Virus record (IMG/VR): IMGVR_UViG_3300033182_000487
Coordinates: 1 to 64,000 of that record
Source: a virus
Length of the DNA: 64,000 bases
Direction: 5' to 3' (one strand)
Part shown: positions 1-64,000 of the stretch, piece by piece
How positions within the stretch are numbered: position 1 is the first letter of the stretch
Layout of the letters: each line of letters starts with the position of its first letter
Program-made: the position numbers and the translations under genes
The notes under the pieces: model-generated
The model's database searches: none
Seen by the model: only the letters and a program-made list of their open reading frames with translations
What the model was told of the DNA's origin: nothing

Positions 1-15
1 GATCAACCGCTGCAT
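1..15 (-). CDS. Start of a gene running off the left edge
   Basis: Only five codons (MQRLI) are visible. They follow a strong Shine-Dalgarno (AGGAGGACGGG) that starts right at the stop codon of the methylase gene, so the two genes are probably co-transcribed. The 12 bases CAGCGGTTGATC after the start codon also occur, in frame and next to the start codon, in the methylase remnant near 32335. The missing gene may therefore begin like that remnant, with a methyltransferase N-terminus. That is inference from very few bases. Confidence 0.5.
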
Positions 16-24
16 CCCGTCCTC

Positions 25-1902
25 CTACAAGCCGAACAGGTCATCAAGAGAAATCGTCTGCGGCTCGGCGTCCTGTGCCTCGGCGATCTCCGTGAGGTCG
101 GACTCGACCACGGCAGCGTTCCAGCCAGCATCGCGGGTGTTCCAGTACCGCACCCGGCCCTCGGCGATGGTCAGGTACTCCTTCTCCCGCTCGATGCCGA
201 TGAAGTCATGCCCTGTCTGGGCACAGGCGATGCCTGTAGTCCCGCTGCCCATGAAGGGGTCCACCACGGGGCCGACGTCCTTGGGCACATCGTGGAGCAG
301 GCGTGCCATGACGGCGTAGGGTTTGACTGTGTTGTGGCTCATGCCCACAGCCGTCTGAAAGGTCGGTGACCCCTCCACGGAGAGATTGACCACATCCCCC
401 TCATAGGGAACACGGGACACAGCCTTGACATAGGACAAGACGAAACGCACCCCGTCGTGGACGATCTCATAGGGTCGGGAAGCCTTGCGTGATCCCGCAG
501 CGACATTCCGCGTGTTGTCCGAGTAGAGCCGAATCTGGTAGGTCTGCCGAACAGACTTGAACAAGCGATCCCCGATGCCTTTCCCCTCTACGGGCGCGTA
601 GGTGAACAGGTTGGCCTTGTACCCCACGGACGCGGCAAGCAACCGCATCTGTGATGCGAGGTCGGGCGATACGGTCTTGACCTGCAAGTAGGTACGCACC
701 TTGCCACCATCCCCAGCCATGTAGCCATCAAGGATGGCTGCACGGATGTTCTTTGGAAGGGTCCAAACAGAGGGGTGGAGGCACTTCGTCGCCGCTCCGC
801 AGCCCGCCAGTTCAACGAACCGCGACCCCGCCACCTTGTCGAAGGACATGACCTGCACGGCTTTGGTGCCCTTCTTCGGGTACACGCTTGTAGTCACCGA
901 CGAGAACACCGACTTGATCCGCCCAATCAGGTCGGTTTCCCTCTCGTGGAGGGTGAAGGACGGATACACCGCACCCCCATGCCCCGAACGCTGGGCGACT
1001 CCCTCAGCCACCCACAGGCCAAACACGAACCACCATTCGGGATCAAGGTGTTCGCTCGGAGGGGGTTCCGCCAGATCCGGGGTCATTGTGTAGTCCCCCT
1101 TCTGCATCTGATCAGCGCGGAGCCACAGGACTTGACCGCCCGTAATGGCGTTCCTCTTGCGGGTGGGGCGGTACACCAAGAAGGGGTGGTTGTCGGAAGC
1201 CAGCGTCGTGTAGTTGGTCCCCATGACCTTGATCTCAAAGAGATCGGGACTGGTGTAGGAGTGCCGAGAGACGTGCTCGACGGCATGGAACCTTCCGTCC
1301 GCTGAGTACACTTCGTCCCCCACGACGATCTCGGAGATCGGGCGGTAGCCGTGGGGCGTCATCACCAGTGCATCCGGGTGGAGACAGGGATGCACATTGC
1401 GGCGCTTCTGGACCCGGTTCAAGCCGATGTCCTGCCCGCCGGGTGCCTCGACCTCCTCGCCGTCCTCGGTCGATGCGATGGCCCCCTGTGCGCCCCCGGA
1501 CATGCCGAAGACCTTGAGGGGCAGGTGATCCAGCCCGGCCTCGCGCTCGGAGCGGGATGCCTTCGCGACGTAGTGCATCTGGTCCATCATGCTGTCGGCG
1601 ACCATGATGCAGTCGCGAACCTCAAAGCCCGTGTCCTCGGCGAAGCAGGCCCCGGTGTGTCCCGTAGGCTCGGCGACGTCGTTGGCGAGCATCAGGTGTC
1701 CGCCCGGCTTCAAGGCCCGATGGGCCTCGGTGATCTCGTCGAGGGCATCGAGAGAACTCTCCAGGACGATGCCGTGGACGCTCTCGTCCTCGTGTTGGGA
1801 CCAGTCGTAGCCCTTCGTGGCGTAGACGAACACACCCTCGACCCCCTGGGGGTCACCGGGCGTGATCATGCCACGCAGGTAGTCAATCAGTTCACTGTTC
1901 AT
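25..1902 (-). CDS. DNA N6-adenine/N4-cytosine methyltransferase interrupted by an intein
   Basis: This 625-residue precursor gives a 273-residue methylase after splicing. The extein shows the phage MTase order: RALKPGG (about 62-68), AKASRSEREAGL (113-124), HP/TVKP split by the intein (171-172 and 525-528), then the AdoMet-binding motif I DPFMGSGTTG (548-557). The catalytic DPPY-type motif IV, normally upstream of LKPGG, is absent; the first 60 residues have no D/N/S-PP-Y/F. The enzyme is therefore either catalytically incomplete or completed by a second polypeptide. A candidate N-terminal piece with DPPYG sits at 32139-32335. The methylation target cannot be told from the sequence. The ATG has only a distant GAGGA upstream. 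Confidence 0.85.
   Translation of the reverse strand: MNSELIDYLRGMITPGDPQGVEGVFVYATKGYDWSQHEDESVHGIVLESSLDALDEITEAHRALKPGGHLMLANDVAEPTGHTGACFAEDTGFEVRDCIMVADSMMDQMHYVAKASRSEREAGLDHLPLKVFGMSGGAQGAIASTEDGEEVEAPGGQDIGLNRVQKRRNVHPCLHPDALVMTPHGYRPISEIVVGDEVYSADGRFHAVEHVSRHSYTSPDLFEIKVMGTNYTTLASDNHPFLVYRPTRKRNAITGGQVLWLRADQMQKGDYTMTPDLAEPPPSEHLDPEWWFVFGLWVAEGVAQRSGHGGAVYPSFTLHERETDLIGRIKSVFSSVTTSVYPKKGTKAVQVMSFDKVAGSRFVELAGCGAATKCLHPSVWTLPKNIRAAILDGYMAGDGGKVRTYLQVKTVSPDLASQMRLLAASVGYKANLFTYAPVEGKGIGDRLFKSVRQTYQIRLYSDNTRNVAAGSRKASRPYEIVHDGVRFVLSYVKAVSRVPYEGDVVNLSVEGSPTFQTAVGMSHNTVKPYAVMARLLHDVPKDVGPVVDPFMGSGTTGIACAQTGHDFIGIEREKEYLTIAEGRVRYWNTRDAGWNAAVVESDLTEIAEAQDAEPQTISLDDLFGL
331..1386 (-). mobile_element. 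LAGLIDADG-type intein inside the methylase gene
   Basis: The intein is 352 residues long (precursor residues 173-524). It begins with Cys (CLHPDALVMTPHG, block A), has a block B with a TLASDNHP signature, and ends in SHN before Thr+1. Two endonuclease motifs resembling LAGLIDADG are visible (FVFGLWVAEG near 293-301 and AAILDGYMAGDGG near 388-400), so the homing nuclease may be active. The insertion point lies inside the conserved HPTVKP motif, between HP and TVKP; inteins commonly occupy such conserved sites. Removal restores the motif exactly, and that fixes the boundaries. Confidence 0.93.
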
Positions 1903-1978
1903 CGCGGGTCGGTCCTCGGGTCAACGCATGGGCAAGCAGCACGACGGAGAGTGCCCACACGCAGGTCAATGTACCCAT
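1892..1978 (-). CDS. Possible 28-residue single-span membrane peptide
   Basis: The reading frame encodes a short hydrophobic segment (residues 3-19) with a charged C-terminus. It ends 11 nt inside the methylase start region, as expected for translational coupling. The ribosome site (AAGGTG) is weak and there is no recognised family. It may be a spurious frame; it is listed because the interval between 2026 and 1902 is otherwise empty. Confidence 0.3.
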   Translation of the reverse strand: MGTLTCVWALSVVLLAHALTRGPTRDEQ

Positions 1979-2025
1979 GGCACCCAGCACCTTACGGGTG
2001 CGGCGGCATCTGGGACGGCGGCGCT

Positions 2026-2286
2026 TCACGCTTCGCCTTCGGAGGAGGCCAGCGAGCGGGTCACCGACGGGGAAGCGTAGGGACAGGCGGGACAGCCGAG
2101 GTAGTGGCAGATGCCACGGCCTCCGCGCAGTTGGGGCATGGTGACCTCCAACGTGACCTCGCACAGATGGCTCCCACAGTGTGGGCAGTCAGCCCCCTTC
2201 GGCGCTGGCTTCCACTGTGGAACGGCTCCCTTGACGGGAGTAGGGTCGGGCAGCCCGTAGTCTCGACGGCTCGGTTTCTTCGGCAT
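2026..2286 (-). CDS. Small zinc-ribbon protein
   Basis: This 86-residue protein has two cysteine pairs: CPHC near residue 34, followed by C of HLC, and CPAC near residue 64, typical of a zinc ribbon. The N-terminus is lysine/arginine-rich (MPKKPSRRD). The ATG at 2286 is chosen over longer upstream frames because GAGGAGG lies eight bases before it. It is transcribed toward the methylase gene and divergently from topoisomerase IB. Function is unknown; phage proteins of this kind often bind nucleic acid or RNA polymerase. Confidence 0.65.
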   Translation of the reverse strand: MPKKPSRRDYGLPDPTPVKGAVPQWKPAPKGADCPHCGSHLCEVTLEVTMPQLRGGRGICHYLGCPACPYASPSVTRSLASSEGEA

Positions 2287-2370
2287 GTGGCCTCCTCGTA
2301 TTCTCGTAGAGGGAGTACCCGTTGGTCTGTCTATGGCGACCCCCCATCGTAGACGACGAAGGAACACCAG

Positions 2371-3846
2371 ATGCCCCGCTACCCGGCACCACAGGTCCAG
2401 TACAGGAAAGACGAGCGAGCGCGAGCGAAGCACATCGCAGCGGCTCGGCGTGACTTCCGTGCGCTGTTGAAGGCGCTGGCCCCGGACGCGGCGAAGGTCA
2501 AGGCGCTCCACAAGAAGGACGTCAACAAGCAGAAGCGAGCCCTGGTCAAGAGCCTCAAGGGGCGCGGCGACGTGCAGGCGTTCCTCGACAAGTACATGGG
2601 CACCGACACCGCGAGTCCGGTGGCGTACTCGTGGCAGAACTCGGGTCGGTACTTGCTCCGGGACGCGGCGCTCGGGATCAAGAGCCTCCGGGATGTCCTA
2701 CCTGCACTGGACAAGGTGACGAGCAACGGCTTCCAAGCCCTCACGGTCGAGGAGTTTCAGGCACCGCTGCGGTCTGTGATCCCGGCCCTGCTGCGGGAGT
2801 ACCTGCCGAAGACGGTCGAGGTCAACGTGGACGAGAACGGGACCATCCAGCGGGTCACGGACAGGTTCAACAACGAGTACAAGACCCTGGCCGTCAAGAT
2901 CGCCCACCAGAAGGCGCTCTTGAAGAAATACAACCAGATCGCCAAGCAGGTGAAGCGGGACTTGAAGTCCTCGGACGAGATCACCCGGCTCTCGGCGCTG
3001 ATCACGTCGATCCTCATGGAGACCGGCATCCGACCCGGCAAGCGGGGCAACGGCGTGGTCAAGACCGTCGGCGACAAGGAGGAGTTCATCGAGACCTTCG
3101 GAGCCGTGACCCTGGGACCGGGCCACGTCAACTTCGTGCGGGACAACTTCGTCGAGTTGAGTTTCCTGGGCAAGATGACCGGCCAGAACACAGCCACGCT
3201 GTCCGACCGGGTGATCATCAAGGCGCTCCAGGACTATGTGAACAACGCGCTCAAGTCGGGGAGCAAGTACGTCTTCGTGACCGACGATGGCTACGAGTAC
3301 ACCTACAACGACCTGTACAAGTACTTCCAGAAGCACTTCAAGGGGATTGACCCCACGGACTGGCGCAAACTCAAAGCCTCCGAGACCGTGTTCGACGCCA
3401 TCCAAGCAGAGCAGGAAGCCCTGTACAGCAGGATTCTGGCCTTCGCAGACAGCGAGGGCGATGAACTCATGGACCGGGTCACGGAAGAAATCGCACGAAC
3501 CCTGGACCTGGCCATCGCCAAAGCCCAGCAAGCCCTGTCTCACGACAACGCCACGACGACGAAGAAGCAGTACATCAACCCAGAGGTGCTGCTCCGGTTC
3601 CTGAGCACAGCGACGATGGGCGGCAAGACGTTCCGCGATGCCATCCTCGCAGGGAAGCCGACGCTGGCGTTTGACCCGCAGCGGTTCATCGAGGTCGCGA
3701 GCGCAGCAGCGGTCGCAGGCAAGAAGGCGGGCCTCCCCCACGGGGCGCGACGGGTCGCCAGCATGACTCTGGAAGACATTCTGGATGTCCTCGCCGAGGA
3801 CATCGGCCTCCCCCGCGCAGCGGGTGGCCACAGTGAAGGGAGATAG
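2371..3846 (+). CDS. DNA topoisomerase IB
   Basis: This 491-residue protein has the full type IB catalytic set in order: Arg221 (ETGIRPGK), Lys268 (FLGKMTG), Arg332 in the WRKLKAS segment, His391 (LSHDNATT) and the nucleophilic Tyr401 (KKQYINPEVL). The His-Tyr spacing of ten matches the bacterial and poxvirus enzymes closely. The GAVTLGPGHV block (244-253) is also characteristic. The enzyme relaxes supercoils through a 3'-phosphotyrosine intermediate and needs no ATP. The start follows AAGGA. The C-terminal 50 residues after the active site are alanine-rich and end with TLEDILDVLAEDIGL, loosely like a short LAEEGLL motif seen in other proteins here. Phage-encoded IB enzymes are known but uncommon. 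Confidence 0.88.
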   Translation: MPRYPAPQVQYRKDERARAKHIAAARRDFRALLKALAPDAAKVKALHKKDVNKQKRALVKSLKGRGDVQAFLDKYMGTDTASPVAYSWQNSGRYLLRDAALGIKSLRDVLPALDKVTSNGFQALTVEEFQAPLRSVIPALLREYLPKTVEVNVDENGTIQRVTDRFNNEYKTLAVKIAHQKALLKKYNQIAKQVKRDLKSSDEITRLSALITSILMETGIRPGKRGNGVVKTVGDKEEFIETFGAVTLGPGHVNFVRDNFVELSFLGKMTGQNTATLSDRVIIKALQDYVNNALKSGSKYVFVTDDGYEYTYNDLYKYFQKHFKGIDPTDWRKLKASETVFDAIQAEQEALYSRILAFADSEGDELMDRVTEEIARTLDLAIAKAQQALSHDNATTTKKQYINPEVLLRFLSTATMGGKTFRDAILAGKPTLAFDPQRFIEVASAAAVAGKKAGLPHGARRVASMTLEDILDVLAEDIGLPRAAGGHSEGR

Positions 3847-3848
3847 CC

Positions 3849-4112
3849 ATGGAAGTAAACCCGAAAGACCCGAAGACGTACATCCCGGTGCTGGTCGTAC
3901 TGGCCGGAGCGTTGGGAGCAGGATCACTGCTGGGCTTCACCATCGAACCCGAGGAGACGACGGCCTTGCGGGTCGAGAACGCCATGCTCAAGGAACGGAC
4001 GGCGAACCTTGAGGAGGAGACGGAGAACCTGGAGCGGCGGGTAGCGTCCCTTGAACGGATCGTCGAAGGGTGCCGTGCTGTCGTTGATGCTTGCCGAACC
4101 ACGGGGGACTGA
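3849..4112 (+). CDS. Small membrane protein with a coiled-coil tail
   Basis: Eighty-seven residues, beginning three bases after the topoisomerase stop. One transmembrane helix (about residues 11-32, LVVLAGALGAGSLLGF) is followed by heptad-like repeats rich in Leu and Glu (about 43-75). The layout, an anchor plus an extended helix, resembles inner-membrane spanins, and the next gene has a signal sequence plus another helix, so a lysis-related pair is possible. No family is recognised and no lipobox partner is seen, so this is only a hypothesis. Confidence 0.6.
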   Translation: MEVNPKDPKTYIPVLVVLAGALGAGSLLGFTIEPEETTALRVENAMLKERTANLEEETENLERRVASLERIVEGCRAVVDACRTTGD

Positions 4113-4116
4113 GATC

Positions 4117-4515
4117 ATGACCCACCAACCAACCGACCGAGAGACCAGCGTACTGGTCACCGTGATGCTGATGGCCCTCGCGATGGCAGCAGTTGAGTCC
4201 TTCTCGACCCCCGCACGGGCAGGCGATCCGCCGACGCAAGAGGAAGCGATTGAGAACCTGGAGCAGTTGCTCGTGGAGTACGACGAGGGAACGCTCAACG
4301 CGCACCACGCGCACCAAGGACCGACGGCAAACGTGGAGGCTGATGCCATCGACCCCGCGAGCCTCGTGTCCCTGCGAGCGGAGATCTCAGCACTGAGAGC
4401 AGAGAATGCGGCGCTGCGAGAGCAGAACCAAGAACTTCGACTGCTGTGTCCCTCGCCTATCGCTGTGCCTGATCCTGTGCCTGCGCCTGCGACGATGGGC
4501 CCCTGGCTGCCCTAA
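4117..4515 (+). CDS. Exported or anchored coiled-coil protein
   Basis: The product is 132 residues. It starts at 4117, five bases after the preceding stop. The N-terminus has a hydrophobic stretch (about 11-27) ending TPARA before GDPP, which fits a signal peptidase I site (A-x-A). A helix-forming segment LRAEISALRAENAALREQNQEL follows near the C-terminus (heptads), then a proline-rich end (PDPVPAPA). With the upstream membrane protein it could form a periplasm-spanning pair. The start has only a weak GGGGGA ribosome site. Its stop overlaps that of the convergent gene by four bases. Confidence 0.55.
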   Translation: MTHQPTDRETSVLVTVMLMALAMAAVESFSTPARAGDPPTQEEAIENLEQLLVEYDEGTLNAHHAHQGPTANVEADAIDPASLVSLRAEISALRAENAALREQNQELRLLCPSPIAVPDPVPAPATMGPWLP

Positions 4516-5300
4516 AGACTGGAGAGGATCGCCCGCCGGGTCTCGTCGCCCTTCGGCAGCCGTGAAGCAAGGCGGATCAGCGCGGACCGGTCGGCACTGG
4601 CCCTGCGGTAGAGGCTCTTGAAGCCCTCGGAAGCGATCATCGTGACGGTGATCTCGATCCCCCGTCGGCTGACATCGACGTCGAGATCCTTGATCCCTGC
4701 CGGGGATCCGATGCTCTGGTGGCTGAGTTCTGCGTCTTCGGGAACGCGGTCGAGGTCCACGTTCTCGTCGTAGACGGCCTCGATCTTCTCGTCGATCAAC
4801 TGCTGGATCTTGCTGTCAATCAGTTGGTTGAGGCGGGATGCCACGAAGGCTTCCACGATGCGGTCGTGGAACGTCAAGGCATCGTCCATCGGCTCGGCAC
4901 CGTACTCCTTGATGTCGTACCGGAGATCCGAGTCCTGTGCGCTGACATCCGCTTGCACTTGCTCCAGGATGAACTTCATGGGGAGTTTGAACTCCAACAC
5001 CACGAAGATCGCAGTAGGCCGCTCAAACTCTCCGGTGTACTCCCCACCCTCGGCTGACCACTTGCCATAGCCCCGTTCATCGACGTCGATGTAGCCAGTA
5101 GAAGCAGCCTTCGCGATGGCTGCGGGCAGTTGCTTCTTGAGCCCGCTCGTGATGGCGTAGCCGAACCCCGACGTGATGTTCTTCGCAGTCTCCTTCAAGC
5201 CGTAGGTGGCGAAGTGCTCGGCTTCGTTCCGCCCGTCCCCGAGGTCGAGGATGCTCTCCAGGAAGGTGGTCATGACAGGGATAAGGGCGCGTGAGTGCAT
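4512..5300 (-). CDS. Probable virion-associated protein with C-terminal LIRLA module
   Basis: This 262-residue protein has no recognised enzymatic domain. Middle residues (about 150-190) are helical and acidic (LIDSKIQQLIDEKIEAVYDENVD), with beta-rich flanks. The last 27 residues (DRSALIRLASRLPKGDETRR then AILSSL) are one copy of the peptide module shared by five genes in this window. ATG 5300 is preferred over a TTG at 5354 because GGAG sits six to nine bases upstream. A type A promoter-like element lies at 5333-5349. The module plus the promoter class suggests a late structural role; that is inference. Confidence 0.6.
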   Translation of the reverse strand: MHSRALIPVMTTFLESILDLGDGRNEAEHFATYGLKETAKNITSGFGYAITSGLKKQLPAAIAKAASTGYIDVDERGYGKWSAEGGEYTGEFERPTAIFVVLEFKLPMKFILEQVQADVSAQDSDLRYDIKEYGAEPMDDALTFHDRIVEAFVASRLNQLIDSKIQQLIDEKIEAVYDENVDLDRVPEDAELSHQSIGSPAGIKDLDVDVSRRGIEITVTMIASEGFKSLYRRASADRSALIRLASRLPKGDETRRAILSSL

Positions 5301-5332
5301 GGTGGCTCCAAAGGCTCGTACCTGGACCGGCA

Positions 5333-5349
5333 GTATAGAGAGCCTACCG
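5333..5349 (-). promoter_or_regulatory. Type A promoter-like element
   Basis: On the minus strand it reads CGGTAGGCTCTCTATAC, 33 bases before the ATG at 5300. It matches the CGGTAG-N5-CTATGC family found before most probable virion genes here. Confidence 0.6.
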
Positions 5350-5350
5350 T

Positions 5351-5701
5351 TCAAGCCTCTCCACGGGACTGGTTGGCTGCCATGGAGGCGATGACGTCGT
5401 CGAGTTGCTCGGTGATCTTCCCCAACTCGGTGCGGAGGGTCAGGGCCTCCAGCAGGCTGTACGAGGACACTTCCCCGAAGACCTTCCGAGGGAGCACGGC
5501 GAGGATGGCCCCTGTGCTCTCCGCGAGAGCGTCTGCCATCTCGTAGACCTCAGCAACGTCTGCTTCTGACACGCCTTCCTCGGTCCACAGGACAACGAGG
5601 TCGTAGGGCGTAGCACGGACCACGGTGACGGCTTCTCGGAGGCGCTCGACGGTCTCACGGTCAGCGGTGGGGTCTTTCGTAGGGGGAGGCTTCCGGGACA
5701 T
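5351..5701 (-). CDS. Hypothetical protein (116 aa)
   Basis: The frame is acidic and probably alpha/beta: an N-terminal polar tail, a helix around ERLREAVTVV, a strand YDLVVLWTEEG, and a long C-terminal helix ending in IASMAANQSRGEA. No motif is recognised. The ribosome-binding site at 5701 is poor. The type A element for the next gene begins immediately after its stop codon. Confidence 0.5.
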   Translation of the reverse strand: MSRKPPPTKDPTADRETVERLREAVTVVRATPYDLVVLWTEEGVSEADVAEVYEMADALAESTGAILAVLPRKVFGEVSSYSLLEALTLRTELGKITEQLDDVIASMAANQSRGEA

Positions 5702-6125
5702 GGCAGGGGACTGTACCCCCTATCACCGCCCCACGGTGCGTCGTCGGGGTCGAGGTGTGGTCACGAAGGGGGATGCGCCCCCGGTTGTGGCACCGTTGTC
5801 CGGGCACGGTCACGGGGGACATGGACGTAGATCCGAGTCGTGATCCTGCGTGAGAGGCTGGAATCAAGGGATCACGCTAAACCCACATAGAAATCCGAAA
5901 CCGAAATGGGTTCGTAGTGATCCTCGCCGGGCTGGCTCTCGTGATCCTCAAACCTGGCCACAGTGAAATCGGCTGTGATCCTGATCCGTGATCCTCGGAC
6001 CCGAAGGCTCGGACGTTGTCGTAAATGGGGAGAGCGGCTCATGGTCCGAGACGTAGGCGAGAACCCCCACCGACCAACCAGCATGTAGTCACACGGGGTC
6101 ACCGTGATCCCACAACAACCGCGCA
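5702..6125. other. Non-coding stretch with repeated GTGATCC/GGATCAC words
   Basis: No reading frame here has protein-like composition or a good ribosome site. The word GTGATCC and its complement GGATCAC recur irregularly between about 5838 and 6110, including two copies 12 bases apart near 5977. The same word recurs near 15300 and 33770. The clustering could mark a replication or regulatory region, but spacing is not regular. Confidence 0.4.
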
Positions 6126-6163
6126 GGGAGGAGGCGAGGAGGAGGCGAGGAGGAGGCGGGAGG
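6126..6163 (+). repeat. GGA-rich purine tract, three imperfect 12-bp repeats
   Basis: Three copies of a GAGGAGGCGAGG-like unit make an uninterrupted G-rich purine run that could form a triplex or G-quadruplex. A similar GGA tract is at about 15181-15245, so the two tracts bracket the island of genes with type C elements. Confidence 0.7.
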
Positions 6164-6194
6164 CACTGAGTGAGAAATCGCTGAACGACGAAAA

Positions 6195-6423
6195 GGCGGA
6201 CGCTGACCCCCAAACCTGCCGCGCATGGCGGTACTTTGCCAAGGCCGGTGGTTACGAGGGGATCAGCGTCCGCCAGTGAGAGGATCACGCCCACACACGG
6301 ACTGGCAGGCCCGTGTGTGGGTGAGGCTTCGCCTCGGCGTCCCGGTCTGCCAACCAGTCCTCCGAGGCACGCGCACCGTAGACCCATCCCCGCCATCAGC
6401 GGGTGGGGGAGTTGAACCCCCAC
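6195..6423. ncRNA. Candidate structured RNA: four consecutive strong hairpins
   Basis: Four inverted repeats follow each other with no good ORF. Arms GGCGGACGCTGA (6195-6206) and its exact complement (6263-6274) enclose 56 nt. CCCACACACGG (6290-6300) pairs perfectly with 6311-6321. GAGGC pairs around TTC at 6323-6335. GTGGGGG pairs perfectly around a seven-base loop at 6403-6423. On the minus strand the last loop reads TTCAACT and resembles a tRNA T-arm, but no complete cloverleaf could be folded. Either strand could be the transcript. Strand, ends and function are unknown. Confidence 0.4.
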
Positions 6424-6920
6424 GATGCGTGCTCTCTGTCGCTCAACCACGGGGTCGGTGACCCACGTTTCATGCCCAGGAGGGGTTGCGCCTCCGCAGC
6501 GGGTTACCACACCCGCCGATCCTGCTCTGCCGCCGGAGCGGCCTGGGCCGTGTATTCAGCAGGCACCTGTCTGGTGCCCGTGGTCGAAAAGGTAGAGACC
6601 CCCTGGACCGACGCTTTGCGGGCCAGGGGGGAAGGGTGAACGAAGGTGATGTGGGACGTGAGAGGTCAAGCGCCACCCGGCCCCCGTCGTGGGGACCGGA
6701 TGACGCGACCCTTCATCACTCCCATGTGATGCGTTGGTAGCCCGTAGGTGGGCCAGCCCCTCACCGGTTGAGGAGGGTGAGCAATCCTCGTCGTCAATCC
6801 CAGCGCGACTTCCGCTGCCCCCGTAGGTGGGTTGGAACCTCGCAGTAACGCCGCTGGTCGCGCCAGTTTCACGTCTTGTGGGGACGCCCTCCCCCCGAAG
6901 GGGGAGGGAAGGGGTTGAGC
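6424..6920. other. Non-coding stretch with further hairpins
   Basis: I see no supported gene. Notable items are GGCACC-TGTCT-GGTGCC near 6562-6578, a CCCCCTGG/CCAGGGGG inverted repeat near 6600-6630, and two copies of CCGTAGGTGGG near 6742 and 6820. On the minus strand, a C-rich stem CCCTCC/GGAGGG just after the 6921 stop codon could terminate transcription. Confidence 0.35.
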
Positions 6921-7715
6921 CTACGCAGCCACGGTGTCGAGGATGCTGGCGACCACCGTGGGGTCCACGGTGATGCCCGCGTCGTCGCTCGCGGTCACAG
7001 CGTCCGCGCCCAGGTTGAGCACGAAGTCCGTGCCCGGCTCCAGGGCGTAGGAGACGTAGCGGCGGCTGGGGAGGAGGCGGGTGATGACCCGCTTCGCCAC
7101 GGCCTTGGCACCAGACTTGCTCTGGGGGCGCGGGTACTGCGCGGCCTCGATGACCTTGCGGCCCACGCGGAGGCCCTGGACGTAGATGGTGCCAGGAGCC
7201 GAGGCGGGCTTGATGCTGGGGTCAGCAGGGCCGACGTAGACGCGGTAGCCCTTGAGGGCCTTGCCGTCCACGACCAGGGGCTCGTAGACGTGATCCGTGG
7301 TGCTGGAGTTGGTGCCAGCGATGCTCTTGGCCGTGCTGGCGATCATGTCGGCCAGCGCGGCGTCGAAGTCGGCGCGGGTCACAGCGACCTGCGTGGCCTT
7401 CGCGCCACGGCCCGACCAGGCCATGTGGCCCTCGGCGACCATGGCGTCGAGATCGGCACCCGTGAGGGCGTCGAGGATCACGGCATCGCGCTGCTTGAGC
7501 GCGGTGTAGGACCGGCCAGCGACGAAGGTGTCGCGGACGGTGTCGTTGCCCATCTGCACCTTGAGGCCGCCCCGCTTTTCGCCGGGGGCGAGGCGGGTGA
7601 CGCCCTTGAGGGTGGTGACGACGGACATGATGGACGCGCACTGCGCGGAGCGCGAGCCAGCGATGGCCTGCGCGAGGGTGGTGGACTCGGTGGAAGCGTT
7701 GGTCTTGATGGTCAT
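6921..7715 (-). CDS. Hypothetical protein in the type C island
   Basis: A 264-residue soluble protein, no family recognised. Ser/Thr-rich at the N-terminus, then mixed alpha/beta, with a basic segment SGAKAVAKRVITRLLPSRRY near residues 202-220 that might contact nucleic acid. Its ATG follows the island's characteristic leader, a GCCCC-loop-GGGGC hairpin placed directly against the ribosome site CAACGGAG. A type C element lies about 75 bases upstream. It is the last unit of the leftward half of the island, so it is probably part of the same functional group as the AAA+ ATPase and VWA genes. Confidence 0.6.
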   Translation of the reverse strand: MTIKTNASTESTTLAQAIAGSRSAQCASIMSVVTTLKGVTRLAPGEKRGGLKVQMGNDTVRDTFVAGRSYTALKQRDAVILDALTGADLDAMVAEGHMAWSGRGAKATQVAVTRADFDAALADMIASTAKSIAGTNSSTTDHVYEPLVVDGKALKGYRVYVGPADPSIKPASAPGTIYVQGLRVGRKVIEAAQYPRPQSKSGAKAVAKRVITRLLPSRRYVSYALEPGTDFVLNLGADAVTASDDAGITVDPTVVASILDTVAA

Positions 7716-7789
7716 GCGAATCTCCGTTGGCCCCTTGCTGGGGCACTGGGTTGATGGAGTGTGGGAGTGAGCGGGTCAGGAGCGACCCT

Positions 7790-7826
7790 CTCGTAGTAGG
7801 TACGGGAGCCGGGCATGGCTCCAACC
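7790..7826 (-). promoter_or_regulatory. Type C 37-nt element
   Basis: The minus strand begins GGTTGGAGC and ends CCGTACCTACTACGAG. TTGGAG and TACCTA are exactly 16 bases apart. The internal GGAGCC/GGCTCC inverted repeat (arms six bases) could be an operator. It precedes the gene starting at 7715. Confidence 0.7.
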
Positions 7827-7839
7827 AGCAGGGCCGAAA

Positions 7840-7899
7840 AAAACCGAATCAGTTTGGTTTGGTTGGCTGCGCTGGTGAGCGGGGCAGCATCGCCCCCTC
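7840..7899 (-). ncRNA. Possible short RNA between two type C elements
   Basis: The element at 7899-7935 has no gene after it. About 50 bases downstream on the minus strand comes AAACC-10 nt-GGTTTTTTT, a weak terminator-like hairpin with seven T, and then the next type C element. This arrangement could give a roughly 60-nt RNA. The alternative is a pair of tandem promoters for the 7715 gene. Confidence 0.25.
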
Positions 7900-7935
7900 T
7901 CACAGTAGGTACGGGAGCCGGATGCTGCTCCAACC
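7899..7935 (-). promoter_or_regulatory. Type C 37-nt element, orphan copy
   Basis: Same layout as the other six copies (GGTTGGAGC, then CCGTACCTACT, 16-base spacing), but no open reading frame separates it from the copy at 7790-7826. It is preceded by a hairpin with ten-base arms (CCAGGGAATC) around a T-rich loop, probably the terminator of the gene ending at 8147. Confidence 0.65.
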
Positions 7936-8146
7936 AGGGAATCCGAAAAAAGTTTCAGATTCCCTGGGGATGCGCTGCTGGTGCGCGTTCACGCGCTACC
8001 GAAGCAGCCGGGATGGGCAGATCACGACGTCAGGACAGGGGTGGTGGGGTCGAAAGTAGACGCGGTGGAACCTCCGTTGGCCCAGAGAAATCGGGGCACA
8101 GGATGAAGCCCCCCGGCGCGTAGCCGGGGGGCGGGGTGGGGTGGGA

Positions 8147-8638
8147 TCACGGGAGTCCGGTCGGACTCCAGCAGGTGTCAGGCTTGAAGCCCACGCGAGG
8201 CGTAGGCTCGTCCAGAGTGAGGTACTGGAGCACCTCCGCAGCGTTGTCGCGCTGCTCCAGGAGGTCGGCGATGTCCGGGCGGCTTCGGACCGTCGTGACG
8301 GTCGTGAAGTACACGTCGAAGTCGGCACCGAGGGCCTCGCGGGCCTTCGTCCAGTCCGTGTCCTTGCGGGCCTCGTAGCGTTGCTCGGGGAACGTGACGG
8401 ACACACGCCCGCCAGGGACGGTGTAGCCGACGTGGTGCCCCTCGCCGCGCTCGGTGCGGGCAAGGTCACGGATCATCGCCTTGAGCGGCTCCAGAGCCGC
8501 CTGAGCCTCCTTGATGTGGCGAGCCAGATCAACGGCGACTTCGGACAGCGACTCGGCGCTGCCCCCGACGTGTCGGAGCCGGGTGGCGTCTGTGAGCAAC
8601 TGCTGGAACGGGGTCAGGTCAGTGTGGGTGATGGTCAT
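8147..8638 (-). CDS. Hypothetical protein (163 aa)
   Basis: The N-terminal half is mainly helical (DLARHIKEAQAALEPLKAMI). The middle has a strand-rich GYTVPGGRVSVTFPEQRYEA, and the C-terminus ends in a polar tail. I do not recognise the family; the helical half plus small beta region is loosely like phage Gp157-type proteins. ATG 8638 is used because a TTGGAG site and a GCGGC/GCCGC hairpin lie just upstream, the island's usual leader. No type C element precedes it, so it is probably transcribed with the gene starting at 9568. Confidence 0.6.
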   Translation of the reverse strand: MTITHTDLTPFQQLLTDATRLRHVGGSAESLSEVAVDLARHIKEAQAALEPLKAMIRDLARTERGEGHHVGYTVPGGRVSVTFPEQRYEARKDTDWTKAREALGADFDVYFTTVTTVRSRPDIADLLEQRDNAAEVLQYLTLDEPTPRVGFKPDTCWSPTGLP

Positions 8639-8728
8639 GGTTGTCTCCAATGGCGGCAGGGCCGCACAGGTAACCATGGAGGGCGCGGCAACCCGCTGCC
8701 CCCCACGGTGGGTGGGGGGGTCAGGGGT

Positions 8729-9568
8729 TTAGAGGGCCTCGTAGCACTCGACGTGGAACACGCCGCCGCCATCCTCGGCCTCACGGAAGGCCGCGAGGGT
8801 GCCGCCTTCGATGGTCTTGCCGCAGGACGCACAGGGGCAGGCGAAGGGCACAGCGACGGTCTTGACGCCAGCCTTGGCCTGCTGGGTGGGCACGGGCACC
8901 TCGTCCACGACGGGAGCGGGAGCCGCAGCCGCAGCCAGATCGGCCTCGGTCTTCGCGTCGAGCGCCGCAGCGACCTCGGCGAAGTCGGCCATGCCAGCCT
9001 GCTGGCACAAGCCAGCGAGCGGACAGCCGTTGCACTGGTCGGAGCGGGACGACCACGCGCCGAAGCACCGGGTCTGCTCCGCAGCCATGCGCCGCAGACC
9101 AGCGTCCGCAGCCTCGTAGGCGGCGCTGTTCACAGCCCCGGTCTGGGGAGTGAAGGACACGCCGTCCTTCGTGACCACGTTGAGGGTCACAGGAGCGGCC
9201 ACAGGAGCCTTCACAGGCTCGGAGCGGGTCTGGACAGGCATCGGGGCCTCCACGGGCGCAGGAGCCGCCACAGGGGCGTCCACGGCCCCGGAGAGGGCGT
9301 AGTAGCCACGGCGCGGGCAGCGGATGCTGCCCTCGGCCTTCAACTTGCCAGCGGCAAGCGTCACGGCCCGCTGGCCACGCGGGTAGGGCTTGCCACGCTT
9401 GGTCATGGTGCCCCAGGTGTCCCAGCCAGGGAAGCCGGGCTGGGCCTCGCACCATGCGAGGACCGAAGCGAAGCGCACCTCGCGCCCGAGGGGGCCGAGG
9501 TTAGAGAGAGCAGCGATGACGACTGGCTTCCAGGCGTCGGCGTTGTGGGTAGAGGGGAAAGCGAACAT
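8729..9568 (-). CDS. Zinc-binding protein with C-terminal LIM-like fingers
   Basis: The product has 279 residues. The N-terminal 80 residues resemble a winged-helix or similar small domain (AWCEAQPGFPGWDTWGTMTK). An Ala/Pro/Val-rich linker follows (about 95-130). A cysteine cluster (CFGAW...CNGCPLAGLC, near 175-195) and a C-terminal CASCGKTIEGG...FHVEC arrangement, C-x2-C then H-x2-C, are consistent with two zinc sites, the last LIM-like. It sits between a type C element and the 8147-8638 gene. It may be an adaptor for the AAA+/VWA proteins next door; that is inference only. Confidence 0.6.
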   Translation of the reverse strand: MFAFPSTHNADAWKPVVIAALSNLGPLGREVRFASVLAWCEAQPGFPGWDTWGTMTKRGKPYPRGQRAVTLAAGKLKAEGSIRCPRRGYYALSGAVDAPVAAPAPVEAPMPVQTRSEPVKAPVAAPVTLNVVTKDGVSFTPQTGAVNSAAYEAADAGLRRMAAEQTRCFGAWSSRSDQCNGCPLAGLCQQAGMADFAEVAAALDAKTEADLAAAAAPAPVVDEVPVPTQQAKAGVKTVAVPFACPCASCGKTIEGGTLAAFREAEDGGGVFHVECYEAL

Positions 9569-9635
9569 GGGTGTCTCCGTTGGCCCCTGTGGGGCACATT
9601 GAGTGAGTGAATGGGAGTGTGGGAGGCTCTTGCCT

Positions 9636-9672
9636 CCCGTAGTAGGTACGGGAACCGAAAGGCGCTCCAACC
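9636..9672 (-). promoter_or_regulatory. Type C 37-nt element
   Basis: The minus strand starts GGTTGGAGC and ends CCGTACCTACTACGGG. The TTGGAG-to-TACCTA spacing is 16 bases. It lies 68 bases before the ATG at 9568. Confidence 0.7.
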
Positions 9673-9703
9673 GCCGAGGTCGAAAAAACCTCGGCGGTTG
9701 GAG
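9665..9703 (-). terminator. Perfect 16-bp hairpin with a U-rich loop fused to a type C element
   Basis: Arms CTCCAACCGCCGAGGT (9665-9680) and their exact complement (9688-9703) surround a seven-base loop. The hairpin begins nine bases after the stop codon of the AAA+ gene. Its downstream arm is also the GGTTGGAG half of the next type C element, so termination and the next promoter-like site share bases. There is no T-run after the stem, so it is not a textbook intrinsic terminator. Confidence 0.55.
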
Positions 9704-9711
9704 CCGGAGGA

Positions 9712-10911
9712 CTACAAGTCCTCGTCGGCGAACACGCCACCAGTGACGTGCGCGTCGATGAGGGACTTGGCGATCAGCCGGTTGTCCGGGTCGAGCCGGT
9801 CCAGCCACGCGCGGAAGCCCTTCTTGAGCAGACCCTTCGGCGGGGTGCCGTTGGCCAGCCACAGGAGGTCATCGCACTCGGCGAGGATCTCGCAGAGACC
9901 CCGGTGGGTGAGATCAGCCTCCAGGTCCATGTCGGCCTCGCCCTTGATGGCGAGCCGGATCGCGCCGCAGGCCGCGCCCAACTCGTCGAACAGGGCCGGA
10001 GCCTTGCTGGCGAGGTCAGCGAACTTGCCACGCAGGATCGCGCCCTCGTCCTTCCAGTCGAGGTACTCGGCCTCCACGAAGCGGCCCATGCGGTCAAGCA
10101 GGGACGCATCCATGGCACGGCTGGACATGCGACCGTCCACGTCGCCCGTCCCGCACGAGTTCGCCGTGAAGGCGAAGCGGGTGCCGGGGAACAGGGTGTG
10201 GACCCGACCCGTGGGGCCGACGAGCCGCTTGGAGGTGGTGTCCAGCATGAGCCGGAACTCCTCCAACTGCTCGGGGGTGCCCCGGTCAACGTCACTGAAA
10301 CAGATCAGCGCCGGGTAACGCTTCCCGTCGGTGCCCTCGATGCCGTGAACCAGCGCATCCCAGAGGATGCCGTAGGACCACGAGGTGCCCTGGGAGTCGA
10401 TCTCGCGGCTGTAAAACCACCGCTTGACGTCGGTCCCGCTGGTGAAGGTGTAGATCAGGCTCGGGGTGCGCGTGTCGGCGCAGTAGGCCGAGATCGCCGC
10501 GTCCTTGCCCGTGCCGCTCGGACCCCAGTAAAAGACGGGGTGCCCACGGCGCAGCGCCAGGACGACGCGACGAGCGCGCTCCAGCGCCTTGCCCGTGGAC
10601 GGCCACTGGTAGCCGTCGGGCTTGGGCAGGCACTGACCCTCCGCGATGTTGACGTTGACGGGCGCGGCAACGCCCATCATGTCATGGGAGAGGGTGGCCA
10701 GCGCAGGAGCGGGCTGGCGACGACGGCCCTTGCGCTTGTCCATGACGCCCTGGATCAGGGCGTGGGACACGGTCGCAGCACCGGGGTGCTGGGCGAGGTA
10801 GTCGGCCACCGAGAGGCCGTGGGCCTCGCGCAGGTGGTCGAGGAGGGAGTGGCTCTTGTGGCCACAGATCGCGCAGACGGCGCGGTCATCAACAAGGTGA
10901 AGTGCAGGCAT
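9712..10911 (-). CDS. CobS/MoxR-like AAA+ ATPase
   Basis: A 399-residue protein. Residues 13-45 form a MucR/Ros-like zinc finger (CAICGH...HLREAHGLSVADYLAQHPGA). The AAA+ core has Walker A GPSGTGKD (130-137), Walker B ALICFSDVD (201-209), a sensor-1 FTANS (248-252) and an arginine-finger segment LLDRMGR (271-277). This is the CobS branch of MoxR ATPases, which remodel partners together with VWA proteins. The neighbouring VWA and HEAWH genes strongly support that role here. The name does not imply cobalamin synthesis; phages carry CobS homologues without that pathway. ATG 10911 is set by the GCCCC/GGGGC leader and CGGAG. Confidence 0.85.
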   Translation of the reverse strand: MPALHLVDDRAVCAICGHKSHSLLDHLREAHGLSVADYLAQHPGAATVSHALIQGVMDKRKGRRRQPAPALATLSHDMMGVAAPVNVNIAEGQCLPKPDGYQWPSTGKALERARRVVLALRRGHPVFYWGPSGTGKDAAISAYCADTRTPSLIYTFTSGTDVKRWFYSREIDSQGTSWSYGILWDALVHGIEGTDGKRYPALICFSDVDRGTPEQLEEFRLMLDTTSKRLVGPTGRVHTLFPGTRFAFTANSCGTGDVDGRMSSRAMDASLLDRMGRFVEAEYLDWKDEGAILRGKFADLASKAPALFDELGAACGAIRLAIKGEADMDLEADLTHRGLCEILAECDDLLWLANGTPPKGLLKKGFRAWLDRLDPDNRLIAKSLIDAHVTGGVFADEDL

Positions 10912-10979
10912 GGTGTCTCCGTTGGCCCCTTGCTGGGGCACTGTGAGTGGAAGGGAATGAGAGAGGGTCAGGAGCGACC

Positions 10980-11016
10980 CTCGTAGTAGGTACGGAAGCC
11001 CGGTCAGGCTCCAACC
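10980..11016 (-). promoter_or_regulatory. Type C 37-nt element
   Basis: The minus strand starts GGTTGGAGC and ends CCGTACCTACTACGAG. It begins about 18 bases after the SWIM gene stop, and CCCGGTC/GACCGGG arms flank its TTGGAG core. It serves the AAA+ gene at 10911. Confidence 0.7.
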
Positions 11017-11033
11017 AGACCGGGCGAACTTTT

Positions 11034-11417
11034 TCAGTCGAACATGGCGAGCATCGCCTTGAGCAGGCGGTACTCGTCGCGACGGGCAGCGATGTACCGC
11101 TCGCCGACGGCGATGATGTGCTTGCACACCATGCCGCGATCCTGGTGGTCGCGGCAGGTGCAGGACATGCGGCGGACACGGCCACGGACGGGGCCTTCGA
11201 TGACCACGTTGTAGACGGTGTCGCTGGTCGCGCTCTCCACGGTCGCCGTGATGGCTCCCGTGCTCTTGCTCTCGACCGCCTTGACGACGGCGACGGTCGC
11301 CGCGCGCTGGGCACGGCGGGACTCGGCACCGTCCAACAGGATGCGGACGGCCTTGCCGCGCTCGATCAGCGTGGCCTGCCGAGACTCGATCTCGGCGATG
11401 GTGATTGCCTTGGACAT
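11034..11417 (-). CDS. SWIM zinc-finger protein
   Basis: This 127-residue protein carries the SWIM signature C-x-C...C-x-H at Cys86, Cys88, Cys98 and His100 (SCTCRDHQDRGMVCKH), with the usual helix after it (IIAVGERYIAARRDEY). SWIM domains mediate DNA or protein contacts. In many bacteria a SWIM protein is encoded beside a MoxR ATPase and a VWA protein (the E. coli yehLMPQ type of cluster), and that trio is reproduced here. The N-terminal 60 residues are helical. The ATG follows CCGGAGG and a type C element. Confidence 0.85.
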   Translation of the reverse strand: MSKAITIAEIESRQATLIERGKAVRILLDGAESRRAQRAATVAVVKAVESKSTGAITATVESATSDTVYNVVIEGPVRGRVRRMSCTCRDHQDRGMVCKHIIAVGERYIAARRDEYRLLKAMLAMFD

Positions 11418-11444
11418 AGGATGCCTCCGGGGTTTGATGTTGGG

Positions 11445-11481
11445 TTCATAGGGGGTACGGAAGCCCGCCGACGCTCCAACC
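11445..11481 (-). promoter_or_regulatory. Type C 37-nt element
   Basis: The most divergent copy: GGTTGGAGC is intact, but the distal half reads CCGTACCCCCTATGAA. The 16-base spacing is kept. It precedes the SWIM gene and lies in the roughly 400-bp divergent interval between leftward and rightward units. Confidence 0.6.
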
Positions 11482-11726
11482 AGCCGGGCCAGATTATTTC
11501 GGCCCATGGGGTGTCTTACTCGATGATCCCACGTCGCCGACCCCCTGCCCGCCATCCCCTCTACTGCGTAGAGGGGATGGCGGATTTCTCGAAATCCTTG
11601 TTGCGGGGCTGGGGTCACTGGGATCACGGCGCTGGGGTCGCTGTTGCACCAGGTGAGAGATCGCTCCCCCACGATCCCGCGCCAACGCCCGCTTTCGCGC
11701 TTTTTCGGGCTTTTTTGGGGCTGGGT

Positions 11727-11763
11727 GGTTGGAGCGTGGTTGGGTTCCCGTATCTCCAATGTG
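11727..11763 (+). promoter_or_regulatory. Type C 37-nt element
   Basis: The plus strand starts GGTTGGAGC and continues through CCCGTATCTCCAATGTG, with the same 16-base spacing. Two T-runs (CTTTTTC and CTTTTTTGG) lie just upstream. It precedes the gene at 11834. Confidence 0.65.
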
Positions 11764-11833
11764 GGGGCACACCTGCCCCCCCTCCCTTCCCTTCACACTC
11801 AACGTGCCGCGACGAGCGGCCACTGGAGACACC

Positions 11834-12937
11834 ATGAGCAAGCAAACCGCCCCACAGGGCACCCTGACCTTGGATGGTCGCAAGTGGATCGGAGCCGCGC
11901 AGGCTTCGGTCAACTCGATCCTCGGCAACGACGCCCCGAAGGTCTCGTCGCGAGGCCAGCAGTTTTTCAATATCAATAGGTGGACTGCTCGGACCCTGTT
12001 CGCGAAGTTGGCCGAGTCGATCAAGTACGGCAACGTGATGGACGAGTGGACCGTCCGCAACGCCATCGCCCTCGCCAACGGCACCAGTGTGCCGAACCGG
12101 GAGATCGTCATCGCGGCGGTCCCTGACCGCATCCCAACGTGGCTGGCCCGGTCCAGCGTCGGGGGCCGCTACCACGAGGCGTGGCACGACCTGTACTCGT
12201 GTACCCGTGACCTCGACTTCGACGAGGTCTTCGGTCCGCTGATGCAGCGGTGGCCGATGCTCGCTGACTGGAGCCCGTTCGTCGGTGCCGTGCTCACCTG
12301 GGGCAACGTCATCGAAGACATCCGCATCGAGCGGCATGGCTGCAAGGAGCATCCCGGCTCCCAGGACAAGATGCAAGACTTGCAGGACTTGATCCTCAAG
12401 TTGGAGGCCGACGGTCGCACGGCTGCGGAGCACAAGGGCCTGCCCACGAACGACGACATGGCTGTGGTCATGGGCGCGTTCCGTGATCTCGGACTCGGCT
12501 ACGAGACCGAGGCCCAGCAGGCTGCGCTCGCTGGCTACCAGCAGCGGTCGCCCGCTGGCTGGCGTCTGGTCACCCAGGGTGCCCTTAAGCCCCTCCTGGA
12601 CCGTGCCATCACCATGGGTCGGGACGATGATCTCGGTCACTGGTGGCTCGCCATGGAGGTCGTGGCTGTGCTCGCGACCCTCGGCCAGCAGCCGCAGGGA
12701 CGTCCCCAGCCTCCGCAGGACGGCGGCGGCGAGGGCCAGCCCGGTCAGCCCCAGCCCGACGGTGAGGGCGGTGAGGGCGGCGACAGTAAGCCTCCCCGGT
12801 TCCCCCTGTTCAAGGTGGGCGACCGTGCGAAGGCGAAGCGCGGCCCCCATCGCGGCAAGATCGTGGAGGTCACGTTCGCTGGTCCTCCCGACGAGGACGG
12901 GCGGCAGACCCTCAAGTTCGCCCCGGTCCTCGACTGA
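11834..12937 (+). CDS. CobT-type protein with HEAWH metallopeptidase-like motif and KOW domain
   Basis: A 367-residue protein. HEAWH at 114-118 and NVIEDIRIE at 158-166 give an HExxH plus downstream glutamate pattern, as in zincin-like metallopeptidases and in the N-terminal metallopeptidase-like domain that accompanies VWA domains (DUF2201_N type). A Pro/Gly/Gln-rich linker (about 280-320) leads to a KOW-like end (FKVGDRAKAKRGPHRGKIVEV). In CobT-type systems this part and the VWA part are often one chain; here they are consecutive genes. ATG 11834 follows GGAGACACC. Peptidase activity is inferred from the motif only. Confidence 0.7.
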   Translation: MSKQTAPQGTLTLDGRKWIGAAQASVNSILGNDAPKVSSRGQQFFNINRWTARTLFAKLAESIKYGNVMDEWTVRNAIALANGTSVPNREIVIAAVPDRIPTWLARSSVGGRYHEAWHDLYSCTRDLDFDEVFGPLMQRWPMLADWSPFVGAVLTWGNVIEDIRIERHGCKEHPGSQDKMQDLQDLILKLEADGRTAAEHKGLPTNDDMAVVMGAFRDLGLGYETEAQQAALAGYQQRSPAGWRLVTQGALKPLLDRAITMGRDDDLGHWWLAMEVVAVLATLGQQPQGRPQPPQDGGGEGQPGQPQPDGEGGEGGDSKPPRFPLFKVGDRAKAKRGPHRGKIVEVTFAGPPDEDGRQTLKFAPVLD

Positions 12938-12960
12938 TCGCGACTTTTTCGGAGCCGGGT

Positions 12961-12997
12961 GGTTGGAGCGCCACCCGGCTCCCGTATCTACTACGAG
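12961..12997 (+). promoter_or_regulatory. Type C 37-nt element inside a 12-bp hairpin
   Basis: GGTTGGAGC to TATCTACTACGAG, 16-base spacing. The TTGGAGCG core is the loop of a perfect hairpin with arms GGAGCCGGGTGG and CCACCCGGCTCC, preceded by CTTTTTC. It separates the CobT-type gene from the VWA gene. Confidence 0.7.
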
Positions 12998-13063
12998 GGG
13001 CACCTTCGCCCCCACTCCCTTCCCATTCACATCCCGTGCCCCACAGGGGGCCAAGGAGACACC

Positions 13064-14647
13064 ATGCTTACTTCAATCCTTGAGCGTCTCGGCGCTGCCA
13101 TCTTCGGCAGCAACGAAGACCTCTCCCCCATGCCCCAGCCCAGCGACGACCAGTCCGGCGGCAAGGGCGACAGCAACGACGACACCGACACCGAGCAGGA
13201 CGACGAGTCCGGCGAGGGTGGCGAGTCGGGCGAGTCCGGCGACGACGAGCAGGACGGCGACAGCGCCGACGGTGAGTCCGGCCAGGACGGCGACGACGGC
13301 GACGAGTCCGACGGTTCCGGTGACGGTTCCGAGGACGGCGACGACGGCGAAGGCTCCGACGACGACGGCAGCGACGGTGGCGACACCGACGGTGACCAGC
13401 CCGGAGACTCCGACGGCGGCGAGTCCGGCGGCGGCGATTCCGACGGCGAGTCGGGCGAGTCCGACGCCGACGGTGGCGAGCAGACCGACGACGTGGACCC
13501 GAACAGCGACAAGACCGCTGGCGGCCACGACGACCAGGGCGAGTTCGCCGAGGCCCTGATCGACGGGCTCAAGGCTCCCCAGGATCACATCCTGGACGCT
13601 GCGGACGCTCTCCAGCAGGCCACCGACTCCTGCCGCACGGAGGACGACGTCCAGCCCGGTGAGCAGGTCTGGCGTCCCTACGACCCAGAGGACGACCTGA
13701 TCGCGAAGCCGAAGGGCGACAAGGTCCAGTCCGCGATCCTCCACAAGGAGGCGAAGGTCATCACCGCTGCCCTGCGGACGCAGTTTCGGCGGCGCTTCCT
13801 CGCTGCCCGGAACCCCCGTGAGCAGCACGGCGTCCGGCGCGGCAAGGATCTGTCCGAGCGGCGTCTCGTCGAGTCCTTCGTCGAGATCAAGTCCGGTGTG
13901 CGGCCCAGCCGTCCCGACTACAAGATCACCGCCCAGCAGGACGTGAGCCTGTGCCTCGGTGTGGTCATCGACCAGTCCGGGTCTATGCACGGTCGCGAGC
14001 AGCACGCTGCTGCGGTGTCCGCGCTCGCCATGGCTGAGGCGTTCGATAGCCTCAACGCTCCGGTGATGGTCTGTGGTCCCCGGAACGGTGGCCGTGGTGT
14101 CCGTGGTGGTCGTCAAGGCTACTTGACGGACTACTACCACGAGGACAGCCACACGGGTCAGACGGGCTACGGCGTGGGCACCGGCTCGCTGCAATACCAC
14201 CGTCACGAGCGCATCGTGCTGGACGTCTTCAAGGACTGGGACGAGTCCTTCAAGCAGGTCAAGCACCGTTTCAGCAGTGTCCAGGCCACTGGCTCGACGC
14301 CCCTGTCGGACGGCATCCAGTTCGCCCTCCAGGAGTTGTCCAACCGCCCCGAGCGTCACCGGATCATCGTGGTCCTGACCGACGGCGAGCCGGACCACCG
14401 TGCTGTGGTGAAGCGCCAGATCCGGCTGGCCCGCGAGGCCGGGATCACCGTGATCGGTGTCGGCATCAGCGGTGCCGAGTACGCGGTGCCCGCCCTGTTC
14501 GTTGACCACCACATCGTGGTCAACGATCTCCAGGAGTTGCCGAAGCGCATGATCGAGGTCGTGGGTGCCATCGTGTTCCCCCGCACTGCGAAGCGCGCGG
14601 CCCTGGACGGTCGTGTGGGCTCCAAGCGAGCCCGCCGCCGGGCGTAG
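13064..14647 (+). CDS. VWA-domain protein with a long acidic linker (CobT C-terminal type)
   Basis: A 527-residue protein. Residues about 25-150 are almost only Asp, Gly, Ser and Glu, strongly acidic and surely disordered. The C-terminal half is a von Willebrand A domain with a complete MIDAS: D-x-S-x-S as DQSGSM from Asp303, the threonine of STPLSDG, and the aspartate of VVLTDGEPD. Such proteins are the metal-dependent adaptors of MoxR/CobS ATPases. The basic stretch FRRRFLAARNPREQHGVRRGKDLSERR lies before the VWA fold. The start has the GCCCC/GGGGGC leader and AAGGAG. Confidence 0.85.
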   Translation: MLTSILERLGAAIFGSNEDLSPMPQPSDDQSGGKGDSNDDTDTEQDDESGEGGESGESGDDEQDGDSADGESGQDGDDGDESDGSGDGSEDGDDGEGSDDDGSDGGDTDGDQPGDSDGGESGGGDSDGESGESDADGGEQTDDVDPNSDKTAGGHDDQGEFAEALIDGLKAPQDHILDAADALQQATDSCRTEDDVQPGEQVWRPYDPEDDLIAKPKGDKVQSAILHKEAKVITAALRTQFRRRFLAARNPREQHGVRRGKDLSERRLVESFVEIKSGVRPSRPDYKITAQQDVSLCLGVVIDQSGSMHGREQHAAAVSALAMAEAFDSLNAPVMVCGPRNGGRGVRGGRQGYLTDYYHEDSHTGQTGYGVGTGSLQYHRHERIVLDVFKDWDESFKQVKHRFSSVQATGSTPLSDGIQFALQELSNRPERHRIIVVLTDGEPDHRAVVKRQIRLAREAGITVIGVGISGAEYAVPALFVDHHIVVNDLQELPKRMIEVVGAIVFPRTAKRAALDGRVGSKRARRRA

Positions 14648-14720
14648 CCCTTCCCCGCCCCTGGGGGCCCTCACGGGCTCCTGGGGGCTTTCCCCTTCCA
14701 CCCTTGACCAAGGAGACCCC

Positions 14721-14921
14721 ATGGACGTCAATGACATGGGCGACGGGCGCATCGCGCTCACCGGGACCAAAGACGAGTTGGACGCCGCGACCCTTTGGGC
14801 GCGGGCCGTGCTCCACATGGCCTTCGGTCCCGAGGCGGGCGAGGAACGCTTCCGTGCCGTTCCGGCACTGGCTGTGCTCCTCGCCTACCGGGAACACGTC
14901 GCCAACGCCCCCGAGTGTTGA
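14721..14921 (+). CDS. Small acidic protein, last gene of the island
   Basis: Sixty-six residues, helical, no recognised family. ATG 14721 follows CCAAGGAGACCCC, matching the island's style of ribosome site. It is probably co-transcribed with the VWA gene, since no type C element lies between, and is followed by a strong terminator. Confidence 0.6.
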   Translation: MDVNDMGDGRIALTGTKDELDAATLWARAVLHMAFGPEAGEERFRAVPALAVLLAYREHVANAPEC

Positions 14922-14937
14922 TCCCCCATCCACCCAG

Positions 14938-14975
14938 ACAGGCCCCCCGACCGCTTCGTGCGGCGGGGGGCCTGT
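14938..14975 (+). terminator. Strong GC-rich terminator hairpin
   Basis: About 16 base pairs with a single bulged A and a TTCGT loop. The outer arm begins ACAGGCCCCCCG and the partner ends CGGGGGGCCTGT, followed by TCGTTCGTT. It closes the rightward half of the island. Confidence 0.75.
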
Positions 14976-15180
14976 TCGTTCGTTGGCCCTCGGCGCTACC
15001 CCTCCACGGTGGCCCTCCGGGGGCCGACCTCTCCCCCCACCGAGAAATCTGTGGAACCGGCGACATAAATCATGGGGGCCCCCCGGCCTGTCATGACGGG
15101 CGCATTGAAACCGCGTGGAAAACCGAAACGCTGATCCCAACCCCCCTTGCCATCCCCTTTCCCTGCGGGAACTGGAGCGG

Positions 15181-15245
15181 CGCGAGGAGGAGGAGGAGGA
15201 GGAGGAGGAGCGGCGCGAGGAGGAGGAGCGGAGGAGGAGCGGTTG
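15181..15245 (+). repeat. GGA/GAG purine tract
   Basis: An almost uninterrupted purine run built from GGA units with interspersed GCG. It is the counterpart of the tract at 6126-6163 on the other side of the CobS/VWA island. Confidence 0.7.
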
Positions 15246-15390
15246 GTCAGCGCGAGCGAGGAGCGGTTGGTGTCTCCCACAGAGGGGGCCTCTCTCACAC
15301 AGGATCACAGGATCACGAGATCAATGACTCCCCGGCTGCGAAATAGTTTCGCGGCTGGTCCCAGAACAGAAATCTCAACCCCCTACGGCT

Positions 15391-15433
15391 TCCTACGGTT
15401 GCCAGCCGTTGCCAGCCGTTGCCTACGGTTGCC
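15391..15433 (+). repeat. Tandem 10-bp iteron-like repeats
   Basis: The unit GCCAGCCGTT occurs twice in tandem, followed by GCCTACGGTT and flanked by CTACGGTT and GCC, giving a regular 10-bp period over about 40 bp. The array sits about 85 bp before the 15518 gene. Ten-base phasing suits binding of a protein along one face of the helix. Confidence 0.6.
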
Positions 15434-15517
15434 ATCTGCCCTGTGGCCTCGGGGGAAGTCGGGGGAAGGAAGCATGGTTCACATCGGTACTCTACGGAGA
15501 AATCTTTGGGAGGTCCG

Positions 15518-16318
15518 ATGAAAGACGACGCGCAAGCCCCAACGGAAGGTGTGCAAACGACAACGGAAGCAGACTTCAAGTTCACCCGGACGGACGCCCG
15601 GCAGGTTCGCCCTGACCTGGGATGCCTCCACTCGGGCATCTACCACCTGTGGAACAGCCTCCCCCGGAGGATGGGATCACCGGATGTGTACAACACCTAC
15701 ACCATCATGGCTCTGGCTTGCGGCGAAGACATCGAGGGTCTTCCCCACGATGACCCTCGGCGGAAGTTCATCCGACGGATGACCGTCGAGCAGTGTCTGA
15801 TGATCGCAGACGCGGTGCTGGAAGACCCTGGAGGCAACCCGTCACGCTTCAACCCGCTTGCCCTTCTTCACCGGGGGTCTTCCCACATCAAACCGGCGCG
15901 GTCGTGGGCGACGGTCATCCGGCTTCACATCAAGCACCGGCACTTGCGGCATCTGCTCGTGGAGGCTTGCATCCACGAGGACAAGCGGATCCAGGCCGAG
16001 CGAAGGGAAGCCGCACGGGTCCGCGCAGAGAAGCGTCGGGCCGTCGAGCGTGAAGAAGCCTTGCGCCAGGAGCGGCAGAAGCGCCATCGGATTCGGACGG
16101 ACGTCACCTATGTGACCCGAAGGTACGGGAAGCGGCACGGTGAGAACCTTCGCGCCCACCTGGAGGGTCGAAGCCTGCCGTACCCCTACCGCTGCACCAT
16201 CTGTGGCTTCATCACGAGCAACGAACACGGGCTGAGGGCGCACGTCACAGGGAAGCACGGGGATCACGCCCGAGAAGAACCGGCAGGCGAAGTCCTGACC
16301 GGACCCGTGTGGAAGTGA
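15518..16318 (+). CDS. C2H2 zinc-finger protein
   Basis: A 266-residue protein. The C-terminus carries a classic finger, CTICGFITSNEHGLRAHVTGKHG (near 225-247), with two Cys and two His ligands. A long, very basic helix rich in Arg, Glu and Lys (about 155-200) precedes it, suggesting nucleic-acid binding. The N-terminal half is mixed and unrecognised. ATG 15518 follows GGGAGG. The iteron-like repeats just upstream may be its own control site; that is speculation. Confidence 0.65.
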   Translation: MKDDAQAPTEGVQTTTEADFKFTRTDARQVRPDLGCLHSGIYHLWNSLPRRMGSPDVYNTYTIMALACGEDIEGLPHDDPRRKFIRRMTVEQCLMIADAVLEDPGGNPSRFNPLALLHRGSSHIKPARSWATVIRLHIKHRHLRHLLVEACIHEDKRIQAERREAARVRAEKRRAVEREEALRQERQKRHRIRTDVTYVTRRYGKRHGENLRAHLEGRSLPYPYRCTICGFITSNEHGLRAHVTGKHGDHAREEPAGEVLTGPVWK

Positions 16319-16360
16319 GCGGAGGGTAGCGTAGCGACATCAAGCGACAGCGAGACTGAC

Positions 16361-16774
16361 ATGACGACCACCCACCAACTCACCGTCGGCGACGACGGAC
16401 AACTGCTGTGCCCGTGTGGTCACGACTACCTCCACTTCTACAAGGTGGTCGTGTCTCAGGCTCCTCGTGACGAGCACGTCGTCCAGGACTACACGTTCAA
16501 GTGCATCGAGCGCATCTGTGGACCTGCCCGGCCTGTGGTCCCGTCCACGGAGCGCAGATCGTCGCTCCGTGGAGGTGGGGTCACGACGACCTACTGGTGT
16601 GAAGCCTGTGGGCACTTGACCCACGAGACCCGGACGTTCCACAAGGGCATGACCTACAGCACGGTCGTGTACGACACGTCGGTCGATGTCCACGACGAAA
16701 TGTTCGCTGCGGAGCGGGACCGGGGCATGATCGGGTCACACGACCACTGGCGCGACTACGACCCGGCCTCGTAG
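16361..16774 (+). CDS. Probable zinc-binding phage protein (137 aa)
   Basis: Cys pairs CPCGHDYLH (17-25) and CEACGHLTHE (near 89-98), plus CIERIC between them, suggest a zinc ribbon. The opening MTTTHQLTVGDDGQLLCPCGHDYLH resembles short proteins seen in other phages, whose role is unknown. The ribosome site before 16361 is weak. Confidence 0.6.
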   Translation: MTTTHQLTVGDDGQLLCPCGHDYLHFYKVVVSQAPRDEHVVQDYTFKCIERICGPARPVVPSTERRSSLRGGGVTTTYWCEACGHLTHETRTFHKGMTYSTVVYDTSVDVHDEMFAAERDRGMIGSHDHWRDYDPAS

Positions 16775-16789
16775 CCTGAGCCCTGAGTC

Positions 16790-17050
16790 CTACCCTTCTC
16801 TCTGGGACCGCTTGAAGCCCAGCCAGAAGCCCAGGGCAACCGCCAGATGCAGCCCCATGGACGCGAACGTCTCTACGTCGGCGTGGTAGTCGGTCACATG
16901 CAGGTGGACCTGGCCGACGACCCAGAACGGGATTGCGAACTGCTCGCTGTACCAGATCAGGCTGTACTCGACGAAGTCCTTGAGCGTCTGGGCTCTCGTC
17001 CTGCTCGGCAGGTCCGGCGGGTCCGGCGCGTCTGGCGGGTCGTAGGTCAT
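16790..17050 (-). CDS. Small membrane-anchored protein
   Basis: Eighty-six residues with a proline-rich start (MTYDPPDAPDPPD) and a hydrophobic C-terminal segment (about 63-80, MGLHLAVALGFWLGF) ending in a basic tail KRSQREG. It lies on the minus strand between two rightward genes. The single anchor could fit a tail-anchored or holin-like protein, but no motif confirms this. Confidence 0.5.
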   Translation of the reverse strand: MTYDPPDAPDPPDLPSRTRAQTLKDFVEYSLIWYSEQFAIPFWVVGQVHLHVTDYHADVETFASMGLHLAVALGFWLGFKRSQREG

Positions 17051-17157
17051 GCCTCGGCAGGATCATAGAAATCCCACCGAAGGCGCTGGTGATCTCGCCG
17101 ATGTCGGTAGTACCTCACAGCCAGTCCGCTCCGAGACCGGCAAACAGGAAGGAGCCC

Positions 17158-17649
17158 ATGACCAACGACAGCCCAAAGCCTCGGTTGACCATCGAACTCG
17201 TCCCACAGGGCCAGTGGGGGATCAACCTCCGCTCCGAGTTGCCCTCGGGCGAGTGGAACCGTCTCCGGCGAAGCGTCTACCACGCGGCCAACTACCGCTG
17301 CGAAGTCTGCAACGGCGTCGGACCGAAGCACCCTGTCGAGTGCCACGAACGCTGGGACTACAACGAGGAGACGAAGACCCAGACCCTCGTGGGCTTGATC
17401 GCCCTGTGCCCCTCGTGCCACGAGGTCAAGCACATCGGGCGCACCATGACCATCGGCAAGGGCAGTCTGGCCCTGGCCCACATGATGGAGGTCAACGACT
17501 GGGAGGCGCACGAAGCAGCCCTCTACGTCGAGAGCGCCTTTGCGGTTTGGGAGCGCAGGAGCGCCGAGGACTGGACTCTGGACATCTCGTGGATCCACGA
17601 CCAGGGCCTTGAGGCGAAGCCCCCCGTAGACGGACTGGAGGACTTGTAG
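17158..17649 (+). CDS. HNH endonuclease
   Basis: A 163-residue protein with Cys48-x2-Cys51, the catalytic ECHERWDY (61-68) and CPSCHEVKH (84-92). Spacing matches the family of phage HNH proteins in which two Cys pairs hold a zinc and ECHE supplies the general base. The role could be free-standing homing or a packaging-associated nick. ATG 17158 follows AGGAAGGAG. A type A-like sequence (CGGTAGTACCTCACAGC, 17105-17121) is upstream but is the poorest match in that family. Confidence 0.8.
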   Translation: MTNDSPKPRLTIELVPQGQWGINLRSELPSGEWNRLRRSVYHAANYRCEVCNGVGPKHPVECHERWDYNEETKTQTLVGLIALCPSCHEVKHIGRTMTIGKGSLALAHMMEVNDWEAHEAALYVESAFAVWERRSAEDWTLDISWIHDQGLEAKPPVDGLEDL

Positions 17650-17650
17650 G

Positions 17651-18298
17651 ATGGCTGGACGAATGAGGTCTGCCCGACAGGCGGCTCTTGCCGGGTTCCG
17701 GGGAGCGTTGGTGACGTCCCTCTGGGGCGACTACTACGACCTGGCCTACGGCAGCAGTGTCCATCAGGACTTCGACGTGCGTATCAACAACTTCAAGCAC
17801 GGGGCGTACCGGGATCAATGGACCCTGGAGGTCACTCACATCCCGACGAAGACTCGGTGGGCGGCCCAGGCCACGTTGGACACCAAAGCCCTTGAGGATG
17901 TCTCGTCGGACGAGACGGCTCTGATGATGCTGGAGGACGCCATCCTGCGGCTGGCGCGGCAGGTGGCTCCCCACATGTACCACCTCGACCCCCGCATCGG
18001 GACGATGTTCACCGGGGTCAACGGTGATCCTCTGCCCTCGTGCCCCCTGTTCGACCGCATCGACGGCGCTGGCTTCCGCCAGGAGCAGACACTTCGCGCC
18101 CTCACCACGAGGACGGCCCAACTCCAGCACCTGACCTCAAAGACCCCATCCGAGGTCGAACCCGCCATTCACGTCGGTGGAGTGCCTCACACCTGCCCCT
18201 TTTGCCGGGAGAGCCTCCTGTTCCCCGTCTCGGGCAAGGCCGTCGTGTGGGGCGGTGGTGCGCTGTGCTGGACCCACAAGGAGTGCCTCCCCGCCTAA
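17651..18298 (+). CDS. Hypothetical protein with C-terminal zinc-site cysteines
   Basis: A 215-residue protein, beginning one base after the HNH stop and so probably coupled to it. The body is mixed alpha/beta with no known fold. The last 35 residues contain CPFC (near 186) and CWTHKEC, a likely zinc site. No enzymatic motif was found. Confidence 0.55.
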   Translation: MAGRMRSARQAALAGFRGALVTSLWGDYYDLAYGSSVHQDFDVRINNFKHGAYRDQWTLEVTHIPTKTRWAAQATLDTKALEDVSSDETALMMLEDAILRLARQVAPHMYHLDPRIGTMFTGVNGDPLPSCPLFDRIDGAGFRQEQTLRALTTRTAQLQHLTSKTPSEVEPAIHVGGVPHTCPFCRESLLFPVSGKAVVWGGGALCWTHKECLPA

Positions 18299-18350
18299 TC
18301 ACACCCCCGGAGGGGGCAGACCTCTGTCCCCGTTCCAGTAAAGGATCACC

Positions 18351-18575
18351 ATGAGAAGCAAAGCCGAAGAAGCCTTCATCGACCAGAAGACCCGCAGCCT
18401 CACCGTGGAGTGGGCGGACCACATGGTCCGCTACCCCGGTGGGGTACCTCTGTGGGAGAGGGTCGCACCCGTCTACTTCGACCACGCTCTGGCGAAGGGG
18501 TGGATCACCAAGCGGGAACCCCACCGCCTCACGGCCAAGGGCTTTGGTGTCGCCGCATCTTTCCTCAAGAGGTGA
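18351..18575 (+). CDS. Small winged-helix-like protein
   Basis: Seventy-four residues. The ending ALAKGWITKREPHRLTAKGFGVAASFLKR has the helix/turn/wing pattern of MarR-like or phage transcription modulators, but it is too short to assign. A degenerate type B-like sequence (GGGGGC about 17 bases before CCAGTAA) lies just upstream. It overlaps nothing and is followed three bases later by the next gene. Confidence 0.5.
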   Translation: MRSKAEEAFIDQKTRSLTVEWADHMVRYPGGVPLWERVAPVYFDHALAKGWITKREPHRLTAKGFGVAASFLKR

Positions 18576-18578
18576 TGA

Positions 18579-19004
18579 ATGACAGTGAACGTGCTGCTGG
18601 ACGAGGAGTACGGCTACCGAGAGTGGCTGTGGAAGACGGGTATGACTGCCGAGCAGTTGACGGAGTGGTGGACGAGCCTCCGCTCCGTCTCGGCCTTCTT
18701 CTTCGATCCCAGCCAGGGCGGAATGCCTGGTGAGATGCTCCAGGTCATCGAGGACACCACAGACCTCAACGCCGAGGTCGCCCGAGTCCGGGCCGACGAA
18801 TCCCTCTCCACCGAGGAGCAGGACGAGGCCATCGCGAAGGCGTACCAGACGATGCCTTACAAGATGGTCATCAAGGACACCGGGGAGCCGATGCCCGACA
18901 CGAAGGGCTGGTGGCGAGGCCACCTCCACATGGACGACGACTCGTGGCTGGAGTCGTCCGAGGGCGTGATGCTGCGCCACGCGGGCTACTCCGAGGAGGA
19001 GTGA
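18579..19004 (+). CDS. Hypothetical acidic protein (141 aa)
   Basis: Predicted helical in the middle (AEVARVRADESLSTEEQDEAIAKAYQTM) with aromatic residues at both ends. No family recognised. It starts three bases after the previous gene, so the two are probably translated together. Confidence 0.5.
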   Translation: MTVNVLLDEEYGYREWLWKTGMTAEQLTEWWTSLRSVSAFFFDPSQGGMPGEMLQVIEDTTDLNAEVARVRADESLSTEEQDEAIAKAYQTMPYKMVIKDTGEPMPDTKGWWRGHLHMDDDSWLESSEGVMLRHAGYSEEE

Positions 19005-19011
19005 GAGCCTC

Positions 19012-19028
19012 CGGTAAAGTGCCTATAG
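19012..19028 (+). promoter_or_regulatory. Type A promoter-like element
   Basis: CGGTAAAGTGCCTATAG, 35 bases before the ATG at 19063, the first of two genes that begin with the LIRLA module. Confidence 0.6.
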
Positions 19029-19062
19029 GATCGGGAAGGTCAAGACTTCTGGAGTGACCCCG

Positions 19063-19569
19063 ATGCCCCGCACCCTGACTGCCGCCGACCGATCTGCACT
19101 CATTCGCCTCGCGGCGACCATGGACAAGGGCTCTCCTGAGAGGAAGGCCATCCTCGCCGGACTGGAGAAGTCCGCGTCCCTTCTCATGAAGGAGTGGGAG
19201 GCCGGGCAGGAGCCGCTGTTCAAGGCGGGATCAAGCAAGGAGGAGAAGTACGTCCAGTTGTTCCGTGATCTCGCCGACAAGCGCCGCAAGACCATCCAGG
19301 TTGACCTCAAGGGCGTCATGGGCGGCAGCACCAACGGCCTCCGCGAGTTCAAGCGGGGTCGCATGGGCCGCCCGAAGCGTTGGCGTGGCGGACGGAAGGG
19401 CCCCTTTGAGCGGGTCAGCCTCTCCATCGTCCCCCTCGACGACCAGGGCAACCCCATCAAGATGCGGTCCGGCTACAAGTTGTGGCTTTCCGAGTACGAC
19501 GACGGCACGGCAGACGTGAGCGCGTCCATCGGTGACATGGCCATCATGATCAACGATATGAAGGCGTGA
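19063..19569 (+). CDS. Protein with N-terminal LIRLA module
   Basis: A 168-residue protein. Residues 1-30 (MPRTLTAADRSALIRLAATM then DKGSPERKAILAGL) are a copy of the repeated peptide module. The middle is very basic (FKRGRMGRPKRWRGGRKG, near 100-117), suggesting nucleic-acid or capsid-interior binding, and the C-terminal half is beta-rich. ATG 19063 is preferred to a GTG nine bases upstream because GGAG is well placed. It is probably a virion component, judged by the module and the type A element. Confidence 0.6.
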   Translation: MPRTLTAADRSALIRLAATMDKGSPERKAILAGLEKSASLLMKEWEAGQEPLFKAGSSKEEKYVQLFRDLADKRRKTIQVDLKGVMGGSTNGLREFKRGRMGRPKRWRGGRKGPFERVSLSIVPLDDQGNPIKMRSGYKLWLSEYDDGTADVSASIGDMAIMINDMKA

Positions 19570-19587
19570 TCGCAGCCCATCAGACCC

Positions 19588-19761
19588 ATGCCCCGTACCC
19601 TTACTGCCGCTGACCGCTCCGCACTCATTCGCCTTGCCTCGACGCTTCCTGCCGGAAGCGAGGAGCGTCAGTCCATCTTGGCTGGACTGTCGAATGCCCA
19701 TGTAAAGTCCGAAAAAACCTACACGAACGAGCGTGGGCTCAAGACTCCACGCCCGACGTAG
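19588..19761 (+). CDS. Truncated copy of the LIRLA-module gene (57 aa)
   Basis: The first 34 residues (MPRTLTAADRSALIRLASTL then PAGSEERQSILAGL) nearly duplicate the start of the preceding gene, 18 bases after its stop. The rest is 23 unrelated polar residues ending KTPRPT. Its 3' end runs 43 bases into the convergent split-intein gene. It looks like a tandem duplication whose body was lost when the minus-strand genes were placed here; alternatively it is a functional module-only peptide like the one at 56274. Confidence 0.45.
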   Translation: MPRTLTAADRSALIRLASTLPAGSEERQSILAGLSNAHVKSEKTYTNERGLKTPRPT

Positions 19762-20345
19762 GGACCGAAGGCTGACCTGACCCCACGACCGAACCGGGGC
19801 TGTGCCAGACCACGCATGTAGTGGACCGTCCGGGACTTCGCCTCGGTGAGTTTGTCCCACTGGTCCTCGGCGTTTTGCTTCATGCCTTCGTACTTGCTGG
19901 ACTTCTCGATGTCCAAAGAGATGCCGCCGATGGAGTATGTGTTGTGGGCGACGATGCCGTTGGCGAGGACGAAGTTCTCTGGACCCGGCACACAGAGATC
20001 GTAGGAGATGGTGAGGGGTTCACCCTGCTCAACCTCGACGGTGCATCCCCCGAGGGTTCCCTGCTGGACTTCTGCGATGGCGTCACCGGGTCGCAGGTCT
20101 TCCGCCCGAACGGGCTTGATCCCAGACCCGTGCAGATGGAACAGGGAGTGATCACAGGTGGTGGTGACCGACCGACCGTCTGGGGTCGTGCATGTGGTGG
20201 AGGGTCTGTCGCCAGTGCTGTGTTGCATCACATCTTTGATGACATGAAGGCCGACTTCTCCTGTGTCGGGGTCAACAGACCGAGTGCGGAGTTCCCCGGC
20301 GAGGAAGGCATCACGGATGGCTTGGCGGGTCTGTGCGTCGATCAT
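19719..20345 (-). CDS. Split-intein C-fragment fused to the C-terminal part of a phage protein
   Basis: Of 208 residues, 1-135 are a C-terminal intein fragment with block B TTTCDHSLF (61-69), block F YDLCVPGPENFVLANG and the terminal AHN at 133-135. Residues 136-208 are the C-extein, beginning Thr+1 (TYSIGGISLDIEKSSKYEG) and ending with an RG-rich tail. Trans-splicing with the 21334-22107 product would rebuild a 298-residue protein. The ATG overlaps the preceding stop (ATGA), so the nuclease and this half are coupled. The extein resembles phage head-tail structural proteins, but that is weakly supported. Confidence 0.85.
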   Translation of the reverse strand: MIDAQTRQAIRDAFLAGELRTRSVDPDTGEVGLHVIKDVMQHSTGDRPSTTCTTPDGRSVTTTCDHSLFHLHGSGIKPVRAEDLRPGDAIAEVQQGTLGGCTVEVEQGEPLTISYDLCVPGPENFVLANGIVAHNTYSIGGISLDIEKSSKYEGMKQNAEDQWDKLTEAKSRTVHYMRGLAQPRFGRGVRSAFGPYVGRGVLSPRSFV

Positions 20346-21334
20346 GCTGCACTCCTATGGGCTTGTTCTACGGCGGCGGCGATCAAGCCCAGCGCGGTTT
20401 CGGGGTTCTCTCGGACCATGTGTCCGGGGAGTCGCAGCAGCGTCCACCCTGCTGCTTTGAGGCAGGCGTCCTTGCGCTTGTCATTTGCCAAGGTCGAGGG
20501 CACTCCAGTGTGCCCACAATCTGAACACCCATGCCAATAGCAGCCGTCGATCTCGACAGCGATTCGCAGTTCGGCGTGTGCTTCGTCCACCTCAAACGGG
20601 CCGACCTTTCCTTCGGTGGTGAATCCTGTGAATCCGGCGTTCACCATGCGGTCTTTGAATCGGAGGTGCATCTTCGATGTCTTGTTCATCGCGGCGCGTG
20701 CCTTTGCCATCGAAGTGTCCGCGATGTGGGAGCGTGCGTTTGCTGCCCCGGCAAGGGAGGCTTCTCGATTGTCTCGGTGCCACCCCCCCACCGCTTCTCT
20801 CTGCCCCCCAGACTCCCACCGGGCTTTGGTCTCCCGAGAAACAGCCTCACGGCGCTTCTGCGAGCGGTTCATTCCGACCAACCGTTCGACAAGCACTTCT
20901 CGGTAGCCTGTTTCCATGAGGCGGCGGGATGCCGCAGCGATCTGTTGGCGGGTGCGCTCCCCTTCCGGGGTCTGAAACCGAGCCTTGAGGGTTTCGGATT
21001 GCCGTGCCTTCTGGTCTTCCGTCTTGGCCTTGTTCCGCGACACCACCCCACAGAGCAGTGGTGCGTCGGGGTGTTTCTCGGAGTATTCGTTCAGGGACAG
21101 TCCCGAACACGCCCGCAAGTGCTTGGTTGTGATCTGACCCGCCCACTGACCGCACTCTCGGCACACGATGTAGTGATCCCCCTCGGACAACCCCTCGACT
21201 GCTTCCTGTGCGTACTTCGGACGGCGGGGGGTGCAGCCCTCCAGAACAGAAAGGGCACCGATCTCCGTGAGGGTCTTGATGTGCCGAGTGTTGAACCCGT
21301 ACAGAACTGAAATCTGGCGGATAGACAAGTTCAT
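20342..21334 (-). CDS. Vsr-like homing endonuclease between the split-intein halves
   Basis: A 330-residue protein. The C-terminal 90 residues have the very-short-patch-repair fold signature: EVD (249-251), EIDGCYWHGCSDC (262-274), then NDKRKDACLKAAGWTLLRL. The N-terminus has a helix-turn-helix-like segment and a MucR-type zinc finger (CRECGQ...HLRACSGLSLNEYSEKHPDA, near 59-92) very like that of the CobS-type ATPase. The middle carries repeated basic helices, as in DNA-binding modules of homing enzymes. Position and family match the free-standing nucleases of fractured genes. The true start is the ATG of the TGATG overlap; a TTG just upstream is not used. Confidence 0.85.
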   Translation of the reverse strand: MNLSIRQISVLYGFNTRHIKTLTEIGALSVLEGCTPRRPKYAQEAVEGLSEGDHYIVCRECGQWAGQITTKHLRACSGLSLNEYSEKHPDAPLLCGVVSRNKAKTEDQKARQSETLKARFQTPEGERTRQQIAAASRRLMETGYREVLVERLVGMNRSQKRREAVSRETKARWESGGQREAVGGWHRDNREASLAGAANARSHIADTSMAKARAAMNKTSKMHLRFKDRMVNAGFTGFTTEGKVGPFEVDEAHAELRIAVEIDGCYWHGCSDCGHTGVPSTLANDKRKDACLKAAGWTLLRLPGHMVRENPETALGLIAAAVEQAHRSAA

Positions 21335-22107
21335 CAAGTCTCCGTGCAGATGGAGTGGAGTTCTTCGATGGGGAGCGTGACCTCACGCCCATCCGGCAGA
21401 TGGACGGTGACTTCGGTTTCGGGGGCGACCGAAAACTCGTTCGCGATCCAGTTGTAGACGAGCGCCTGAGCGGCGTTGACGAGTGCTCCCCACAGCAGCG
21501 CCGCCTTCCATGACGGCTTCTGGTGGCACAGCATGTCGATGGTCTTGATCTCCTCGGTCGAGGGCGGGTGCATGTTCCACTTCCAGAGGGCGATCTCCAG
21601 GTACTCGGCGAACTCCTCGTCGGTCCAGATGTAGCCGAACACCTGGTTGAAGCAGCCCACGGTGCCTTCGCCTTCGGGAGGCATGAAGCGGTAGTTGCGG
21701 TCAGGGTTGTTGTCCCTGGTCAGGAAGCGCATCTTGCGGATCAGGTCCGTCATGCAGTCGGAGTAGGGGCTGGCCTCGGTCTCGACGGCGCTGGAGACGA
21801 CGCCGAACTCCTGCACGGCCCCTTCCTCGGCGGTCGTAGCCGTCTCTCGGAAGCGCCAACGGATGCGGTAGTCGCCCGGAGCCGCGCTGGAGGGCACCTG
21901 GAGGCTGGCGTAGTACTCGCCTACCGTGGGGTTCACCGGGGTCCGGGAGGCGGACCCGATCAGCACCTCGGCGGTCGTGGTGGGGTCCACATAGTAGATG
22001 GCGTAGGAGATGCTGAAAGCGTTGGTGGGGTTCCCGTCGGCGTTGGACAGGTAGATGTCCAGGTCGCCGCGACCGAGCACCTGCCCCTGCGTGAATACGA
22101 CGGCCAT
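21334..22107 (-). CDS. N-terminal part of a phage protein fused to a short split-intein N-fragment
   Basis: A 257-residue protein. Residues 1-225 are the N-extein: a beta-rich region (1-105) then helical (FAEYLEIALWKWNMHPPSTEEIKT). Residues 226-257 (SVAPETEVTVHLPDGREVTL and on to a stop) fit an intein N-terminus with serine at position 1 and a PIEEL block A. The fragment is only about 32 residues, so this is an atypically split intein. Splicing would join ANEF to TYSIGG. The ATG follows AGGAGG. The stop is in TGATG overlap with the nuclease. Confidence 0.8.
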   Translation of the reverse strand: MAVVFTQGQVLGRGDLDIYLSNADGNPTNAFSISYAIYYVDPTTTAEVLIGSASRTPVNPTVGEYYASLQVPSSAAPGDYRIRWRFRETATTAEEGAVQEFGVVSSAVETEASPYSDCMTDLIRKMRFLTRDNNPDRNYRFMPPEGEGTVGCFNQVFGYIWTDEEFAEYLEIALWKWNMHPPSTEEIKTIDMLCHQKPSWKAALLWGALVNAAQALVYNWIANEFSVAPETEVTVHLPDGREVTLPIEELHSICTET

Positions 22108-22110
22108 GTG

Positions 22111-22533
22111 CTACCTCCTGTTGGTCCATGTGACGCGGTAGCCCTTGTCCCCGGTACGAGGCGAGGTCACATGCTCAATCTTGATCCGAGCACTTCCTGC
22201 CTCCTGCGCTTTCGCCAACGCCTCTCTGTAAGCCCTCATCCCAAACTCGTCTTCGGCCACCTCACCGTCGTGACCGGCTTCTTCATACAGGTAATCCTGG
22301 AGCCAGTTACGGACATCCTTCTCGGTGAGGGCGGGCCCGATCAGATCGTGGTTGTCTCTTAGGAACGCCTTTCCGTTCCTGTCCAACAGGACAGCGACGT
22401 CGAAGCCCAGATGCTCCAACACGGCTTTTGGGCTGCCCTTCCCACGACCCTTCCTATCCACGTCGATGAAATCACGGCTGGCGATGCGACCGAAGTCGTA
22501 AAGGGAGGCGACACGTCGAGAGGATGGCTGCAT
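22111..22533 (-). CDS. Hypothetical protein upstream of the fractured gene
   Basis: 140 residues, charged, with no recognised domain. The start is basic with two copies of a similar word (RRVASLYDFG and RIASRDFID). A type A element is 25-41 bases upstream. It ends three bases before the fractured gene's start, so it is likely the first gene of that leftward operon. Confidence 0.55.
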   Translation of the reverse strand: MQPSSRRVASLYDFGRIASRDFIDVDRKGRGKGSPKAVLEHLGFDVAVLLDRNGKAFLRDNHDLIGPALTEKDVRNWLQDYLYEEAGHDGEVAEDEFGMRAYREALAKAQEAGSARIKIEHVTSPRTGDKGYRVTWTNRR

Positions 22534-22557
22534 GGGATTCTCCTACAGGGCTGGCTC

Positions 22558-22574
22558 CCATAGCCTCACTACCG
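22558..22574 (-). promoter_or_regulatory. Type A promoter-like element
   Basis: The minus strand reads CGGTAGTGAGGCTATGG. Its TAG is the stop codon of the small membrane gene at 22569-22670, so promoter and stop are nested. Confidence 0.6.
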
Positions 22575-22670
22575 GAGGGCCCACCATCTCCAGAGGTCGA
22601 ACACGAGCAAAGCCCCGATGACGAGAGCCAGCAGGGACCAGATCAACCAGGCTGGAGTCTTGTCGTTCAC
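22569..22670 (-). CDS. 33-residue single-span membrane protein
   Basis: It begins GTG at 22670, with sequence MNDKTPAWLIWSLLALVIG continuing hydrophobic, then a Trp/Arg end (DLWRWWALR). One transmembrane span with an obvious positive C-terminus. A type A-like element lies 13-29 bases upstream. Small membrane peptides of this type are common in phages and usually lack assigned functions; holin accessory or host-membrane roles are possible. Confidence 0.5.
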   Translation of the reverse strand: MNDKTPAWLIWSLLALVIGALLVFDLWRWWALR

Positions 22671-22682
22671 ACCCTACCGGGG

Positions 22683-22699
22683 CCATAGAGTTCCCACCG
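22683..22699 (-). promoter_or_regulatory. Type A promoter-like element
   Basis: The minus strand reads CGGTGGGAACTCTATGG. One base differs in the CGGTAG half. It is placed just before the small membrane gene. Confidence 0.5.
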
Positions 22700-22890
22700 A
22701 CAATGGTGCCCCGCACCCCTTCTTCGGGGTGGTCGCCTGTCAGGTTCCTGCGGGGGTTTTTCGGGACGGCCCGTCTGTTGTTGTGGTTGTTGCCATGACC
22801 CCACGCAGGTGAGACGGCTCCACTGGCCAGTCTATTCCCCACCACAGGGTGTGTACGCCATGGGGGCGGCACCGCTGCACAGGAAGTCCG

Positions 22891-23301
22891 ATGCCGGAAG
22901 ACGTCTTCTCCCAACTCTTTGACTTCGGGGCTCTCGGGGTGTTCGCCGGGTTCCTGATCTGGCAGCACCTGGGGATGCAGAAGCGGTTGGACAAGATGGT
23001 CGAGCGGTTCCAGGAGCAACTCCGAGAAATCGAGGCGAAGCACGAGGAGCGCGTCGAGATCATGCGGGGCCGGTACGACGTGGTGATCGACAAGGTGCGG
23101 GCCGAAGGCCAACAGCAACTCCGGGAGTGCCTGGCCACGCGGGACGAACTGATCACCAAACTCGGCGACCAGGTCGAGGACAACGCGAAGGCGGTTGCCC
23201 AGGCGCTGATCAAGCAGGACGTGGCCCTGGCGAAACTCGACGAGGGCCTCACCGAGATGCGGCTCCAACGAGAAGTCCGCAGACGGACAGAGGACCGCTG
23301 A
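22891..23301 (+). CDS. Membrane-anchored coiled-coil protein
   Basis: 136 residues: a short hydrophobic segment at the N-terminus (about 8-25, FDFGALGVFAGFLIW) then a long charged helix (KRLDKMVERFQEQLREIEAK onward) extending nearly to the end. A holin-like or lysis accessory role is possible, and similar layouts occur in BhlA-type and unassigned phage proteins. The ATG is preceded by AGGAAG at good spacing. Confidence 0.55.
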   Translation: MPEDVFSQLFDFGALGVFAGFLIWQHLGMQKRLDKMVERFQEQLREIEAKHEERVEIMRGRYDVVIDKVRAEGQQQLRECLATRDELITKLGDQVEDNAKAVAQALIKQDVALAKLDEGLTEMRLQREVRRRTEDR

Positions 23302-23347
23302 CAGCGTGACCCCACGCAACAACAACGAAGGGTGACCCCATCAAGGA

Positions 23348-23365
23348 CATGTCCGCACGGACATG
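23348..23365. promoter_or_regulatory. 18-bp palindrome, operator-like
   Basis: CATGTCCG-CA-CGGACATG: perfect 8-bp arms with a 2-bp centre, 47 bp after the 22891 gene. It could bind a dimeric repressor or form a hairpin in RNA. There is no T-run for a terminator. Confidence 0.5.
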
Positions 23366-23686
23366 AGATCCGGTAGCCAATAAACCTCTGCCCGAAAGTC
23401 CGCGTAATACCTACGTTTTTATGGAACGAGTAAGAAAGAAGTGGTTTTTGGTGTCACTCAATCTCGATAAGCCGCTCCCGGCGGCCAGGCGGTCTTCGTG
23501 ACCCCACCATCCCACCTCTCCGGCTATCCATAGGACCATCCATACGGAAGCCCTCGTCGAGAAGCCCCGTCGGACGGTCCTTTTGAAGGTTTTCAACTTT
23601 TTTCGATTTATCTGTCCGAAAAGCGGTCCTCCTCGCCGCGTCTCGCGCGAGGGCTTCGGCAGCGTTGTTGTAAGACCGTGATCCCA

Positions 23687-23703
23687 CGATACCTCGGCTA
23701 TGT
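23687..23703 (+). promoter_or_regulatory. Type A promoter-like element
   Basis: CGATACCTCGGCTATGT, 24 bases before the ATG at 23727. It has the same 17-base layout with substitutions in the first half. Confidence 0.5.
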
Positions 23704-23726
23704 CCGGGCACGGGTAGAGGTTTCCT

Positions 23727-25049
23727 ATGGCCCACGACGATGACGCACCGAAGACCGGCGACGACCAGGCACCGTTTGCCCTGGCTCAGAACCCTGCGCC
23801 CAACCCTCCCTCGGGGCAGGCGTACCTGACCGACAAGCAGGCGCTGACCCAGCAGATCATGGCGACCTTCCGTGCCGTGCTGCCCAGCAACTACGTCGCC
23901 CAGGTCAACGGCCCCTGGTACTCACTCCAGTTCCAGGCCATGGCCGAGCAGTTGGCCGAGATCCAGATCAGCACGACCGAGATCTACAAGGACTCCGGGT
24001 TCGACTTCACCCGGACGGATTTCTTGTGGCAGGTGCTCGGGTCGCTGGTGTTCCCCGAAGCCTCGGACCAGTCAGGCATCCCCCAGATCGACGGTGACCT
24101 GGCCTACCGCGAGTTCCTCCACAAGATGGTGCTCCTCCTGCTGGAGGGTGCGACGAAGGCCAGCATGGAAGGCGGTCTGGAAGCCCTGGACCCCAACGTG
24201 GTGGCGACCATCACCGAGCGGTATCTGGAGACACCGCCTCGTGACCCCGTGGGAGCCTGGACCATCGAGGACCAGTTCCTGATTGACATCTTCATCGAGG
24301 GTGCGACCCCCGACACCTTCCCGACCGACCCCTTCACGCTCCAGCGGAACGCGGAGTTGGTTCTCGCGGCCTTGAAGCCTGCCCACGTCTTCTACGGCTA
24401 CTCGTACCTGTTCCGGGATGCCTTCGACAAGGTGGCGGACGACACGGGGGGCATGAGCCTCGATCTGGACTCCTACTACTACGCGGACCTGCGGAAGTGG
24501 TGCCTCGGAGCCCAGCGCATCAGCGGCACCGGAGACACCCTCTCCACCCGGACCTTGTTCACCGACCCCGACGTGTCGTTTCAGAGCATCCGGGCAGGGG
24601 CCGTCCTGGAGATCGACGGCGGCACGAACGCGGGCCAGTACCGTGTCGTGAGCACACGAGCCCTCCTCTATGGGGCCGAGGCTACCGCCAGGTCGTACAC
24701 GACCTCCACGGGCCTGTCAGGCACCCTCACGGCGACCTCTGGCAACACGGTGGTGGACCCCGGACAGGACTGGGGCGCGTTCCCTGTGGACACGACCATC
24801 ACCATCGCGGACGGCCCGAACGCCGGGACGTACCGACTCGACACTGTGCTGGGCGAGACGGGTGGACCCATCGGCGTGGTCGGGGTCAGCGGCACCGAGG
24901 TCCGGCTCTCTCCGAGCACCCTCCAGGTGGCCCGGCGCATGGACGCTGTGGTGACGGGTCAGACGTACACGGTGAGCGTGGACCGCCTCGGAGTGCAGAC
25001 CCCACGGCCTGTGTCCGGCGAGGACGTCACTCTCCAGTTTCTCCTGTGA
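23727..25049 (+). CDS. Probable virion structural protein
   Basis: 440 residues. A Pro/Asp-rich N-terminus (1-32) leads to a helical region (VAQVNGPWYSLQFQAMAEQLAEIQISTTEIYKD, split by short loops), then long beta-rich segments with Gly/Thr repeats (SGTLTATSGNTVVDPGQ; TITIADGPNAGTYRL), typical of tail or baseplate proteins. No specific family is recognised. The type A element and position among similar genes support a structural assignment. Confidence 0.55.
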   Translation: MAHDDDAPKTGDDQAPFALAQNPAPNPPSGQAYLTDKQALTQQIMATFRAVLPSNYVAQVNGPWYSLQFQAMAEQLAEIQISTTEIYKDSGFDFTRTDFLWQVLGSLVFPEASDQSGIPQIDGDLAYREFLHKMVLLLLEGATKASMEGGLEALDPNVVATITERYLETPPRDPVGAWTIEDQFLIDIFIEGATPDTFPTDPFTLQRNAELVLAALKPAHVFYGYSYLFRDAFDKVADDTGGMSLDLDSYYYADLRKWCLGAQRISGTGDTLSTRTLFTDPDVSFQSIRAGAVLEIDGGTNAGQYRVVSTRALLYGAEATARSYTTSTGLSGTLTATSGNTVVDPGQDWGAFPVDTTITIADGPNAGTYRLDTVLGETGGPIGVVGVSGTEVRLSPSTLQVARRMDAVVTGQTYTVSVDRLGVQTPRPVSGEDVTLQFLL

Positions 25050-25052
25050 TCC

Positions 25053-25069
25053 CGGTAGCCCTTCGATAG
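25053..25069 (+). promoter_or_regulatory. Type A promoter-like element
   Basis: CGGTAGCCCTTCGATAG, four bases after the previous stop and 24 bases before the ATG at 25093. Confidence 0.6.
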
Positions 25070-25092
25070 GACTCTCACGGTAGGAGACCCCC

Positions 25093-25821
25093 ATGAACCG
25101 AACCGCGCTTCGCAAGATTCTCGCCGAAGAAGGGCTGCTCCCTTCCCGGACGGCGTCTGCCCCAACGGCTCTCGCCAAGTTGATTTCGACTGCTCCGGGC
25201 TACGAATCCCTGAGCAGTCGGGACACGATGGGTGTCGCGAAGACACTGATCAAGACTCTCCTGGATGAAGTCAAGGACCGCATCGAGCGTGACCTGGACA
25301 TGGATGAAGCCGAGACCACGGAACGCGCCAGGGGCGAGTATGAGAAGTCGGTCGGGCGCGGTGGAGGCCCTTCCCGGTTTGGCCCTGGGGGAGATGAAGC
25401 CTACTACGACATCACGGAAGACATCGAGTACGACTACCCCCGTAGGATGAAGGTAGACCTGGAGGTAAGCGCGGACCTCGGCGGTGCCGGTACTCCCGAC
25501 AACAGCGACGAGGCCGAAGAAGAAGACCTGTTTGAAGTGCTCGGCAGGAGCCGGTTGTGGCAGTCCATCGTCAAGGACGCCCTCAAGGGTATGTGGCGCA
25601 AGTGGTTGGCTAAGGCTGCCGACGAGTTCTTTACCGAGCAGGGGTTGGAGGAGTTGAGCAATACCATCGGATCGGACCTCGACCTCTCTGTGGATGTAGA
25701 AGAAGACTGGGGGCCCTTCCGAGTTGACTACCACATCAAGTCCGTCCACCTTGCGCGGAACGGTGAGGTCACCATCGCTCTCGTGCTGACCGCCGGTTTT
25801 GAGGAGCCTGTGATCACCTAA
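25093..25821 (+). CDS. Hypothetical protein with N-terminal LAEEGLL motif
   Basis: 242 residues. The start MNRTALRKILAEEGLLPSR shares a short motif with both ends of the 38895-39563 protein (ALREALIAEGMV and DLRAILAEEGLL). The rest is acidic, mixed helix and strand, with no known fold. The motif, like the LIRLA module, occurs with a type A element, so it may be another terminal tag of virion proteins. The start has GGTAGGAG. Confidence 0.55.
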   Translation: MNRTALRKILAEEGLLPSRTASAPTALAKLISTAPGYESLSSRDTMGVAKTLIKTLLDEVKDRIERDLDMDEAETTERARGEYEKSVGRGGGPSRFGPGGDEAYYDITEDIEYDYPRRMKVDLEVSADLGGAGTPDNSDEAEEEDLFEVLGRSRLWQSIVKDALKGMWRKWLAKAADEFFTEQGLEELSNTIGSDLDLSVDVEEDWGPFRVDYHIKSVHLARNGEVTIALVLTAGFEEPVIT

Positions 25822-26168
25822 TCGGTCGTCGGCTTGATCCGGCCCATCGCTTCCTCGACGGCACCGCCGACGAACTGCTCTGCCATCTTCGACACCTGGA
25901 CTCGGACGCGCTCCTCCAGGTCACCGGGCGTGATGTCCTCGGGCCTCCTGCCTTGCGAGATCATCGTGATCGCCATGACGTAGGCTTCGCGCCGCAGGTA
26001 CTCGATGATGAACGCATGGGCGACCTGGACCAGACCGCCGGACGGCCACTCCGCAGCACGCTGGGCATCCCCAGGTGTAGCAGGACGATGCGCCGTGAAC
26101 AGGGCGTCGTCTCTCAGGCGTCGTCGGACCTCAAGAAGGAACCGGACGGTGTCGAACTGGTCGGTCAT
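25818..26168 (-). CDS. Hypothetical helical protein (116 aa)
   Basis: Mostly helical (DTVRFLLEVRRRLRDD; VAHAFIIEYLRREAYVMAITM; ERVRVQVSKMAEQFV), without a recognised motif. ATG 26168 is chosen over a GTG 21 bases upstream, since the longer form would overlap the previous stop. The 3' end overlaps the convergent gene by four bases. Confidence 0.5.
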   Translation of the reverse strand: MTDQFDTVRFLLEVRRRLRDDALFTAHRPATPGDAQRAAEWPSGGLVQVAHAFIIEYLRREAYVMAITMISQGRRPEDITPGDLEERVRVQVSKMAEQFVGGAVEEAMGRIKPTTD

Positions 26169-26176
26169 GCCGGACT

Positions 26177-26632
26177 CTACCCGAGCCACGCCTCCGACTC
26201 GGGGGCGATGTTGGGGAGGCGGGGGCTACCACCCACTCCGTACAGGAGGGCAGCGACACCCGCGTCGTCGCGGGCCATGGCCTTCAACTTCTCGGAGAGC
26301 ACCTTCTCAAGGTCGTACTTGGCCTTCGCCTGGTCGGTCCCCTCGTCGTACTTGACGAAGAAGGTGACGGAGTTCCGGCCCTCGGTCGTCTTGAGGAGGT
26401 CGCCCATGCCGACGGTCCTGCCGACCGCCTTGAGGTCATCCACGGCATCGTCGTAGTCGCGACCGTAGGGGTCATCGAATCGGGTCCACTCCCTGGCGTT
26501 GACGTCCAGGGGGATCTCGACACTCAGGAGGTTGTCCATCCCGATGCGGCGGAAGTAGGCACGCCGCACCATCCGGTCCTGCCGGTAGGCGTGTTCCAGT
26601 GCGACTCGGTGAACAGATGCGGTACGGATCAT
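26177..26632 (-). CDS. Hypothetical protein downstream of nrdB
   Basis: 151 residues, charged, ending in PESEAWLG. Start: GCAGGAGACACGCC before the ATG, with a type A element immediately upstream. It probably belongs to the late class rather than to nucleotide metabolism. No family is recognised. Confidence 0.55.
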   Translation of the reverse strand: MIRTASVHRVALEHAYRQDRMVRRAYFRRIGMDNLLSVEIPLDVNAREWTRFDDPYGRDYDDAVDDLKAVGRTVGMGDLLKTTEGRNSVTFFVKYDEGTDQAKAKYDLEKVLSEKLKAMARDDAGVAALLYGVGGSPRLPNIAPESEAWLG

Positions 26633-26657
26633 GGCGTGTCTCCTGCCCCCTGTGGGG

Positions 26658-26674
26658 GCATAGAAGCCCTACCG
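26658..26674 (-). promoter_or_regulatory. Type A promoter-like element overlapping the nrdB stop
   Basis: The minus strand reads CGGTAGGGCTTCTATGC. The TAG of CGGTAG is the nrdB stop codon (26669-26671), 26 bases before the ATG at 26632. Confidence 0.7.
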
Positions 26675-27649
26675 AGCCTCGGCCTGCGGGGCATCCCCAT
26701 CCCAGCCCCATGACCCCGTGAAGGCGCTGGCTGAGTAGTCCGTGACGCGCTTCTCAAAGAAGTTCGACATGGTGTCCCCGTTGAGCACCCAGTCGAGCCA
26801 CGGCAGCGGGTTGTCCTCGACCTTGAAGATGGCCTTGAGGCCCAACTGGTTCAAGCGGCGGTCCGCGAGGTAGCGGATGTACTGCTTCATCTCGTCTGGG
26901 GTCAGCCCCTCGACGTCACCCACCTTGTAGGCGAGGTCGATCACCTTGTCTTCCAGGTCCACAGCGGTCTCGTACATCGAGTAGACGCTGCGCTTGAAGT
27001 CGTCGGTGACGATGCGTGGGTGCTCGTCGCAGTAGGTGCGGAACAGCCGGGCCATGTTGGCGACGTGGAGCGTCTCATCTCGGATCGACCATTCGACGAC
27101 GGTACACATGCCCTTCATCTTCCCGTACCGCTGGTAGTTGAGGAGCATGACGAAGGCCGAGAACAGGCTCATGCCCTCGTTGCAGACGCTCTGGGCGAGC
27201 GCACGACCGAGGCCGCCCTTCGTGGAGACGTCGTTGTCCTGCATGAACTCGATCTTCGCGGCGAGTTCTTCGTACTCCATGAAGGCCCAGTACTCGGACT
27301 CGGCCAGCCCGAGGGTGTCGTTGAGCAGGGCGTAGGCCCGCTGGTGGACGCCCTCGCGGTTGGCGAACGAGAGCAGCATGTTCCTGATCTCGTTGTTGCG
27401 GAACTTCGGGATGAACAGGTCGCAGTAGTTGCCGCCCACCTGCACGTCGCTCTGGGTGAACAGCCGGAGGATCTGCGTGATGTGCTCACGCTCGACCGTG
27501 GTCAGGGTGCCGTTTTTCCACTGGGTCACGTCCTCTTGGAGTTCGGCTTCCCAGGAGCCCCAGTGGATCTTCTCATGCGCTTCCGTCACTTCCATGGCCC
27601 ACGGGTACTTGAACGGTTTGTAGGCTTTGCTGTACTCAGTCAGGCTCAT
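26669..27649 (-). CDS. nrdB: Ribonucleotide reductase beta subunit, class I with tyrosyl radical
   Basis: 326 residues. Ligands of the di-iron centre are visible: Asp40 (EDVTQW), Glu99 and His102 (REGVHQRAY), Glu158 (CNEG), Glu192 and His195 (RDETLH). Tyr106, four residues after His102, is at the position of the stable tyrosyl radical, so the protein is the R2 type. It makes the radical that the alpha subunit uses to reduce ribonucleotides for phage DNA synthesis. Its ATG overlaps the stop of the HNH gene (ATGA), so the three genes alpha, HNH, beta form one operon. Confidence 0.93.
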   Translation of the reverse strand: MSLTEYSKAYKPFKYPWAMEVTEAHEKIHWGSWEAELQEDVTQWKNGTLTTVEREHITQILRLFTQSDVQVGGNYCDLFIPKFRNNEIRNMLLSFANREGVHQRAYALLNDTLGLAESEYWAFMEYEELAAKIEFMQDNDVSTKGGLGRALAQSVCNEGMSLFSAFVMLLNYQRYGKMKGMCTVVEWSIRDETLHVANMARLFRTYCDEHPRIVTDDFKRSVYSMYETAVDLEDKVIDLAYKVGDVEGLTPDEMKQYIRYLADRRLNQLGLKAIFKVEDNPLPWLDWVLNGDTMSNFFEKRVTDYSASAFTGSWGWDGDAPQAEAR

Positions 27650-28047
27650 TGTCCCTCCAGATAGATAAGCGCGGCGCGAAGCACCGAGGGGTCTTCCCCC
27701 AGCAGGCCGAGAGCGGTGTTGCACTTCCGGCAGAGGAGACCGCGAATCTCCCCTGTGGTGTGGCAGTGGTCTACGTCCAGCCTTCCATTGAGGCTGTCTT
27801 CGGACGGTCGGCGGCAGATGGCGCACGCCCCCGCCTGTGAAGCGAGGCGTTGGTGGTAGTCCTTCTTGGTCACCCCGTACCGCTCGCGGAGATGCCCCCA
27901 ACGACGGTCGCGCTTGTAGTATTCGCGCTTGTAGTCCTTACAGAAGGCTTCACGACCACCCCCTGCTTTCAGTGAGCGTCGGTAGTAGGCGGTTTCGGAG
28001 TCCTTCGATTCCCCACACTTCGTGCAGGTCTTCGTCAACCCTGGCAT
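27646..28047 (-). CDS. HNH/endonuclease VII-family nuclease between the nrd genes
   Basis: 133 residues. The signature CAIC (75-78), LDVDHCHTTGEIRGLLCRKCN (90-110) and a C-terminal helix ending YLEGQ match the recombination endonuclease VII family: two Cys pairs and DHCH. An N-terminal Cys pair (CTKC) may hold a second zinc. Placement between two conserved nrd genes, coupled at both ends, is what is expected of a free-standing homing endonuclease. The ATG with GAGGAGG eight bases before is preferred to a GTG nine bases upstream. Confidence 0.85.
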   Translation of the reverse strand: MPGLTKTCTKCGESKDSETAYYRRSLKAGGGREAFCKDYKREYYKRDRRWGHLRERYGVTKKDYHQRLASQAGACAICRRPSEDSLNGRLDVDHCHTTGEIRGLLCRKCNTALGLLGEDPSVLRAALIYLEGQ

Positions 28048-31034
28048 GACAGACACTCCTCCTCTGCGACGTAGTCCTTGAGCGCGACCCGTTCGATCTT
28101 CGCCGACACCTTGTCAGGGTCTACCCCGGCGGTGGTGCGGAGGTAGTAGAGGCCCTTGAGGCCCTCCTTCCATGCCTTGATGTGGGTCATCAGGACGTAG
28201 TGGCGGTCACTTCCGGCGGGGAAGAACAGGTTCACCGACTGACCCTGGCAGATGAACGGCTGGCGGTCGGCAGCGTGGCCGACGACCCACCGTTGGTCGA
28301 GTTCAAAGGCGGTCTTGTAGACGTCCTTCTCCCACTCGTCGAGACAGTCGAGGTGCTGGACTGACCCTGCGTTCGTCGTGATGCTGGACCAGACGCGCTC
28401 GCGCTCCGTGGGGTCGGTGATCTTCTTCGCCAGGAGACGCTCCAACTCGGGGTTCCGCACCTGGTGTGATCCCGCACGGGTCCGGTGCGTGTAGGCGTTG
28501 GACTTCCAGGGCTCGATGGACGGGCTGATGTTCAACAGGATGCTGCTGTTGGCGTTGGGGGCCACGGCGAGCAGGTGCGAGTTGCGGCGTCCGGTCCCCT
28601 CGCCGTCCAGGTACTCACCCTTCTCGGCGGCCAGGGCCTCCGTCGCAGCCACAGCCTCGGACTGGATGTGCTGGAAGATCTGGAGGTTCACGCCCTTTGC
28701 CAGGGCCGACTCCCAGGGGAGCCTCCTCTGCTGGAGGTAGGCGTGGAAGCCCATCGCTCCCAGACCGAGGCTGCGCTCACGGGTGGCCGAGTAGACGGCC
28801 CGGTGCAGTTCGTCGGGGGCGTGGTCGATGAACACCTGGAGCACGTTGTCGAGCAGCCGGATCAGATCACGCACCATCGGGGTGTCGCGCCACTCGTCGA
28901 ACTTCGCCAGGTTGACGCTGCTGAGACAGCAGACCGCCGTGCGGTCCTCGGACGTGGGGAGGTGGATCTCGTTGCAGTTGTGGGTGACCATCCCGTTGCA
29001 CACGAAGTGATGGTCTTCCGAATCAACATTCACGCAGAACACATCGTCCGTCCCCACGGCTTCGACGGACACGACTTCGGAGACCTTGCGTGAGTTGTTC
29101 CGGTACTTCCGCTTCGGGATCTTGACCCCCTTCCTCGTGAGGAATCCGGTGGCTTCCTCAAAGGCCAACGCATCGGTCTTGTTGCCGATGACGATGCGCC
29201 ATGCGTCCTTCACCTCGTAAGGGGCATGTGACCCCTTCCCGTCAGGAAGCATGACGGTGCCTGACTTACGGTGAAGATAGAGGCTGGCGCTCATGCCGAG
29301 ATTGCGGAGAATCAGAAGGATGTCGGAGAGGAAGTCTTTGTCGATGTTGGTCAGCGACAGGTAGACGGGAGCACCCTTCCCCCCTCCCACATTCACGGTG
29401 CCATCCGCGTAGAACAAGCCTCGGATGTACTGCCATTGAGTCGCTTCATCGGATGACCAGATCCAGTCTGGCACTGAACCCTTCACGAATCCCAACCCCG
29501 ACTTGTGGAATGTGCGGCTGGAAAGGCGGACCTTCCGCACATCAGAGCAACCCGTGTTCTGGTCGCGGAACCTCGCTGGGTCGCGAGGCCGTGACCCAAC
29601 AACATCCCCGGTTCCGTTCCGAACCTCGTAGGTGTCGCACCCGTACTTGTGGTGTACGCGGTCGAACCGTTCCTGAACTTCGGGAATGAGGTCGAAATCA
29701 GGCTCCCACAGGTCGATCATGTGCATGAGGGATGCTTCATGCTGGGTTCCGTCGGCTTGGTACAAGCCGAGCAAGAACGCCTCGTCTTCCATCGAAACCT
29801 GACCGAACAACCCCTTGTTCGTCTGGACATGAACGCGGTCACCGATGACGAGATCATCACACCGGACATCCCCCCTGTCTGTCTTGACCTTGTGGTACTC
29901 CGTGACCGTGTGGGTCATGCCGTTCTTCAGCGTGATCCGAAAGACCGGAGCATCCTGCTCGACCAAGAGCATGGCCGAAGACTTCTGGGGCAGGTTGTTG
30001 TCGAACACGGTCAGATCATCACCTTGTTCGTACAGTTCCCTTGCTGTCAGCAGTCCCCGGTCGGTGACCACCCGCTGATGTCCCGCAACGCAGAGGTTCG
30101 ATCCGTTGATGCGAAGCCCCAAACGCTTCAACGTCTCGGGGAGTGCCCGGTTCGCGGCGTCGATGAAGTTGAGGTAGGGTTCGCCCGTGCGGCTGCGGAC
30201 CTCGATGATCCGCTGGAACAGGTCACGGGCAGGCATCGTGTCGCGGATGCTCCCGTCGGCGGGGTCCACGAGGTTCCATTCCTTGCCCTCGATGCACGCC
30301 TGCATGAAGTCGTCGGTGATGTTCAAGGCGTTGTGGAGATTGAGGCACTTCCGGTTGGGATCACCGCCCGTCGGGAGTCGCATCTGCAAGAACTCCAGGA
30401 TGTCGGGGTGCGAGACGTCGAGGTAGGCCGCGTAGTTGCCCTTCCGCGTCGTGCCTTGTCGGTACGCGGTCATGTCGGCATCGACGGTCTTGAGAAACGG
30501 GATCGGGCCGGGGGACTTGTCCGACACCGAACGCACGGAAGACCAGTGACCTCCGACGCCACCGCCCTTGACCGCACACCACCGGAGTTCCGCCGTGTGG
30601 GAGATCAAGCCCTCCAGGGTGTCCGGGACGTACTGCAAGAAGCAGGAGATGGGCAGCGACTTCCACTTCTCGCCGGGCACGGGAGCGTTGCTCAGGACCG
30701 GGCTGGCGAACATGAACCAGCCCTTGCTGGCGTAGTCGTAGATGCGTTGAGCGAAGCCCGTGTCACCCTCGCAGTAGGCGACGGCGGCACGGGCGAAGGC
30801 TTCCTGTGGGGACTTCTCGTCGGGGCGCATGTAGTACGCCTTGAGGAGGTCCAATGCGAACGGGCTGAGGTCTTCATCTCGGTCCAGAGAGATCTGGATG
30901 CCGTGGCAAGAGGAACGGGGCTGTGATGGGGTCAACGCCTTCTCCTGTCGATCAGTGCTAAGGAGGAGCGATCTCGGAATCTCGTGCCAGGTCGTGTTCA
31001 TTTCGCTGTCAGACAGGGGCACAAGTTCAGCCAT
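28035..31034 (-). CDS. nrdA: Ribonucleotide reductase alpha subunit with an intein
   Basis: The precursor has 999 residues; 627 remain after splicing. Extein landmarks: the PISCFL cysteine and the joined NLCNEI, where Cys is the catalytic thiyl-radical residue (E. coli Cys439) and Glu is its acid partner, then CCLSSVNL. The C-terminal ECLSC is the thioredoxin-accepting pair. At 627 residues it is shorter than E. coli NrdA and shows no N-terminal ATP-cone, so overall activity may lack the usual dATP switch. ATG 31034 follows TTTGAGGA; a TTG 15 bases upstream is less likely. Confidence 0.93.
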   Translation of the reverse strand: MAELVPLSDSEMNTTWHEIPRSLLLSTDRQEKALTPSQPRSSCHGIQISLDRDEDLSPFALDLLKAYYMRPDEKSPQEAFARAAVAYCEGDTGFAQRIYDYASKGWFMFASPVLSNAPVPGEKWKSLPISCFLQYVPDTLEGLISHTAELRWCAVKGGGVGGHWSSVRSVSDKSPGPIPFLKTVDADMTAYRQGTTRKGNYAAYLDVSHPDILEFLQMRLPTGGDPNRKCLNLHNALNITDDFMQACIEGKEWNLVDPADGSIRDTMPARDLFQRIIEVRSRTGEPYLNFIDAANRALPETLKRLGLRINGSNLCVAGHQRVVTDRGLLTARELYEQGDDLTVFDNNLPQKSSAMLLVEQDAPVFRITLKNGMTHTVTEYHKVKTDRGDVRCDDLVIGDRVHVQTNKGLFGQVSMEDEAFLLGLYQADGTQHEASLMHMIDLWEPDFDLIPEVQERFDRVHHKYGCDTYEVRNGTGDVVGSRPRDPARFRDQNTGCSDVRKVRLSSRTFHKSGLGFVKGSVPDWIWSSDEATQWQYIRGLFYADGTVNVGGGKGAPVYLSLTNIDKDFLSDILLILRNLGMSASLYLHRKSGTVMLPDGKGSHAPYEVKDAWRIVIGNKTDALAFEEATGFLTRKGVKIPKRKYRNNSRKVSEVVSVEAVGTDDVFCVNVDSEDHHFVCNGMVTHNCNEIHLPTSEDRTAVCCLSSVNLAKFDEWRDTPMVRDLIRLLDNVLQVFIDHAPDELHRAVYSATRERSLGLGAMGFHAYLQQRRLPWESALAKGVNLQIFQHIQSEAVAATEALAAEKGEYLDGEGTGRRNSHLLAVAPNANSSILLNISPSIEPWKSNAYTHRTRAGSHQVRNPELERLLAKKITDPTERERVWSSITTNAGSVQHLDCLDEWEKDVYKTAFELDQRWVVGHAADRQPFICQGQSVNLFFPAGSDRHYVLMTHIKAWKEGLKGLYYLRTTAGVDPDKVSAKIERVALKDYVAEEECLSCQG
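28977..30092 (-). mobile_element. LAGLIDADG intein inside nrdA
   Basis: 372 residues, from CVAGHQRVVTDRG (block A) to the terminal MVTHN before Cys+1. Block B is THTVTEYHKV. Two LAGLIDADG-like motifs (FLLGLYQADG and YIRGLFYADG) are about 110 residues apart, so a full double-motif endonuclease is encoded. Splicing uses the catalytic Cys of reductase as the +1 nucleophile, so an unspliced protein must be inactive. Confidence 0.95.
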
Positions 31035-31137
31035 CGTGGGATTCCTCAAAGATTAGTGTTTTTGCTGGCGGCAGGCGGACGAGAGCAGCCATCGAGCCTT
31101 TGATGAAGCCTCTCTGGACCCGCCTCTATAGGGCTGG

Positions 31138-31154
31138 CTATTGACCCCCTACCG
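31138..31154 (-). promoter_or_regulatory. Type A-like element upstream of nrdA
   Basis: The minus strand reads CGGTAGGGGGTCAATAG. The first half is perfect and the second weaker. It contains the last bases of the delta-subunit gene and lies about 100 bases before the nrdA ATG. Confidence 0.45.
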
Positions 31155-32142
31155 AGGAACAACCCCTCAGCAGAGCCGCCTCACATGCTACCCACGGGGC
31201 GGGGATTCCCCGCAGAAGCCCACGGTCCGCATGTGCGAGGTCACGCACCAGCACCACAAGATTTCTTGTGCCCCACTTTTTCGCAGCGGGGATTGTCGTG
31301 CGCTCCGTGACCCAGGCGGGTGACCCCAGCCTGGAGACGATCTGCTCGGTCGAGGTTCCACGCTCCAGGAGCATCGCCGCCTGGAGCCATCGGTAGGCGA
31401 GGTCAGCCGGACCGCCTCGTGCTCGCAGGAGGAGCATCGTGGGGTCAGACGCCGCCTTTCGGTGCATCTTGCTCAGGGCCTTCGCCATCATCTTCGGGTC
31501 GGCAGCGGCCAGCGCGTCCCGGATGGGCTGCATCTCGGCTCCCGCCTTCCCTCGGATCAAGGCTGTGACGTCGGCCACTTCGATCTGGGTGCTCCCGCTC
31601 CGGGAACGGACCAGCGCCGTGACCTTGCCCATCTCGTAGGCGAGGACACCGAGGTCGGTGCCGATGGCCTTGACCATCGCCTTCGCGAGGTTCGTGGAGA
31701 GCGCCTTCTCGTCCCCGGTCAGTCGGTGAGCCTCCATCGCTACGAACTTCCGGGCGCGGGCCTCCTGGTCTTGCCGACGAGCCGGGATGCTGTAGTTGAA
31801 CTGGTGCTTCTTCTTGACCAGTGCGACCGCAGGGTGCTTCTTCTCGCTCACTGAGCCCGGCACCTCCATGACGATGCAGGCTTTGGCGGCCTTGCTGGCG
31901 AGGTGCTCCTTCACGGTCTCAGGATCAACGTGTGCCCCGGCGACCCGGATCATCGTCGGCTGGCCGAACGTCCCTGCCATCGAGAGGGCGTCGATGACCT
32001 CGCCGTCGCTCCCCGCGTCGATGACCTCATAGCCCTCGCGGTACGCGCCGAGGGTCAGGTGCTGCAACCAGCGCCGACGGAGGTAGTGCTCGTCTCCGGT
32101 CACCGCCATCACGGCGGGTGGCTTGTCCCACGAGAGTTTCAC
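31138..32142 (-). CDS. holA: DNA polymerase III delta-like subunit (clamp loader)
   Basis: 334 residues. The N-terminus AVMAVTGDEHYLRRRWLQHL matches delta subunits (LVYGDEPFL style, substrate-free pseudo-P-loop), followed by an alpha/beta domain with IDAGSDGEVIDALSMAGTF and the helical collar (MVKAIGTDLGVLAYEMGKV). Delta opens the sliding clamp. The start is GTG 32142, with GGGAAGGAAG upstream, in GTGA overlap with the methylase remnant. Family assignment rests on this pattern, not on a computed match. Confidence 0.7.
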   Translation of the reverse strand: MKLSWDKPPAVMAVTGDEHYLRRRWLQHLTLGAYREGYEVIDAGSDGEVIDALSMAGTFGQPTMIRVAGAHVDPETVKEHLASKAAKACIVMEVPGSVSEKKHPAVALVKKKHQFNYSIPARRQDQEARARKFVAMEAHRLTGDEKALSTNLAKAMVKAIGTDLGVLAYEMGKVTALVRSRSGSTQIEVADVTALIRGKAGAEMQPIRDALAAADPKMMAKALSKMHRKAASDPTMLLLRARGGPADLAYRWLQAAMLLERGTSTEQIVSRLGSPAWVTERTTIPAAKKWGTRNLVVLVRDLAHADRGLLRGIPAPWVACEAALLRGCSSVGGQ

Positions 32143-32335
32143 GGCTTCCTTCCCACGACGACAGGCTCCCACGACGGCTTGAGCGCGGTGCCCCACCCGT
32201 CCCACTTCTTCCCCATAAACTCAAGGCCAATCAGCCGTAGGGAGGGTCGCAAACGACGCTCCCTACGCTGTCCTCCTTCATGTCTGCGAGAACTGCTACG
32301 CAGTCCCCGTGTCGCAGGATCAACCGCTGAGTCAT
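32139..32335 (-). pseudogene. Remnant of a DNA methylase N-terminus with deletion and -1 frameshift
   Basis: Reading from the ATG at 32335 gives MTQRLILRHGDCVAVLADMK onward to CDPPYG and then a stop at 32231. A -1 shift at that point continues LIGLEFMGKKWDGWGTALKP and ends ARKP-like (VVVGRKP). Both parts are typical of phage methylases, but the 100 or so residues normally found between DPPYG and KKWDGWGTALKP are missing. Its start overlaps the previous stop (ATGA) and its last codon overlaps the delta start (GTGA), so coupling is preserved. The first 12 bases match those of the gene at 1-15. Confidence 0.8.
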
Positions 32336-32949
32336 GCCATCGCCTCCAGCAGAGCCGAGGCCGCACACAGGTGCGACCCCCTCCCGTCCCGGAGAGGGCG
32401 CACGAGTTCCCACACAGCGACCGTCTCCGGGCTGCCCAGATCAGGGTGCTCCTCCGCGATGACCTCGCAGAAGCCCTGGAGCAGAGCAGGCCAGTCGCGC
32501 TGGCTGTTGTAGATGATGTCGAGACAGCCCGGCGCATCCTTCTTCGACCAGGCCGTGTAGAGAGCACGGGCCGCGTCGTCCATGAACGGAGACACCCATC
32601 GGGCATCAGGCGGACACCAGCGTTCCAGAGTCCGGGACCGGATGGTGCCGATGACCCCGCCGTAGAAATCTGCCCACAGGATGATCCTGACCGGACCGTC
32701 CGCGAGGTCTTCCAGGGTCTTCAACAGGGCATCCCCGGCTTCGGGGGTCGCCCGGTCCAACGGACCCACGACCAGCACCGGGGGCTTGTCTCCCACGCCA
32801 GCGTTCCCGGCGAGCCGGACGATCTCACGGGAGTCATCGACCTTGAGGCCGTCGTCGCCAATCGGATCGGCCATCAACCGACCCGAGGCACGAGCGTGCT
32901 TGACTGCTTCGCCTCTCGCACGAGGACCATGGAACAACACAGGGGTCAT
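32332..32949 (-). CDS. Clamp-loader delta-prime-like protein
   Basis: 205 residues. The stretch LKVDDSREIVRLAG, then VLVVGPLDRATPEAGDALLK with TLEDLADGPVRIILWA, and the TIRSRTLERW sensor segment reproduce the delta-prime (HolB) core: Walker-B-like region, partner helix, and SRC-like sensor. The Walker A loop is not evident, as in delta-prime proteins that no longer bind ATP. It is half the usual length, so the C-terminal collar is reduced. It begins the leftward run 32949 to 31138 with the methylase remnant and delta. Confidence 0.65.
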   Translation of the reverse strand: MTPVLFHGPRARGEAVKHARASGRLMADPIGDDGLKVDDSREIVRLAGNAGVGDKPPVLVVGPLDRATPEAGDALLKTLEDLADGPVRIILWADFYGGVIGTIRSRTLERWCPPDARWVSPFMDDAARALYTAWSKKDAPGCLDIIYNSQRDWPALLQGFCEVIAEEHPDLGSPETVAVWELVRPLRDGRGSHLCAASALLEAMA

Positions 32950-32959
32950 GCACCAGCCC

Positions 32960-33154
32960 TCAGAAGCGCGTGAAGAACCGCTTGTTGCACTTCTTGCAGC
33001 GGTAGTGGATGACGGTGCCTCCTCCCTGATCAGGTGACATAGGGGTCACCATGAGGATCTCGGCCTGGTTTCCATCGCAGAGTTCGCTGGCCCGGCAGTT
33101 GACCCACTGGACATCACCGACCTTCTGCTTCACGCGGTTCGTGAACTTGCTCAC
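32960..33154 (-). CDS. Small zinc-ribbon-like protein (64 aa)
   Basis: Basic N-terminus and Cys residues at NCRASELC and CKKC near the end (HYRCKKCNKRFFTRF), suggesting a zinc-ribbon. The start is GTG with AGGAGG upstream. It ends 11 bases before the delta-prime gene. Confidence 0.6.
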   Translation of the reverse strand: MSKFTNRVKQKVGDVQWVNCRASELCDGNQAEILMVTPMSPDQGGGTVIHYRCKKCNKRFFTRF

Positions 33155-33215
33155 AGGGGCATCCCTCCTTCATGTAGAAGGAGTACCCACTGGCAGGCTT
33201 CCCCGACCCCCCGTT

Positions 33216-33719
33216 TCAGTAGCCCTGGGAGACAGCCTGAGCCCGGATGATCCCGGACACCGCAGTCAGGTACTCCTCGGTCTGCCACTGGTACAGCCCT
33301 CCGTTCCCAGCCGTGCTGTGGGAGGAGGTGCCGACAACGGTGCCAGTAGCGTACTCGACCTGTCCTCCGCTCTGAGGAACCAGTACGTTCGCGGGCAGGG
33401 TCAGGACATCCCCGGTGGAAGGATCAACCCCAGCCCACCAGTTGGTCCGCAGGTCATCCACAACCGGGACGACCACGTTCTGCCACTGAGTCCAATGGAC
33501 CCAGACAGGTAGCCTGTCCTTCAAGGTGGGCATGGTGTCAGGCAACGTCTCGACTCCCATGATCCCCACCTTCGGAGAGGGGTTGGATCTGTCCGTGCCA
33601 GGGAACACCGCCTTCGCGTATCCCTTGATCAGCAGGAGGATCGGAATGGGGAGGAGATCAGCCAACTCCGTGGCTGTCCTGATCGGGGCAATCCCGTTTC
33701 GATAGTCAGCCCGTGCCAT
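33216..33719 (-). CDS. Probable virion protein (167 aa)
   Basis: Early hydrophobic stretch (ADLLPIPILLLIKGYA), then beta-rich, Gly/Ser/Thr-containing sequence ending GLYQWQTEEYLTAVSGIIRAQAVSQGY. No family recognised. The ribosome site TAGGAGGAACC is strong and a type A element is directly upstream. It is the first gene of the leftward run that continues to the clamp-loader and nrd genes, so this run may be read from the same element. Confidence 0.5.
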   Translation of the reverse strand: MARADYRNGIAPIRTATELADLLPIPILLLIKGYAKAVFPGTDRSNPSPKVGIMGVETLPDTMPTLKDRLPVWVHWTQWQNVVVPVVDDLRTNWWAGVDPSTGDVLTLPANVLVPQSGGQVEYATGTVVGTSSHSTAGNGGLYQWQTEEYLTAVSGIIRAQAVSQGY

Positions 33720-33742
33720 GGTTCCTCCTACAGCGAGGAGTC

Positions 33743-33759
33743 CGATAGACGGACTACGG
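33743..33759 (-). promoter_or_regulatory. Type A promoter-like element
   Basis: The minus strand reads CCGTAGTCCGTCTATCG, 24 bases before the ATG at 33719. Confidence 0.55.
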
Positions 33760-34321
33760 AGAGGATCACAGGATCACTCGTCGTGGGTGTCGTTGTACTA
33801 CTGCTTGTATGCGTATGGGGTGTCTGGTTCTGGTTGGTGGTTGTCGTGTCATTCATCGTGAGTGTCTTATTCAATCGGTCAACCTACGGTTTCCCTACTC
33901 CTAAGAGAAGGTATAGAGAGCCTTCTCTCGTCCCTCCCCTTGCTTGTCAGTGAGGAGGTTGAGGATGCCGAGGAGGAAGAACCTGACCCTTGCCACGGCT
34001 CGCTTGTGGTCTCCCTGTCTCCCTTCCCAGTTGGGAGAGCAGGTTGGTGAGAAGCACAAGGCCGAGGAGGCTGGTTCCGAAGACCCGCTCCTGTGGGGGA
34101 GGTAGGGTCAACCCTTCGTTAGTTCCGTCGTGGGAAAGAGCATGTGGCTGGGGCTGTTCCTTGACCCTCGGATTTCTCCGATCTGGCACCTACGAACCTC
34201 AAGCGAGCACACGATCTGACGAACCGGCCCATCCTGTCTTCGTAAGTCTCAGACTTACCGCCACGGGTAGTATCTACTCGACGAGGGGGGTTGGAGCAAC
34301 CCCCTTCTTTGAGGAGCCGAT
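33760..34321. other. Divergent non-coding interval of about 560 bp
   Basis: No gene is supported; two short frames (33862-34050 plus, 33947-34189 minus) lack good starts. It contains GGATCAC words (near 33765-33776), the hairpin AGAGAAGG/CCTTCTCT at 33904-33928 (8-bp arms, 9-nt loop), and a hairpin just before the next gene. It may hold an origin or the regulatory region for the divergent genes. Confidence 0.4.
34286..34304 (+). terminator. Hairpin with T-rich tail immediately before a start codon
   Basis: GGGGGTTG-GAG-CAACCCCC, followed by TTCTTT, 17 bases before the ATG at 34322. It could terminate or attenuate transcription into the 34322 gene, or sequester its GAGGAG ribosome site. Confidence 0.5.
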
Positions 34322-34636
34322 GTGTACCACGTTTGGATTGTGACCAGCCGCGATCTCCAGCCGATCCGATTGAGCGAATCCTTCACCGATGAACACGAGG
34401 CCCTTGCATCCTGCTCCCGCATCCTCACCGGCCTCGGCGCGCTGTTCCTGGCTGCCCGGAACGCCGAAAGAAATGGTGGCCTGAGCCTGTTGGTCTACGA
34501 CCCCACCGGGGCGCTTCCTGTGGCTGCTCTGGTGGACGGGGCTGTGCTTGCGGAGGAGGGTCGTCCCCTCTCGCCTCACGAGACGACGGAGACGGTGGTG
34601 CCCCTGCTGTCTGGACCTGGGGCCGAGGTCAACTGA
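34322..34636 (+). CDS. Hypothetical protein (104 aa)
   Basis: Mixed alpha/beta, beginning with a beta strand and a charged helix (TDEHEALASCSRILTGLGALFLAARNAE). No recognised motif. GAGGAGCCG gives a good ribosome site. Its expression may be controlled by the hairpin before it. It is convergent with the sigma-like gene. Confidence 0.5.
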   Translation: MYHVWIVTSRDLQPIRLSESFTDEHEALASCSRILTGLGALFLAARNAERNGGLSLLVYDPTGALPVAALVDGAVLAEEGRPLSPHETTETVVPLLSGPGAEVN

Positions 34637-34637
34637 C

Positions 34638-35984
34638 CTACTCCTCGTCGAGGGCGTAGGTGTCACCCCAGCCAGCCTTCACGAGGCTGTGGCTCTCCAG
34701 GTAGGCCAGCAGTCGGTTCCAGCGGGGCTCGTCCACCACGGTGCCGCTCTCGTCCCGGAGGTGGTCCTTGATCTCCCCCTTGGTGGACCAGGGCTCTGCC
34801 CGGAGCAGGGCGAGGGTGGCCTCGACGTCGTCACGGGTCGTTGCTCCCTCACGGAGGGCAGCGCGGATCTTGCTCTTGAGGGTGGTCGCCCGACCCTCGG
34901 AGCACTCGACCCCTTGGATGCGGGTGTCGAGGACGCGGATCTCCTCGGTCTCGGCACCCTCCATGAGGGCGTCGTACACCGCCGTGTACCGCTCGACGGC
35001 ACCCCGGTACGCCGCCTTGATGATCTCCCGACCCTCGGCGACCATGTGGTCCCACTCCTGAGCATCGCCCAGAGCGTCCTCGGGGGTGGGGGCGTCGTCC
35101 ACGATGACGTGGCTCCACTCCTGCTCGTCATCCCCACGCTGCCAGACGACGCGGGGGTCGCCTGCCACGAGGCTCTCGGGGGCGACGTAGTCGTCGGAGC
35201 CCAACTCCACCCGCTTGTTGATCTCGTGCTGGGTGCGGGCACCGCGCTGGCGGGCCAGTGCGTCCTGTGCGGTCTTGTAGGTCGTGGAGGTGCGCTTGCG
35301 CTCGACGGCGCGGACCAGCCACGAAAAGGGCACCGTGCCCTTTTCCTCAAGGATGGTATCGAACGTGCCCTTGTTGCCCCAGACGGCGAGCCACTCGCCC
35401 ACGTCGGAGCAGATGTCGTCGAAGTCTGTGGCCTTGTCGCGCTTCGCGAGCACGGCGGCGATGCGCTTGATCAGACCGCTCTCGTTGCACTGGCGGTCGA
35501 GCCAGATGCGGGACGCGGTGAGGGGTGCAGGAGCGGGAGCAGGGGCAGGAGCCTCCTCGACCTCCACGGTCTCCTCGACGGGAGCCTCGGGGGCCTCCTC
35601 GACCTCGACAGGGGCCTCCTCCACGACAGGCGCAGGAGCGGGAGCCGCCTCGACGGAGGCAGGGGGGACGTAGTCGGTGGGCAGGGCAGTGGCGACCACA
35701 TCCCGGTCACCCTCGCGGAGGGTGAGCATCAGGGCCTCGGGCTGACCCCGGAGGGCAGCGAGGAGGTCGGTGGCGAAGCGGGTCTGAGCACCCGCCCCCC
35801 TGTAGCCATTTTGGAGCACGAGGTCGCGGCGCACGATGCTGCGCTTGCGGCCCTGCTCCTCGGCAGTAGCGGTGATCCAGAGCGACACCTGGGACTCGAC
35901 CGAGGTGACATCCTCGGGAGTGTCGGTGAACGACGCGATCAGGTTGACGAGCAGGGAGAGACGACGAGGGGTCTTGGTAGGCAT
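34638..35984 (-). CDS. Large regulator with sigma-region-2-like and wing-helix-like segments
   Basis: 448 residues. The N-terminal 110 residues are mixed; a Pro/Ala/Glu/Val linker (about 110-155, repeats of APVEVEEAPEAPVEE type) follows. The segment GLIKRIAAVLAKRDKATDFDDICSDVGEWLAVWGNKG...SWLVRAVERKRTS resembles ECF-type sigma region 2 (DAEDLVQE..W...SWLYRIARN). The C-terminus looks like a winged helix (SHSLVKAGWGDTYALDEE). Function could be an alternative sigma factor for type A or B elements. The assignment is tentative. The ATG has AGGATCGCT, and a hairpin-bearing leader precedes it. Confidence 0.45.
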   Translation of the reverse strand: MPTKTPRRLSLLVNLIASFTDTPEDVTSVESQVSLWITATAEEQGRKRSIVRRDLVLQNGYRGAGAQTRFATDLLAALRGQPEALMLTLREGDRDVVATALPTDYVPPASVEAAPAPAPVVEEAPVEVEEAPEAPVEETVEVEEAPAPAPAPAPLTASRIWLDRQCNESGLIKRIAAVLAKRDKATDFDDICSDVGEWLAVWGNKGTFDTILEEKGTVPFSWLVRAVERKRTSTTYKTAQDALARQRGARTQHEINKRVELGSDDYVAPESLVAGDPRVVWQRGDDEQEWSHVIVDDAPTPEDALGDAQEWDHMVAEGREIIKAAYRGAVERYTAVYDALMEGAETEEIRVLDTRIQGVECSEGRATTLKSKIRAALREGATTRDDVEATLALLRAEPWSTKGEIKDHLRDESGTVVDEPRWNRLLAYLESHSLVKAGWGDTYALDEE

Positions 35985-36083
35985 AGCGATCCTGGGTTTG
36001 CCAGCAGGGCTGGACAGCGATGGGTGAGGTTGTCAGTCAGGACAGGGCGACAGTGCAGCAAGGTGCGGGTCTTTGGTCGTGAC

Positions 36084-36102
36084 CCCATGGTTGTACCATG
36101 GG
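36084..36102. promoter_or_regulatory. 19-bp palindrome, operator-like
   Basis: CCCATGGT-TGT-ACCATGGG: perfect 8-bp arms with a three-base centre, in the divergent interval between the sigma-like gene and the 36262 gene, about 100 bp from each. Likely a binding site for a dimeric regulator. Confidence 0.55.
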
Positions 36103-36179
36103 AGGGCTACCGGGTCAACTCGATTTCTCCACAAAGTGTCCACATTCCCCCACCAACCCGGCTGTGGTACACGGTGCCT

Positions 36180-36196
36180 CGGTAGGCTCTCTATGC
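36180..36196 (+). promoter_or_regulatory. Type A promoter-like element, best match
   Basis: CGGTAGGCTCTCTATGC, first of two tandem copies before the 36262 gene. Confidence 0.7.
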
Positions 36197-36214
36197 GCCG
36201 CTCAGGGTGAGGCT

Positions 36215-36231
36215 CGGTACTCTCTCTATGG
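36215..36231 (+). promoter_or_regulatory. Type A promoter-like element, tandem copy
   Basis: CGGTACTCTCTCTATGG, 35 bases after the start of the previous copy and 31 bases before the ATG. The doubling suggests strong expression. Confidence 0.65.
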
Positions 36232-36261
36232 GCACCGTCCAGCAAGACCTTCGGAGACACC

Positions 36262-38898
36262 ATGATCCCCTCAGACATCCAGCCCCTGATCCGCCTGGCC
36301 GCGACCCTCCCCGTAGGATCACTCGACCGCCGCACCATCCTCGCCTCCTTGAAGAAGCAGGCCGCGTTCGCGGACGACCTCGTTGCACGGGTGGACGTGA
36401 TGTCGGGGTCCATGGGCGGCAAGGACGCGGACCGTGGCCCTCTGTTGAAGGCCGTCCAGGCCGGGCTCCCGGAGAGCGTGTTCAACCTGGAGGAGTTCAC
36501 GGCTGAGGCGTTCCCTCGCTACGGGGTGACCTCCCTCGACGAACTCAGGAAGGCCGAAGACCTCACCGACGAGGACCGCGCCGAACTCAAGTCTCTGGAA
36601 GACCGGATCAAGCCTTTCAGCGCCATGGTCGCGAAGGTGGAGAAGTGGAGCGGGACGAAACTGGGGCAAGACCTCGCCGAGGGTCTCAGCCTGGTCTCCG
36701 GCAAGACCGACCACAAGTTGCGCGAGGCCGTCTGGGCCGGGGTCGCGAAGGGGATGCACGGCGACGTCGAGAAGTTGGAGTCTGGACGGCGCGTCGTCAC
36801 TGACACTGGTCGGGGGTCACTGACCACTCCTGGAGCCCTGGGCACCGAGCCGGAAGACCTCGTGCAGGTGATGCTGGCGGGCGGCATCGAACTGCCGGGC
36901 ATGATCTTCGACAAGAACATGTCGGACAAGACCTACTACGAGGGCGTCCGTGTCCGAGGCACGTTCAAGCCCCGGAAGGAACTGTTCAAGCCGGGCACCA
37001 GCGTCTACACGCTGGCTGGCGCGAAGATCAAGCCGACGAAGATCTCGGAACTGAGGTCGGTCCGAGGCTACGCGAAGTCCGTGGCTTCGACCACGGCCAT
37101 CGACTGGAAGCGGTCGGTCCACATCGGCACCGAGTACATCCTGGCCGAGGGTGATGCCAGTGCTCCTGATCCTGAGCACGCCATGAACATGGGCGGCAAG
37201 GTGAGCCTGGAGTCCCTGCTGGGAGCGGACCTCATTGACGGGGTCACGGTCAGCAAGCAGATGACTCTGGCCCGGTACTACATCAAGAAGATCCGCCAGG
37301 TCATGAAGCGCGCCCTTCCCAAGGGTGTGCAGGCTGCGGTCTGGGAGGCTGTCGCCGAGATGATCACGAAGGGGATCAACCCCTGGAAGGGTCAGGGTCG
37401 CGGTGGCGAGTTCGCCGTTGACTACAACGCCATCGAGAAGTTCCTCGACACCCGTGACGGGCAGAAGATCCTCGACGAGAACGAGATCACCGCCGACTCG
37501 ATCAACAAGAACAACGTCCAGAAGAACTGGGTCCGGGTCCGCGAGAAGATGCTCAAGGCCCTCTCGCAGTTGAGCGACGATGATCTCCTGGCTTCCATCC
37601 ACCTGTCCCTCGCGGCAGGCGGGATGGTGGACGACGTGCCCGAGTACATCAAGAAGATCAAGCGCGACAAGGATCTCTACCAGACCTACATCAGCGACAT
37701 GCGGAAGTACGGCTCGACCCGCGTTGCGGAGCAGGTCGTCAAGCGTGCCGCCGAGCGCCGCGCCATGATCCGGCTCGCAGCGACCCTTCCCGTGGGATCA
37801 CCGGAGCGTCGGGCCATCCTCGCTGGCTGCGAGAAGATGAAGTCCCCGGCCATGCAGGAGTCCTGCGAGGCCATGAAGGCTGGCAAGAAGCCCGGCAAGG
37901 GCAAGGCGAAGTCCGACGACAAGAAGAAGGACGACGGCAAGATGCCCGCCGAGTTGCTGGAGAAGTTCAAGGCGAAGAAGGCCGCTTCCGGCCCTCACCC
38001 CAAGGGTCGCAACTGGAAGGACAAGGGTGGTCGCTGGGTGTGGGCAGGCTCCGATGGTGATCCTGCATTCACCGTGGTCGAGAAGTCCGCTCCGTTCGGC
38101 TCCTACTACAAACTCCAGATGCTTCTCCCCGATGGGGGCATGTACGCCGCTGCGAACCAGAAGACCGAGAAGGAAGACCTGTTCAAGCGTGCTGCGGAAC
38201 TCTACAAGGCGTGGGGCAGCGCAGCCGGGTTCAACCTGAGCCGCCAGCCCGAGCGGTGGAGCAAGATGGCTGGCAAGGGCGACGTGCCCGACGCTCTCAA
38301 GAAGCACCAGTTCACCTCCGAGGACAACCCCAACCCAAAGGGCAACGACAAGGACGGCGACGGCAAGTCCAACGAGCCGAAGCCCGCTGGCCTCAAGGGC
38401 AAGAAGGCTGGTCGCGCTTCCGGTCAGATCATGGCCGAGATCACCAGGTTCGCCGATGCGTTCCTCCCCTCCCTCACCAGGAGGGTTCCTGTGGAGTCTC
38501 TGGGTGATCCCAAGACCTTGAAGCAGATCCAGAACTCGTTGGTGTACGCGATGTCCGATCTGGCGAAGGACGTGGTGATGGAGGAGCGTTTCGGACCCAA
38601 GGGTGGTGGGCAGTACAAGCGGCAGTTCGGCAGCGTCCTGTCCAACCCTCCCCCCTTCTCGTCGCAGACCGCTCACTGGTTTGAGGAGAACCGTGACGCG
38701 CCCAAGTACACCGCTGCATGGAAGGCGATGTCCGGTTGGGCTGCACGGGAAGGCATCTCTCTCGATGCTGGTGCCCGCATCCGTGCCGCAAACAGCAAGA
38801 AGGCCGCGCTGATTCGCCTTGCCGCCGCTCTCCCGGTCGGCTCCTCCGAGCGCAAGACCATCCTCCGCATGGCCGCCTTGAAGGAGATCCGTCCGTGA
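36262..38898 (+). CDS. Large virion protein with three LIRLA modules
   Basis: 878 residues. Copies of the LIRLA module lie at the N-terminus (1-31), at about 500-523 and at about 848-878, so they bracket two bodies: 32-500 (helical, with AAVWEAVAEMITKGINPWKG) and 524-848. The second body has a Lys-rich linker (KPGKGKAKSDDKKKDDG), then DNPNPKGNDKDGDGKSNEPK, a putative calcium-binding loop. The pattern of module, body, module suggests cleavage or fusion points. Two type A elements precede it, and the gene continues by GTGA overl­ap into the next one. The function is structural by inference. Confidence 0.65.
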   Translation: MIPSDIQPLIRLAATLPVGSLDRRTILASLKKQAAFADDLVARVDVMSGSMGGKDADRGPLLKAVQAGLPESVFNLEEFTAEAFPRYGVTSLDELRKAEDLTDEDRAELKSLEDRIKPFSAMVAKVEKWSGTKLGQDLAEGLSLVSGKTDHKLREAVWAGVAKGMHGDVEKLESGRRVVTDTGRGSLTTPGALGTEPEDLVQVMLAGGIELPGMIFDKNMSDKTYYEGVRVRGTFKPRKELFKPGTSVYTLAGAKIKPTKISELRSVRGYAKSVASTTAIDWKRSVHIGTEYILAEGDASAPDPEHAMNMGGKVSLESLLGADLIDGVTVSKQMTLARYYIKKIRQVMKRALPKGVQAAVWEAVAEMITKGINPWKGQGRGGEFAVDYNAIEKFLDTRDGQKILDENEITADSINKNNVQKNWVRVREKMLKALSQLSDDDLLASIHLSLAAGGMVDDVPEYIKKIKRDKDLYQTYISDMRKYGSTRVAEQVVKRAAERRAMIRLAATLPVGSPERRAILAGCEKMKSPAMQESCEAMKAGKKPGKGKAKSDDKKKDDGKMPAELLEKFKAKKAASGPHPKGRNWKDKGGRWVWAGSDGDPAFTVVEKSAPFGSYYKLQMLLPDGGMYAAANQKTEKEDLFKRAAELYKAWGSAAGFNLSRQPERWSKMAGKGDVPDALKKHQFTSEDNPNPKGNDKDGDGKSNEPKPAGLKGKKAGRASGQIMAEITRFADAFLPSLTRRVPVESLGDPKTLKQIQNSLVYAMSDLAKDVVMEERFGPKGGGQYKRQFGSVLSNPPPFSSQTAHWFEENRDAPKYTAAWKAMSGWAAREGISLDAGARIRAANSKKAALIRLAAALPVGSSERKTILRMAALKEIRP

Positions 38899-39563
38899 AC
38901 AAGCAAGCACTCCGAGAGGCGTTGATCGCCGAGGGCATGGTGCGTGAAGGCTCCCGCTGGGATGCCTACCCACCCATCAGGGTTCCGCGAAACTGGCGTC
39001 CACCCCACAGCGAAGGCTGCGACGACGACCACAAGGAGTGGGTGCTCCGGGAGTTCCCCAAAGCCGTCGAGACCTTCGCGAAGCGGATGATCATCCCAGC
39101 CCTCAAGCAGCGTGGTTGGCGCGTAACAGATTCGTGGGTCGAGGACGTCGCTGAGGTAGACGAGGACGGCGTTGAACTGATAGTGGAGGTCGAGGGGAAG
39201 GCTGGGCAGACACGCGGCCTCGGTGGACGGAAGTACATCGTCCTTGACCGAAATGTCGAAGACCAACTCACCCTTTACGTCTACCCGGTCATGGAGAACG
39301 TCGAGTTCCACGGCCAGCAGCAGTTCGACGTAGACGAGTTCGCTGAGTGGACCTGGGATGCTGAGTGTCCCGTGGACGAGATCAGAGCCATCCAGGAGGA
39401 GAACGGCTCCCGCGAGCACCCTCCGACACCAAAGGGCGTCCAGACGATCCTGTCCGACTGGGACCGTCTGTGGATCCGCGACAGCAAGGTCCGCTCCAAA
39501 ATCCAGAAGAAGGCCGACCTCCGGGCCATCCTCGCCGAGGAAGGCTTGCTCAAGCAGGGCTGA
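38895..39563 (+). CDS. Protein with LAEEGLL-like motif at both ends
   Basis: 222 residues. It starts GTG overlapping the previous stop (GTGA). The N-terminus NKQALREALIAEGMVREG and the C-terminus KKADLRAILAEEGLLKQG carry the same short motif that opens the 25093 protein. The body is acidic and beta-rich (VEGKAGQTRGLGGRKYIVLD). No family is recognised. Coupling to the three-module protein supports a common role in the virion. Confidence 0.6.
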   Translation: MNKQALREALIAEGMVREGSRWDAYPPIRVPRNWRPPHSEGCDDDHKEWVLREFPKAVETFAKRMIIPALKQRGWRVTDSWVEDVAEVDEDGVELIVEVEGKAGQTRGLGGRKYIVLDRNVEDQLTLYVYPVMENVEFHGQQQFDVDEFAEWTWDAECPVDEIRAIQEENGSREHPPTPKGVQTILSDWDRLWIRDSKVRSKIQKKADLRAILAEEGLLKQG

Positions 39564-39644
39564 CAGGAAGTACGACTTCCCTCGTGCTCCAGAGCCGGAG
39601 TAGGCTCACGCGGGTACAGTCCCCAGACGAACCTCGGGACTGCT

Positions 39645-40025
39645 ATGCCGACCTACGAATACAAGTGCGAGAAATGCGACCACCGCTTTGAGCGGCTGCT
39701 TCGCATCTCGCAGTACAAGGAACCCCAGGCTTGCCCTGAGTGCGGGCACAGCCCTGCCAAGAAGCAGGTCTCGATGGGGTCAGGCTTCATCCTGCGTGGC
39801 GACGGCTGGGCCGGGAAGAACAACCGGATCAAGGGCCAGATGCGCCGCAAGAACCAGCGACTCAAGGGCAAGGAGGACGAGTGGAAGCGAGACTCCGGCC
39901 CCACGCTGGCCCCCAACGTCGGCGGTGAGCGCACGGAGTCCTGGGCCGACGCCAGCAAACTGGCCGCCTCTCAGGGCAAGGACACGAGCGGCTACGACAA
40001 GTTGGCCCGCAAGGAGAAGAAGTGA
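39645..40025 (+). CDS. FmdB-type zinc-ribbon protein
   Basis: 126 residues. MPTYEYKCEKCDHRFERL with CPECGH (near residue 29) is the FmdB/DUF zinc-ribbon start, two Cys pairs about 20 apart. The rest is basic and Lys-rich. Such proteins occur in many phages, often near head genes, function unknown. A weak type A-like sequence overlaps the interval before it. It overlaps the next gene (GTGA). Confidence 0.8.
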   Translation: MPTYEYKCEKCDHRFERLLRISQYKEPQACPECGHSPAKKQVSMGSGFILRGDGWAGKNNRIKGQMRRKNQRLKGKEDEWKRDSGPTLAPNVGGERTESWADASKLAASQGKDTSGYDKLARKEKK

Positions 40026-40255
40026 CGCGGGGTGAAGACCCCCCACACCAACCTCCCGCCCCGAGCGGGATCAAGGACTCGTTCAACAAGTCCTTCCAGG
40101 TGGCCTTCGTCACCACGACCTTCATCATCATCGCCTTCGCAGCCCTCGGGGTCAGGATCGCCCGGCGCTTGAAGCGGGACCGCGAGCGGAACAAGAACAT
40201 CATCGACGCTGAGTGGACCCCGGCGGACGACCCGGATGACCTGATGCTTCGGTAG
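40022..40255 (+). CDS. Single-span membrane protein (77 aa)
   Basis: GTG start overlapping the previous stop. A polar Pro-rich N-terminus, one hydrophobic span (about 28-45, VAFVTTTFIIIAFAALGV) and a very basic segment just after (RIARRLKRDRERNK), then an acidic tail. A simple anchor or small holin accessory; unassigned. Confidence 0.6.
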   Translation: MTRGEDPPHQPPAPSGIKDSFNKSFQVAFVTTTFIIIAFAALGVRIARRLKRDRERNKNIIDAEWTPADDPDDLMLR

Positions 40256-40267
40256 GCTGCCTATGGC
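40251..40267 (+). promoter_or_regulatory. Type A promoter-like element
   Basis: CGGTAGGCTGCCTATGG, starting inside the previous gene's end (its TAG is the stop codon) and 23 bases before the ATG at 40290. Confidence 0.65.
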
Positions 40268-40289
40268 CCCTGTCTGACAGGAGATCACC

Positions 40290-40991
40290 ATGGCGACCCC
40301 TTTCCTCGTTGACCGTTACCCCGGCGTCATCTCGATGGCCGTGAAGAACCGGCCCAGCGTGGCCGAGTACCGATTCGGTGCGGCCAACACCCTCGACAGT
40401 GCGTTCGCTGGGGTCACACCGCTGGAGGACGTCCGCAAGGGCACCTCGTTCCGGTCACCGACTCTGGTGGCCTCGTCGCTCAACCGCTGTGCTGACTCTC
40501 GCACGGGGCAGACCCGCTTCTCGGTGAACATGGACGACTACGCCTCGGCTGCTGTGCCGAGCGATGCCGCGATGGCCTTCTTCCGGGTCCAGGAGATCGA
40601 CCACGCCGGGAACATTCGCCCTGCTGGGCCGATCATGGTCGTCCCTCCCCCCTACCTCAACACGTCGCCGTACCGCACTCTGTCCTTGACGGGCACCGCC
40701 CCGGACCTGACTGCGACGGCGACGGGGCTGCCCCCGGCAGGAGCGATGGTGATCTCGCTCCCCGTGCATGTGGATGATCTCACCATCTACAACGACGATT
40801 CAGCCAACCAGAACAGCCTGTTCATCGGCCTGGGACCAGGACAGCAAGAAATCGAAGTCCCCTACAACACGAGCAACGTGAGCGGCCCGGACATGACCCT
40901 GCCGTTCGGCGGCTCCGTCATCTACATCCGAAGTGCCAGCGACGTAGTACCTTTTCGCCTGACCATGACCCTTGTGGCGGGTCTTCGATAG
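40290..40991 (+). CDS. Virion protein, beta-rich (233 aa)
   Basis: Sequence is rich in Thr, Pro, Gly and Val with little helix (SPYRTLSLTGTAPDLTATATG; FIGLGPGQQEIEVPY), typical of decoration, tail or fibre proteins. No family identified. Start after AGGAGATCACC, with a type A element directly upstream. Confidence 0.6.
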   Translation: MATPFLVDRYPGVISMAVKNRPSVAEYRFGAANTLDSAFAGVTPLEDVRKGTSFRSPTLVASSLNRCADSRTGQTRFSVNMDDYASAAVPSDAAMAFFRVQEIDHAGNIRPAGPIMVVPPPYLNTSPYRTLSLTGTAPDLTATATGLPPAGAMVISLPVHVDDLTIYNDDSANQNSLFIGLGPGQQEIEVPYNTSNVSGPDMTLPFGGSVIYIRSASDVVPFRLTMTLVAGLR

Positions 40992-41002
40992 TCATTCAAT
41001 AC
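40986..41002 (+). promoter_or_regulatory. Type A-like element
   Basis: CGATAGTCATTCAATAC, overlapping the previous gene's end, 47 bases before the ATG at 41049. The match is weaker (CGATAG and CAATAC). Confidence 0.4.
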
Positions 41003-41048
41003 TCGCCCCAAAGGGTGAGGACCACAACCTTTCCACTGGAGAATCCCC

Positions 41049-41777
41049 ATGGCCAACGAAGCATACATCTACCGCCTTCGCACCGACCTCGGTTCGGGCG
41101 CGATCCAGATCACCGATCTGCTCCCCAACACCTCCCGCCGAGCCTTCTCGTACCAGTCCTACGGACAGAGCGGTTACCTGCCCGCCACGGCTCCCGGTGT
41201 CAGCGCGACCAACCCCACCGATGATGGTGGTGGTGCTGGTGGCGTGACCACGAACGACAGCACGGGCCTCGCCGCCTACATGCTCGGCAACACCAACGAC
41301 GGCACCAGTGGCCGGCAGATCACTGCTGCACAGGCCATCGCCGCTGAGACCACTCTCCTCGGCGCGTTCGCTTCGGGCACTCAGGTCACTGAGGCCGAGA
41401 TCGAGGCTGCGCTGACAGGTGCTGGCTGCGGTGCGGACACCCTTCCCTTCCCGTCGCAGATCCCCGGCAGCGTGTCTGGAACCGCTTCCTCCGCTGGTGG
41501 TGTGGCTTCCGTGGGAAGCCGGAACGACTTCTACAAGGCGCTTTTCAGTTCCTACACGCTCCCCACGGGCTCCGTCTCGGACGCCACGACTGCGCTGGTT
41601 GCAGCGCAGGGTTCGTTCGACGATGACGACTACCGCCAGTTGTACATGTCTGGCGCGATGGCGATCTCCCTGGGACAGGGCGACCTCGCCACCTACTGCG
41701 ATGCCTCCTTCACCTACGGTGGTGTCGCTGGCGCTGCTGCTGTGGTCTACGGACCCGGCGGACTCGTCGTCTCCTGA
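41049..41777 (+). CDS. Virion protein, Gly/Ser/Thr-rich (242 aa)
   Basis: N-terminal strands, then long stretches of Gly, Ser, Thr and Ala (GGGAGGVTTNDSTGL; GTASSAGGVASVGS). This composition fits a major decoration or tail-tube-like protein. Position after the 40290 gene and a terminator at its 3' end support a late operon. No family identified. Confidence 0.55.
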   Translation: MANEAYIYRLRTDLGSGAIQITDLLPNTSRRAFSYQSYGQSGYLPATAPGVSATNPTDDGGGAGGVTTNDSTGLAAYMLGNTNDGTSGRQITAAQAIAAETTLLGAFASGTQVTEAEIEAALTGAGCGADTLPFPSQIPGSVSGTASSAGGVASVGSRNDFYKALFSSYTLPTGSVSDATTALVAAQGSFDDDDYRQLYMSGAMAISLGQGDLATYCDASFTYGGVAGAAAVVYGPGGLVVS

Positions 41778-41818
41778 TCTTTAGAGGGGGTGGTCCTCAC
41801 CTCTCCTTTCCTGTGTCT

Positions 41819-41851
41819 GAGGCTCCGGGGGTATCTTGCCCTCGGAGCCTC
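41819..41851 (+). terminator. Terminator hairpin after the structural run
   Basis: GAGGCTCCG at 41819-41827 pairs perfectly with CGGAGCCTC at 41843-41851, and GGG/CCC inside the loop extends it. It stands between the late genes and the replication block. The tail GCTCGTTTGGG is only moderately T-rich. Confidence 0.55.
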
Positions 41852-41862
41852 GCTCGTTTGGG

Positions 41863-42114
41863 ATGGAGATGCCCGCAACCCCCTACCGCACCAAAGACCT
41901 CTACTTCTCCGCGTACCTGCGCGTGGCGGGGGTGCCGTTCCTGGGTGCGGAGCGCCAGGACGACGGCAAGGTGGTCTTCCTGTTTGAGGATCTGGGCCCT
42001 CCGGCCATGCGTGATCTCAAGCGGGGCTATTTCTCGGACCAGGCCAAAGTCCCGGCCATGTCCTTCGTGCAGATGATCCGGTCCATGAAGTCCCTCACCT
42101 ATTCGACCCGGTAA
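41863..42114 (+). CDS. Small phage protein, DUF5659-like
   Basis: About 83 residues. LYFSAYLRVAGVPFLGAERQ, KVVFLFEDLG and the MIRSMKSLTY ending resemble small phage proteins grouped as DUF5659; role unknown. The start is uncertain: ATG 41863 or 41869, neither with a clear ribosome site. Confidence 0.5.
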   Translation: MEMPATPYRTKDLYFSAYLRVAGVPFLGAERQDDGKVVFLFEDLGPPAMRDLKRGYFSDQAKVPAMSFVQMIRSMKSLTYSTR

Positions 42115-42115
42115 C

Positions 42116-42146
42116 GGGGGGTGCGCCGTCTCGGGCGATGGGTATG
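42116..42146 (+). promoter_or_regulatory. Type B promoter-like element
   Basis: GGGGGGT (42116-42122), exactly 17 bases, GGGTATG (42140-42146), just before the 42154 gene. Confidence 0.65.
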
Positions 42147-42153
42147 ACGGGGC

Positions 42154-42633
42154 ATGGCACTTCCCCTACAGGTCATCGAAGGCATCTTTTGTGAGCGTGA
42201 CGGCGCTTGCGTGGTGACCCGTCCGGGTGAAGCCGACATCAACGTCAACGACGTCCTGGCCGAGTTCGTCGGGAGGCTCGTGGAGATCAACCTCCACCAC
42301 TTCCCCCTCGACATCAACAAGGCGGCCCCCGGCGGGGGATCATGCCTTTGGCACGGGCACTGTCCCCATGGCCACCAGGAGCGTCCCGGCTGGCTGTTCC
42401 ACCAGAAACTGTCCGGCACTCTGACCCTCACCGACACGCACGAGTGGGACGTCGGGGGGACTCTCCTCGACCTGAGCAAGATGCCGGGACATCAGGGGAG
42501 ACTGGTCCTGCTGGACGAGGACGCCATCAAGCCGCCCGAGCCAGGAGATCAGAGGTCCACCGAAGACCTGCTCCGCGAGGCACAGGCGATGGTGGACCTT
42601 CTCACAGGTTTCCAGAAGGTAGTGAAGCCATGA
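42154..42633 (+). CDS. Hypothetical protein (159 aa) preceding the RecD2-like helicase
   Basis: Mixed strands with His/Cys-rich region CLWHGHCPHGHQERPGWLFHQ that may bind metal. No family recognised. Its stop overlaps the helicase start (ATGA), so they are translated together. Confidence 0.55.
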   Translation: MALPLQVIEGIFCERDGACVVTRPGEADINVNDVLAEFVGRLVEINLHHFPLDINKAAPGGGSCLWHGHCPHGHQERPGWLFHQKLSGTLTLTDTHEWDVGGTLLDLSKMPGHQGRLVLLDEDAIKPPEPGDQRSTEDLLREAQAMVDLLTGFQKVVKP

Positions 42634-44873
42634 GTCAGGTGTACAGCGGTCGGGTGACCTCGGTCATCTACCAGTCCGAGGACTTCCGAATCCTCAAGGC
42701 CCTCATTGACGGAGGGAAACCCCAACCCGTGACCGTGCGAGGTCACTTCCCGGCGCAGAACGTCGTGCTGGGGTCATGGGTGTCCTTTGAGGCGAAGTGG
42801 ATCAAGCACGCGCAGTACGGCAACCAGTTGACCGTGACCCGGAGCCCCGTGTTCGTGAAGTCGTGGTCGGACGACCGGGTGTTGTCTGCGCTGTCGGCCA
42901 ACCAGGTCGGACCTCAGTTGCGGCTCCAGTTGCAGATGTACGCGAAGGGCGCAGGCATGGACCTCGCCGATGCGCTGGACGCTGGCCTTGAGGGCATGGA
43001 CCTGGAGGCATTGACGAAGCAGTACGTCGTGGGGCGCTGGAAGGCCCTCCGCACCCACCTGGACGCGGCTCAGTTCCTCTCGGACGCTGGTGTCCCTCCG
43101 AAGGTCATCGGCAAGGTCTGGTCCGCCCTGGGCGAAGACCTGGAGGAGAAGATCACGGAAGACCCGTGGATCCTCGTCCGCGTCGGCGGCATCTCCTTCA
43201 AGGAGGCCGACGAGGTCGCCATGCGCCTCGGCGTGGACGTCAACAACCAGGGCCGCATGAACGGTGCGGTCCTCACCGCTGTGCAGGACGTCGCCACCGA
43301 GGGCCACGTCTACGCTGGCACAGGGCAGATCGTGAACGCGGTCGGGAAGATGCTGTCCGGCACCCCTGACCCAAAGGCCGTGGCCGCTGCCATCAAAGAC
43401 CTTCACGCCAGCAAGCAGTTGTCGGTGGTGCGGGACTTCGGTGGGGTCGCGGTCTACGAGCCGTGGGTCGAGGAGATGGAGCGGTCCTGTGCCGACATGC
43501 TCCTCCGACGCCACGAGGACGCGGCATCACCGCTGACCAGAGAGCACGTCAACGCCGAGTTGGACAAGTGGGCGCAGGGCCGCAAGGTCACCCTGACCGA
43601 CACCCAGCGGCTCGCGGCGCTCCGTGCCTTGACGGACCCCATCAGTGTGCTCACCGGGCTTCCGGGCACAGGTAAGACGACTACGCTCCACGCCATCGTG
43701 TCCGTGTTGAACGACGCCAGTGTGCCCTTCCTGCTCGTGGCTCCCACGGGCATCGCAGCGAAGCGGCTGGCGACCGTCACCTACTCGGCTGCTTCGACGG
43801 TCCACCGGGCTTTCAGCGCAAAGGGCTGGAGCGACGAGGAGCGGGAGGCCACCTACGTCGGGATCACGGGCGCGGCGGAAGCGAAGCGCGGCACGGACAC
43901 GAAGGGAGAACAGTGGGGCTACGGGCCCGGCAACCCCCACCCCGCACAGGTCGTGATCGTGGACGAGTCCTCGATGCTCGATCTCCACATGCTGTACCGA
44001 CTGCTCCAGGGCACGTCGGACGAGTGCAGGCTGGTGTTCGTGGGCGACCCCTACCAGTTGCCCAGCGTCGGAGCGGGTGACGTGCTCCGTGATCTCAGGG
44101 ACAGTGAGCGTTTTTCGCACACCCACCTCCACGAGATCTTCCGGCAGGACGGCACCTCCAGCATCGTCACCGCCGCACACGCCATCCACGCAGGCAAAGC
44201 CCCGGACATGACGGACCGGGACTTCATGCTGATCACCACGGACGGAGATGACGACGGGCTGGAGGCCCGCATGGTGATCCGCAAGATCGCGACCCGGCTG
44301 TTCGACAAGCGCGAGAACTTCCAGGTGCTCTCACCGCGCCACAAGGGAGAGGCTGGGGTCACGAACCTCAACGAGATCCTGCGGATGTCCATCAACCCGC
44401 CCAGCCCTGGCCGCGCCGAGAGAAATCTGGCCGGGGGCGTCGTCCGGGAAGGCGACAGGATCATGGTCATCAAGAACGACTACGAGCAGGGCGTCTACAA
44501 CGGCGACGTGGGCAAGGTCCACATGATCGACCACCGCAAGAAGCGGCTGTCGATCCGGGTGTTCGGCCCTCCGGGTCAGCCGGAACAGGAGGTCACCTAC
44601 GACCTCACGAAGGGCACACCCCCGATCCGGCTCGCTTATGCACAGACCATCCACAAGAGCCAGGGTCAGGAGTACGACATCATCGTGGTGCCCATGCTCA
44701 AGACCTTCGGCTGGCAGTTGCAGCGCAACCTGCTCTACACCGCCATCACCCGAGCGAAGAAGCGCGTGTTCATCGTCGGCCACGCCGACGCCGTGATGAA
44801 GGCGGTCCGAAACGACCGTGCAGACCAGCGCAACACCCACCTCGCAGCCCGCTTGAAGATCAAGGGGGGTTGA
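42630..44873 (+). CDS. recD2: RecD2-like SF1B DNA helicase
   Basis: 747 residues. The N-terminus is a RecD2-type helical region and OB-like start (VYSGRVTSVIYQSEDFRIL). Walker A is GLPGTGKTT (from 343), motif Ia VAPTGIAAKRL, motif II VDESSML (near 444), and C-terminal motifs AYAQTIHKSQGQEYD and YTAITRAKKRVFIVG (motifs V/VI). It translocates 5' to 3' on single-stranded DNA and probably acts with RecA and Mre11-Rad50 in repair or recombination-dependent replication. Its last codons overlap the next type B element. Confidence 0.9.
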   Translation: MSQVYSGRVTSVIYQSEDFRILKALIDGGKPQPVTVRGHFPAQNVVLGSWVSFEAKWIKHAQYGNQLTVTRSPVFVKSWSDDRVLSALSANQVGPQLRLQLQMYAKGAGMDLADALDAGLEGMDLEALTKQYVVGRWKALRTHLDAAQFLSDAGVPPKVIGKVWSALGEDLEEKITEDPWILVRVGGISFKEADEVAMRLGVDVNNQGRMNGAVLTAVQDVATEGHVYAGTGQIVNAVGKMLSGTPDPKAVAAAIKDLHASKQLSVVRDFGGVAVYEPWVEEMERSCADMLLRRHEDAASPLTREHVNAELDKWAQGRKVTLTDTQRLAALRALTDPISVLTGLPGTGKTTTLHAIVSVLNDASVPFLLVAPTGIAAKRLATVTYSAASTVHRAFSAKGWSDEEREATYVGITGAAEAKRGTDTKGEQWGYGPGNPHPAQVVIVDESSMLDLHMLYRLLQGTSDECRLVFVGDPYQLPSVGAGDVLRDLRDSERFSHTHLHEIFRQDGTSSIVTAAHAIHAGKAPDMTDRDFMLITTDGDDDGLEARMVIRKIATRLFDKRENFQVLSPRHKGEAGVTNLNEILRMSINPPSPGRAERNLAGGVVREGDRIMVIKNDYEQGVYNGDVGKVHMIDHRKKRLSIRVFGPPGQPEQEVTYDLTKGTPPIRLAYAQTIHKSQGQEYDIIVVPMLKTFGWQLQRNLLYTAITRAKKRVFIVGHADAVMKAVRNDRADQRNTHLAARLKIKGG

Positions 44874-44894
44874 TCCCTTTCCTGGTTGGGTAAG
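44864..44894 (+). promoter_or_regulatory. Type B promoter-like element
   Basis: GGGGGGT (44864-44870), 17 bases, GGGTAAG (44888-44894), overlapping the end of the helicase gene. Confidence 0.7.
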
Positions 44895-44938
44895 AGCAGG
44901 AACCGCCTCGCCCGAGGCCGGACAACATGGAGGATCAG

Positions 44939-45376
44939 ATGGCTGATCAAGCACACCTCAAGCACATCAAGGACACCGTGGACCGCGTGAAGGGCAAGAT
45001 GCGGATCACGAAGGTCGTCGCCACCCGTGCCGTGAAGACGAAGCAGGGTGACTTTTTCGCTGGCATGAGCGCCGCATGGGACACCGTGCAGGACGACGCT
45101 GGCGGGATGGGCGCTGACACCGACGTGTCCGTGGACACCGCCGACACCGCGTCCTCTGGCATGACCATGCAGGAAGCGCAGGTCGCCCACATCCTCCTCT
45201 CGATGGAGGCCAGCATCGCCGCGTGGCGCGCTGCCCTCTCGGACGGAGCCATCAGCGAGAACCGCTTCGACGGCAAGGTCCGTGACGTGAAGCGCAACGC
45301 GCTCGCCCACCTCTCCCGCATCCTGCCGAAGCAGGAAGCGAAGGCGATGGTGGATTCCACCTCGCAGGTCGCGTAG
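44939..45376 (+). CDS. Hypothetical acidic protein (145 aa)
   Basis: Charged helical protein; a Thr/Asp stretch (TDVSVDTADTASSGM) in the middle. ATG 44939 has GGAGG six bases before; an ATG at 44927 is less good. Next to coiled-coil and ssDNA-binding-like genes, it may belong with replication-recombination functions. Confidence 0.5.
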   Translation: MADQAHLKHIKDTVDRVKGKMRITKVVATRAVKTKQGDFFAGMSAAWDTVQDDAGGMGADTDVSVDTADTASSGMTMQEAQVAHILLSMEASIAAWRAALSDGAISENRFDGKVRDVKRNALAHLSRILPKQEAKAMVDSTSQVA

Positions 45377-45384
45377 GAGGGACC

Positions 45385-46206
45385 ATGACGGAAGAAGCCC
45401 CCGCTCTCCCCGAGATCAGCGTGAACGTGGTCGAGTCGGTGTTCCGCCGCCTCTCGACCATGGAGGTCGAACTCGACAACGACCCGCTCCAGTACGGACC
45501 CAAGCGGTTGAACGGCAAGGTGGCCGAGGCACGAGGGATGCTCACCGAGTGCGAGGGCGTCTACCTCAAGGTCTCCCTGTGGCTCCAGAAGTACCGGGCC
45601 GCGCACCGCACCCTCGCGATGGAGATGGACCTCGCGAAGAAGCACCTCTACGCCAACGACCCGGAGGTCCGGGCTGGTAGAAATGTGGCCGACCGTGAGG
45701 CCCTCGCGACGATGAAGTTGCGGGATCAGGCTCGCTCGCTGTCCGCCGTGGCTCAGTCTCAGGAAGACCTGGAGGCCATGCTCACCGTCGTGAAGGCGAA
45801 GCGAGCAGACCTCAAGGACGTGCAGGGACGGCTCCGGGATCAGATGAAGTTGTGCCACGAGGAGATCAGCCTCGGCGGACGCTGGGGCAGCAAGCCTGCG
45901 CCCGGCACGAAGGCACCGGATCTCGACGAGGCTCCCAACGTGGACAAGAAGACCCTCCGTGATCTGCATGAGATGTTCACGGGCGACCGCGCTGCGGAGC
46001 CTGACCTCGCTGCTGTGGTCCCTCCCGTGGAGGAGGCCGCACCCGAGGCCCCCGTCGAGGAGCAGGTGCAGGATGATCCCCCCGCACAGGAGACCAACGG
46101 GCTGATCGACGAGGAGGCCGACGAGTTCCTCGCAGCCATCGAAACCCCTGCCACTGGCAAGGATCTCAAGAACCTGGACGACCTTCTGGACGACCTCGAC
46201 CTCTAA
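45385..46206 (+). CDS. Coiled-coil protein with acidic C-terminus
   Basis: 273 residues. Long helical heptads (SVFRRLSTMEVELDND; KLRDQARSLSAVAQSQEDLEAML), Pro/Glu/Ala linker (about 200-245), and an acidic tail NLDDLLDDLDL. Such a tail is found on single-stranded DNA-binding proteins and their loaders, and the next gene ends similarly. It could be a recombination mediator or SSB partner. Not confirmed. Confidence 0.5.
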   Translation: MTEEAPALPEISVNVVESVFRRLSTMEVELDNDPLQYGPKRLNGKVAEARGMLTECEGVYLKVSLWLQKYRAAHRTLAMEMDLAKKHLYANDPEVRAGRNVADREALATMKLRDQARSLSAVAQSQEDLEAMLTVVKAKRADLKDVQGRLRDQMKLCHEEISLGGRWGSKPAPGTKAPDLDEAPNVDKKTLRDLHEMFTGDRAAEPDLAAVVPPVEEAAPEAPVEEQVQDDPPAQETNGLIDEEADEFLAAIETPATGKDLKNLDDLLDDLDL

Positions 46207-46216
46207 TCCAGCGGCA

Positions 46217-46247
46217 GGGGGGTTGATCCCTCTGCGCGTTGGGTACA
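46217..46247 (+). promoter_or_regulatory. Type B promoter-like element
   Basis: GGGGGGT (46217-46223), 17 bases, GGGTACA (46241-46247), 77 bases before the next ATG. Confidence 0.65.
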
Positions 46248-46323
46248 ACCCCTTTGGGCGCACCAAACATCAACGCTTCATCAAGCACATGACCTTTCAC
46301 CCGCGCCCTGGAGACACAACACC

Positions 46324-47052
46324 ATGACTGATGGATTCATCGACTTTTCGTTCGGCTCTGGCGACGACGCTCTCAAGAAGAAGTCCTCGCGCTACAAGCC
46401 CGAGACCGGGGTCACCGACCGCGCCTCGTTCGTGTGGTTCAACGACTACGACGGCGAGGGGATGCCCGCCGAGGGTGCCCAGCCGAAGTTCGCTGGCTGC
46501 GAGCGCACGAAGTACGACAGCCGCGTCGGCGTCGTCCTGCTCACCCCGTCCAACCGGGACGAGATCCTGCGGATCCTCCGCACCGACCCCCAGCACCGCG
46601 TGGCCTCCGTCATCTGCGTCTGGCCGACCGACAAGGACGGCGAGTTGGACGTGGCATCGTTCAAGGCTGGCAAGGGCTGGAAGGTCCAGCCGTGGGTCTT
46701 CGACCCCGGCAAGTACAACCAGATCAAGAACGTGAACAAGCGGTTCCCGCTCACGGCTCACGACCTGTCCATGACCTGCACGGACGGCACCTTCCACAAG
46801 ATGACCTTCACCCCCGAGGGTGAGTCGCTGCTGGACAAGTACCTCAACGCCAAGAGCGAGGACTTGCAGGCCGTCGGTCGCAAGATCATCGCCGAGGCCC
46901 GTCGGGTCGCGGACGACATCTACCGCGACCTCGCCCGGTCCATGACCCCCGACGAGGTCCGCGAGGCCATCGGCGAGGAGGTCGCTTCCTCCGGTGGCTC
47001 CGGTTCCCACACCGCCGCCGACGTGGACAACCTCCTCGACGACGTGCTGTAG
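46324..47052 (+). CDS. Possible single-stranded DNA-binding protein
   Basis: 242 residues. The opening is acidic and Gly-rich; the core has alternating strands (SRVGVVLLTP; VASVICVWPTDKDGEL) and a Cys/His group (CTDGTFHKM) that might bind zinc. The C-terminus ends VDNLLDDVL, an acidic tail like those of phage gp32-type proteins that recruit partners. Position between RecD2-like helicase, RuvC and RecA supports an SSB role. Assigned by context and tail only. Confidence 0.45.
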   Translation: MTDGFIDFSFGSGDDALKKKSSRYKPETGVTDRASFVWFNDYDGEGMPAEGAQPKFAGCERTKYDSRVGVVLLTPSNRDEILRILRTDPQHRVASVICVWPTDKDGELDVASFKAGKGWKVQPWVFDPGKYNQIKNVNKRFPLTAHDLSMTCTDGTFHKMTFTPEGESLLDKYLNAKSEDLQAVGRKIIAEARRVADDIYRDLARSMTPDEVREAIGEEVASSGGSGSHTAADVDNLLDDVL

Positions 47053-47053
47053 G

Positions 47054-47746
47054 GTGAGGGTACTTGGTCTCGACCCGTCATTGACGAACTACGGTTGGGC
47101 CGTACACGAAACAAGCGCCCCCGTCGGCACGCCTGAGCGGCTTGCCGCACGGGGGCGTTTTCGCACCCCGTCGAAGATGGAGTTCATCGAGCGGTACAAG
47201 GCGCAGCGGGAGTCCCTGCGTGCCCTGATCCGCGAGTACCGCCCTGACCGGGTGGGCATCGAGTTCCCCGTCTTCGACAACCTGTGGTCCGAAGGCATGT
47301 ACGGTCTGTTCCTCTACTCCTGTGAAGCCCTCCGCGCCGAGTGTGTGGACGTGGTCTTCTGGAGCCCTCTGCAAGCGAAGGCACACGCCCGCGACACCCT
47401 CGACCGTCCGAAGGGATGGAAGATGGACAAGGCGGATATGTGCGAGGCCGCGAAGCAGGACGTGGGTGGCGGGCGCAACTGGAATCACAACGAGGCGGAC
47501 GCCTACCTGGTCGCGGTCCTGTCGGGTCGCTTCTGGGACTTCTACGACGGAAGGCTGGAGGAAGGGGGGTTGACCCCGACCGAGAACCGGTACTTCACAA
47601 AGGTCCACACCTTCGTCCGAGGGAAGCGGGCTGGCAAGACAATCAAGAAGGGAGTGATCTACCGGGAGTCGGATCGCTTCTTCATGTGGTCCCGACTCCG
47701 GGACGAGGAGAATCCCCATGGCACGAGCAACGAAGAAGAAGGGTGA
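47054..47746 (+). CDS. ruvC: RuvC-like Holliday-junction resolvase
   Basis: 230 residues. RNase H-fold active-site acids are visible: Asp7 (VLGLDPSLTNYGWA), Glu70 (VGIEFPVF), and HNEADA (145-150) with Asp149. It starts GTG directly after the preceding stop. The resolvase is expected to cut four-way junctions before packaging or during recombination. Its 3' end overlaps RecA's start by 29 bases. Confidence 0.85.
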   Translation: MRVLGLDPSLTNYGWAVHETSAPVGTPERLAARGRFRTPSKMEFIERYKAQRESLRALIREYRPDRVGIEFPVFDNLWSEGMYGLFLYSCEALRAECVDVVFWSPLQAKAHARDTLDRPKGWKMDKADMCEAAKQDVGGGRNWNHNEADAYLVAVLSGRFWDFYDGRLEEGGLTPTENRYFTKVHTFVRGKRAGKTIKKGVIYRESDRFFMWSRLRDEENPHGTSNEEEG

Positions 47747-48935
47747 GGGCAGCAACGCCCTCGCAAACGCAGCCAGCCCACTGGCAGCGGTCACCGCATA
47801 CCTGACCGAGAAGAAGGGCAAGGAGTTCACGGGCATCGTCGTCGCGATGGACGACAGCACGGTCCAGGAGTCCCTCCCCCACATCAGCACGGGCAGCATC
47901 GTCATCGACTACCTGATCGGCGGCTCGCAGAACTCGTTCGGGGTCTCCCCCTGTCCGGGGTTCCCTCGTGGCCGGGTCACCCAGATCTGGGGTCACGAGT
48001 CCGCTGGTAAGACGACGCTGTGCTTGGAGGCTGTGGCTCAGTGCTGCGCCGAGGGTGGCACCGCCGTCTACATCGACTGGGAGAACGACATCGTCCCCGA
48101 CTACGCGGCGGCGCTGGGTGTGCCCATCACCGACTCCAACAAGTTCATGCTCCTCCAGCCCGACACGCTGGAAGACGGGATCAAGTACGCGATGGCCTAC
48201 GCCACGGCTGGTGTGGACCTGATCATCTTCGACTCCGTTGGTGCCGCCGTGACCCGACGCATCGCCGAGCGTGATGCCCTCGACGTGGCCGAGCAGTCGA
48301 AGGTCGCAGAACTCCAGTCCGTGTGGTCTCAGGAACTCCCCAACATCAAGGGCACCATCGCTCGCAGCGGCACCGCCGTGGTTGGGATCAGCCAGGTCCG
48401 CGCCAACATGAACACGGGCCCCGGCGCGAAGACGAAGCCGCAGGGCGGCAACGCATGGAAGTTCTACGCTGCCGTGCGTCTGGAGTTGCGCCGTGTCCAG
48501 AACGAGAAGGCCCGCGAGTACAACGACCTGACCCACAAGACCGACGAGCGTGTGGTCGGTGGGATCATCAAGGCCAAGACGGTCAAGTGCAAGGTCTCCA
48601 GTTCGCAGGGCCGCGAGGAGATCTTCTACATCCGCTGGGGCGAGGGCATCGACAACGTGCGGACGGTCATCGAGATCGCGAAGTCCCACGGGATCATCAA
48701 GGGCTCCGGCTGGATGACCTGGGCCGACGCTCCCGGCGGACCGCTCAAGTTGCAGGGCTCCGAGAAGATGCGGAAGCACATGCTCGACAACCCCGACACC
48801 TTTGAGGCGTTGAAGGCGAAGGTCATGCCGTTCCTCGGAGCAGGTGGCGCTGACCAGTACCAGGACGAGGAGATCGGTGATCTCGCCATGTCCGCCCTGG
48901 ACGAGCAGATGGCCGCTGCGGGGATCGATCTGTAG
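47718..48935 (+). CDS. recA: RecA recombinase
   Basis: 405 residues. Walker A GHESAGKTT (92-100), then YIDWENDI with the catalytic Glu, Walker B DLIIFDSVG, and the L2-like region (GGNAWKFYAAVRLELRR). The N-terminal domain is longer than that of E. coli and starts with a Lys-rich tail. The acidic C-terminus (EEIGDLAMSALDEQM) is typical. It catalyses strand exchange for recombination-dependent replication and repair. AGGAGAATCCCC is a good ribosome site. Confidence 0.95.
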   Translation: MARATKKKGEGSNALANAASPLAAVTAYLTEKKGKEFTGIVVAMDDSTVQESLPHISTGSIVIDYLIGGSQNSFGVSPCPGFPRGRVTQIWGHESAGKTTLCLEAVAQCCAEGGTAVYIDWENDIVPDYAAALGVPITDSNKFMLLQPDTLEDGIKYAMAYATAGVDLIIFDSVGAAVTRRIAERDALDVAEQSKVAELQSVWSQELPNIKGTIARSGTAVVGISQVRANMNTGPGAKTKPQGGNAWKFYAAVRLELRRVQNEKAREYNDLTHKTDERVVGGIIKAKTVKCKVSSSQGREEIFYIRWGEGIDNVRTVIEIAKSHGIIKGSGWMTWADAPGGPLKLQGSEKMRKHMLDNPDTFEALKAKVMPFLGAGGADQYQDEEIGDLAMSALDEQMAAAGIDL

Positions 48936-48966
48936 CGGATCGAGTATGACCCCGTAGGAGGCGAAG

Positions 48967-50052
48967 ATGCCCGTTCAAGTACGAGTCAGGGACTTCCAGT
49001 CCATCAAGGACGCGACCGTCACCATCGACGGTCTCACCGTGGTGACTGGAGCCAACAACAGCGGCAAGACCGCGTTCATGCGGGCCATCCGAGGGGTGTT
49101 CACCAACGCCCCTCCCGGCCCTCTCGTGCGCCACGGCTGCGCCCACCTGTCCGTCACCCTCACCTTCGACGACGGGACCACCATCCTGTGGGAGAAGGGG
49201 TGGGAGAAGCCGGGCCGCAAGGGCAAGACAGTCAACCGCTACACCATCAACGGGAAGCAGATCGCCACCGTGGGTCGAGGAGTCCCGCCCGAGGTCGAGG
49301 CGCTGGGGGTCAGGGAGATCCAAGCAGCGTCCGACCGGGTGTGGCCGCAGATTGCCCAGCAGTTCGACGGCACCTTGTTCCTGGTCAACAGGCCGGGGTC
49401 GGCTGTGGCCGAGGCCCTGTCGGACGTGGAGAGGGTCGGTGCGCTCTCCTCGGCGCTGAAAGCCTCCGAGAAGGACCGTCGAGCGGTGAACGCCGAGTTG
49501 AAGGTCCGGCGCAAGGACGTGGAGACGCACAAGGTCGCTGCCGAGAAATACGACGGTCTGGACGTGGTGGGGGATCAGATTCGCCGCCTCTCCGATGACC
49601 TCAAGAGCATCCAGCAGAAGGAGCAGGACATCCAGGACACCACCCGGTGCCGGGATCAGCGGGCTGCGGCAGCACAGGCCGTCAACGACCTGGCGGACTT
49701 CGACGTGGTGATCCCGACCACGAAGGCAACGAAGATCAAGCAGGGCATCGTGAAGGTGCAGGGCTACGCCGACCGCCTCCGCGAGGCACGGGACGAGCAC
49801 CAGATCTGGGGCTCTGTGTCCGTCACCCTCCCGTCCGCCGATGGGGTCAACGCCACCCGTGCGGGGATCGACGTCGTGAACACGCTCTGGGAACGGTTCA
49901 ACGCAGCCCACGATGCAGTCGATGCGGCAGATGCCGACGCCAAGCGTGTGGCAGCGGAACTGGTCGAGGCCGAAGCCGAGGTCCAACGGCTCCTGGGCGA
50001 GCGTGGGGTCTGCCCGACCTGCAACACCATCCATGAAGGAGCACACCCATGA
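48967..50052 (+). CDS. Rad50/SbcC N-terminal half ending in a zinc hook
   Basis: 361 residues. Walker A GANNSGKT (28-35) and the Q-loop-type region of an SMC-like ATPase, then a coiled coil (about 170-345) that ends in CPTC (349-352), the zinc-hook motif normally at the middle of full Rad50. The chain stops nine residues after it. The missing C-terminal lobe is the separate gene at 54654. The two halves presumably dimerise with Mre11 (51194). The stop overlaps the next ATG (ATGA). Confidence 0.9.
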   Translation: MPVQVRVRDFQSIKDATVTIDGLTVVTGANNSGKTAFMRAIRGVFTNAPPGPLVRHGCAHLSVTLTFDDGTTILWEKGWEKPGRKGKTVNRYTINGKQIATVGRGVPPEVEALGVREIQAASDRVWPQIAQQFDGTLFLVNRPGSAVAEALSDVERVGALSSALKASEKDRRAVNAELKVRRKDVETHKVAAEKYDGLDVVGDQIRRLSDDLKSIQQKEQDIQDTTRCRDQRAAAAQAVNDLADFDVVIPTTKATKIKQGIVKVQGYADRLREARDEHQIWGSVSVTLPSADGVNATRAGIDVVNTLWERFNAAHDAVDAADADAKRVAAELVEAEAEVQRLLGERGVCPTCNTIHEGAHP

Positions 50053-50486
50053 GTCAGAACAGCCTGTTTGCCTACCGTGAGTCCGAGCGGACCACGGGGG
50101 AGAAGCGTCGGATTGCCGTGTACCACTACATGCTCGTCCAAGGAGACGAGGGAGCCACCGACGACGAGATGATCCACACGCTGGGGATCAAGCACGCCAG
50201 CATGGCGGGCACCCGTCTCCAGTTGATGCGTCTGGGCGCGGTGGTCAAGACCACGAAGCGTCGGAAGACGGCAGCGGGCAACCCTGCCGATGTCTACGTC
50301 GCCATCCCCGGCATCAACGTCCGCAAGGCCCCTCCGAAGACCGAGCGGGATCACATGCTCACCGCAGCCCGGAAGAAGATCAAGGAGATGTCCGACGACG
50401 AGTTGCGGGCGTTCCTGGCCGAGGGGTCCGACGAACACGAGGCCCCCGACGACCTGCTCGATTTCTACGCGGAGTTCCGGGATTAG
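50049..50486 (+). CDS. Winged-helix protein, first of two paralogues
   Basis: 145 residues. The region YHYMLVQGDEGATDDEMIHT with the helix KHASMAGTRLQLMRLGAVVK and wing is a winged-helix DNA-binding fold. It is related to the next gene by layout (YHYFLKRG...GLPHQTVSAVRGELVKAGAVV). Acidic C-terminus. It starts by ATGA overlap with the Rad50 half. May act as regulator or DNA-binding subunit. Confidence 0.6.
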   Translation: MSQNSLFAYRESERTTGEKRRIAVYHYMLVQGDEGATDDEMIHTLGIKHASMAGTRLQLMRLGAVVKTTKRRKTAAGNPADVYVAIPGINVRKAPPKTERDHMLTAARKKIKEMSDDELRAFLAEGSDEHEAPDDLLDFYAEFRD

Positions 50487-50487
50487 A

Positions 50488-50518
50488 GGGGGGTCGAGAT
50501 CTCCTCCGGGTCGGTAAA
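50488..50518 (+). promoter_or_regulatory. Type B promoter-like element
   Basis: GGGGGGT (50488-50494), 17 bases, CGGTAAA (50512-50518), between the two winged-helix genes. Confidence 0.55.
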
Positions 50519-50547
50519 TACAGAGGCACCTCTCAGCAGGAGACCAG

Positions 50548-50955
50548 ATGCCTTCCAACCGAGTCCGCCTCTACCACTACTTCCTCAAGCGGGGGAAGTC
50601 CGGGTCCACCGACGAGGAGGCTGAGGACGCTCTCGGTCTCCCCCACCAGACGGTGAGTGCTGTGCGCGGGGAACTGGTCAAGGCGGGGGCCGTGGTGGAC
50701 ACGGACCTGTGCCGATGGACCCGCAGCGGGAAGAAGGCGACCGTCCGGGTCGGAGTCCCCGACGTGGACGTGTCCCGCCGACTGCCCACCACCGCAGCCG
50801 AGGAGAAGCAGCGGTGGATCCGTGCCCAGATCCGCAACGTGAACGAGTCTGTCCTGGATGACATCATTCACACGCTCCAGGAAGCCCTGACCCCACCCAA
50901 CCACACCGAGCAGTTGACCATCCTGGACCTGTTCGGAGAGGAGACGTCCCCATGA
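50548..50955 (+). CDS. Winged-helix protein, second of two paralogues
   Basis: 135 residues. Same start to its fold as the preceding protein (YHYFLKRGKSGSTDEEAEDALGLPHQTVSAVRGELVKAGAVVDT). C-terminus acidic and helical. The two copies probably arose by duplication and bind different sites or form a heterodimer. Confidence 0.6.
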   Translation: MPSNRVRLYHYFLKRGKSGSTDEEAEDALGLPHQTVSAVRGELVKAGAVVDTDLCRWTRSGKKATVRVGVPDVDVSRRLPTTAAEEKQRWIRAQIRNVNESVLDDIIHTLQEALTPPNHTEQLTILDLFGEETSP

Positions 50956-51197
50956 ACCAGCCCCTCCGAGTCGTCTGCAACAACCCCAACCTCTCCAGCC
51001 ACGGCCTGTTCGGCACCGTTGTCGGCTCCGAGCGTGGCGAGGACAACCCCGTCCGCCCCGGCGTCCTGTGCGATGTCATCTGGCTCGACTACCCCGACGA
51101 GGGGAGCGACGAGATCGACGGCAGCAACCTCAAGGTGGTCAGCGAGACCGCCTACCAGATCGAGGTCGTGGAACGCCGCCTTGACGGTGACTCGTGA
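50952..51197 (+). CDS. Hypothetical protein (81 aa)
   Basis: Small beta-rich protein with no recognised motif. It overlaps both neighbours (ATGA at its start, GTGA at its end), and so is part of the operon with Mre11. Confidence 0.5.
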   Translation: MNQPLRVVCNNPNLSSHGLFGTVVGSERGEDNPVRPGVLCDVIWLDYPDEGSDEIDGSNLKVVSETAYQIEVVERRLDGDS

Positions 51198-52162
51198 GCA
51201 TCAACCTCGTCTGGCGCACCGACGTTCACTTGTCCGACCGCGCACCGTCCAGCCGTACCGACGACTGGGCCGACGCCGTGTTCGACAAGTTGGGGCAGGT
51301 CCGTGATCTCGCCCGTGAGGTCAACGCCGCTGCCATCATCGACGGCGGTGACTTCTTCCACATCAAGTCCCCCGGTCGGAACAGCCATGCGCTCGTCAAC
51401 CGGACGGCAGAGCACCACAGCACCTATCCGTGCCCGGTCTACTGCACTCCGGGGAACCACGACGCGGTGTACGGCGACTACTCCTTCCTGCCTCAGCAGC
51501 CGTTGGGCGTCCTGTTCAGCACGGGTGTCTTCAAGCGTTTGTACGACGAGCATGAGGCTGTGTTTGAGGAGTTCCACGGGGTCAAGGTCCGCGTGGTCGG
51601 CATCCCGTACCACGGCACGTCCTACGACATGGAGCGGTTCACCAGCATCGAGAAAGGTGACGAGGACGTCCTGATCTGCGTGGCCCATGTGCTCGCCTCC
51701 CACAAGGGCGGCACCATGTTTGAGGGCGAAGACATCATCAAGTACGCCGACCTCGTGGACACCGCCCCCGACGTGTACCTGTTCGGTCACTGGCACAAGA
51801 ATCAGGGGGTCGAGGAGATCGGCGGCAAGCAGTTCGTGAACATCGGCTCCCTGACCCGTGGGTCACTCTCGCAGGACAACATGGACCGGGTGCCCGCTGC
51901 GGCTGTGCTCCGATGCACCGAGCAGGGGGTCGAGATCGAGGTTGTACCGCTCAACGTGCGCCCCGCCGAGGAGGTCTTCGACGTGGAAGGCCGCGCTCGA
52001 CAGGTCAAGCGGCAGGTGGAGATGGACTCGTTCGTCGAGGCTATCCGTGAAGCCCTCCAGCCCGCCGAAGGCGAGCAGACGCTGGCCGAAGCCGTGACGG
52101 GTATGGGTGATGTGCCCCACGAGGTTCGGGAGCGGGCACTGGCGTATCTGGAGAACACATGA
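51194..52162 (+). CDS. sbcD: Mre11/SbcD nuclease
   Basis: 322 residues. Calcineurin-like phosphoesterase motifs in order: TDVH (9-12), DGGDFF (50-55), GNHD (87-90), then AH in CVAHVLASH, and GHWH (near 198). These bind two metal ions. The C-terminal helices (about 265-320) would contact Rad50. It starts GTG by GTGA overlap. It should form the end-processing complex with the two Rad50 halves. Confidence 0.92.
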   Translation: MSINLVWRTDVHLSDRAPSSRTDDWADAVFDKLGQVRDLAREVNAAAIIDGGDFFHIKSPGRNSHALVNRTAEHHSTYPCPVYCTPGNHDAVYGDYSFLPQQPLGVLFSTGVFKRLYDEHEAVFEEFHGVKVRVVGIPYHGTSYDMERFTSIEKGDEDVLICVAHVLASHKGGTMFEGEDIIKYADLVDTAPDVYLFGHWHKNQGVEEIGGKQFVNIGSLTRGSLSQDNMDRVPAAAVLRCTEQGVEIEVVPLNVRPAEEVFDVEGRARQVKRQVEMDSFVEAIREALQPAEGEQTLAEAVTGMGDVPHEVRERALAYLENT

Positions 52163-52266
52163 CCCCATTGATCCTGACCCCCGGCTTTGGGGACGACGCA
52201 CCCACGGCTGTCCTCTAGTTCGGAGGGTAGGGTGGCCCACGCTTCACCTTCCGTCTGGGAGCCGAC

Positions 52267-53187
52267 ATGAATCCTCAATCCACCCTCTACTGGTCCACCT
52301 TGAAGATGTACGAGGACTGCCCCCAGCAGTTCGTCTGGTCGAAGGGGTGGGAGGGGTATGACTGTGGGCACGGGCCGGGCAACCGCAAGCCGAAGCCTGA
52401 GCAGCGGTCCCGACACCATGCGGTGTTCGGCATCGTGATCCAGCACGCCATCGAGGCCATGTACAACGAGGAGTTGTACCGGGAGCCGAAGACCCTGACC
52501 GCCCGGATGCTGGAGATCGGCAAGGTCGAGTTCGACCGCCAGATCGACAAGCCGAAGAACAACATCTCGTACTCCGAGGCTCGCATGACCCGCGCAGAAA
52601 TGTGGGATCTGTGCGCCAGCGGGATCACGGGCTTCGTCCAGACCATGAAGGCTCACCGCTTCCTCGGCACCTACGCGAAGGCCGAGGTGGACCTGGTGGG
52701 GTGGATCGACAAGAAGAACCCCATCGGAGGCCGGGCCGACACCATCATCAAGCGCGGCGACACGGGGATCACGATCCTGGACGGCAAGAACACGAAGTAC
52801 AAGATGAAGTACACCGACCCGGACCAGTTGCGGTGGTACGCCCTGCTCTACAAGTTGGCCTACAAGGAACTCCCCGACCGTCTGGCCTACGTCTGGTACA
52901 GGTTCCCCTACGACCAGGACAACGACGAGGACGGGGTCGAGTGGGTCGAGTTCGACGAAGCAGACCTCCAGGGCCTCGCCCAGCGTGCGCTCGATGCGAA
53001 GGTCGCCATGCGCGCCGAGAAGTTTGATCCCACCCCCTCCCCGAAGACCTGTGACTTCTGCGACTTCGTGACCGTCTGCGATGCACGCCGGGAGCAGAAG
53101 GCCGCCAACTCCGCAAAGCGGAACAAGAAGTCCCGCATCCAGGAGATCACCGACTCCGAGACGGGGTTCGCGGACCTGACCCTGTAG
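52267..53187 (+). CDS. Cas4/RecB-like PD-(D/E)XK nuclease with an iron-sulfur site
   Basis: 306 residues. Cas4-like: N-terminal STLKMYEDCP (first Fe-S cysteine), the GGRAD then ILDGKNTKYK catalytic core, QLRWYALLY motif, and the C-terminal CDFCDFVTVC giving three more cysteines. An iron-sulfur exonuclease that may cooperate with Mre11-Rad50 or RecD2-like helicase. Its stop is followed directly by a type B element. Confidence 0.85.
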   Translation: MNPQSTLYWSTLKMYEDCPQQFVWSKGWEGYDCGHGPGNRKPKPEQRSRHHAVFGIVIQHAIEAMYNEELYREPKTLTARMLEIGKVEFDRQIDKPKNNISYSEARMTRAEMWDLCASGITGFVQTMKAHRFLGTYAKAEVDLVGWIDKKNPIGGRADTIIKRGDTGITILDGKNTKYKMKYTDPDQLRWYALLYKLAYKELPDRLAYVWYRFPYDQDNDEDGVEWVEFDEADLQGLAQRALDAKVAMRAEKFDPTPSPKTCDFCDFVTVCDARREQKAANSAKRNKKSRIQEITDSETGFADLTL

Positions 53188-53217
53188 GGGGGTCGCGGAG
53201 GCCACTGGTTGGGTATG
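53187..53217 (+). promoter_or_regulatory. Type B promoter-like element
   Basis: GGGGGGT (53187-53193), 17 bases, GGGTATG (53211-53217), starting at the stop codon of the Cas4-like gene. Confidence 0.7.
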
Positions 53218-53239
53218 CCTCACACACAGGGAGATGCAC

Positions 53240-53509
53240 ATGTCCGATCTTGATTCACGCCTCGATGCCGCCCTCGCCTTGCGGGACTCGTTGAGCAGAG
53301 ATGCCCAACGGATCCAAGGCCGCAAGGAGGCCGCAGAGAAGGCTCTGCGCGACGTGGAGGAGGAGATCCGGTCGAAGAACCTGGACCCGGACAACCTCGA
53401 CGCGACCCTGGACACCCTCACTACCGCCTACGAGAAGGAGGTCACCTCGTTTGAGGCCGCCCTCGCGTCGGCCCAAACCGCACTGTCCCCCTATCTGGAG
53501 AACGCATGA
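53240..53509 (+). CDS. Short coiled-coil protein before the sliding clamp
   Basis: 89 residues, almost completely helical (SLSRDAQRIQGRKEAAEKALR; VEEEIRSKN). The ATG at 53240 has GGGAG before it. It overlaps the clamp start (ATGA). It may be a Rad50 coiled-coil partner or clamp-binding helper; unassigned. Confidence 0.5.
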   Translation: MSDLDSRLDAALALRDSLSRDAQRIQGRKEAAEKALRDVEEEIRSKNLDPDNLDATLDTLTTAYEKEVTSFEAALASAQTALSPYLENA

Positions 53510-54657
53510 ACATCGAAGTCGCAAAGTCGGACCTTGAGGTCGCCCTCAAGGTCGCATCCACCACCGTCGGGTCTGGTTCCGACCTGTCCTCCCACTACCT
53601 GTTCCGCTACCGCGACGGGCAGGCCGAGGTCTTGTCCTACGATATGCGCGTCTTTAGCCGTGCTCCCTTCACCGCGACCGTGGAGGGCGACGACGACGCA
53701 GCGTTCACCGTCGAGGCGTGGCGTCTCGACAAGTGGATCTCCTCCGTCGGTGACGGGGTGCTCACGCTGACCTGCGATGACCAGGGCCAGGTGACCGCGA
53801 AGGGTCCGCGTTCCAAGGTCAAGTTGCGTTCGCTCGACGCCAGCCGCTTCCCGTACTGGGATGGCCTGATGGCAGAGGCCGAGGACGTGGGTGACGTGGC
53901 TCCTGCAACGCTCCACCGTGCTCTCAGCCTGAGCAAGCACTTCGTGTCCTCCGATGACACCAGCCGCCCCGAGATCTGTCAGGCCGAGGCCACCGACGGT
54001 GTGTTGAAGGCGACCAACCGTCGTGCTGTGTCGAGCGTCACGGTCCGTGATCTCCCCGGTCTGGACCTCCGGGTTCCGGGCAAGGATCTGTCCGTGATCC
54101 TCAAGTTCCTGTCCGACAAGACTACCCAGGAGGACGACGTGTCCGTCAAGCGGGCCAGCCGCCCCGACGGCTCCGGCGGCGGTGCCGCTGCGATCTTCCT
54201 CCGTCCCGACGGCTCCTACGTTGGGGTCAGCCGCCCCACGACGGCGATGCCGAAACTCCCCATCGAGGTGGAGGAGTCCGACGTGACCCTCTCCATCAAC
54301 ATCGAGGAGTTCAACGGCGCTGTCGATGTACTCCTCTCGTCTGCTCCGAAGGGGCACGAGGCTGTGTCCTTCTCGACGGGTGAGGAAGGTACCCTCTACC
54401 TGGCGATGCCCTCCGAGGCTGGAGGCATCGACGAGTACCCCATGATCCAGTCCTCGGCGACGGGCTTTGGGGACACCACCTTCACCATGGACTACTCCTA
54501 CGTCGGAGCCATCGCGGACATGTTCGACCTCGACACCCTGACCTTCGGGGTTCACCAGCGGGGCCGAGGTGGGTATGTCTCTTTTGCCTACGAGGACGAG
54601 GGAGCCACCGAGGACTCGGGCAACCACTACTACACGGTGATCGTTTGGCGTTCGTGA
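53506..54657 (+). CDS. dnaN: DNA polymerase III beta-like sliding clamp
   Basis: 383 residues with three repeated beta-clamp domains suggested by sequence: KSDLEVALKVASTTVGSGS, ATLHRALSLSKHFVS and NIEEFNGAVDVLLSSA, all beginning like clamp repeats, and SLDASRFPYWDGL before the second. The C-terminus YYTVIVWRS takes the place of the terminal hydrophobic tail of bacterial clamps. It tethers the polymerase, loaded by the DnaX-type complex. ATGA overlap at the start and GTGA at the end show tight coupling to Rad50-C. Confidence 0.8.
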   Translation: MNIEVAKSDLEVALKVASTTVGSGSDLSSHYLFRYRDGQAEVLSYDMRVFSRAPFTATVEGDDDAAFTVEAWRLDKWISSVGDGVLTLTCDDQGQVTAKGPRSKVKLRSLDASRFPYWDGLMAEAEDVGDVAPATLHRALSLSKHFVSSDDTSRPEICQAEATDGVLKATNRRAVSSVTVRDLPGLDLRVPGKDLSVILKFLSDKTTQEDDVSVKRASRPDGSGGGAAAIFLRPDGSYVGVSRPTTAMPKLPIEVEESDVTLSINIEEFNGAVDVLLSSAPKGHEAVSFSTGEEGTLYLAMPSEAGGIDEYPMIQSSATGFGDTTFTMDYSYVGAIADMFDLDTLTFGVHQRGRGGYVSFAYEDEGATEDSGNHYYTVIVWRS

Positions 54658-55283
54658 ATGACCATGACGGACTCTGCCAGTCTCTGGCACGGGTGGAAGC
54701 ACTGAGGGATGCCTCTCTCGGTGCGCTCGCCAGTGCCGAGCAGCAGGTGGCGGCTCTGGAGGCTGAGGAAGAAGTCCTCGCCCGTGTGGCCGACCTGTTC
54801 CGCGTCTTGATTGACCGGGAGGTGGTGGACAACGCAAAGACCGTGGAAAGCCTCCTCACCGAGGGCCTGCAAGCGATCTTCGACGACCTGGACCTGTCGG
54901 TGCGAACCGAGATCGAGGTCCAGCGAGGCAAGGTCGCTGTGGACCTCGTGACGGTCCAGAAGGAACCCGACGGCACGACCACGGAAGGGTCCAGCACCGA
55001 CGCCTACGGCGGATCGGTCGCCACGGTCCAGTCCGTGCTGCTTCGCATCGTCGTCCTCAACCGACGGGGACTGCGCCCGCTCCTCCTGTTGGACGAGTCC
55101 CTCGGCGCGGTGGCCGAGCACTACGTCCCTCGCGTGGGCCAGTTCCTGTCCATCCTGTCCGAGCGGATGGGCCTTGATGTCCTCGCCGTGAGCCACAACC
55201 CGGCTCTGGTCGAGGCCGCGAACACGGCCTACCGCATCCAGAAGAAGGACGGCGAGGCGGCGTTCCGCAAGATCGGGCGGTGA
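54654..55283 (+). CDS. Rad50/SbcC C-terminal half
   Basis: 209 residues. A short helical region (about 5-45) leads to the ABC ATPase C-lobe: signature GGSVATVQS (119-127), Walker B LLLLDES (143-149) and the H-loop SHN (180-182). The long return coiled coil and zinc hook are absent; the N-half at 48967 supplies the hook. It starts GTG 54654 in GTGA overlap with the clamp. It must pair with the N-half to form an ATPase site. Confidence 0.9.
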   Translation: MNDHDGLCQSLARVEALRDASLGALASAEQQVAALEAEEEVLARVADLFRVLIDREVVDNAKTVESLLTEGLQAIFDDLDLSVRTEIEVQRGKVAVDLVTVQKEPDGTTTEGSSTDAYGGSVATVQSVLLRIVVLNRRGLRPLLLLDESLGAVAEHYVPRVGQFLSILSERMGLDVLAVSHNPALVEAANTAYRIQKKDGEAAFRKIGR

Positions 55284-55287
55284 CCTC

Positions 55288-55704
55288 ATGCGAACCCGAA
55301 GCGAGATCCAGCAGAAACTCAAGCAGGCCAAGTACCGGCATGTGAAGCGGATCTTGCGTGATCGGTTCCCCCGCGATCAGGACTGGCCGAAGCACGAGGT
55401 CGAGCAGATCAAGGACGAGTACCGGACCTTCTTCCAGGAGGCTCCGCTCCACGAGATCGCCCGCGAGTTCCCTGATGTCGCTGCCCTGATGTGGGTGCTG
55501 CAAGACCAGCCCGACCAGGCGCTGGCCGTCAACGGCACGATGGTGGGGGCCATGGGTGGGGTCATGCTGTGGGCAGACTCCCACGACGAGGCCGAGTACG
55601 CCCGTGACCTCATTGAGAAGGTCATGGCTCAGGCGCTCCAGCCGCCGACCGTGCGAGACCCCGACCCGGTGAAGAAATCTTGGTGGCAGAGGATCTTCGG
55701 ATGA
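55288..55704 (+). CDS. Hypothetical helical protein (138 aa)
   Basis: Starts basic and helical (EIQQKLKQAKYRHVKRILRD), then mixed with a hydrophobic GAMGGVMLW stretch, ending basic (VKKSWWQRIFG). No family recognised. It starts four bases after the Rad50-C stop and overlaps the next gene (ATGA). Confidence 0.5.
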   Translation: MRTRSEIQQKLKQAKYRHVKRILRDRFPRDQDWPKHEVEQIKDEYRTFFQEAPLHEIAREFPDVAALMWVLQDQPDQALAVNGTMVGAMGGVMLWADSHDEAEYARDLIEKVMAQALQPPTVRDPDPVKKSWWQRIFG

Positions 55705-56222
55705 ACCCGCACCTGCTCGCCTCGGTTCAACACCCGTTCCAGAAGCGCCCCCTGATGCTCGATGGGGTTCCCGTACCCCGCGAGGCCGGGCCGTTCCTGA
55801 TCACCGCGACCCGCGAGTTGATGTGGGTGGAGCGAGCCTTCGGCAGCGGCTTCCTGCGACTGGCGGTGCGGAAGCAGACCACCGACCAGTTGTACAGCGA
55901 CCTGGTCGCCGAGATCGCCGAGGAAGGCGTCCGCCGTGACTGGGGGAACGTCCAACCGCCGACCATGGCAGGTGTGCTGGAGGGGATGAACTACCTCCAC
56001 TACTACGACCTCCCTGACCCCACGCTGCTGTACGGGTCTGAGTTCGACATCGGGGCCGCGCCTGACATGAACCGCGCCCCCGCTGACTGGCTTCCTCCCT
56101 CGTGGGCGGTGCTGGTCCCAGACCGAGCGTATGTGGGCACCGTCTACCTGTTTGGTGGCGGCTACCTCGGCGCGGTGGTTCACAACCCATCCCGAGGCGT
56201 GGTCGTCCTCCGAGGGGCATGA
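55701..56222 (+). CDS. Hypothetical protein (173 aa)
   Basis: Mixed alpha/beta, aromatic-rich (LEGMNYLHYYDLPDPTLLYG). No family recognised. It ends three bases before a type A element. Confidence 0.45.
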   Translation: MNPHLLASVQHPFQKRPLMLDGVPVPREAGPFLITATRELMWVERAFGSGFLRLAVRKQTTDQLYSDLVAEIAEEGVRRDWGNVQPPTMAGVLEGMNYLHYYDLPDPTLLYGSEFDIGAAPDMNRAPADWLPPSWAVLVPDRAYVGTVYLFGGGYLGAVVHNPSRGVVVLRGA

Positions 56223-56224
56223 CT

Positions 56225-56240
56225 CGGTAGGTTTCTATGC
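56225..56240 (+). promoter_or_regulatory. Type A promoter-like element (shorter spacer)
   Basis: CGGTAGGTTTCTATGC; the two halves are four bases apart instead of five. It stands 34 bases before the stand-alone module gene. Confidence 0.55.
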
Positions 56241-56273
56241 GTAGGGTGTCGTATGACTCACGCGAGGATCCCC

Positions 56274-56369
56274 ATGACCCCCTCAGACCACAAAGCCCTG
56301 ATCCGGCTGGCGAGCACCCTTCCTGATGGGGACCGCCTTCGCCGTGCGATCCTGCGGAGCGTGAAGTAG
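56274..56369 (+). CDS. 31-residue protein consisting only of a LIRLA module
   Basis: MTPSDHKALIRLASTLPDGD followed by RLRRAILRSVK and a stop. The entire product corresponds to one copy of the repeated module. It has its own type A element and ATG with GAGG (GAGGATCCCC) upstream. The stop is followed directly by a type B element for the primase. A free module suggests the peptide itself is functional, or that this is the remaining start of a lost gene. Confidence 0.6.
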   Translation: MTPSDHKALIRLASTLPDGDRLRRAILRSVK

Positions 56370-56399
56370 GGGGGTCTGATCTCCCCGCGAACGGGTAAG
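56369..56399 (+). promoter_or_regulatory. Type B promoter-like element
   Basis: GGGGGGT (56369-56375), 17 bases, GGGTAAG (56393-56399), just before the primase gene. Confidence 0.7.
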
Positions 56400-56406
56400 C
56401 CACTCC

Positions 56407-57129
56407 ATGCGAGAGTGGTTGACCAACGCCCTGCTGGACTCTGCTGAGTCCGTCCCCGAAGAAGCCGAAGGCTACGTCCTCGGACGAGGCTTGCCGTATC
56501 GACTGATGGAGGAGATGCGGGTGGGCATCTGGCGCTGGCCGGAAGCCCCGTGCCCCGACGACACCTTCCTCAAGCGGCATGGGGACAAGGGCTTCCAGGT
56601 GGATGGTTGGCTCTCGATCCCTCTGTGGTCACCGCGAGGTCGGATCGTCGGTGTCGAGTTCCGCCGCTGGGACGGCGAGAAATCCGTGTCGAAGTACTTC
56701 CTTCCCGACACGTCCTGGTCCCCGGTGTTCGCGGGCATGACCCCATCGACACTCAACCGCATCTGGAAGGGCGGGGACATCTGGCTCGTCGAGGGGGTCT
56801 TTGATCTCGCTCTGGCCCACGCTGTGCCACGCAAGGACGTGGTGCTCTCGTGCGGGGGTGCCAAGATCACGCCCAACCAGGTGGCCTTCATCCAGCGGTT
56901 CCTTGATCCTCGTGCGATGGTCCACGTCGCCTTCGACATGGACGAGACGGGACGCAAGATGGCCCTCGGCTACCAGCACCCGGACACCGGACGTCGGGTC
57001 TGGGGTGTGGTCGAGCGACTGGAGCGTGTAGGCGTCCGATGCCGCGACGTCCAGTACCGTGGCAAAGACCCCGGCGATGTTTGGGAGGTTGGGGGATCTG
57101 CTGGTTTGCGCCGTGCCTTCCGCCTGTAG
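56407..57129 (+). CDS. DnaG-type Toprim primase core
   Basis: 240 residues. Toprim motifs: WLVEGVFDL with Glu129 and VHVAFDMDETG with Asp177 and Asp179. The N-terminal zinc ribbon and C-terminal helicase-binding domain of DnaG are absent, so priming may use another zinc protein or a separate helicase. The start is close to a type B element. C-terminal residues form a short helical region (GVRCRDVQYRGKDP). Confidence 0.8.
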   Translation: MREWLTNALLDSAESVPEEAEGYVLGRGLPYRLMEEMRVGIWRWPEAPCPDDTFLKRHGDKGFQVDGWLSIPLWSPRGRIVGVEFRRWDGEKSVSKYFLPDTSWSPVFAGMTPSTLNRIWKGGDIWLVEGVFDLALAHAVPRKDVVLSCGGAKITPNQVAFIQRFLDPRAMVHVAFDMDETGRKMALGYQHPDTGRRVWGVVERLERVGVRCRDVQYRGKDPGDVWEVGGSAGLRRAFRL

Positions 57130-57159
57130 GGGGGTCATCGGAGCGCCCCGACGGGTAAG
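57129..57159 (+). promoter_or_regulatory. Type B promoter-like element
   Basis: GGGGGGT (57129-57135), 17 bases, GGGTAAG (57153-57159), beginning at the last base of the primase stop codon. Confidence 0.7.
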
Positions 57160-57196
57160 GATGAAGGACCGAGAACACCTACGACAGGAGGGCCCA

Positions 57197-57667
57197 ATGG
57201 CCGTAGACATCTGGAAAGCCAACGACGAAGTACACGCGAAGATCGCGGAACTGATCGGACAGAACCACCCCGACCTCGCACTGGTCTCCGACGAGATCGT
57301 CGTCGTGTTCCGCGAGAAGGCGGGCAAGAGCGGAGGACAGGTCGTCCTCGGCAACAGCAAGAAGGTCGCGGCCATCGCCAACGCCATCGGCAACACCGAC
57401 TACAAGTTCGTGCTGGAGGTCGCTGCCGACCAGTGGGAGCACGAGTTGACCTCCCGCCAGCAGGAGGCCCTGCTCGACCACCTGCTCACCGCCTGCCGCT
57501 GCGAGGAAGACCCGAAGTCGGGCAACCTCAAGTGCAGCGTGGCGAAGCCGGACATCATGGCCTTCCGCGAGAACGTGGAGCGGTACGGCATGTGGTTCCC
57601 GGTCGAGGAGAAGGAAGACGAGGGGCCGTCGCCCGTCGAGGAAATGTTCGGCGTCGATTCCGAGTAG
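57197..57667 (+). CDS. Phage metallopeptidase-like protein lacking HExxH
   Basis: 156 residues. The pattern of a VVFREKAGKSGGQVVLGNSK core, QWEHELTSRQQEALLDH, DIMAFRENVERYGMWF closely resembles phage proteins called putative metallopeptidases, in which ALxDHELCH carries the active site. Here the same position reads LLDHLLTACR, so Glu and the second His are gone. If the family is right, the enzyme is inactive and may be structural or regulatory. ATG 57197 follows AGGAGGG. Coupled to DnaX by position. Confidence 0.55.
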   Translation: MAVDIWKANDEVHAKIAELIGQNHPDLALVSDEIVVVFREKAGKSGGQVVLGNSKKVAAIANAIGNTDYKFVLEVAADQWEHELTSRQQEALLDHLLTACRCEEDPKSGNLKCSVAKPDIMAFRENVERYGMWFPVEEKEDEGPSPVEEMFGVDSE

Positions 57668-57676
57668 GAGGGGACC

Positions 57677-59119
57677 ATGGCCCTCGACACGAAGTATCGG
57701 CCCCAGACCTACGGACAGGTGCTGGGTCAGGAGGCCGCTGTGGCCGTCCTGCGGCAGTTCGTTGTCGAGGGCCGTGGATTCCATCAGTCCTACGTCTTCT
57801 GCGGACAGCACGGTTCCGGCAAGACCACCCTGGGGAGGCTCCTCGCCAGGGCCTTGCTGTGCGAGGCTCCCGTTGATGGGGAGCCTTGTGACCAGTGCTC
57901 GTCCTGCACGACCTTCCTGAGCGGCGACGTCCACGAGTGCTTCGTGGAACTGGATGCGGCAACGAAGTCCGGGAAGGCTGATCTCGCTCGCATCCTGGAG
58001 GACATCCAGTACTCCACGGTGTCGGGCAAGCGCCGCATCTACCTGTTCGACGAGTCCCATCGGTTGTCGAAGCAGGCGCTCGACGCCCTGTTGAAGCCGA
58101 TGGAGGACAACGTGCTGGGGTCGGAGGACAAGCGGCTCGTTTGCATCTTCTGCACCACCGAGCCGGACAAGATGGTCAGCACCATCTTCTCTCGCTGCGC
58201 CCCGGCCTTCGTGATCCGCTCCGCACCCCACGCGGAGATCGTGAAGCGGTTGGGGTGGATCTGCGAGCAGGAAGGCATCGAGGCTGACCCCGAGGCACTG
58301 GAACTGATCGTCGAGCAGTCGGAGTCCCACATCCGGGATGCGCTCAAGATGGTCGAGGGCGTGTCGATGCTGGGTGGGGTGACGCGGGAGAACGCGGCCA
58401 CCTACCTCCAGGTGGGGTCCAACGACGGGGTGTTGGACCTTCTGGATGCTCTGGGGTCTGACCTCTCGGCAGCGGTCGAACGCGCCACCAGCCTCTCGCG
58501 AGAGGTGAGCCCAGCCTCCGCTTACGAGCGTCTGGCCGAGGCTGCTATGCTGGCTTACCGGGTCCACCTCGGTGTGGCCGGACGAGTCCCGGCGAAGTGG
58601 GACGCGGAGAAGGTGGAGGTTTTGTCCTCACAGGGGTCTGCATGGTTGAATGTGGCTACTCGTTTCGCCGCACCCCCACACCGACCGACGAGACAGACAC
58701 TGGTGCTGGACGTTGCGACCGCGCACCACTTTTTCGGGGGTCAACTGCATCCACAGGCGGGGGGGATCCCCCTGCCACACCCCCCGCCTTCGGTTCCTAC
58801 GGCTTCCCCGCCCCCGTCCACCAGAGAAACCCGAACACCGTCAACACCTTGTGATCCTCCCGTGGGTAATGTCGGACATGCTTCCACAGACTCCTCAGCA
58901 CACCTCACCTCCTCCAACGTCTGGGTTGACCCCAGAGCGGTTGGTGGTGGTCCGCAGGATCGTGCTGCTCCCACCTCCAACCCAACCGCCCCTACCGGGT
59001 TGCACGTCCTCAATCCGAACGTCTTCCGTGAGTTGGTGCAGCACCACCTGCGGAGGCTGAGGCGTGGACGCACGGGATCAGACAACATGGGTGGTGCTGG
59101 AACTCAGCCATCATGGTGA
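57677..59119 (+). CDS. dnaX: DnaX-like clamp-loader ATPase
   Basis: 480 residues. The AAA+ core starts TKYRPQTYGQVLGQEAA, Walker A GQHGSGKTT (43-51), a zinc site around CDQCSSC (71-77), Walker B LFDESH (124-128) and the sensor FSRCAPAFVI. The collar domain is shortened and followed by a Pro/Ser/Thr-rich C-terminal tail (about 330-440). ATPase subunit of the clamp loader with delta (31138) and delta-prime (32332). It overlaps the NusG-like gene by 56 bases. Confidence 0.9.
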   Translation: MALDTKYRPQTYGQVLGQEAAVAVLRQFVVEGRGFHQSYVFCGQHGSGKTTLGRLLARALLCEAPVDGEPCDQCSSCTTFLSGDVHECFVELDAATKSGKADLARILEDIQYSTVSGKRRIYLFDESHRLSKQALDALLKPMEDNVLGSEDKRLVCIFCTTEPDKMVSTIFSRCAPAFVIRSAPHAEIVKRLGWICEQEGIEADPEALELIVEQSESHIRDALKMVEGVSMLGGVTRENAATYLQVGSNDGVLDLLDALGSDLSAAVERATSLSREVSPASAYERLAEAAMLAYRVHLGVAGRVPAKWDAEKVEVLSSQGSAWLNVATRFAAPPHRPTRQTLVLDVATAHHFFGGQLHPQAGGIPLPHPPPSVPTASPPPSTRETRTPSTPCDPPVGNVGHASTDSSAHLTSSNVWVDPRAVGGGPQDRAAPTSNPTAPTGLHVLNPNVFRELVQHHLRRLRRGRTGSDNMGGAGTQPSW

Positions 59120-59603
59120 GCGAGCCGCCGAGGAGGGGATCCTTGAAGAAATCCTCCGTGATCACGCGGACCTGGACTACGACCACCCGATCTTCATCCC
59201 GTACCTGACCTACACCTACCAGGGGAAGCGGACCCTGCTCTCCGTCATGGAGGGCTACGTCTTCGTGGCGTCTGGCTTCGACGACGCCAGCCGCGACCAC
59301 TTTGCCCGATCCCCCTACATCAAGAAGATCCTCACCCGAGGGGCCAACCACTACTCCCCCTACGAGACCGTATCTCAGGCTTCGGTGGACTCTTTGCGCC
59401 ACCGACTACGCGAACTGATGGCGGTCGAGATCCGGGAGGGGATGGAGGTCCGTATTGTGGATGGGCCACTCAGTGGTATAAGTGGGAGCGTGGTGGGGGT
59501 GTTTGATACACATGCGACCCTCCTCGTAGAGATGCGGTCCATACGCGCCATCCAATATCTTCCGTGCTTCCTCCTACGACCCGTGAGTGACGAGCATGAG
59601 TAA
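59064..59603 (+). CDS. NusG-like transcription factor
   Basis: 179 residues. A GTG start with GGAGG upstream. Residues about 8-92 look like an NGN domain (WVVLELSHHGERAAEEGILE; VMEGYVFVASGF), and 124-150 is a KOW motif (REGMEVRIVDGPLSGISGSV). Phage NusG homologues alter elongation or termination by host RNA polymerase. Directly coupled to a sigma-like gene (ATG within the last codons), which supports a combined transcription-takeover role. Confidence 0.75.
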   Translation: MDARDQTTWVVLELSHHGERAAEEGILEEILRDHADLDYDHPIFIPYLTYTYQGKRTLLSVMEGYVFVASGFDDASRDHFARSPYIKKILTRGANHYSPYETVSQASVDSLRHRLRELMAVEIREGMEVRIVDGPLSGISGSVVGVFDTHATLLVEMRSIRAIQYLPCFLLRPVSDEHE

Positions 59604-60237
59604 CTATTGGTGCAGCCACATTGTCTTAGACCCCTCCGACATCGAGCGCATGTTCTCCAACGAGGACGGCCTCTCCACCTTCCCCGGCTCCACGGAGGAA
59701 CTCTCGGACGAGAGCAAGGCCGAGTTGGAGCAGGTCAAGGGGGTGCTGGACCAGATCCCTCCCCGCGAAGCGGACTTCGTCGAACTCTACTTCTTCCAGC
59801 GCATCCGGCAGACCACCATCGCCTCGCTGTTCAACATCAGCCAGCCAACCGTCTGCTACCGCCTGCAACGAGCCGCAGCCCGGATCCGCTACCTCCTCGA
59901 CATGCCCAAGTACGACCCGTGGTTGATGGAGCAAGACCTCCGGGGCGTCCTCACTGACCCGAAGGACATCCAGATCATGATGGGCATGGTCGCCACGACC
60001 TGCCAGAGCGAGGTCGCGAAGGAACTCGGGGTCACGCAGGGCTTCGTCCGCCATCGGTACTTCCGCACCATCGGACGGCTCCAGAAGATGCGGGGGATGG
60101 AGCAGTACGTCCGGGTCTTTGAGCACGTCGCGGCGAACCTCAACATCCTCAAGGAGACCCACAGGTCGAAGTGGTCGGAGCCTGTGATCTACGTCGTCTC
60201 CGAGCACCCGACAGCGGTCGAAGCACAGCCCGCGTAG
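59596..60237 (+). CDS. Sigma-region-4-like factor
   Basis: 213 residues. Residues 50-100 (VLDQIPPREADFVELYFFQR then a helix-turn-helix QTTIASLFNISQPTVCYRLQR) fit sigma-70 region 4: LPxRE, then HTH. A second HTH-like segment is at 133-160 (SEVAKELGVTQGFVRHRYFRT). Regions 2 and 3 are absent, so it resembles split or late phage sigma factors rather than a full sigma-70. The likely target is one of the promoter-like families in this window. ATG 59596 is used; a GTG nine bases earlier is less likely. Confidence 0.65.
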   Translation: MSNYWCSHIVLDPSDIERMFSNEDGLSTFPGSTEELSDESKAELEQVKGVLDQIPPREADFVELYFFQRIRQTTIASLFNISQPTVCYRLQRAAARIRYLLDMPKYDPWLMEQDLRGVLTDPKDIQIMMGMVATTCQSEVAKELGVTQGFVRHRYFRTIGRLQKMRGMEQYVRVFEHVAANLNILKETHRSKWSEPVIYVVSEHPTAVEAQPA

Positions 60238-60245
60238 GGGTAGGT

Positions 60246-60262
60246 CGGTAGTCGCTCTATTC
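60246..60262 (+). promoter_or_regulatory. Type A promoter-like element
   Basis: CGGTAGTCGCTCTATTC, nine bases after the sigma-like gene's stop codon and 32 bases before the 60294 gene. Confidence 0.6.
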
Positions 60263-60293
60263 CATTTCTCCTGTGAGACTTTGGAGCGAGAGC

Positions 60294-60614
60294 ATGGAAG
60301 ACACGAAGACCGTATCTGTCCGCCGGGTCGCGATGGCGAAGCGGCTTGCGGCGAAGTGGATCCGATCTCACGCAGAGCCCGAGTACCGTCTCACGGTCTA
60401 CCGGGGGTCAGGTCGTGAGTCCCGGAATCTGCCCGGACTGCTGCGGTCGTTCCGTGACGGCAAGATCAAGATCGCCGCGACCGAGCCAGTCCGCGACATG
60501 GGCATCAAGGCGGCCTTCGACCACATCACTGTCTGGTCGAAGGACAGGGAGGGGCTCCAGCGCCTCTCTGATGCCCTCCAGAAGATGGGCTGCGAAACCA
60601 CAGGGGTCTTCTGA
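60294..60614 (+). CDS. Hypothetical basic protein (106 aa)
   Basis: A basic N-terminal helix (VRRVAMAKRLAAKWIRSH) and a mixed C-terminal half. ATG 60294 with GGAG nine bases before. No family recognised. Overlaps the next gene by TGATG. Confidence 0.5.
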   Translation: MEDTKTVSVRRVAMAKRLAAKWIRSHAEPEYRLTVYRGSGRESRNLPGLLRSFRDGKIKIAATEPVRDMGIKAAFDHITVWSKDREGLQRLSDALQKMGCETTGVF

Positions 60615-61042
60615 TGGCAGCGTCCCTCGCCCAGTCTGAGTTCGTCTACAGGTCGGGCACGAGCCCGGACATCTACACGTTCACCATCGTTTCCGATTCC
60701 CAGGGGAACCTGTCGGTGCGGGACATCGAAGACCCCTATGGGTTCGTGATCTCGCCGTACACCCAGATCCCGCAGAGCGTGACCGCCGACATCTCCTCTG
60801 CCATGTCAGCCGTGGAGACTATTTTGGCACTCACATCAGCCGTCAACGGCACCCTGACCTTCACCGCTGAGACATCGAAGTCCGTGACCTTCGCCGAGGC
60901 GTTCGCCGACACCTCGTACCGAGTCCAGACGACCTCCGATGTCTTCGCCCCCTTCCGCATCACAAACAAGACCGTCCTGGGCTTCACCATCCAGGCCGGA
61001 GCCACCATCACCGGGACCGTCGGGTACGACGTCTTCGTGTGA
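60614..61042 (+). CDS. Probable virion fibre or decoration protein (142 aa)
   Basis: Beta-rich, Thr/Ser/Val/Ala sequence (SAVNGTLTFTAETSKSVTFAEAF; ITNKTVLGFTIQAGATITGTVGYDVF). The end resembles the repeating beta strands of tail-fibre or adhesin modules. No family identified. Late by promoter context. Confidence 0.55.
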   Translation: MAASLAQSEFVYRSGTSPDIYTFTIVSDSQGNLSVRDIEDPYGFVISPYTQIPQSVTADISSAMSAVETILALTSAVNGTLTFTAETSKSVTFAEAFADTSYRVQTTSDVFAPFRITNKTVLGFTIQAGATITGTVGYDVFV

Positions 61043-61045
61043 TCA

Positions 61046-61062
61046 CGGTAGCGAGCCTATGC
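61046..61062 (+). promoter_or_regulatory. Type A promoter-like element
   Basis: CGGTAGCGAGCCTATGC, 28 bases before the ATG at 61090. Confidence 0.65.
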
Positions 61063-61089
61063 CCCCGTGGGGGTGACTGGAGATTCACA

Positions 61090-63018
61090 ATGACCACACT
61101 CCCCATCGAGCGTACTGCTTCGACCTTGCGCAAGGTCAAGTCCATCCTTCGTCGGTCGGGCCTTCTGGACAAGGTTGAACTTGGCGGACGAGGCAGCGAT
61201 TGGAACGTCGAGGCTCCCGATGGGACGATCCAAGAGCAGGTTTCCGACGCGCTCCGCAAAGCCGGGATCAACGTCGGCGGCTACCGCACCGGATACGGCG
61301 CATGGGTCTTGAGCGAGTCGTACCAGACCGACGACTACGACTTCAACAACCCGGCGAGCCGCAGCCACTACGCCTCGGATCACCTGCCTGTCGAAACCCG
61401 CACCGCCGCGTCGTTCTTCGACATGTTCTTCAAGGAGAAGAACGTCCCGTACAAGGTCTTCGACGTGACGGACTCGCAGGGGATCACGCACAGCATCCCC
61501 AACGAGGTCGTGATCAACATGATCAAGCAGACCCGTGGCCGCGAGAAGGCGAAGATCGAGGAGACGCTTCGCATGATCGACTTCAAGAACGGGGATGTGA
61601 ACCACTACCTCCAGCACCTCGCTCGCGGTCTGGCCGAGCAGTACAGCGGAACTCTCCGCTTCGCTTCCGAGCAGCAGGCCGAGAAGTTTGAAGCCGAGGC
61701 CGAAGCCGCCGAGGCACAGGCCGAAGCCGACCGCCAGAAGGCCGATGCCTCCCGCTTGAAGGCGGCGGGTCTTGGACCTGTCGCCCAGACCATCCTTGAC
61801 CAGATGGGTGGCAATCGAGTTCTGGCGATGCTTGGGGTCAACCGCCTTGTTGATCTCCGCAACGGCATCGGGATCGGCTGGCCCAACCGCCAGCGGTCGA
61901 AGGGCAACTACGTCGAGATCATGCTCAACGGGAAAGACCTGTACGACATGACCTTCTACAACCTCTCCATGCGGGGGAAGAAGAAGGTCAAGGAGTTCAA
62001 GGATCTCTACAACGACTCGCTGGCCGATACCTTTGAGGGTCAGACGGGGTGGTATCTCCGCATGGCGTCCGACAAGGCCGCTGCTGGTGGCCTCTACGGC
62101 TACACGAAGGGCACCCAGCGGGACGTGGAAGCGTCCATCCGCAAGGCCCAGCGCCGTGCCGCCAGCATCGCCAAGACCCTCTACGCGAAGGACGAGCGGA
62201 GCGTGGACTTCTTGAAGGCCCACGCGAAGCGGGCCAACAGCAAGACCGCTCGCCTGATCCTGGCTGCCATGAAGACCATCGGACCCCGCGTGGCGTCCGA
62301 GACGCTTCCGAGCGAGCGTCATGCCTCGATCTACCACGCCTCTGAGCAGGAGCAGTTGGAGTACGTCGTCGATGCTCTCCGTCTGGCGGGTGAGCAGGGA
62401 CTCCGTGTGGACGGCCTCCCCCGCAAGGGTGCCCTGGCCGCTCAGAGCAAGGGCCTTGCCGACGCCGAGCGCGGCTACCTCTACATCACCCGGAAGGGTC
62501 GGAACGTCCGCATGGCTGCCGAGGAGAAGGTCGCTGGTGGCCTCTACGGCTACCCCACGAAGACCGCCCGTCTCGCACTGGTCGCTTGCTCCGACCTCCG
62601 CGCCTACGTCGGCGAGGTTGCCTACGGGCTGCACAGCCGCCGCACGGCCCGGTACGACCGGATCACCGGCTTCCTCAAGGAGCACGGCAAGACCGCGAAG
62701 TGCGCCTACTCCCGCATGATCCTCGACTGCTACCCCGACGCTCCGGTGTCGAAGCAGGCGAAGGAGGAGTACCCCTGGCCCGAGTGCATCGCTGACCAGG
62801 AGAAGCAGTACGGCAGCAAGGAGACCGCCGAGAAGGTCTGCGGCAAGATCAAGGCTCAGTCGCAGGGCAAGAGCGCAGGGGCCAAGGACTATGGGATCAT
62901 GGGGGGCAAGTTGGCCTCCAGCGAGATGCTCAAGAAGGCGTTCGTTCCTGACTCGGTGGACGGCTGGCTGGAGTGGGAGGACGGCTCCCGTACCGCTGCC
63001 ACCCGACGCCGTGGTTGA
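61090..63018 (+). CDS. Large virion protein with a duplicated GLYGY domain
   Basis: 642 residues. Central helical segment (about 190-220) is Ala/Glu-rich. Two related domains follow, each opened by RMAS/A..K.AGGLYGY (near 335 and 480) and each running through a conserved helical region (RRAASIAKTLYAK / SDLRAYVGEVAYG, then KAHAKRANSKTARLILAAM / LKEHGKTAKCAYSRMILDC). The C-terminus has EEYPWPECIADQEKQYGSKE then VCGKIKAQSQGK, as in other large-phage structural proteins. ATG 61090 follows GGAG. Confidence 0.65.
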   Translation: MTTLPIERTASTLRKVKSILRRSGLLDKVELGGRGSDWNVEAPDGTIQEQVSDALRKAGINVGGYRTGYGAWVLSESYQTDDYDFNNPASRSHYASDHLPVETRTAASFFDMFFKEKNVPYKVFDVTDSQGITHSIPNEVVINMIKQTRGREKAKIEETLRMIDFKNGDVNHYLQHLARGLAEQYSGTLRFASEQQAEKFEAEAEAAEAQAEADRQKADASRLKAAGLGPVAQTILDQMGGNRVLAMLGVNRLVDLRNGIGIGWPNRQRSKGNYVEIMLNGKDLYDMTFYNLSMRGKKKVKEFKDLYNDSLADTFEGQTGWYLRMASDKAAAGGLYGYTKGTQRDVEASIRKAQRRAASIAKTLYAKDERSVDFLKAHAKRANSKTARLILAAMKTIGPRVASETLPSERHASIYHASEQEQLEYVVDALRLAGEQGLRVDGLPRKGALAAQSKGLADAERGYLYITRKGRNVRMAAEEKVAGGLYGYPTKTARLALVACSDLRAYVGEVAYGLHSRRTARYDRITGFLKEHGKTAKCAYSRMILDCYPDAPVSKQAKEEYPWPECIADQEKQYGSKETAEKVCGKIKAQSQGKSAGAKDYGIMGGKLASSEMLKKAFVPDSVDGWLEWEDGSRTAATRRRG

Positions 63019-63107
63019 CAGGAGGGTGAGAAGCGGTCGCTTCCACACTCCCATCCCCACCCCGAAGACATTGACGAATGGAACCCCGTGATCGAGGACG
63101 ACGAGAC

Positions 63108-63938
63108 ATGAGCCAGCACCAGCGCGACAAGCAGGCGTACTTGAACGCCACACCCATGCAGCGGGAAGTGGTGCGTCGGCTCCTGTGCGACGTGCTGGCG
63201 TGTTTGAGAGCGCAGTATCTCTCGTACCAGACCTCGCACTGGCAGGTCGTCGGACAGTCCTTCTACGGCAACCACCTGCTGTTTGAGCGGCTGTACTCGT
63301 CCGTCCTGCTCCAGATCGACTCCCTCGCCGAGAAGTTGGTCGGCTACCTCGGGCGTGACGTCGTTGACCTCTCCGGCCAGTTGGAGAAGATCTGGGAGTA
63401 CACCTCGGTGTGGACGCAGATCGACTGCCACCACAAGCGAGGCATCCGGTCAGAGCAGGACATCCAGGCCGCGCTCCAGCGTGCCTACGACGGGATCAAG
63501 CAGGCCAAGGCGATGACCCTGGGCCTCGACGACTGGATCATGGCCACGGCCAACATCCACGAGGAGAACGAGTACCTCCTCCAGCAGGCGCTGACCCCAG
63601 TGCCCGGACAGAAGCGGGCATCGACCGACGAGGGCTACTTCTACGACGCCCCCGACCACCACGTCGTCCTGGACTTCGCAAAGAGCCGCGCCATCACCAA
63701 CGATGTGGATGTCGCCAAAGACGCTGCCGCCGAAGATCACCTCGACATTCCCGAATCACAGGCTGTCACCGAAGCCGAGGAAGCCCCGCCTCTCCCGACG
63801 GAGATCGCGCAGGAGCCTGGTGGCGCATCCGTTTCCACGCTGAATCAGTACGTCATCACGTCGGAAGACCCCGTGGCTGAGAAGGCTGTCGCCATGAACA
63901 AGGCCCACATGGCCGCATGGCTCAAGGAGTTGACCTGA
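63108..63938 (+). CDS. Dps-like ferritin-fold protein with a C-terminal extension
   Basis: 276 residues. Residues 30-80 (YLSYQTSHWQVVGQSFYGNH then LLFERLY...LQIDSLAEK) match Dps at the intersubunit ferroxidase site: His44, His56, Asp71 and Glu75, with exactly the Dps spacings (12, 15 and 4). The C-terminal 110 residues are an acidic, Ala/Pro-rich extension ending HMAAWLKELT. A Dps domain can bind iron and protect DNA; in a phage it may be in the virion. ATG 63108 is chosen for lack of a better start, with a weak ribosome site. Confidence 0.75.
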   Translation: MSQHQRDKQAYLNATPMQREVVRRLLCDVLACLRAQYLSYQTSHWQVVGQSFYGNHLLFERLYSSVLLQIDSLAEKLVGYLGRDVVDLSGQLEKIWEYTSVWTQIDCHHKRGIRSEQDIQAALQRAYDGIKQAKAMTLGLDDWIMATANIHEENEYLLQQALTPVPGQKRASTDEGYFYDAPDHHVVLDFAKSRAITNDVDVAKDAAAEDHLDIPESQAVTEAEEAPPLPTEIAQEPGGASVSTLNQYVITSEDPVAEKAVAMNKAHMAAWLKELT

Positions 63939-64000
63939 TGCCACCCCGCCCTTCCATGGCCTCCATGGCCGTCTCAGACCGCGCCTTCATGCAGTACCTG
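63938..64000 (+). CDS. Start of a gene running off the right edge
   Basis: Twenty-one codons (MPPRPSMASMAVSDRAFMQYL), in TGATG overlap with the Dps-like gene, so it is coupled to it. Too short to assign. Confidence 0.6.
   Translation, partial: MPPRPSMASMAVSDRAFMQYL

Follow-up and report, generated by a model that had tools for sequence, protein, structure and literature searches.

An island of eight genes at positions 6921-14921 of the window (the whole 64,000-nucleotide stretch of viral DNA analysed, taken from a source record of 113,148 bp, or 113 kb) seems, on balance, to encode a phage-borne protein-remodelling machine of the MoxR type, which combines a CobS-like ring, a VWA protein and a separate CobT N-lobe, would have its own regulon and is unlikely to be a cobaltochelatase. 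Across the virus-only group of ATPases to which the ring protein belongs, two key magnesium-binding residues appear, from the aligned sequences, to have changed places. All eight genes (Table 1) lie at the positions given in the original prediction and form the set it described, i.e. ATPase, VWA, HEAWH/KOW, SWIM and LIM-like proteins plus three others.

Table 1. Genes, motifs and promoter-like elements of the island, in window positions.
Feature	Position	Strand	Details
U1	6921..7715	-	264 aa
Element GGTTGGAGC-N11-YCCGTA before U1	7801..7826	-	
Element, second copy before U1	7910..7935	-	
U2	8147..8638	-	163 aa; TPRVxF motif at C-terminus
LIM3	8729..9568	-	279 aa; N-terminal region conserved; C-x10-C-x2-C-x5-C; C-terminal CxxC...HxxC
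LIM3 Cys4 motif CFGAWSSRSDQCNGCPLAGLC	9005..9067	-	residues 168-188
Element before LIM3	9647..9672	-	
CobS-like MoxR/AAA_5 ATPase	9712..10911	-	399 aa; MucR-like finger at N-terminus
ATPase changed Walker B around FSDVDR	10282..10305	-	residues 203-210; SD replaces DE
ATPase changed Walker A GPSGTGKD	10501..10524	-	residues 130-137; D replaces T/S
Element before ATPase	10991..11016	-	
SWIM protein	11034..11417	-	127 aa
Element before SWIM	11456..11481	-	
Element before HEAWH	11727..11752	+	
HEAWH/KOW protein	11834..12937	+	367 aa; probable split-off CobT N-lobe, metallopeptidase-like
HEAWH protein HExxH motif	12173..12187	+	residues 114-118
HEAWH protein NVIEDIRIER motif	12305..12334	+	residues 158-167; second conserved motif, candidate third-ligand site
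Element before VWA	12961..12986	+	
VWA protein	13064..14647	+	527 aa; N-terminal acidic tail + CobT_C-like VWA
VWA protein MIDAS DxSGS	13970..13984	+	residues 303-307
U8	14721..14921	+	66 aa

The expected CobS-like ATPase is borne out by Pfam AAA_5 (E 2.1e-6; 28.2 bits against a cut-off of 22), phrog_249 (E 7e-12) and the solved structures of CobS (PDB 9ujv, E 5e-8) and Midasin (3e-9), while its predicted MucR finger matches ROS_MUCR at E 0.0019, below that family's cut-off. As in MoxR-type systems, the ATPase is paired genomically with a VWA protein whose MIDAS is intact. Its catalytic motifs depart from the canonical AAA_5 pattern (Walker A GxxxxGK[T/S], Walker B hhhhDE): in 20 of 20 non-redundant ATPases, the most divergent at 30% identity, GK[T/S] has become GKD and DE has become [S/T]D. 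Five outgroups without the change carry DE (four) or DD (one) in Walker B, and GKT/DE is kept in the aligned cobST-cluster sequences of CRP-810, Mae-Yong, S-CRM01 and V1VFA-S. Reading Walker B as DV rather than SD was dismissed because SD aligns without gaps to FDEYDAG of PDB CobS and the conserved D and G that follow set the register. As judged from the alignment, the joint occurrence of GKD and [S/T]D across an ATPase lineage is new here; no clear precedent for the swapped pair was found in the part of the literature covered. The original prediction mentioned neither the Walker changes, nor LIM3 and U2 as constant partners, nor the ECF-like layout of the promoters described below.

Since Walker A has lost its T/S and Walker B both its D and its E, the protein could form a dead or regulatory ring that binds ATP without hydrolysing it and acts as a scaffold for the VWA protein and the metallopeptidase. 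We think this rather unlikely: drift is expected at inactive sites, whereas here specific, reciprocal changes persist in homologues of as little as 30% identity, the Walker B Glu position retains an acid, and sensor 1 Asn, the Arg finger and sensor 2 Arg are kept. The ring could still be slow or inactive, as two of its catalytic motifs deviate from those of active AAA+ proteins. The simplest reading is that the exchanged Walker A Thr/Ser and Walker B Asp would make a rearranged, still working Mg-ATP site. The chances are about even for the fuller proposal of an AAA+ lineage with reciprocally exchanged Mg2+ side chains, in which Asp stands in for the Walker A Thr/Ser, Ser/Thr for the Walker B Asp, and Asp for the catalytic Glu. 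In this proposal the motor is still active and drives a dedicated phage machine that has LIM3 and U2 as new constant subunits and whose CobT-type peptidase is separable.

The VWA protein matches Pfam VWA (E 2e-9), passes the cut-off of CobT_C (PF11775; E 1e-7, 31.9 bits against 21) and matches phrog_1576 (E 5e-38). Both predicted hallmarks are present: its MIDAS is intact (DxSGSM/ATGxTP/TDGxP), as it is in most relatives, and residues 28-150 form an acidic stretch with 53 D/E and 2 K/R. Fused phage CobT proteins have an acidic linker too, and the linker is therefore not unusual, as had been supposed.

Profile and structure-model comparisons indicate, indirectly, that the HEAWH protein (P0008) is probably the split-off N-lobe of CobT. 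Its profile matches those of phage CobT N-lobes (hhalign E 1.4e-5), and a phage CobT protein matched in this way carries PF06213 at 2e-15, a family for which P0008 has no direct Pfam match and a fused relative scores 0.46. Its matches among BFVD structures include a CobT protein from a phage, at E 2.2e-6, and one from HHTV-2, at E 3.6e-4, judged by E-values and probabilities since TM/RMSD values were poor even for the best viral matches; sequence and fold searches of the PDB gave nothing significant. In about ten contigs besides G002, G005 and G011, HEAWH is fused to VWA. The protein is probably a zinc-dependent, metallopeptidase-like subunit: H114, E115 and H118 are invariant in seven homologues, as are the core residues of NVIEDIRIER, a motif that also occurs in CRP-810 CobT and varies in three large-phage homologues. 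The predicted KOW domain is weak (12.2 bits against a cut-off of 22.3), yet a KOW-like tail ends nine of nine stand-alone HEAWH proteins. The division of CobT into two genes had been called unusual, but has a published precedent in HHTV-2, where cobT likewise occupies two ORFs (PMC8651126).

U2 is a constant partner of the ATPase, as is LIM3, which it follows in most contigs. Neither has a convincing Pfam, PHROG or PDB family, and next to cobST in CRP-810 and Mae-Yong no homologue of either was detected. The LIM-like zinc pattern anticipated for LIM3 is there (C..C...H..C plus C-x10-C-x2-C-x5-C), and its four-Cys motif, found in most of 18 homologues examined, gives a weak match (E 0.62) to endonuclease III, in its Cys-rich (Fe-S) stretch. 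Equally, the SWIM protein has the expected CxC...CKH motif, invariant in its homologues, although its Pfam SWIM match falls just below the cut-off (E 0.0017; 18.2 bits against 19.6). Homologues of U1, whose AlphaFold model is poor (pLDDT 47), lie near the ATPase in G001, G007, G009, G010 and L088 and about 12 kb away in G005; those of U8 occur in G001, G006, G007, G009 and L089.

The island had been credited with its own promoter-like element. Seven of seven copies in the 113,148 bp record lie inside the island with fixed spacing, none was found in the rest of the record, and the reversed pattern used as a control gave 0 matches; U2 and U8, however, have no element of their own. Related phages carry their own versions, which share the layout GGTT-N18/19-CGTA, upstream of the same genes, including a SWIM gene displaced by 90 kb. 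In G006, the element also precedes mostly small uncharacterised genes, a metallophosphatase and a WGR-like protein (weak match, 0.0016), but no recognised virion gene. This layout suggests ECF-sigma-like promoters that would read the island genes as one regulon.

Conserved co-occurrence in other phages, proposed as the test of the module, was found. One phage contig has all eight genes in the same order and another has them reshuffled, and the core of ATPase, LIM3 and U2 with CobT, split or fused, is present in the majority of some 20 virus contigs of up to 618 kb, mostly metagenomic and several of them fragmentary. Rather than lacking homology or being scattered singly, MoxR/CobS-type AAA+, VWA, CobT N-lobe and SWIM thus behave as one conserved, co-regulated unit; the exceptions are a SWIM gene 90 kb from the rest of the module in one phage and a HEAWH gene standing alone in another. 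Two scans of GTDB contigs, from 84,980 genomes of bacteria and archaea, with ATPase patterns and profiles returned none, and hence no host ancestor was found. Searches of isolated phages by tblastn with the HEAWH protein and with a large-phage ATPase gave no match; the isolates yielded only distant CobS/CobT relatives.

In E. coli, a cluster of the yehLMPQ type brings MoxR, VWA and SWIM together. The island resembles it in these three components and in the WGR-like gene that shares the element in G006, and is set apart, by description, in that its ATPase and VWA protein match CobS/CobT. cobST pairs are widespread in tailed viruses (PMC8651126), with clusters in CRP-810, Mae-Yong1326-1, HHTV-2 and cyanophages (PMC8651126, PMC11288001, PMC9503304), and like the island these place a CobS-like AAA+ protein beside a CobT-like N-lobe and VWA with an acidic linker. 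Large phages of group 2.2 have a MoxR ATPase paired with a vWA protein to which a metallopeptidase domain is fused at the N-terminus (ASV44728/ASV44729), and the passages of the paper describing this jumbo-phage pair mention no accessory genes, split form, promoter regulon or Walker change (PMC7824862). As phage CobS/CobT, the MoxR-VWA-metallopeptidase pair and split CobT have all been published (PMC8651126, PMC7824862), the island is a variant of known systems rather than the undescribed phage version first proposed.

CobS and CobT (PDB 9ujv, 9uka) are the nearest chelatase-type solved relatives of the ATPase and the VWA protein, which, together with the frequency of cobST clusters in tailed viruses, would agree with auxiliary metabolic genes that increase the supply of vitamin B12 by borrowing the host's CobN, a role that has been proposed in viruses of haloarchaea and in cyanophages (PMC8651126). 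For the island this is quite improbable. The ATPase scores 14.3 bits against the CobS equivalog TIGR01650, whose cut-off is 558.55, and its Walker A and B differ from those of CobS. No CobN (PF02514) was found in G000, G001, G002, G003 or two named cobST phages, in records that may be incomplete and by a search that gave a signal in 5 of 14 controls; a host CobN is possible. Moreover, the phage encodes a class I RNR together with its small subunit, a class that needs no B12, and cobalt chelation is not known to involve zinc, KOW or SWIM partners. A cobaltochelatase role is thus unlikely.

A virion-assembly chaperone with a processing protease would fit both the phage-only distribution and the three-part architecture shared with the group 2.2 pair, which the relevant passages of PMC7824862 compare with a MoxR-vWA system needed for archaeal-virus tail assembly. 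This appears less likely, though position and promoter leave room for it: terminase and portal (82-87 kb) and an ORF resembling a head protease (about 102-104 kb) are far from the island and lack its element, and the absence of recognised virion genes from the G006 set also speaks against it.

In the remodelling machine that we favour, the CobS-like protein would form an ATPase ring on which the VWA protein may dock with a finger in the pore, as NorD does on NorQ (PMC13036017). NorQ/NorD and CbbQ/CbbO likewise join an AAA+ protein to a VWA partner and suggest a mode of action (PMC13036017). In NorD, N-lobe and VWA form one linker-joined chain, whereas the island has two proteins. The stretched covalent linker does the work in NorQD (PMC13036017), and its being cut in the island speaks against the model; the KOW-like tail of the stand-alone HEAWH protein, probably a zinc-dependent N-lobe subunit, might plausibly stand in for it. 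Because of their constant linkage and shared promoters, LIM3, U2 and, more loosely, SWIM, U1 and U8 are read as dedicated partners, probably adaptors for substrates or nucleic acids, in a regulon putatively transcribed from ECF-sigma-like promoters. Such a machine, most likely remodelling and probably proteolytic, would pull apart a protein complex of host or phage, which it may also cleave and which is perhaps bound to DNA or RNA; the evidence for nucleic-acid targeting and for timing consists of domain types and promoter layout. One version of this explanation, which we put forward tentatively, is a machine for host takeover or counter-defence, acting by removal or cleavage of one of the host's nucleoprotein or immune complexes. 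Its own ECF-like promoters, the co-regulation with small uncharacterised genes and the MucR-like finger, KOW-like tail and SWIM protein, which suggest nucleic-acid-associated targets, are in keeping with it, while PADLOC, run on the core parts, matched only the SWIM protein (SWIM_XIII, 2e-4; PDC-S62, 0.0017).

AAA+ active sites rank among the most conserved in biology, and if a lineage has fixed a reciprocal change at the Mg2+ site and kept it in some 20 divergent phages, it would amount to a natural experiment on the working of ATP motors. The island also offers a testable split between a phage-specific machine and the many genes of phages that carry vitamin B12 annotations, with LIM3, U2 and the promoter type as named leads to follow.

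The strongest evidence that the eight island genes form a functional unit is that their linkage is conserved while gene order is shuffled. Among the relatives, which are metagenomic contigs and in some cases fragments, G001 (205 kb) carries all eight genes, roughly 63-90% identical, with neither order nor orientation changed, and G007 (39 kb) holds homologues of all eight inside ~12.3 kb, with order and orientation differing. G006 (297 kb) has a consecutive one-strand run HEAWH-VWA-ATPase-LIM3-U2, with U8 close to it and SWIM 90 kb off. In other contigs of up to 618 kb (G003, G009, G010, L085-L099), the ATPase is mostly found with LIM3, U2 and CobT; in G005, L087 and L097 it occurs with CobT, without adjoining LIM3 or U2. 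In G004, HEAWH is present and no ATPase was detected. A search of GTDB genome contigs, confined to close pattern matches, found no copy of the gene set.

The originally predicted coordinates and translations of the eight genes held on re-examination, gene calls in this GC-rich sequence being based on ORFs and homology. U1, U2, LIM3, ATPase and SWIM lie on the minus strand, and HEAWH, VWA and U8 on the plus strand. ATPase and VWA have good family matches; those to SWIM, KOW and the MucR finger fall below curated cut-offs and are supported by conservation. The window, bases 1-64000 of the 113,148-base IMG/VR record G000, also encodes UvsX (49% identity to the closest UvsX of the phage collection, from an uncultured 485 kb phage), a RecD/Dda-like helicase, a clamp loader and a class I ribonucleotide reductase (RNR). 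The RNR large subunit gene has a ~400-residue interruption with an endonuclease-like match, probably an intein, and akin signals occur elsewhere (Table). The island ATPase profile also matches two genes that are probably HNH/homing endonucleases, apparently via a common N-terminal finger region.

Table. Coordinates of features in the window, the full record (G000) and related virus contigs or stretches (other G and L numbers)
Feature	Sequence	Coordinates	Strand
RNR large subunit gene with interruption	window	28035-31049	-
Intein-like signal	window	25-1902	
Intein-like signal	L010	1640-4432	
Probable endonuclease gene	window	20342-21337	-
Probable endonuclease gene	G000 (L008)	76926-78437 (16926-18437)	+
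Terminase, portal, head-protease-like gene	G000	82-104 kb	
Second element before U1	window	7910-7935	-
ECF-sigma-like protein	G001	87521	
ECF-sigma-like protein	G003	13334	
ECF-sigma-like protein	G006	107910	
ECF-sigma-like protein	G009	79954	
ECF-sigma-like protein	G007	13148-14221	
Sigma-70 region 4-like protein	window	59587-60237	+
WGR-like gene, island-type promoter	G006 (L038)	113889 onwards	
Metallophosphatase gene, island-type promoter	G006	118707	
CobT/HEAWH relative, zinc-ribbon-like insert	L021	9968-12316	
CobT/HEAWH relative, zinc-ribbon-like insert	L052	7333-8682	

From sequence and modelled structure, the HEAWH protein is predicted to be the CobT N-lobe. It has HExxH and a downstream N..ED...ER pattern in common with CRP-810 CobT (2e-15 against PF06213), aligns with the N-lobe over 66 columns (hhalign, E 1.4e-5), and, as a predicted model (pLDDT 80), retrieves from BFVD a phage CobT at E 2.2e-6 together with an HHTV-2 protein at 3.6e-4. 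HEAWH and VWA are separate genes in G000, G001, G006, G007, G009, G010, L088 and L093, and are fused into a chain of ~710-1000 residues in G002, G005, G011 and about ten others. Each of the nine HEAWH proteins that stand alone, the solitary one of G004 among them, closes with a KOW-like tail, which is lacking in the two fused relatives aligned. The split had been considered unusual; it is not unique, since HHTV-2 cobT is also reported to be split (PMC8651126). Some CobT/HEAWH relatives carry a zinc-ribbon-like CxxC...CxxC insert in the linker (Table).

The ATPase has an altered ATP site. Its Walker A motif reads GKD, and Walker B aligns without gaps as FSDVDRG against FDEYDAG in the PDB CobS. 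The ingroup comprises 21 sequences, 20 of them below 95% identity, with a mean of 43% and a minimum of 30%. Every one has D in place of the Walker A T/S and, in Walker B, an S or T with D after it. Walker A T and Walker B DE are found in four outgroup ATPases, S and DD in a fifth, the nearest (G011), and the tree sets the outgroup apart with support of 0.998. P-loop NTPases use the hydroxyl of Walker A as well as the Asp of Walker B for Mg2+, so the simplest reading is that these residues have probably been reciprocally exchanged. A role as cobaltochelatase, suggested by the CobS and CobT likeness, is disfavoured: besides the changed Walker motifs, no CobN was found in the six records searched, the ATPase scores low on the CobS model, and the phage has a class I RNR, none of these points being decisive alone.

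A promoter-like two-box element precedes island genes. All seven copies in G000 (GGTTGGAGC-N11-YCCGTA) do so, two of them before U1, the second ~109 bases upstream of the first with no recognised gene between them. G001 has ten copies of GTTAAAAC-N11-YCCGTAAG (5/10 before island genes), G006 18 of GGTTCAAC-N13-TCCGTATA, among which are copies ahead of the displaced SWIM gene and of HEAWH, VWA, ATPase and LIM3, and G009 six of a variant, all within the island region; reversed-pattern controls gave zero. The spacing from GGTT or xGTT to CGTA is 18, 18, 19 and 18 bases in G000, G001, G006 and G009, respectively. Sigma-W type ECF-sigma promoters carry CGTA, and the element resembles ECF-sigma promoters. 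Related phages encode an ECF-sigma-like protein of ~302-357 aa that matches sigma region 2 weakly; the 113 kb of G000 showed no homologue. G000 has a sigma-70 region 4-like protein, at 26.3 bits against a cut-off of 25.7, which is also conserved in G002, G006, G010 and G011. These sigma-like proteins may act on the element. Island-type promoters also precede two further G006 genes, one with a weak WGR-like match (0.0016).

Virion assembly, proposed for a similar jumbo-phage MoxR-vWA pair (PMC7824862) that could fall in the same ATPase clade, is a possible role for the island; its distance from the virion genes and its different promoter argue mildly against it. An anti-defence role has no direct support. 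In NorQ-NorD, which works in a finger-in-pore mode, the linker joining N-lobe and VWA is stretched (PMC13036017); the phage design retains ATPase, VWA and N-lobe, yet in its split forms this linker is cut. These readings overlap, the machine's target and the activity of its ring being separate questions, and the island is best read as encoding a remodelling machine, one of whose subunits is metallopeptidase-like.
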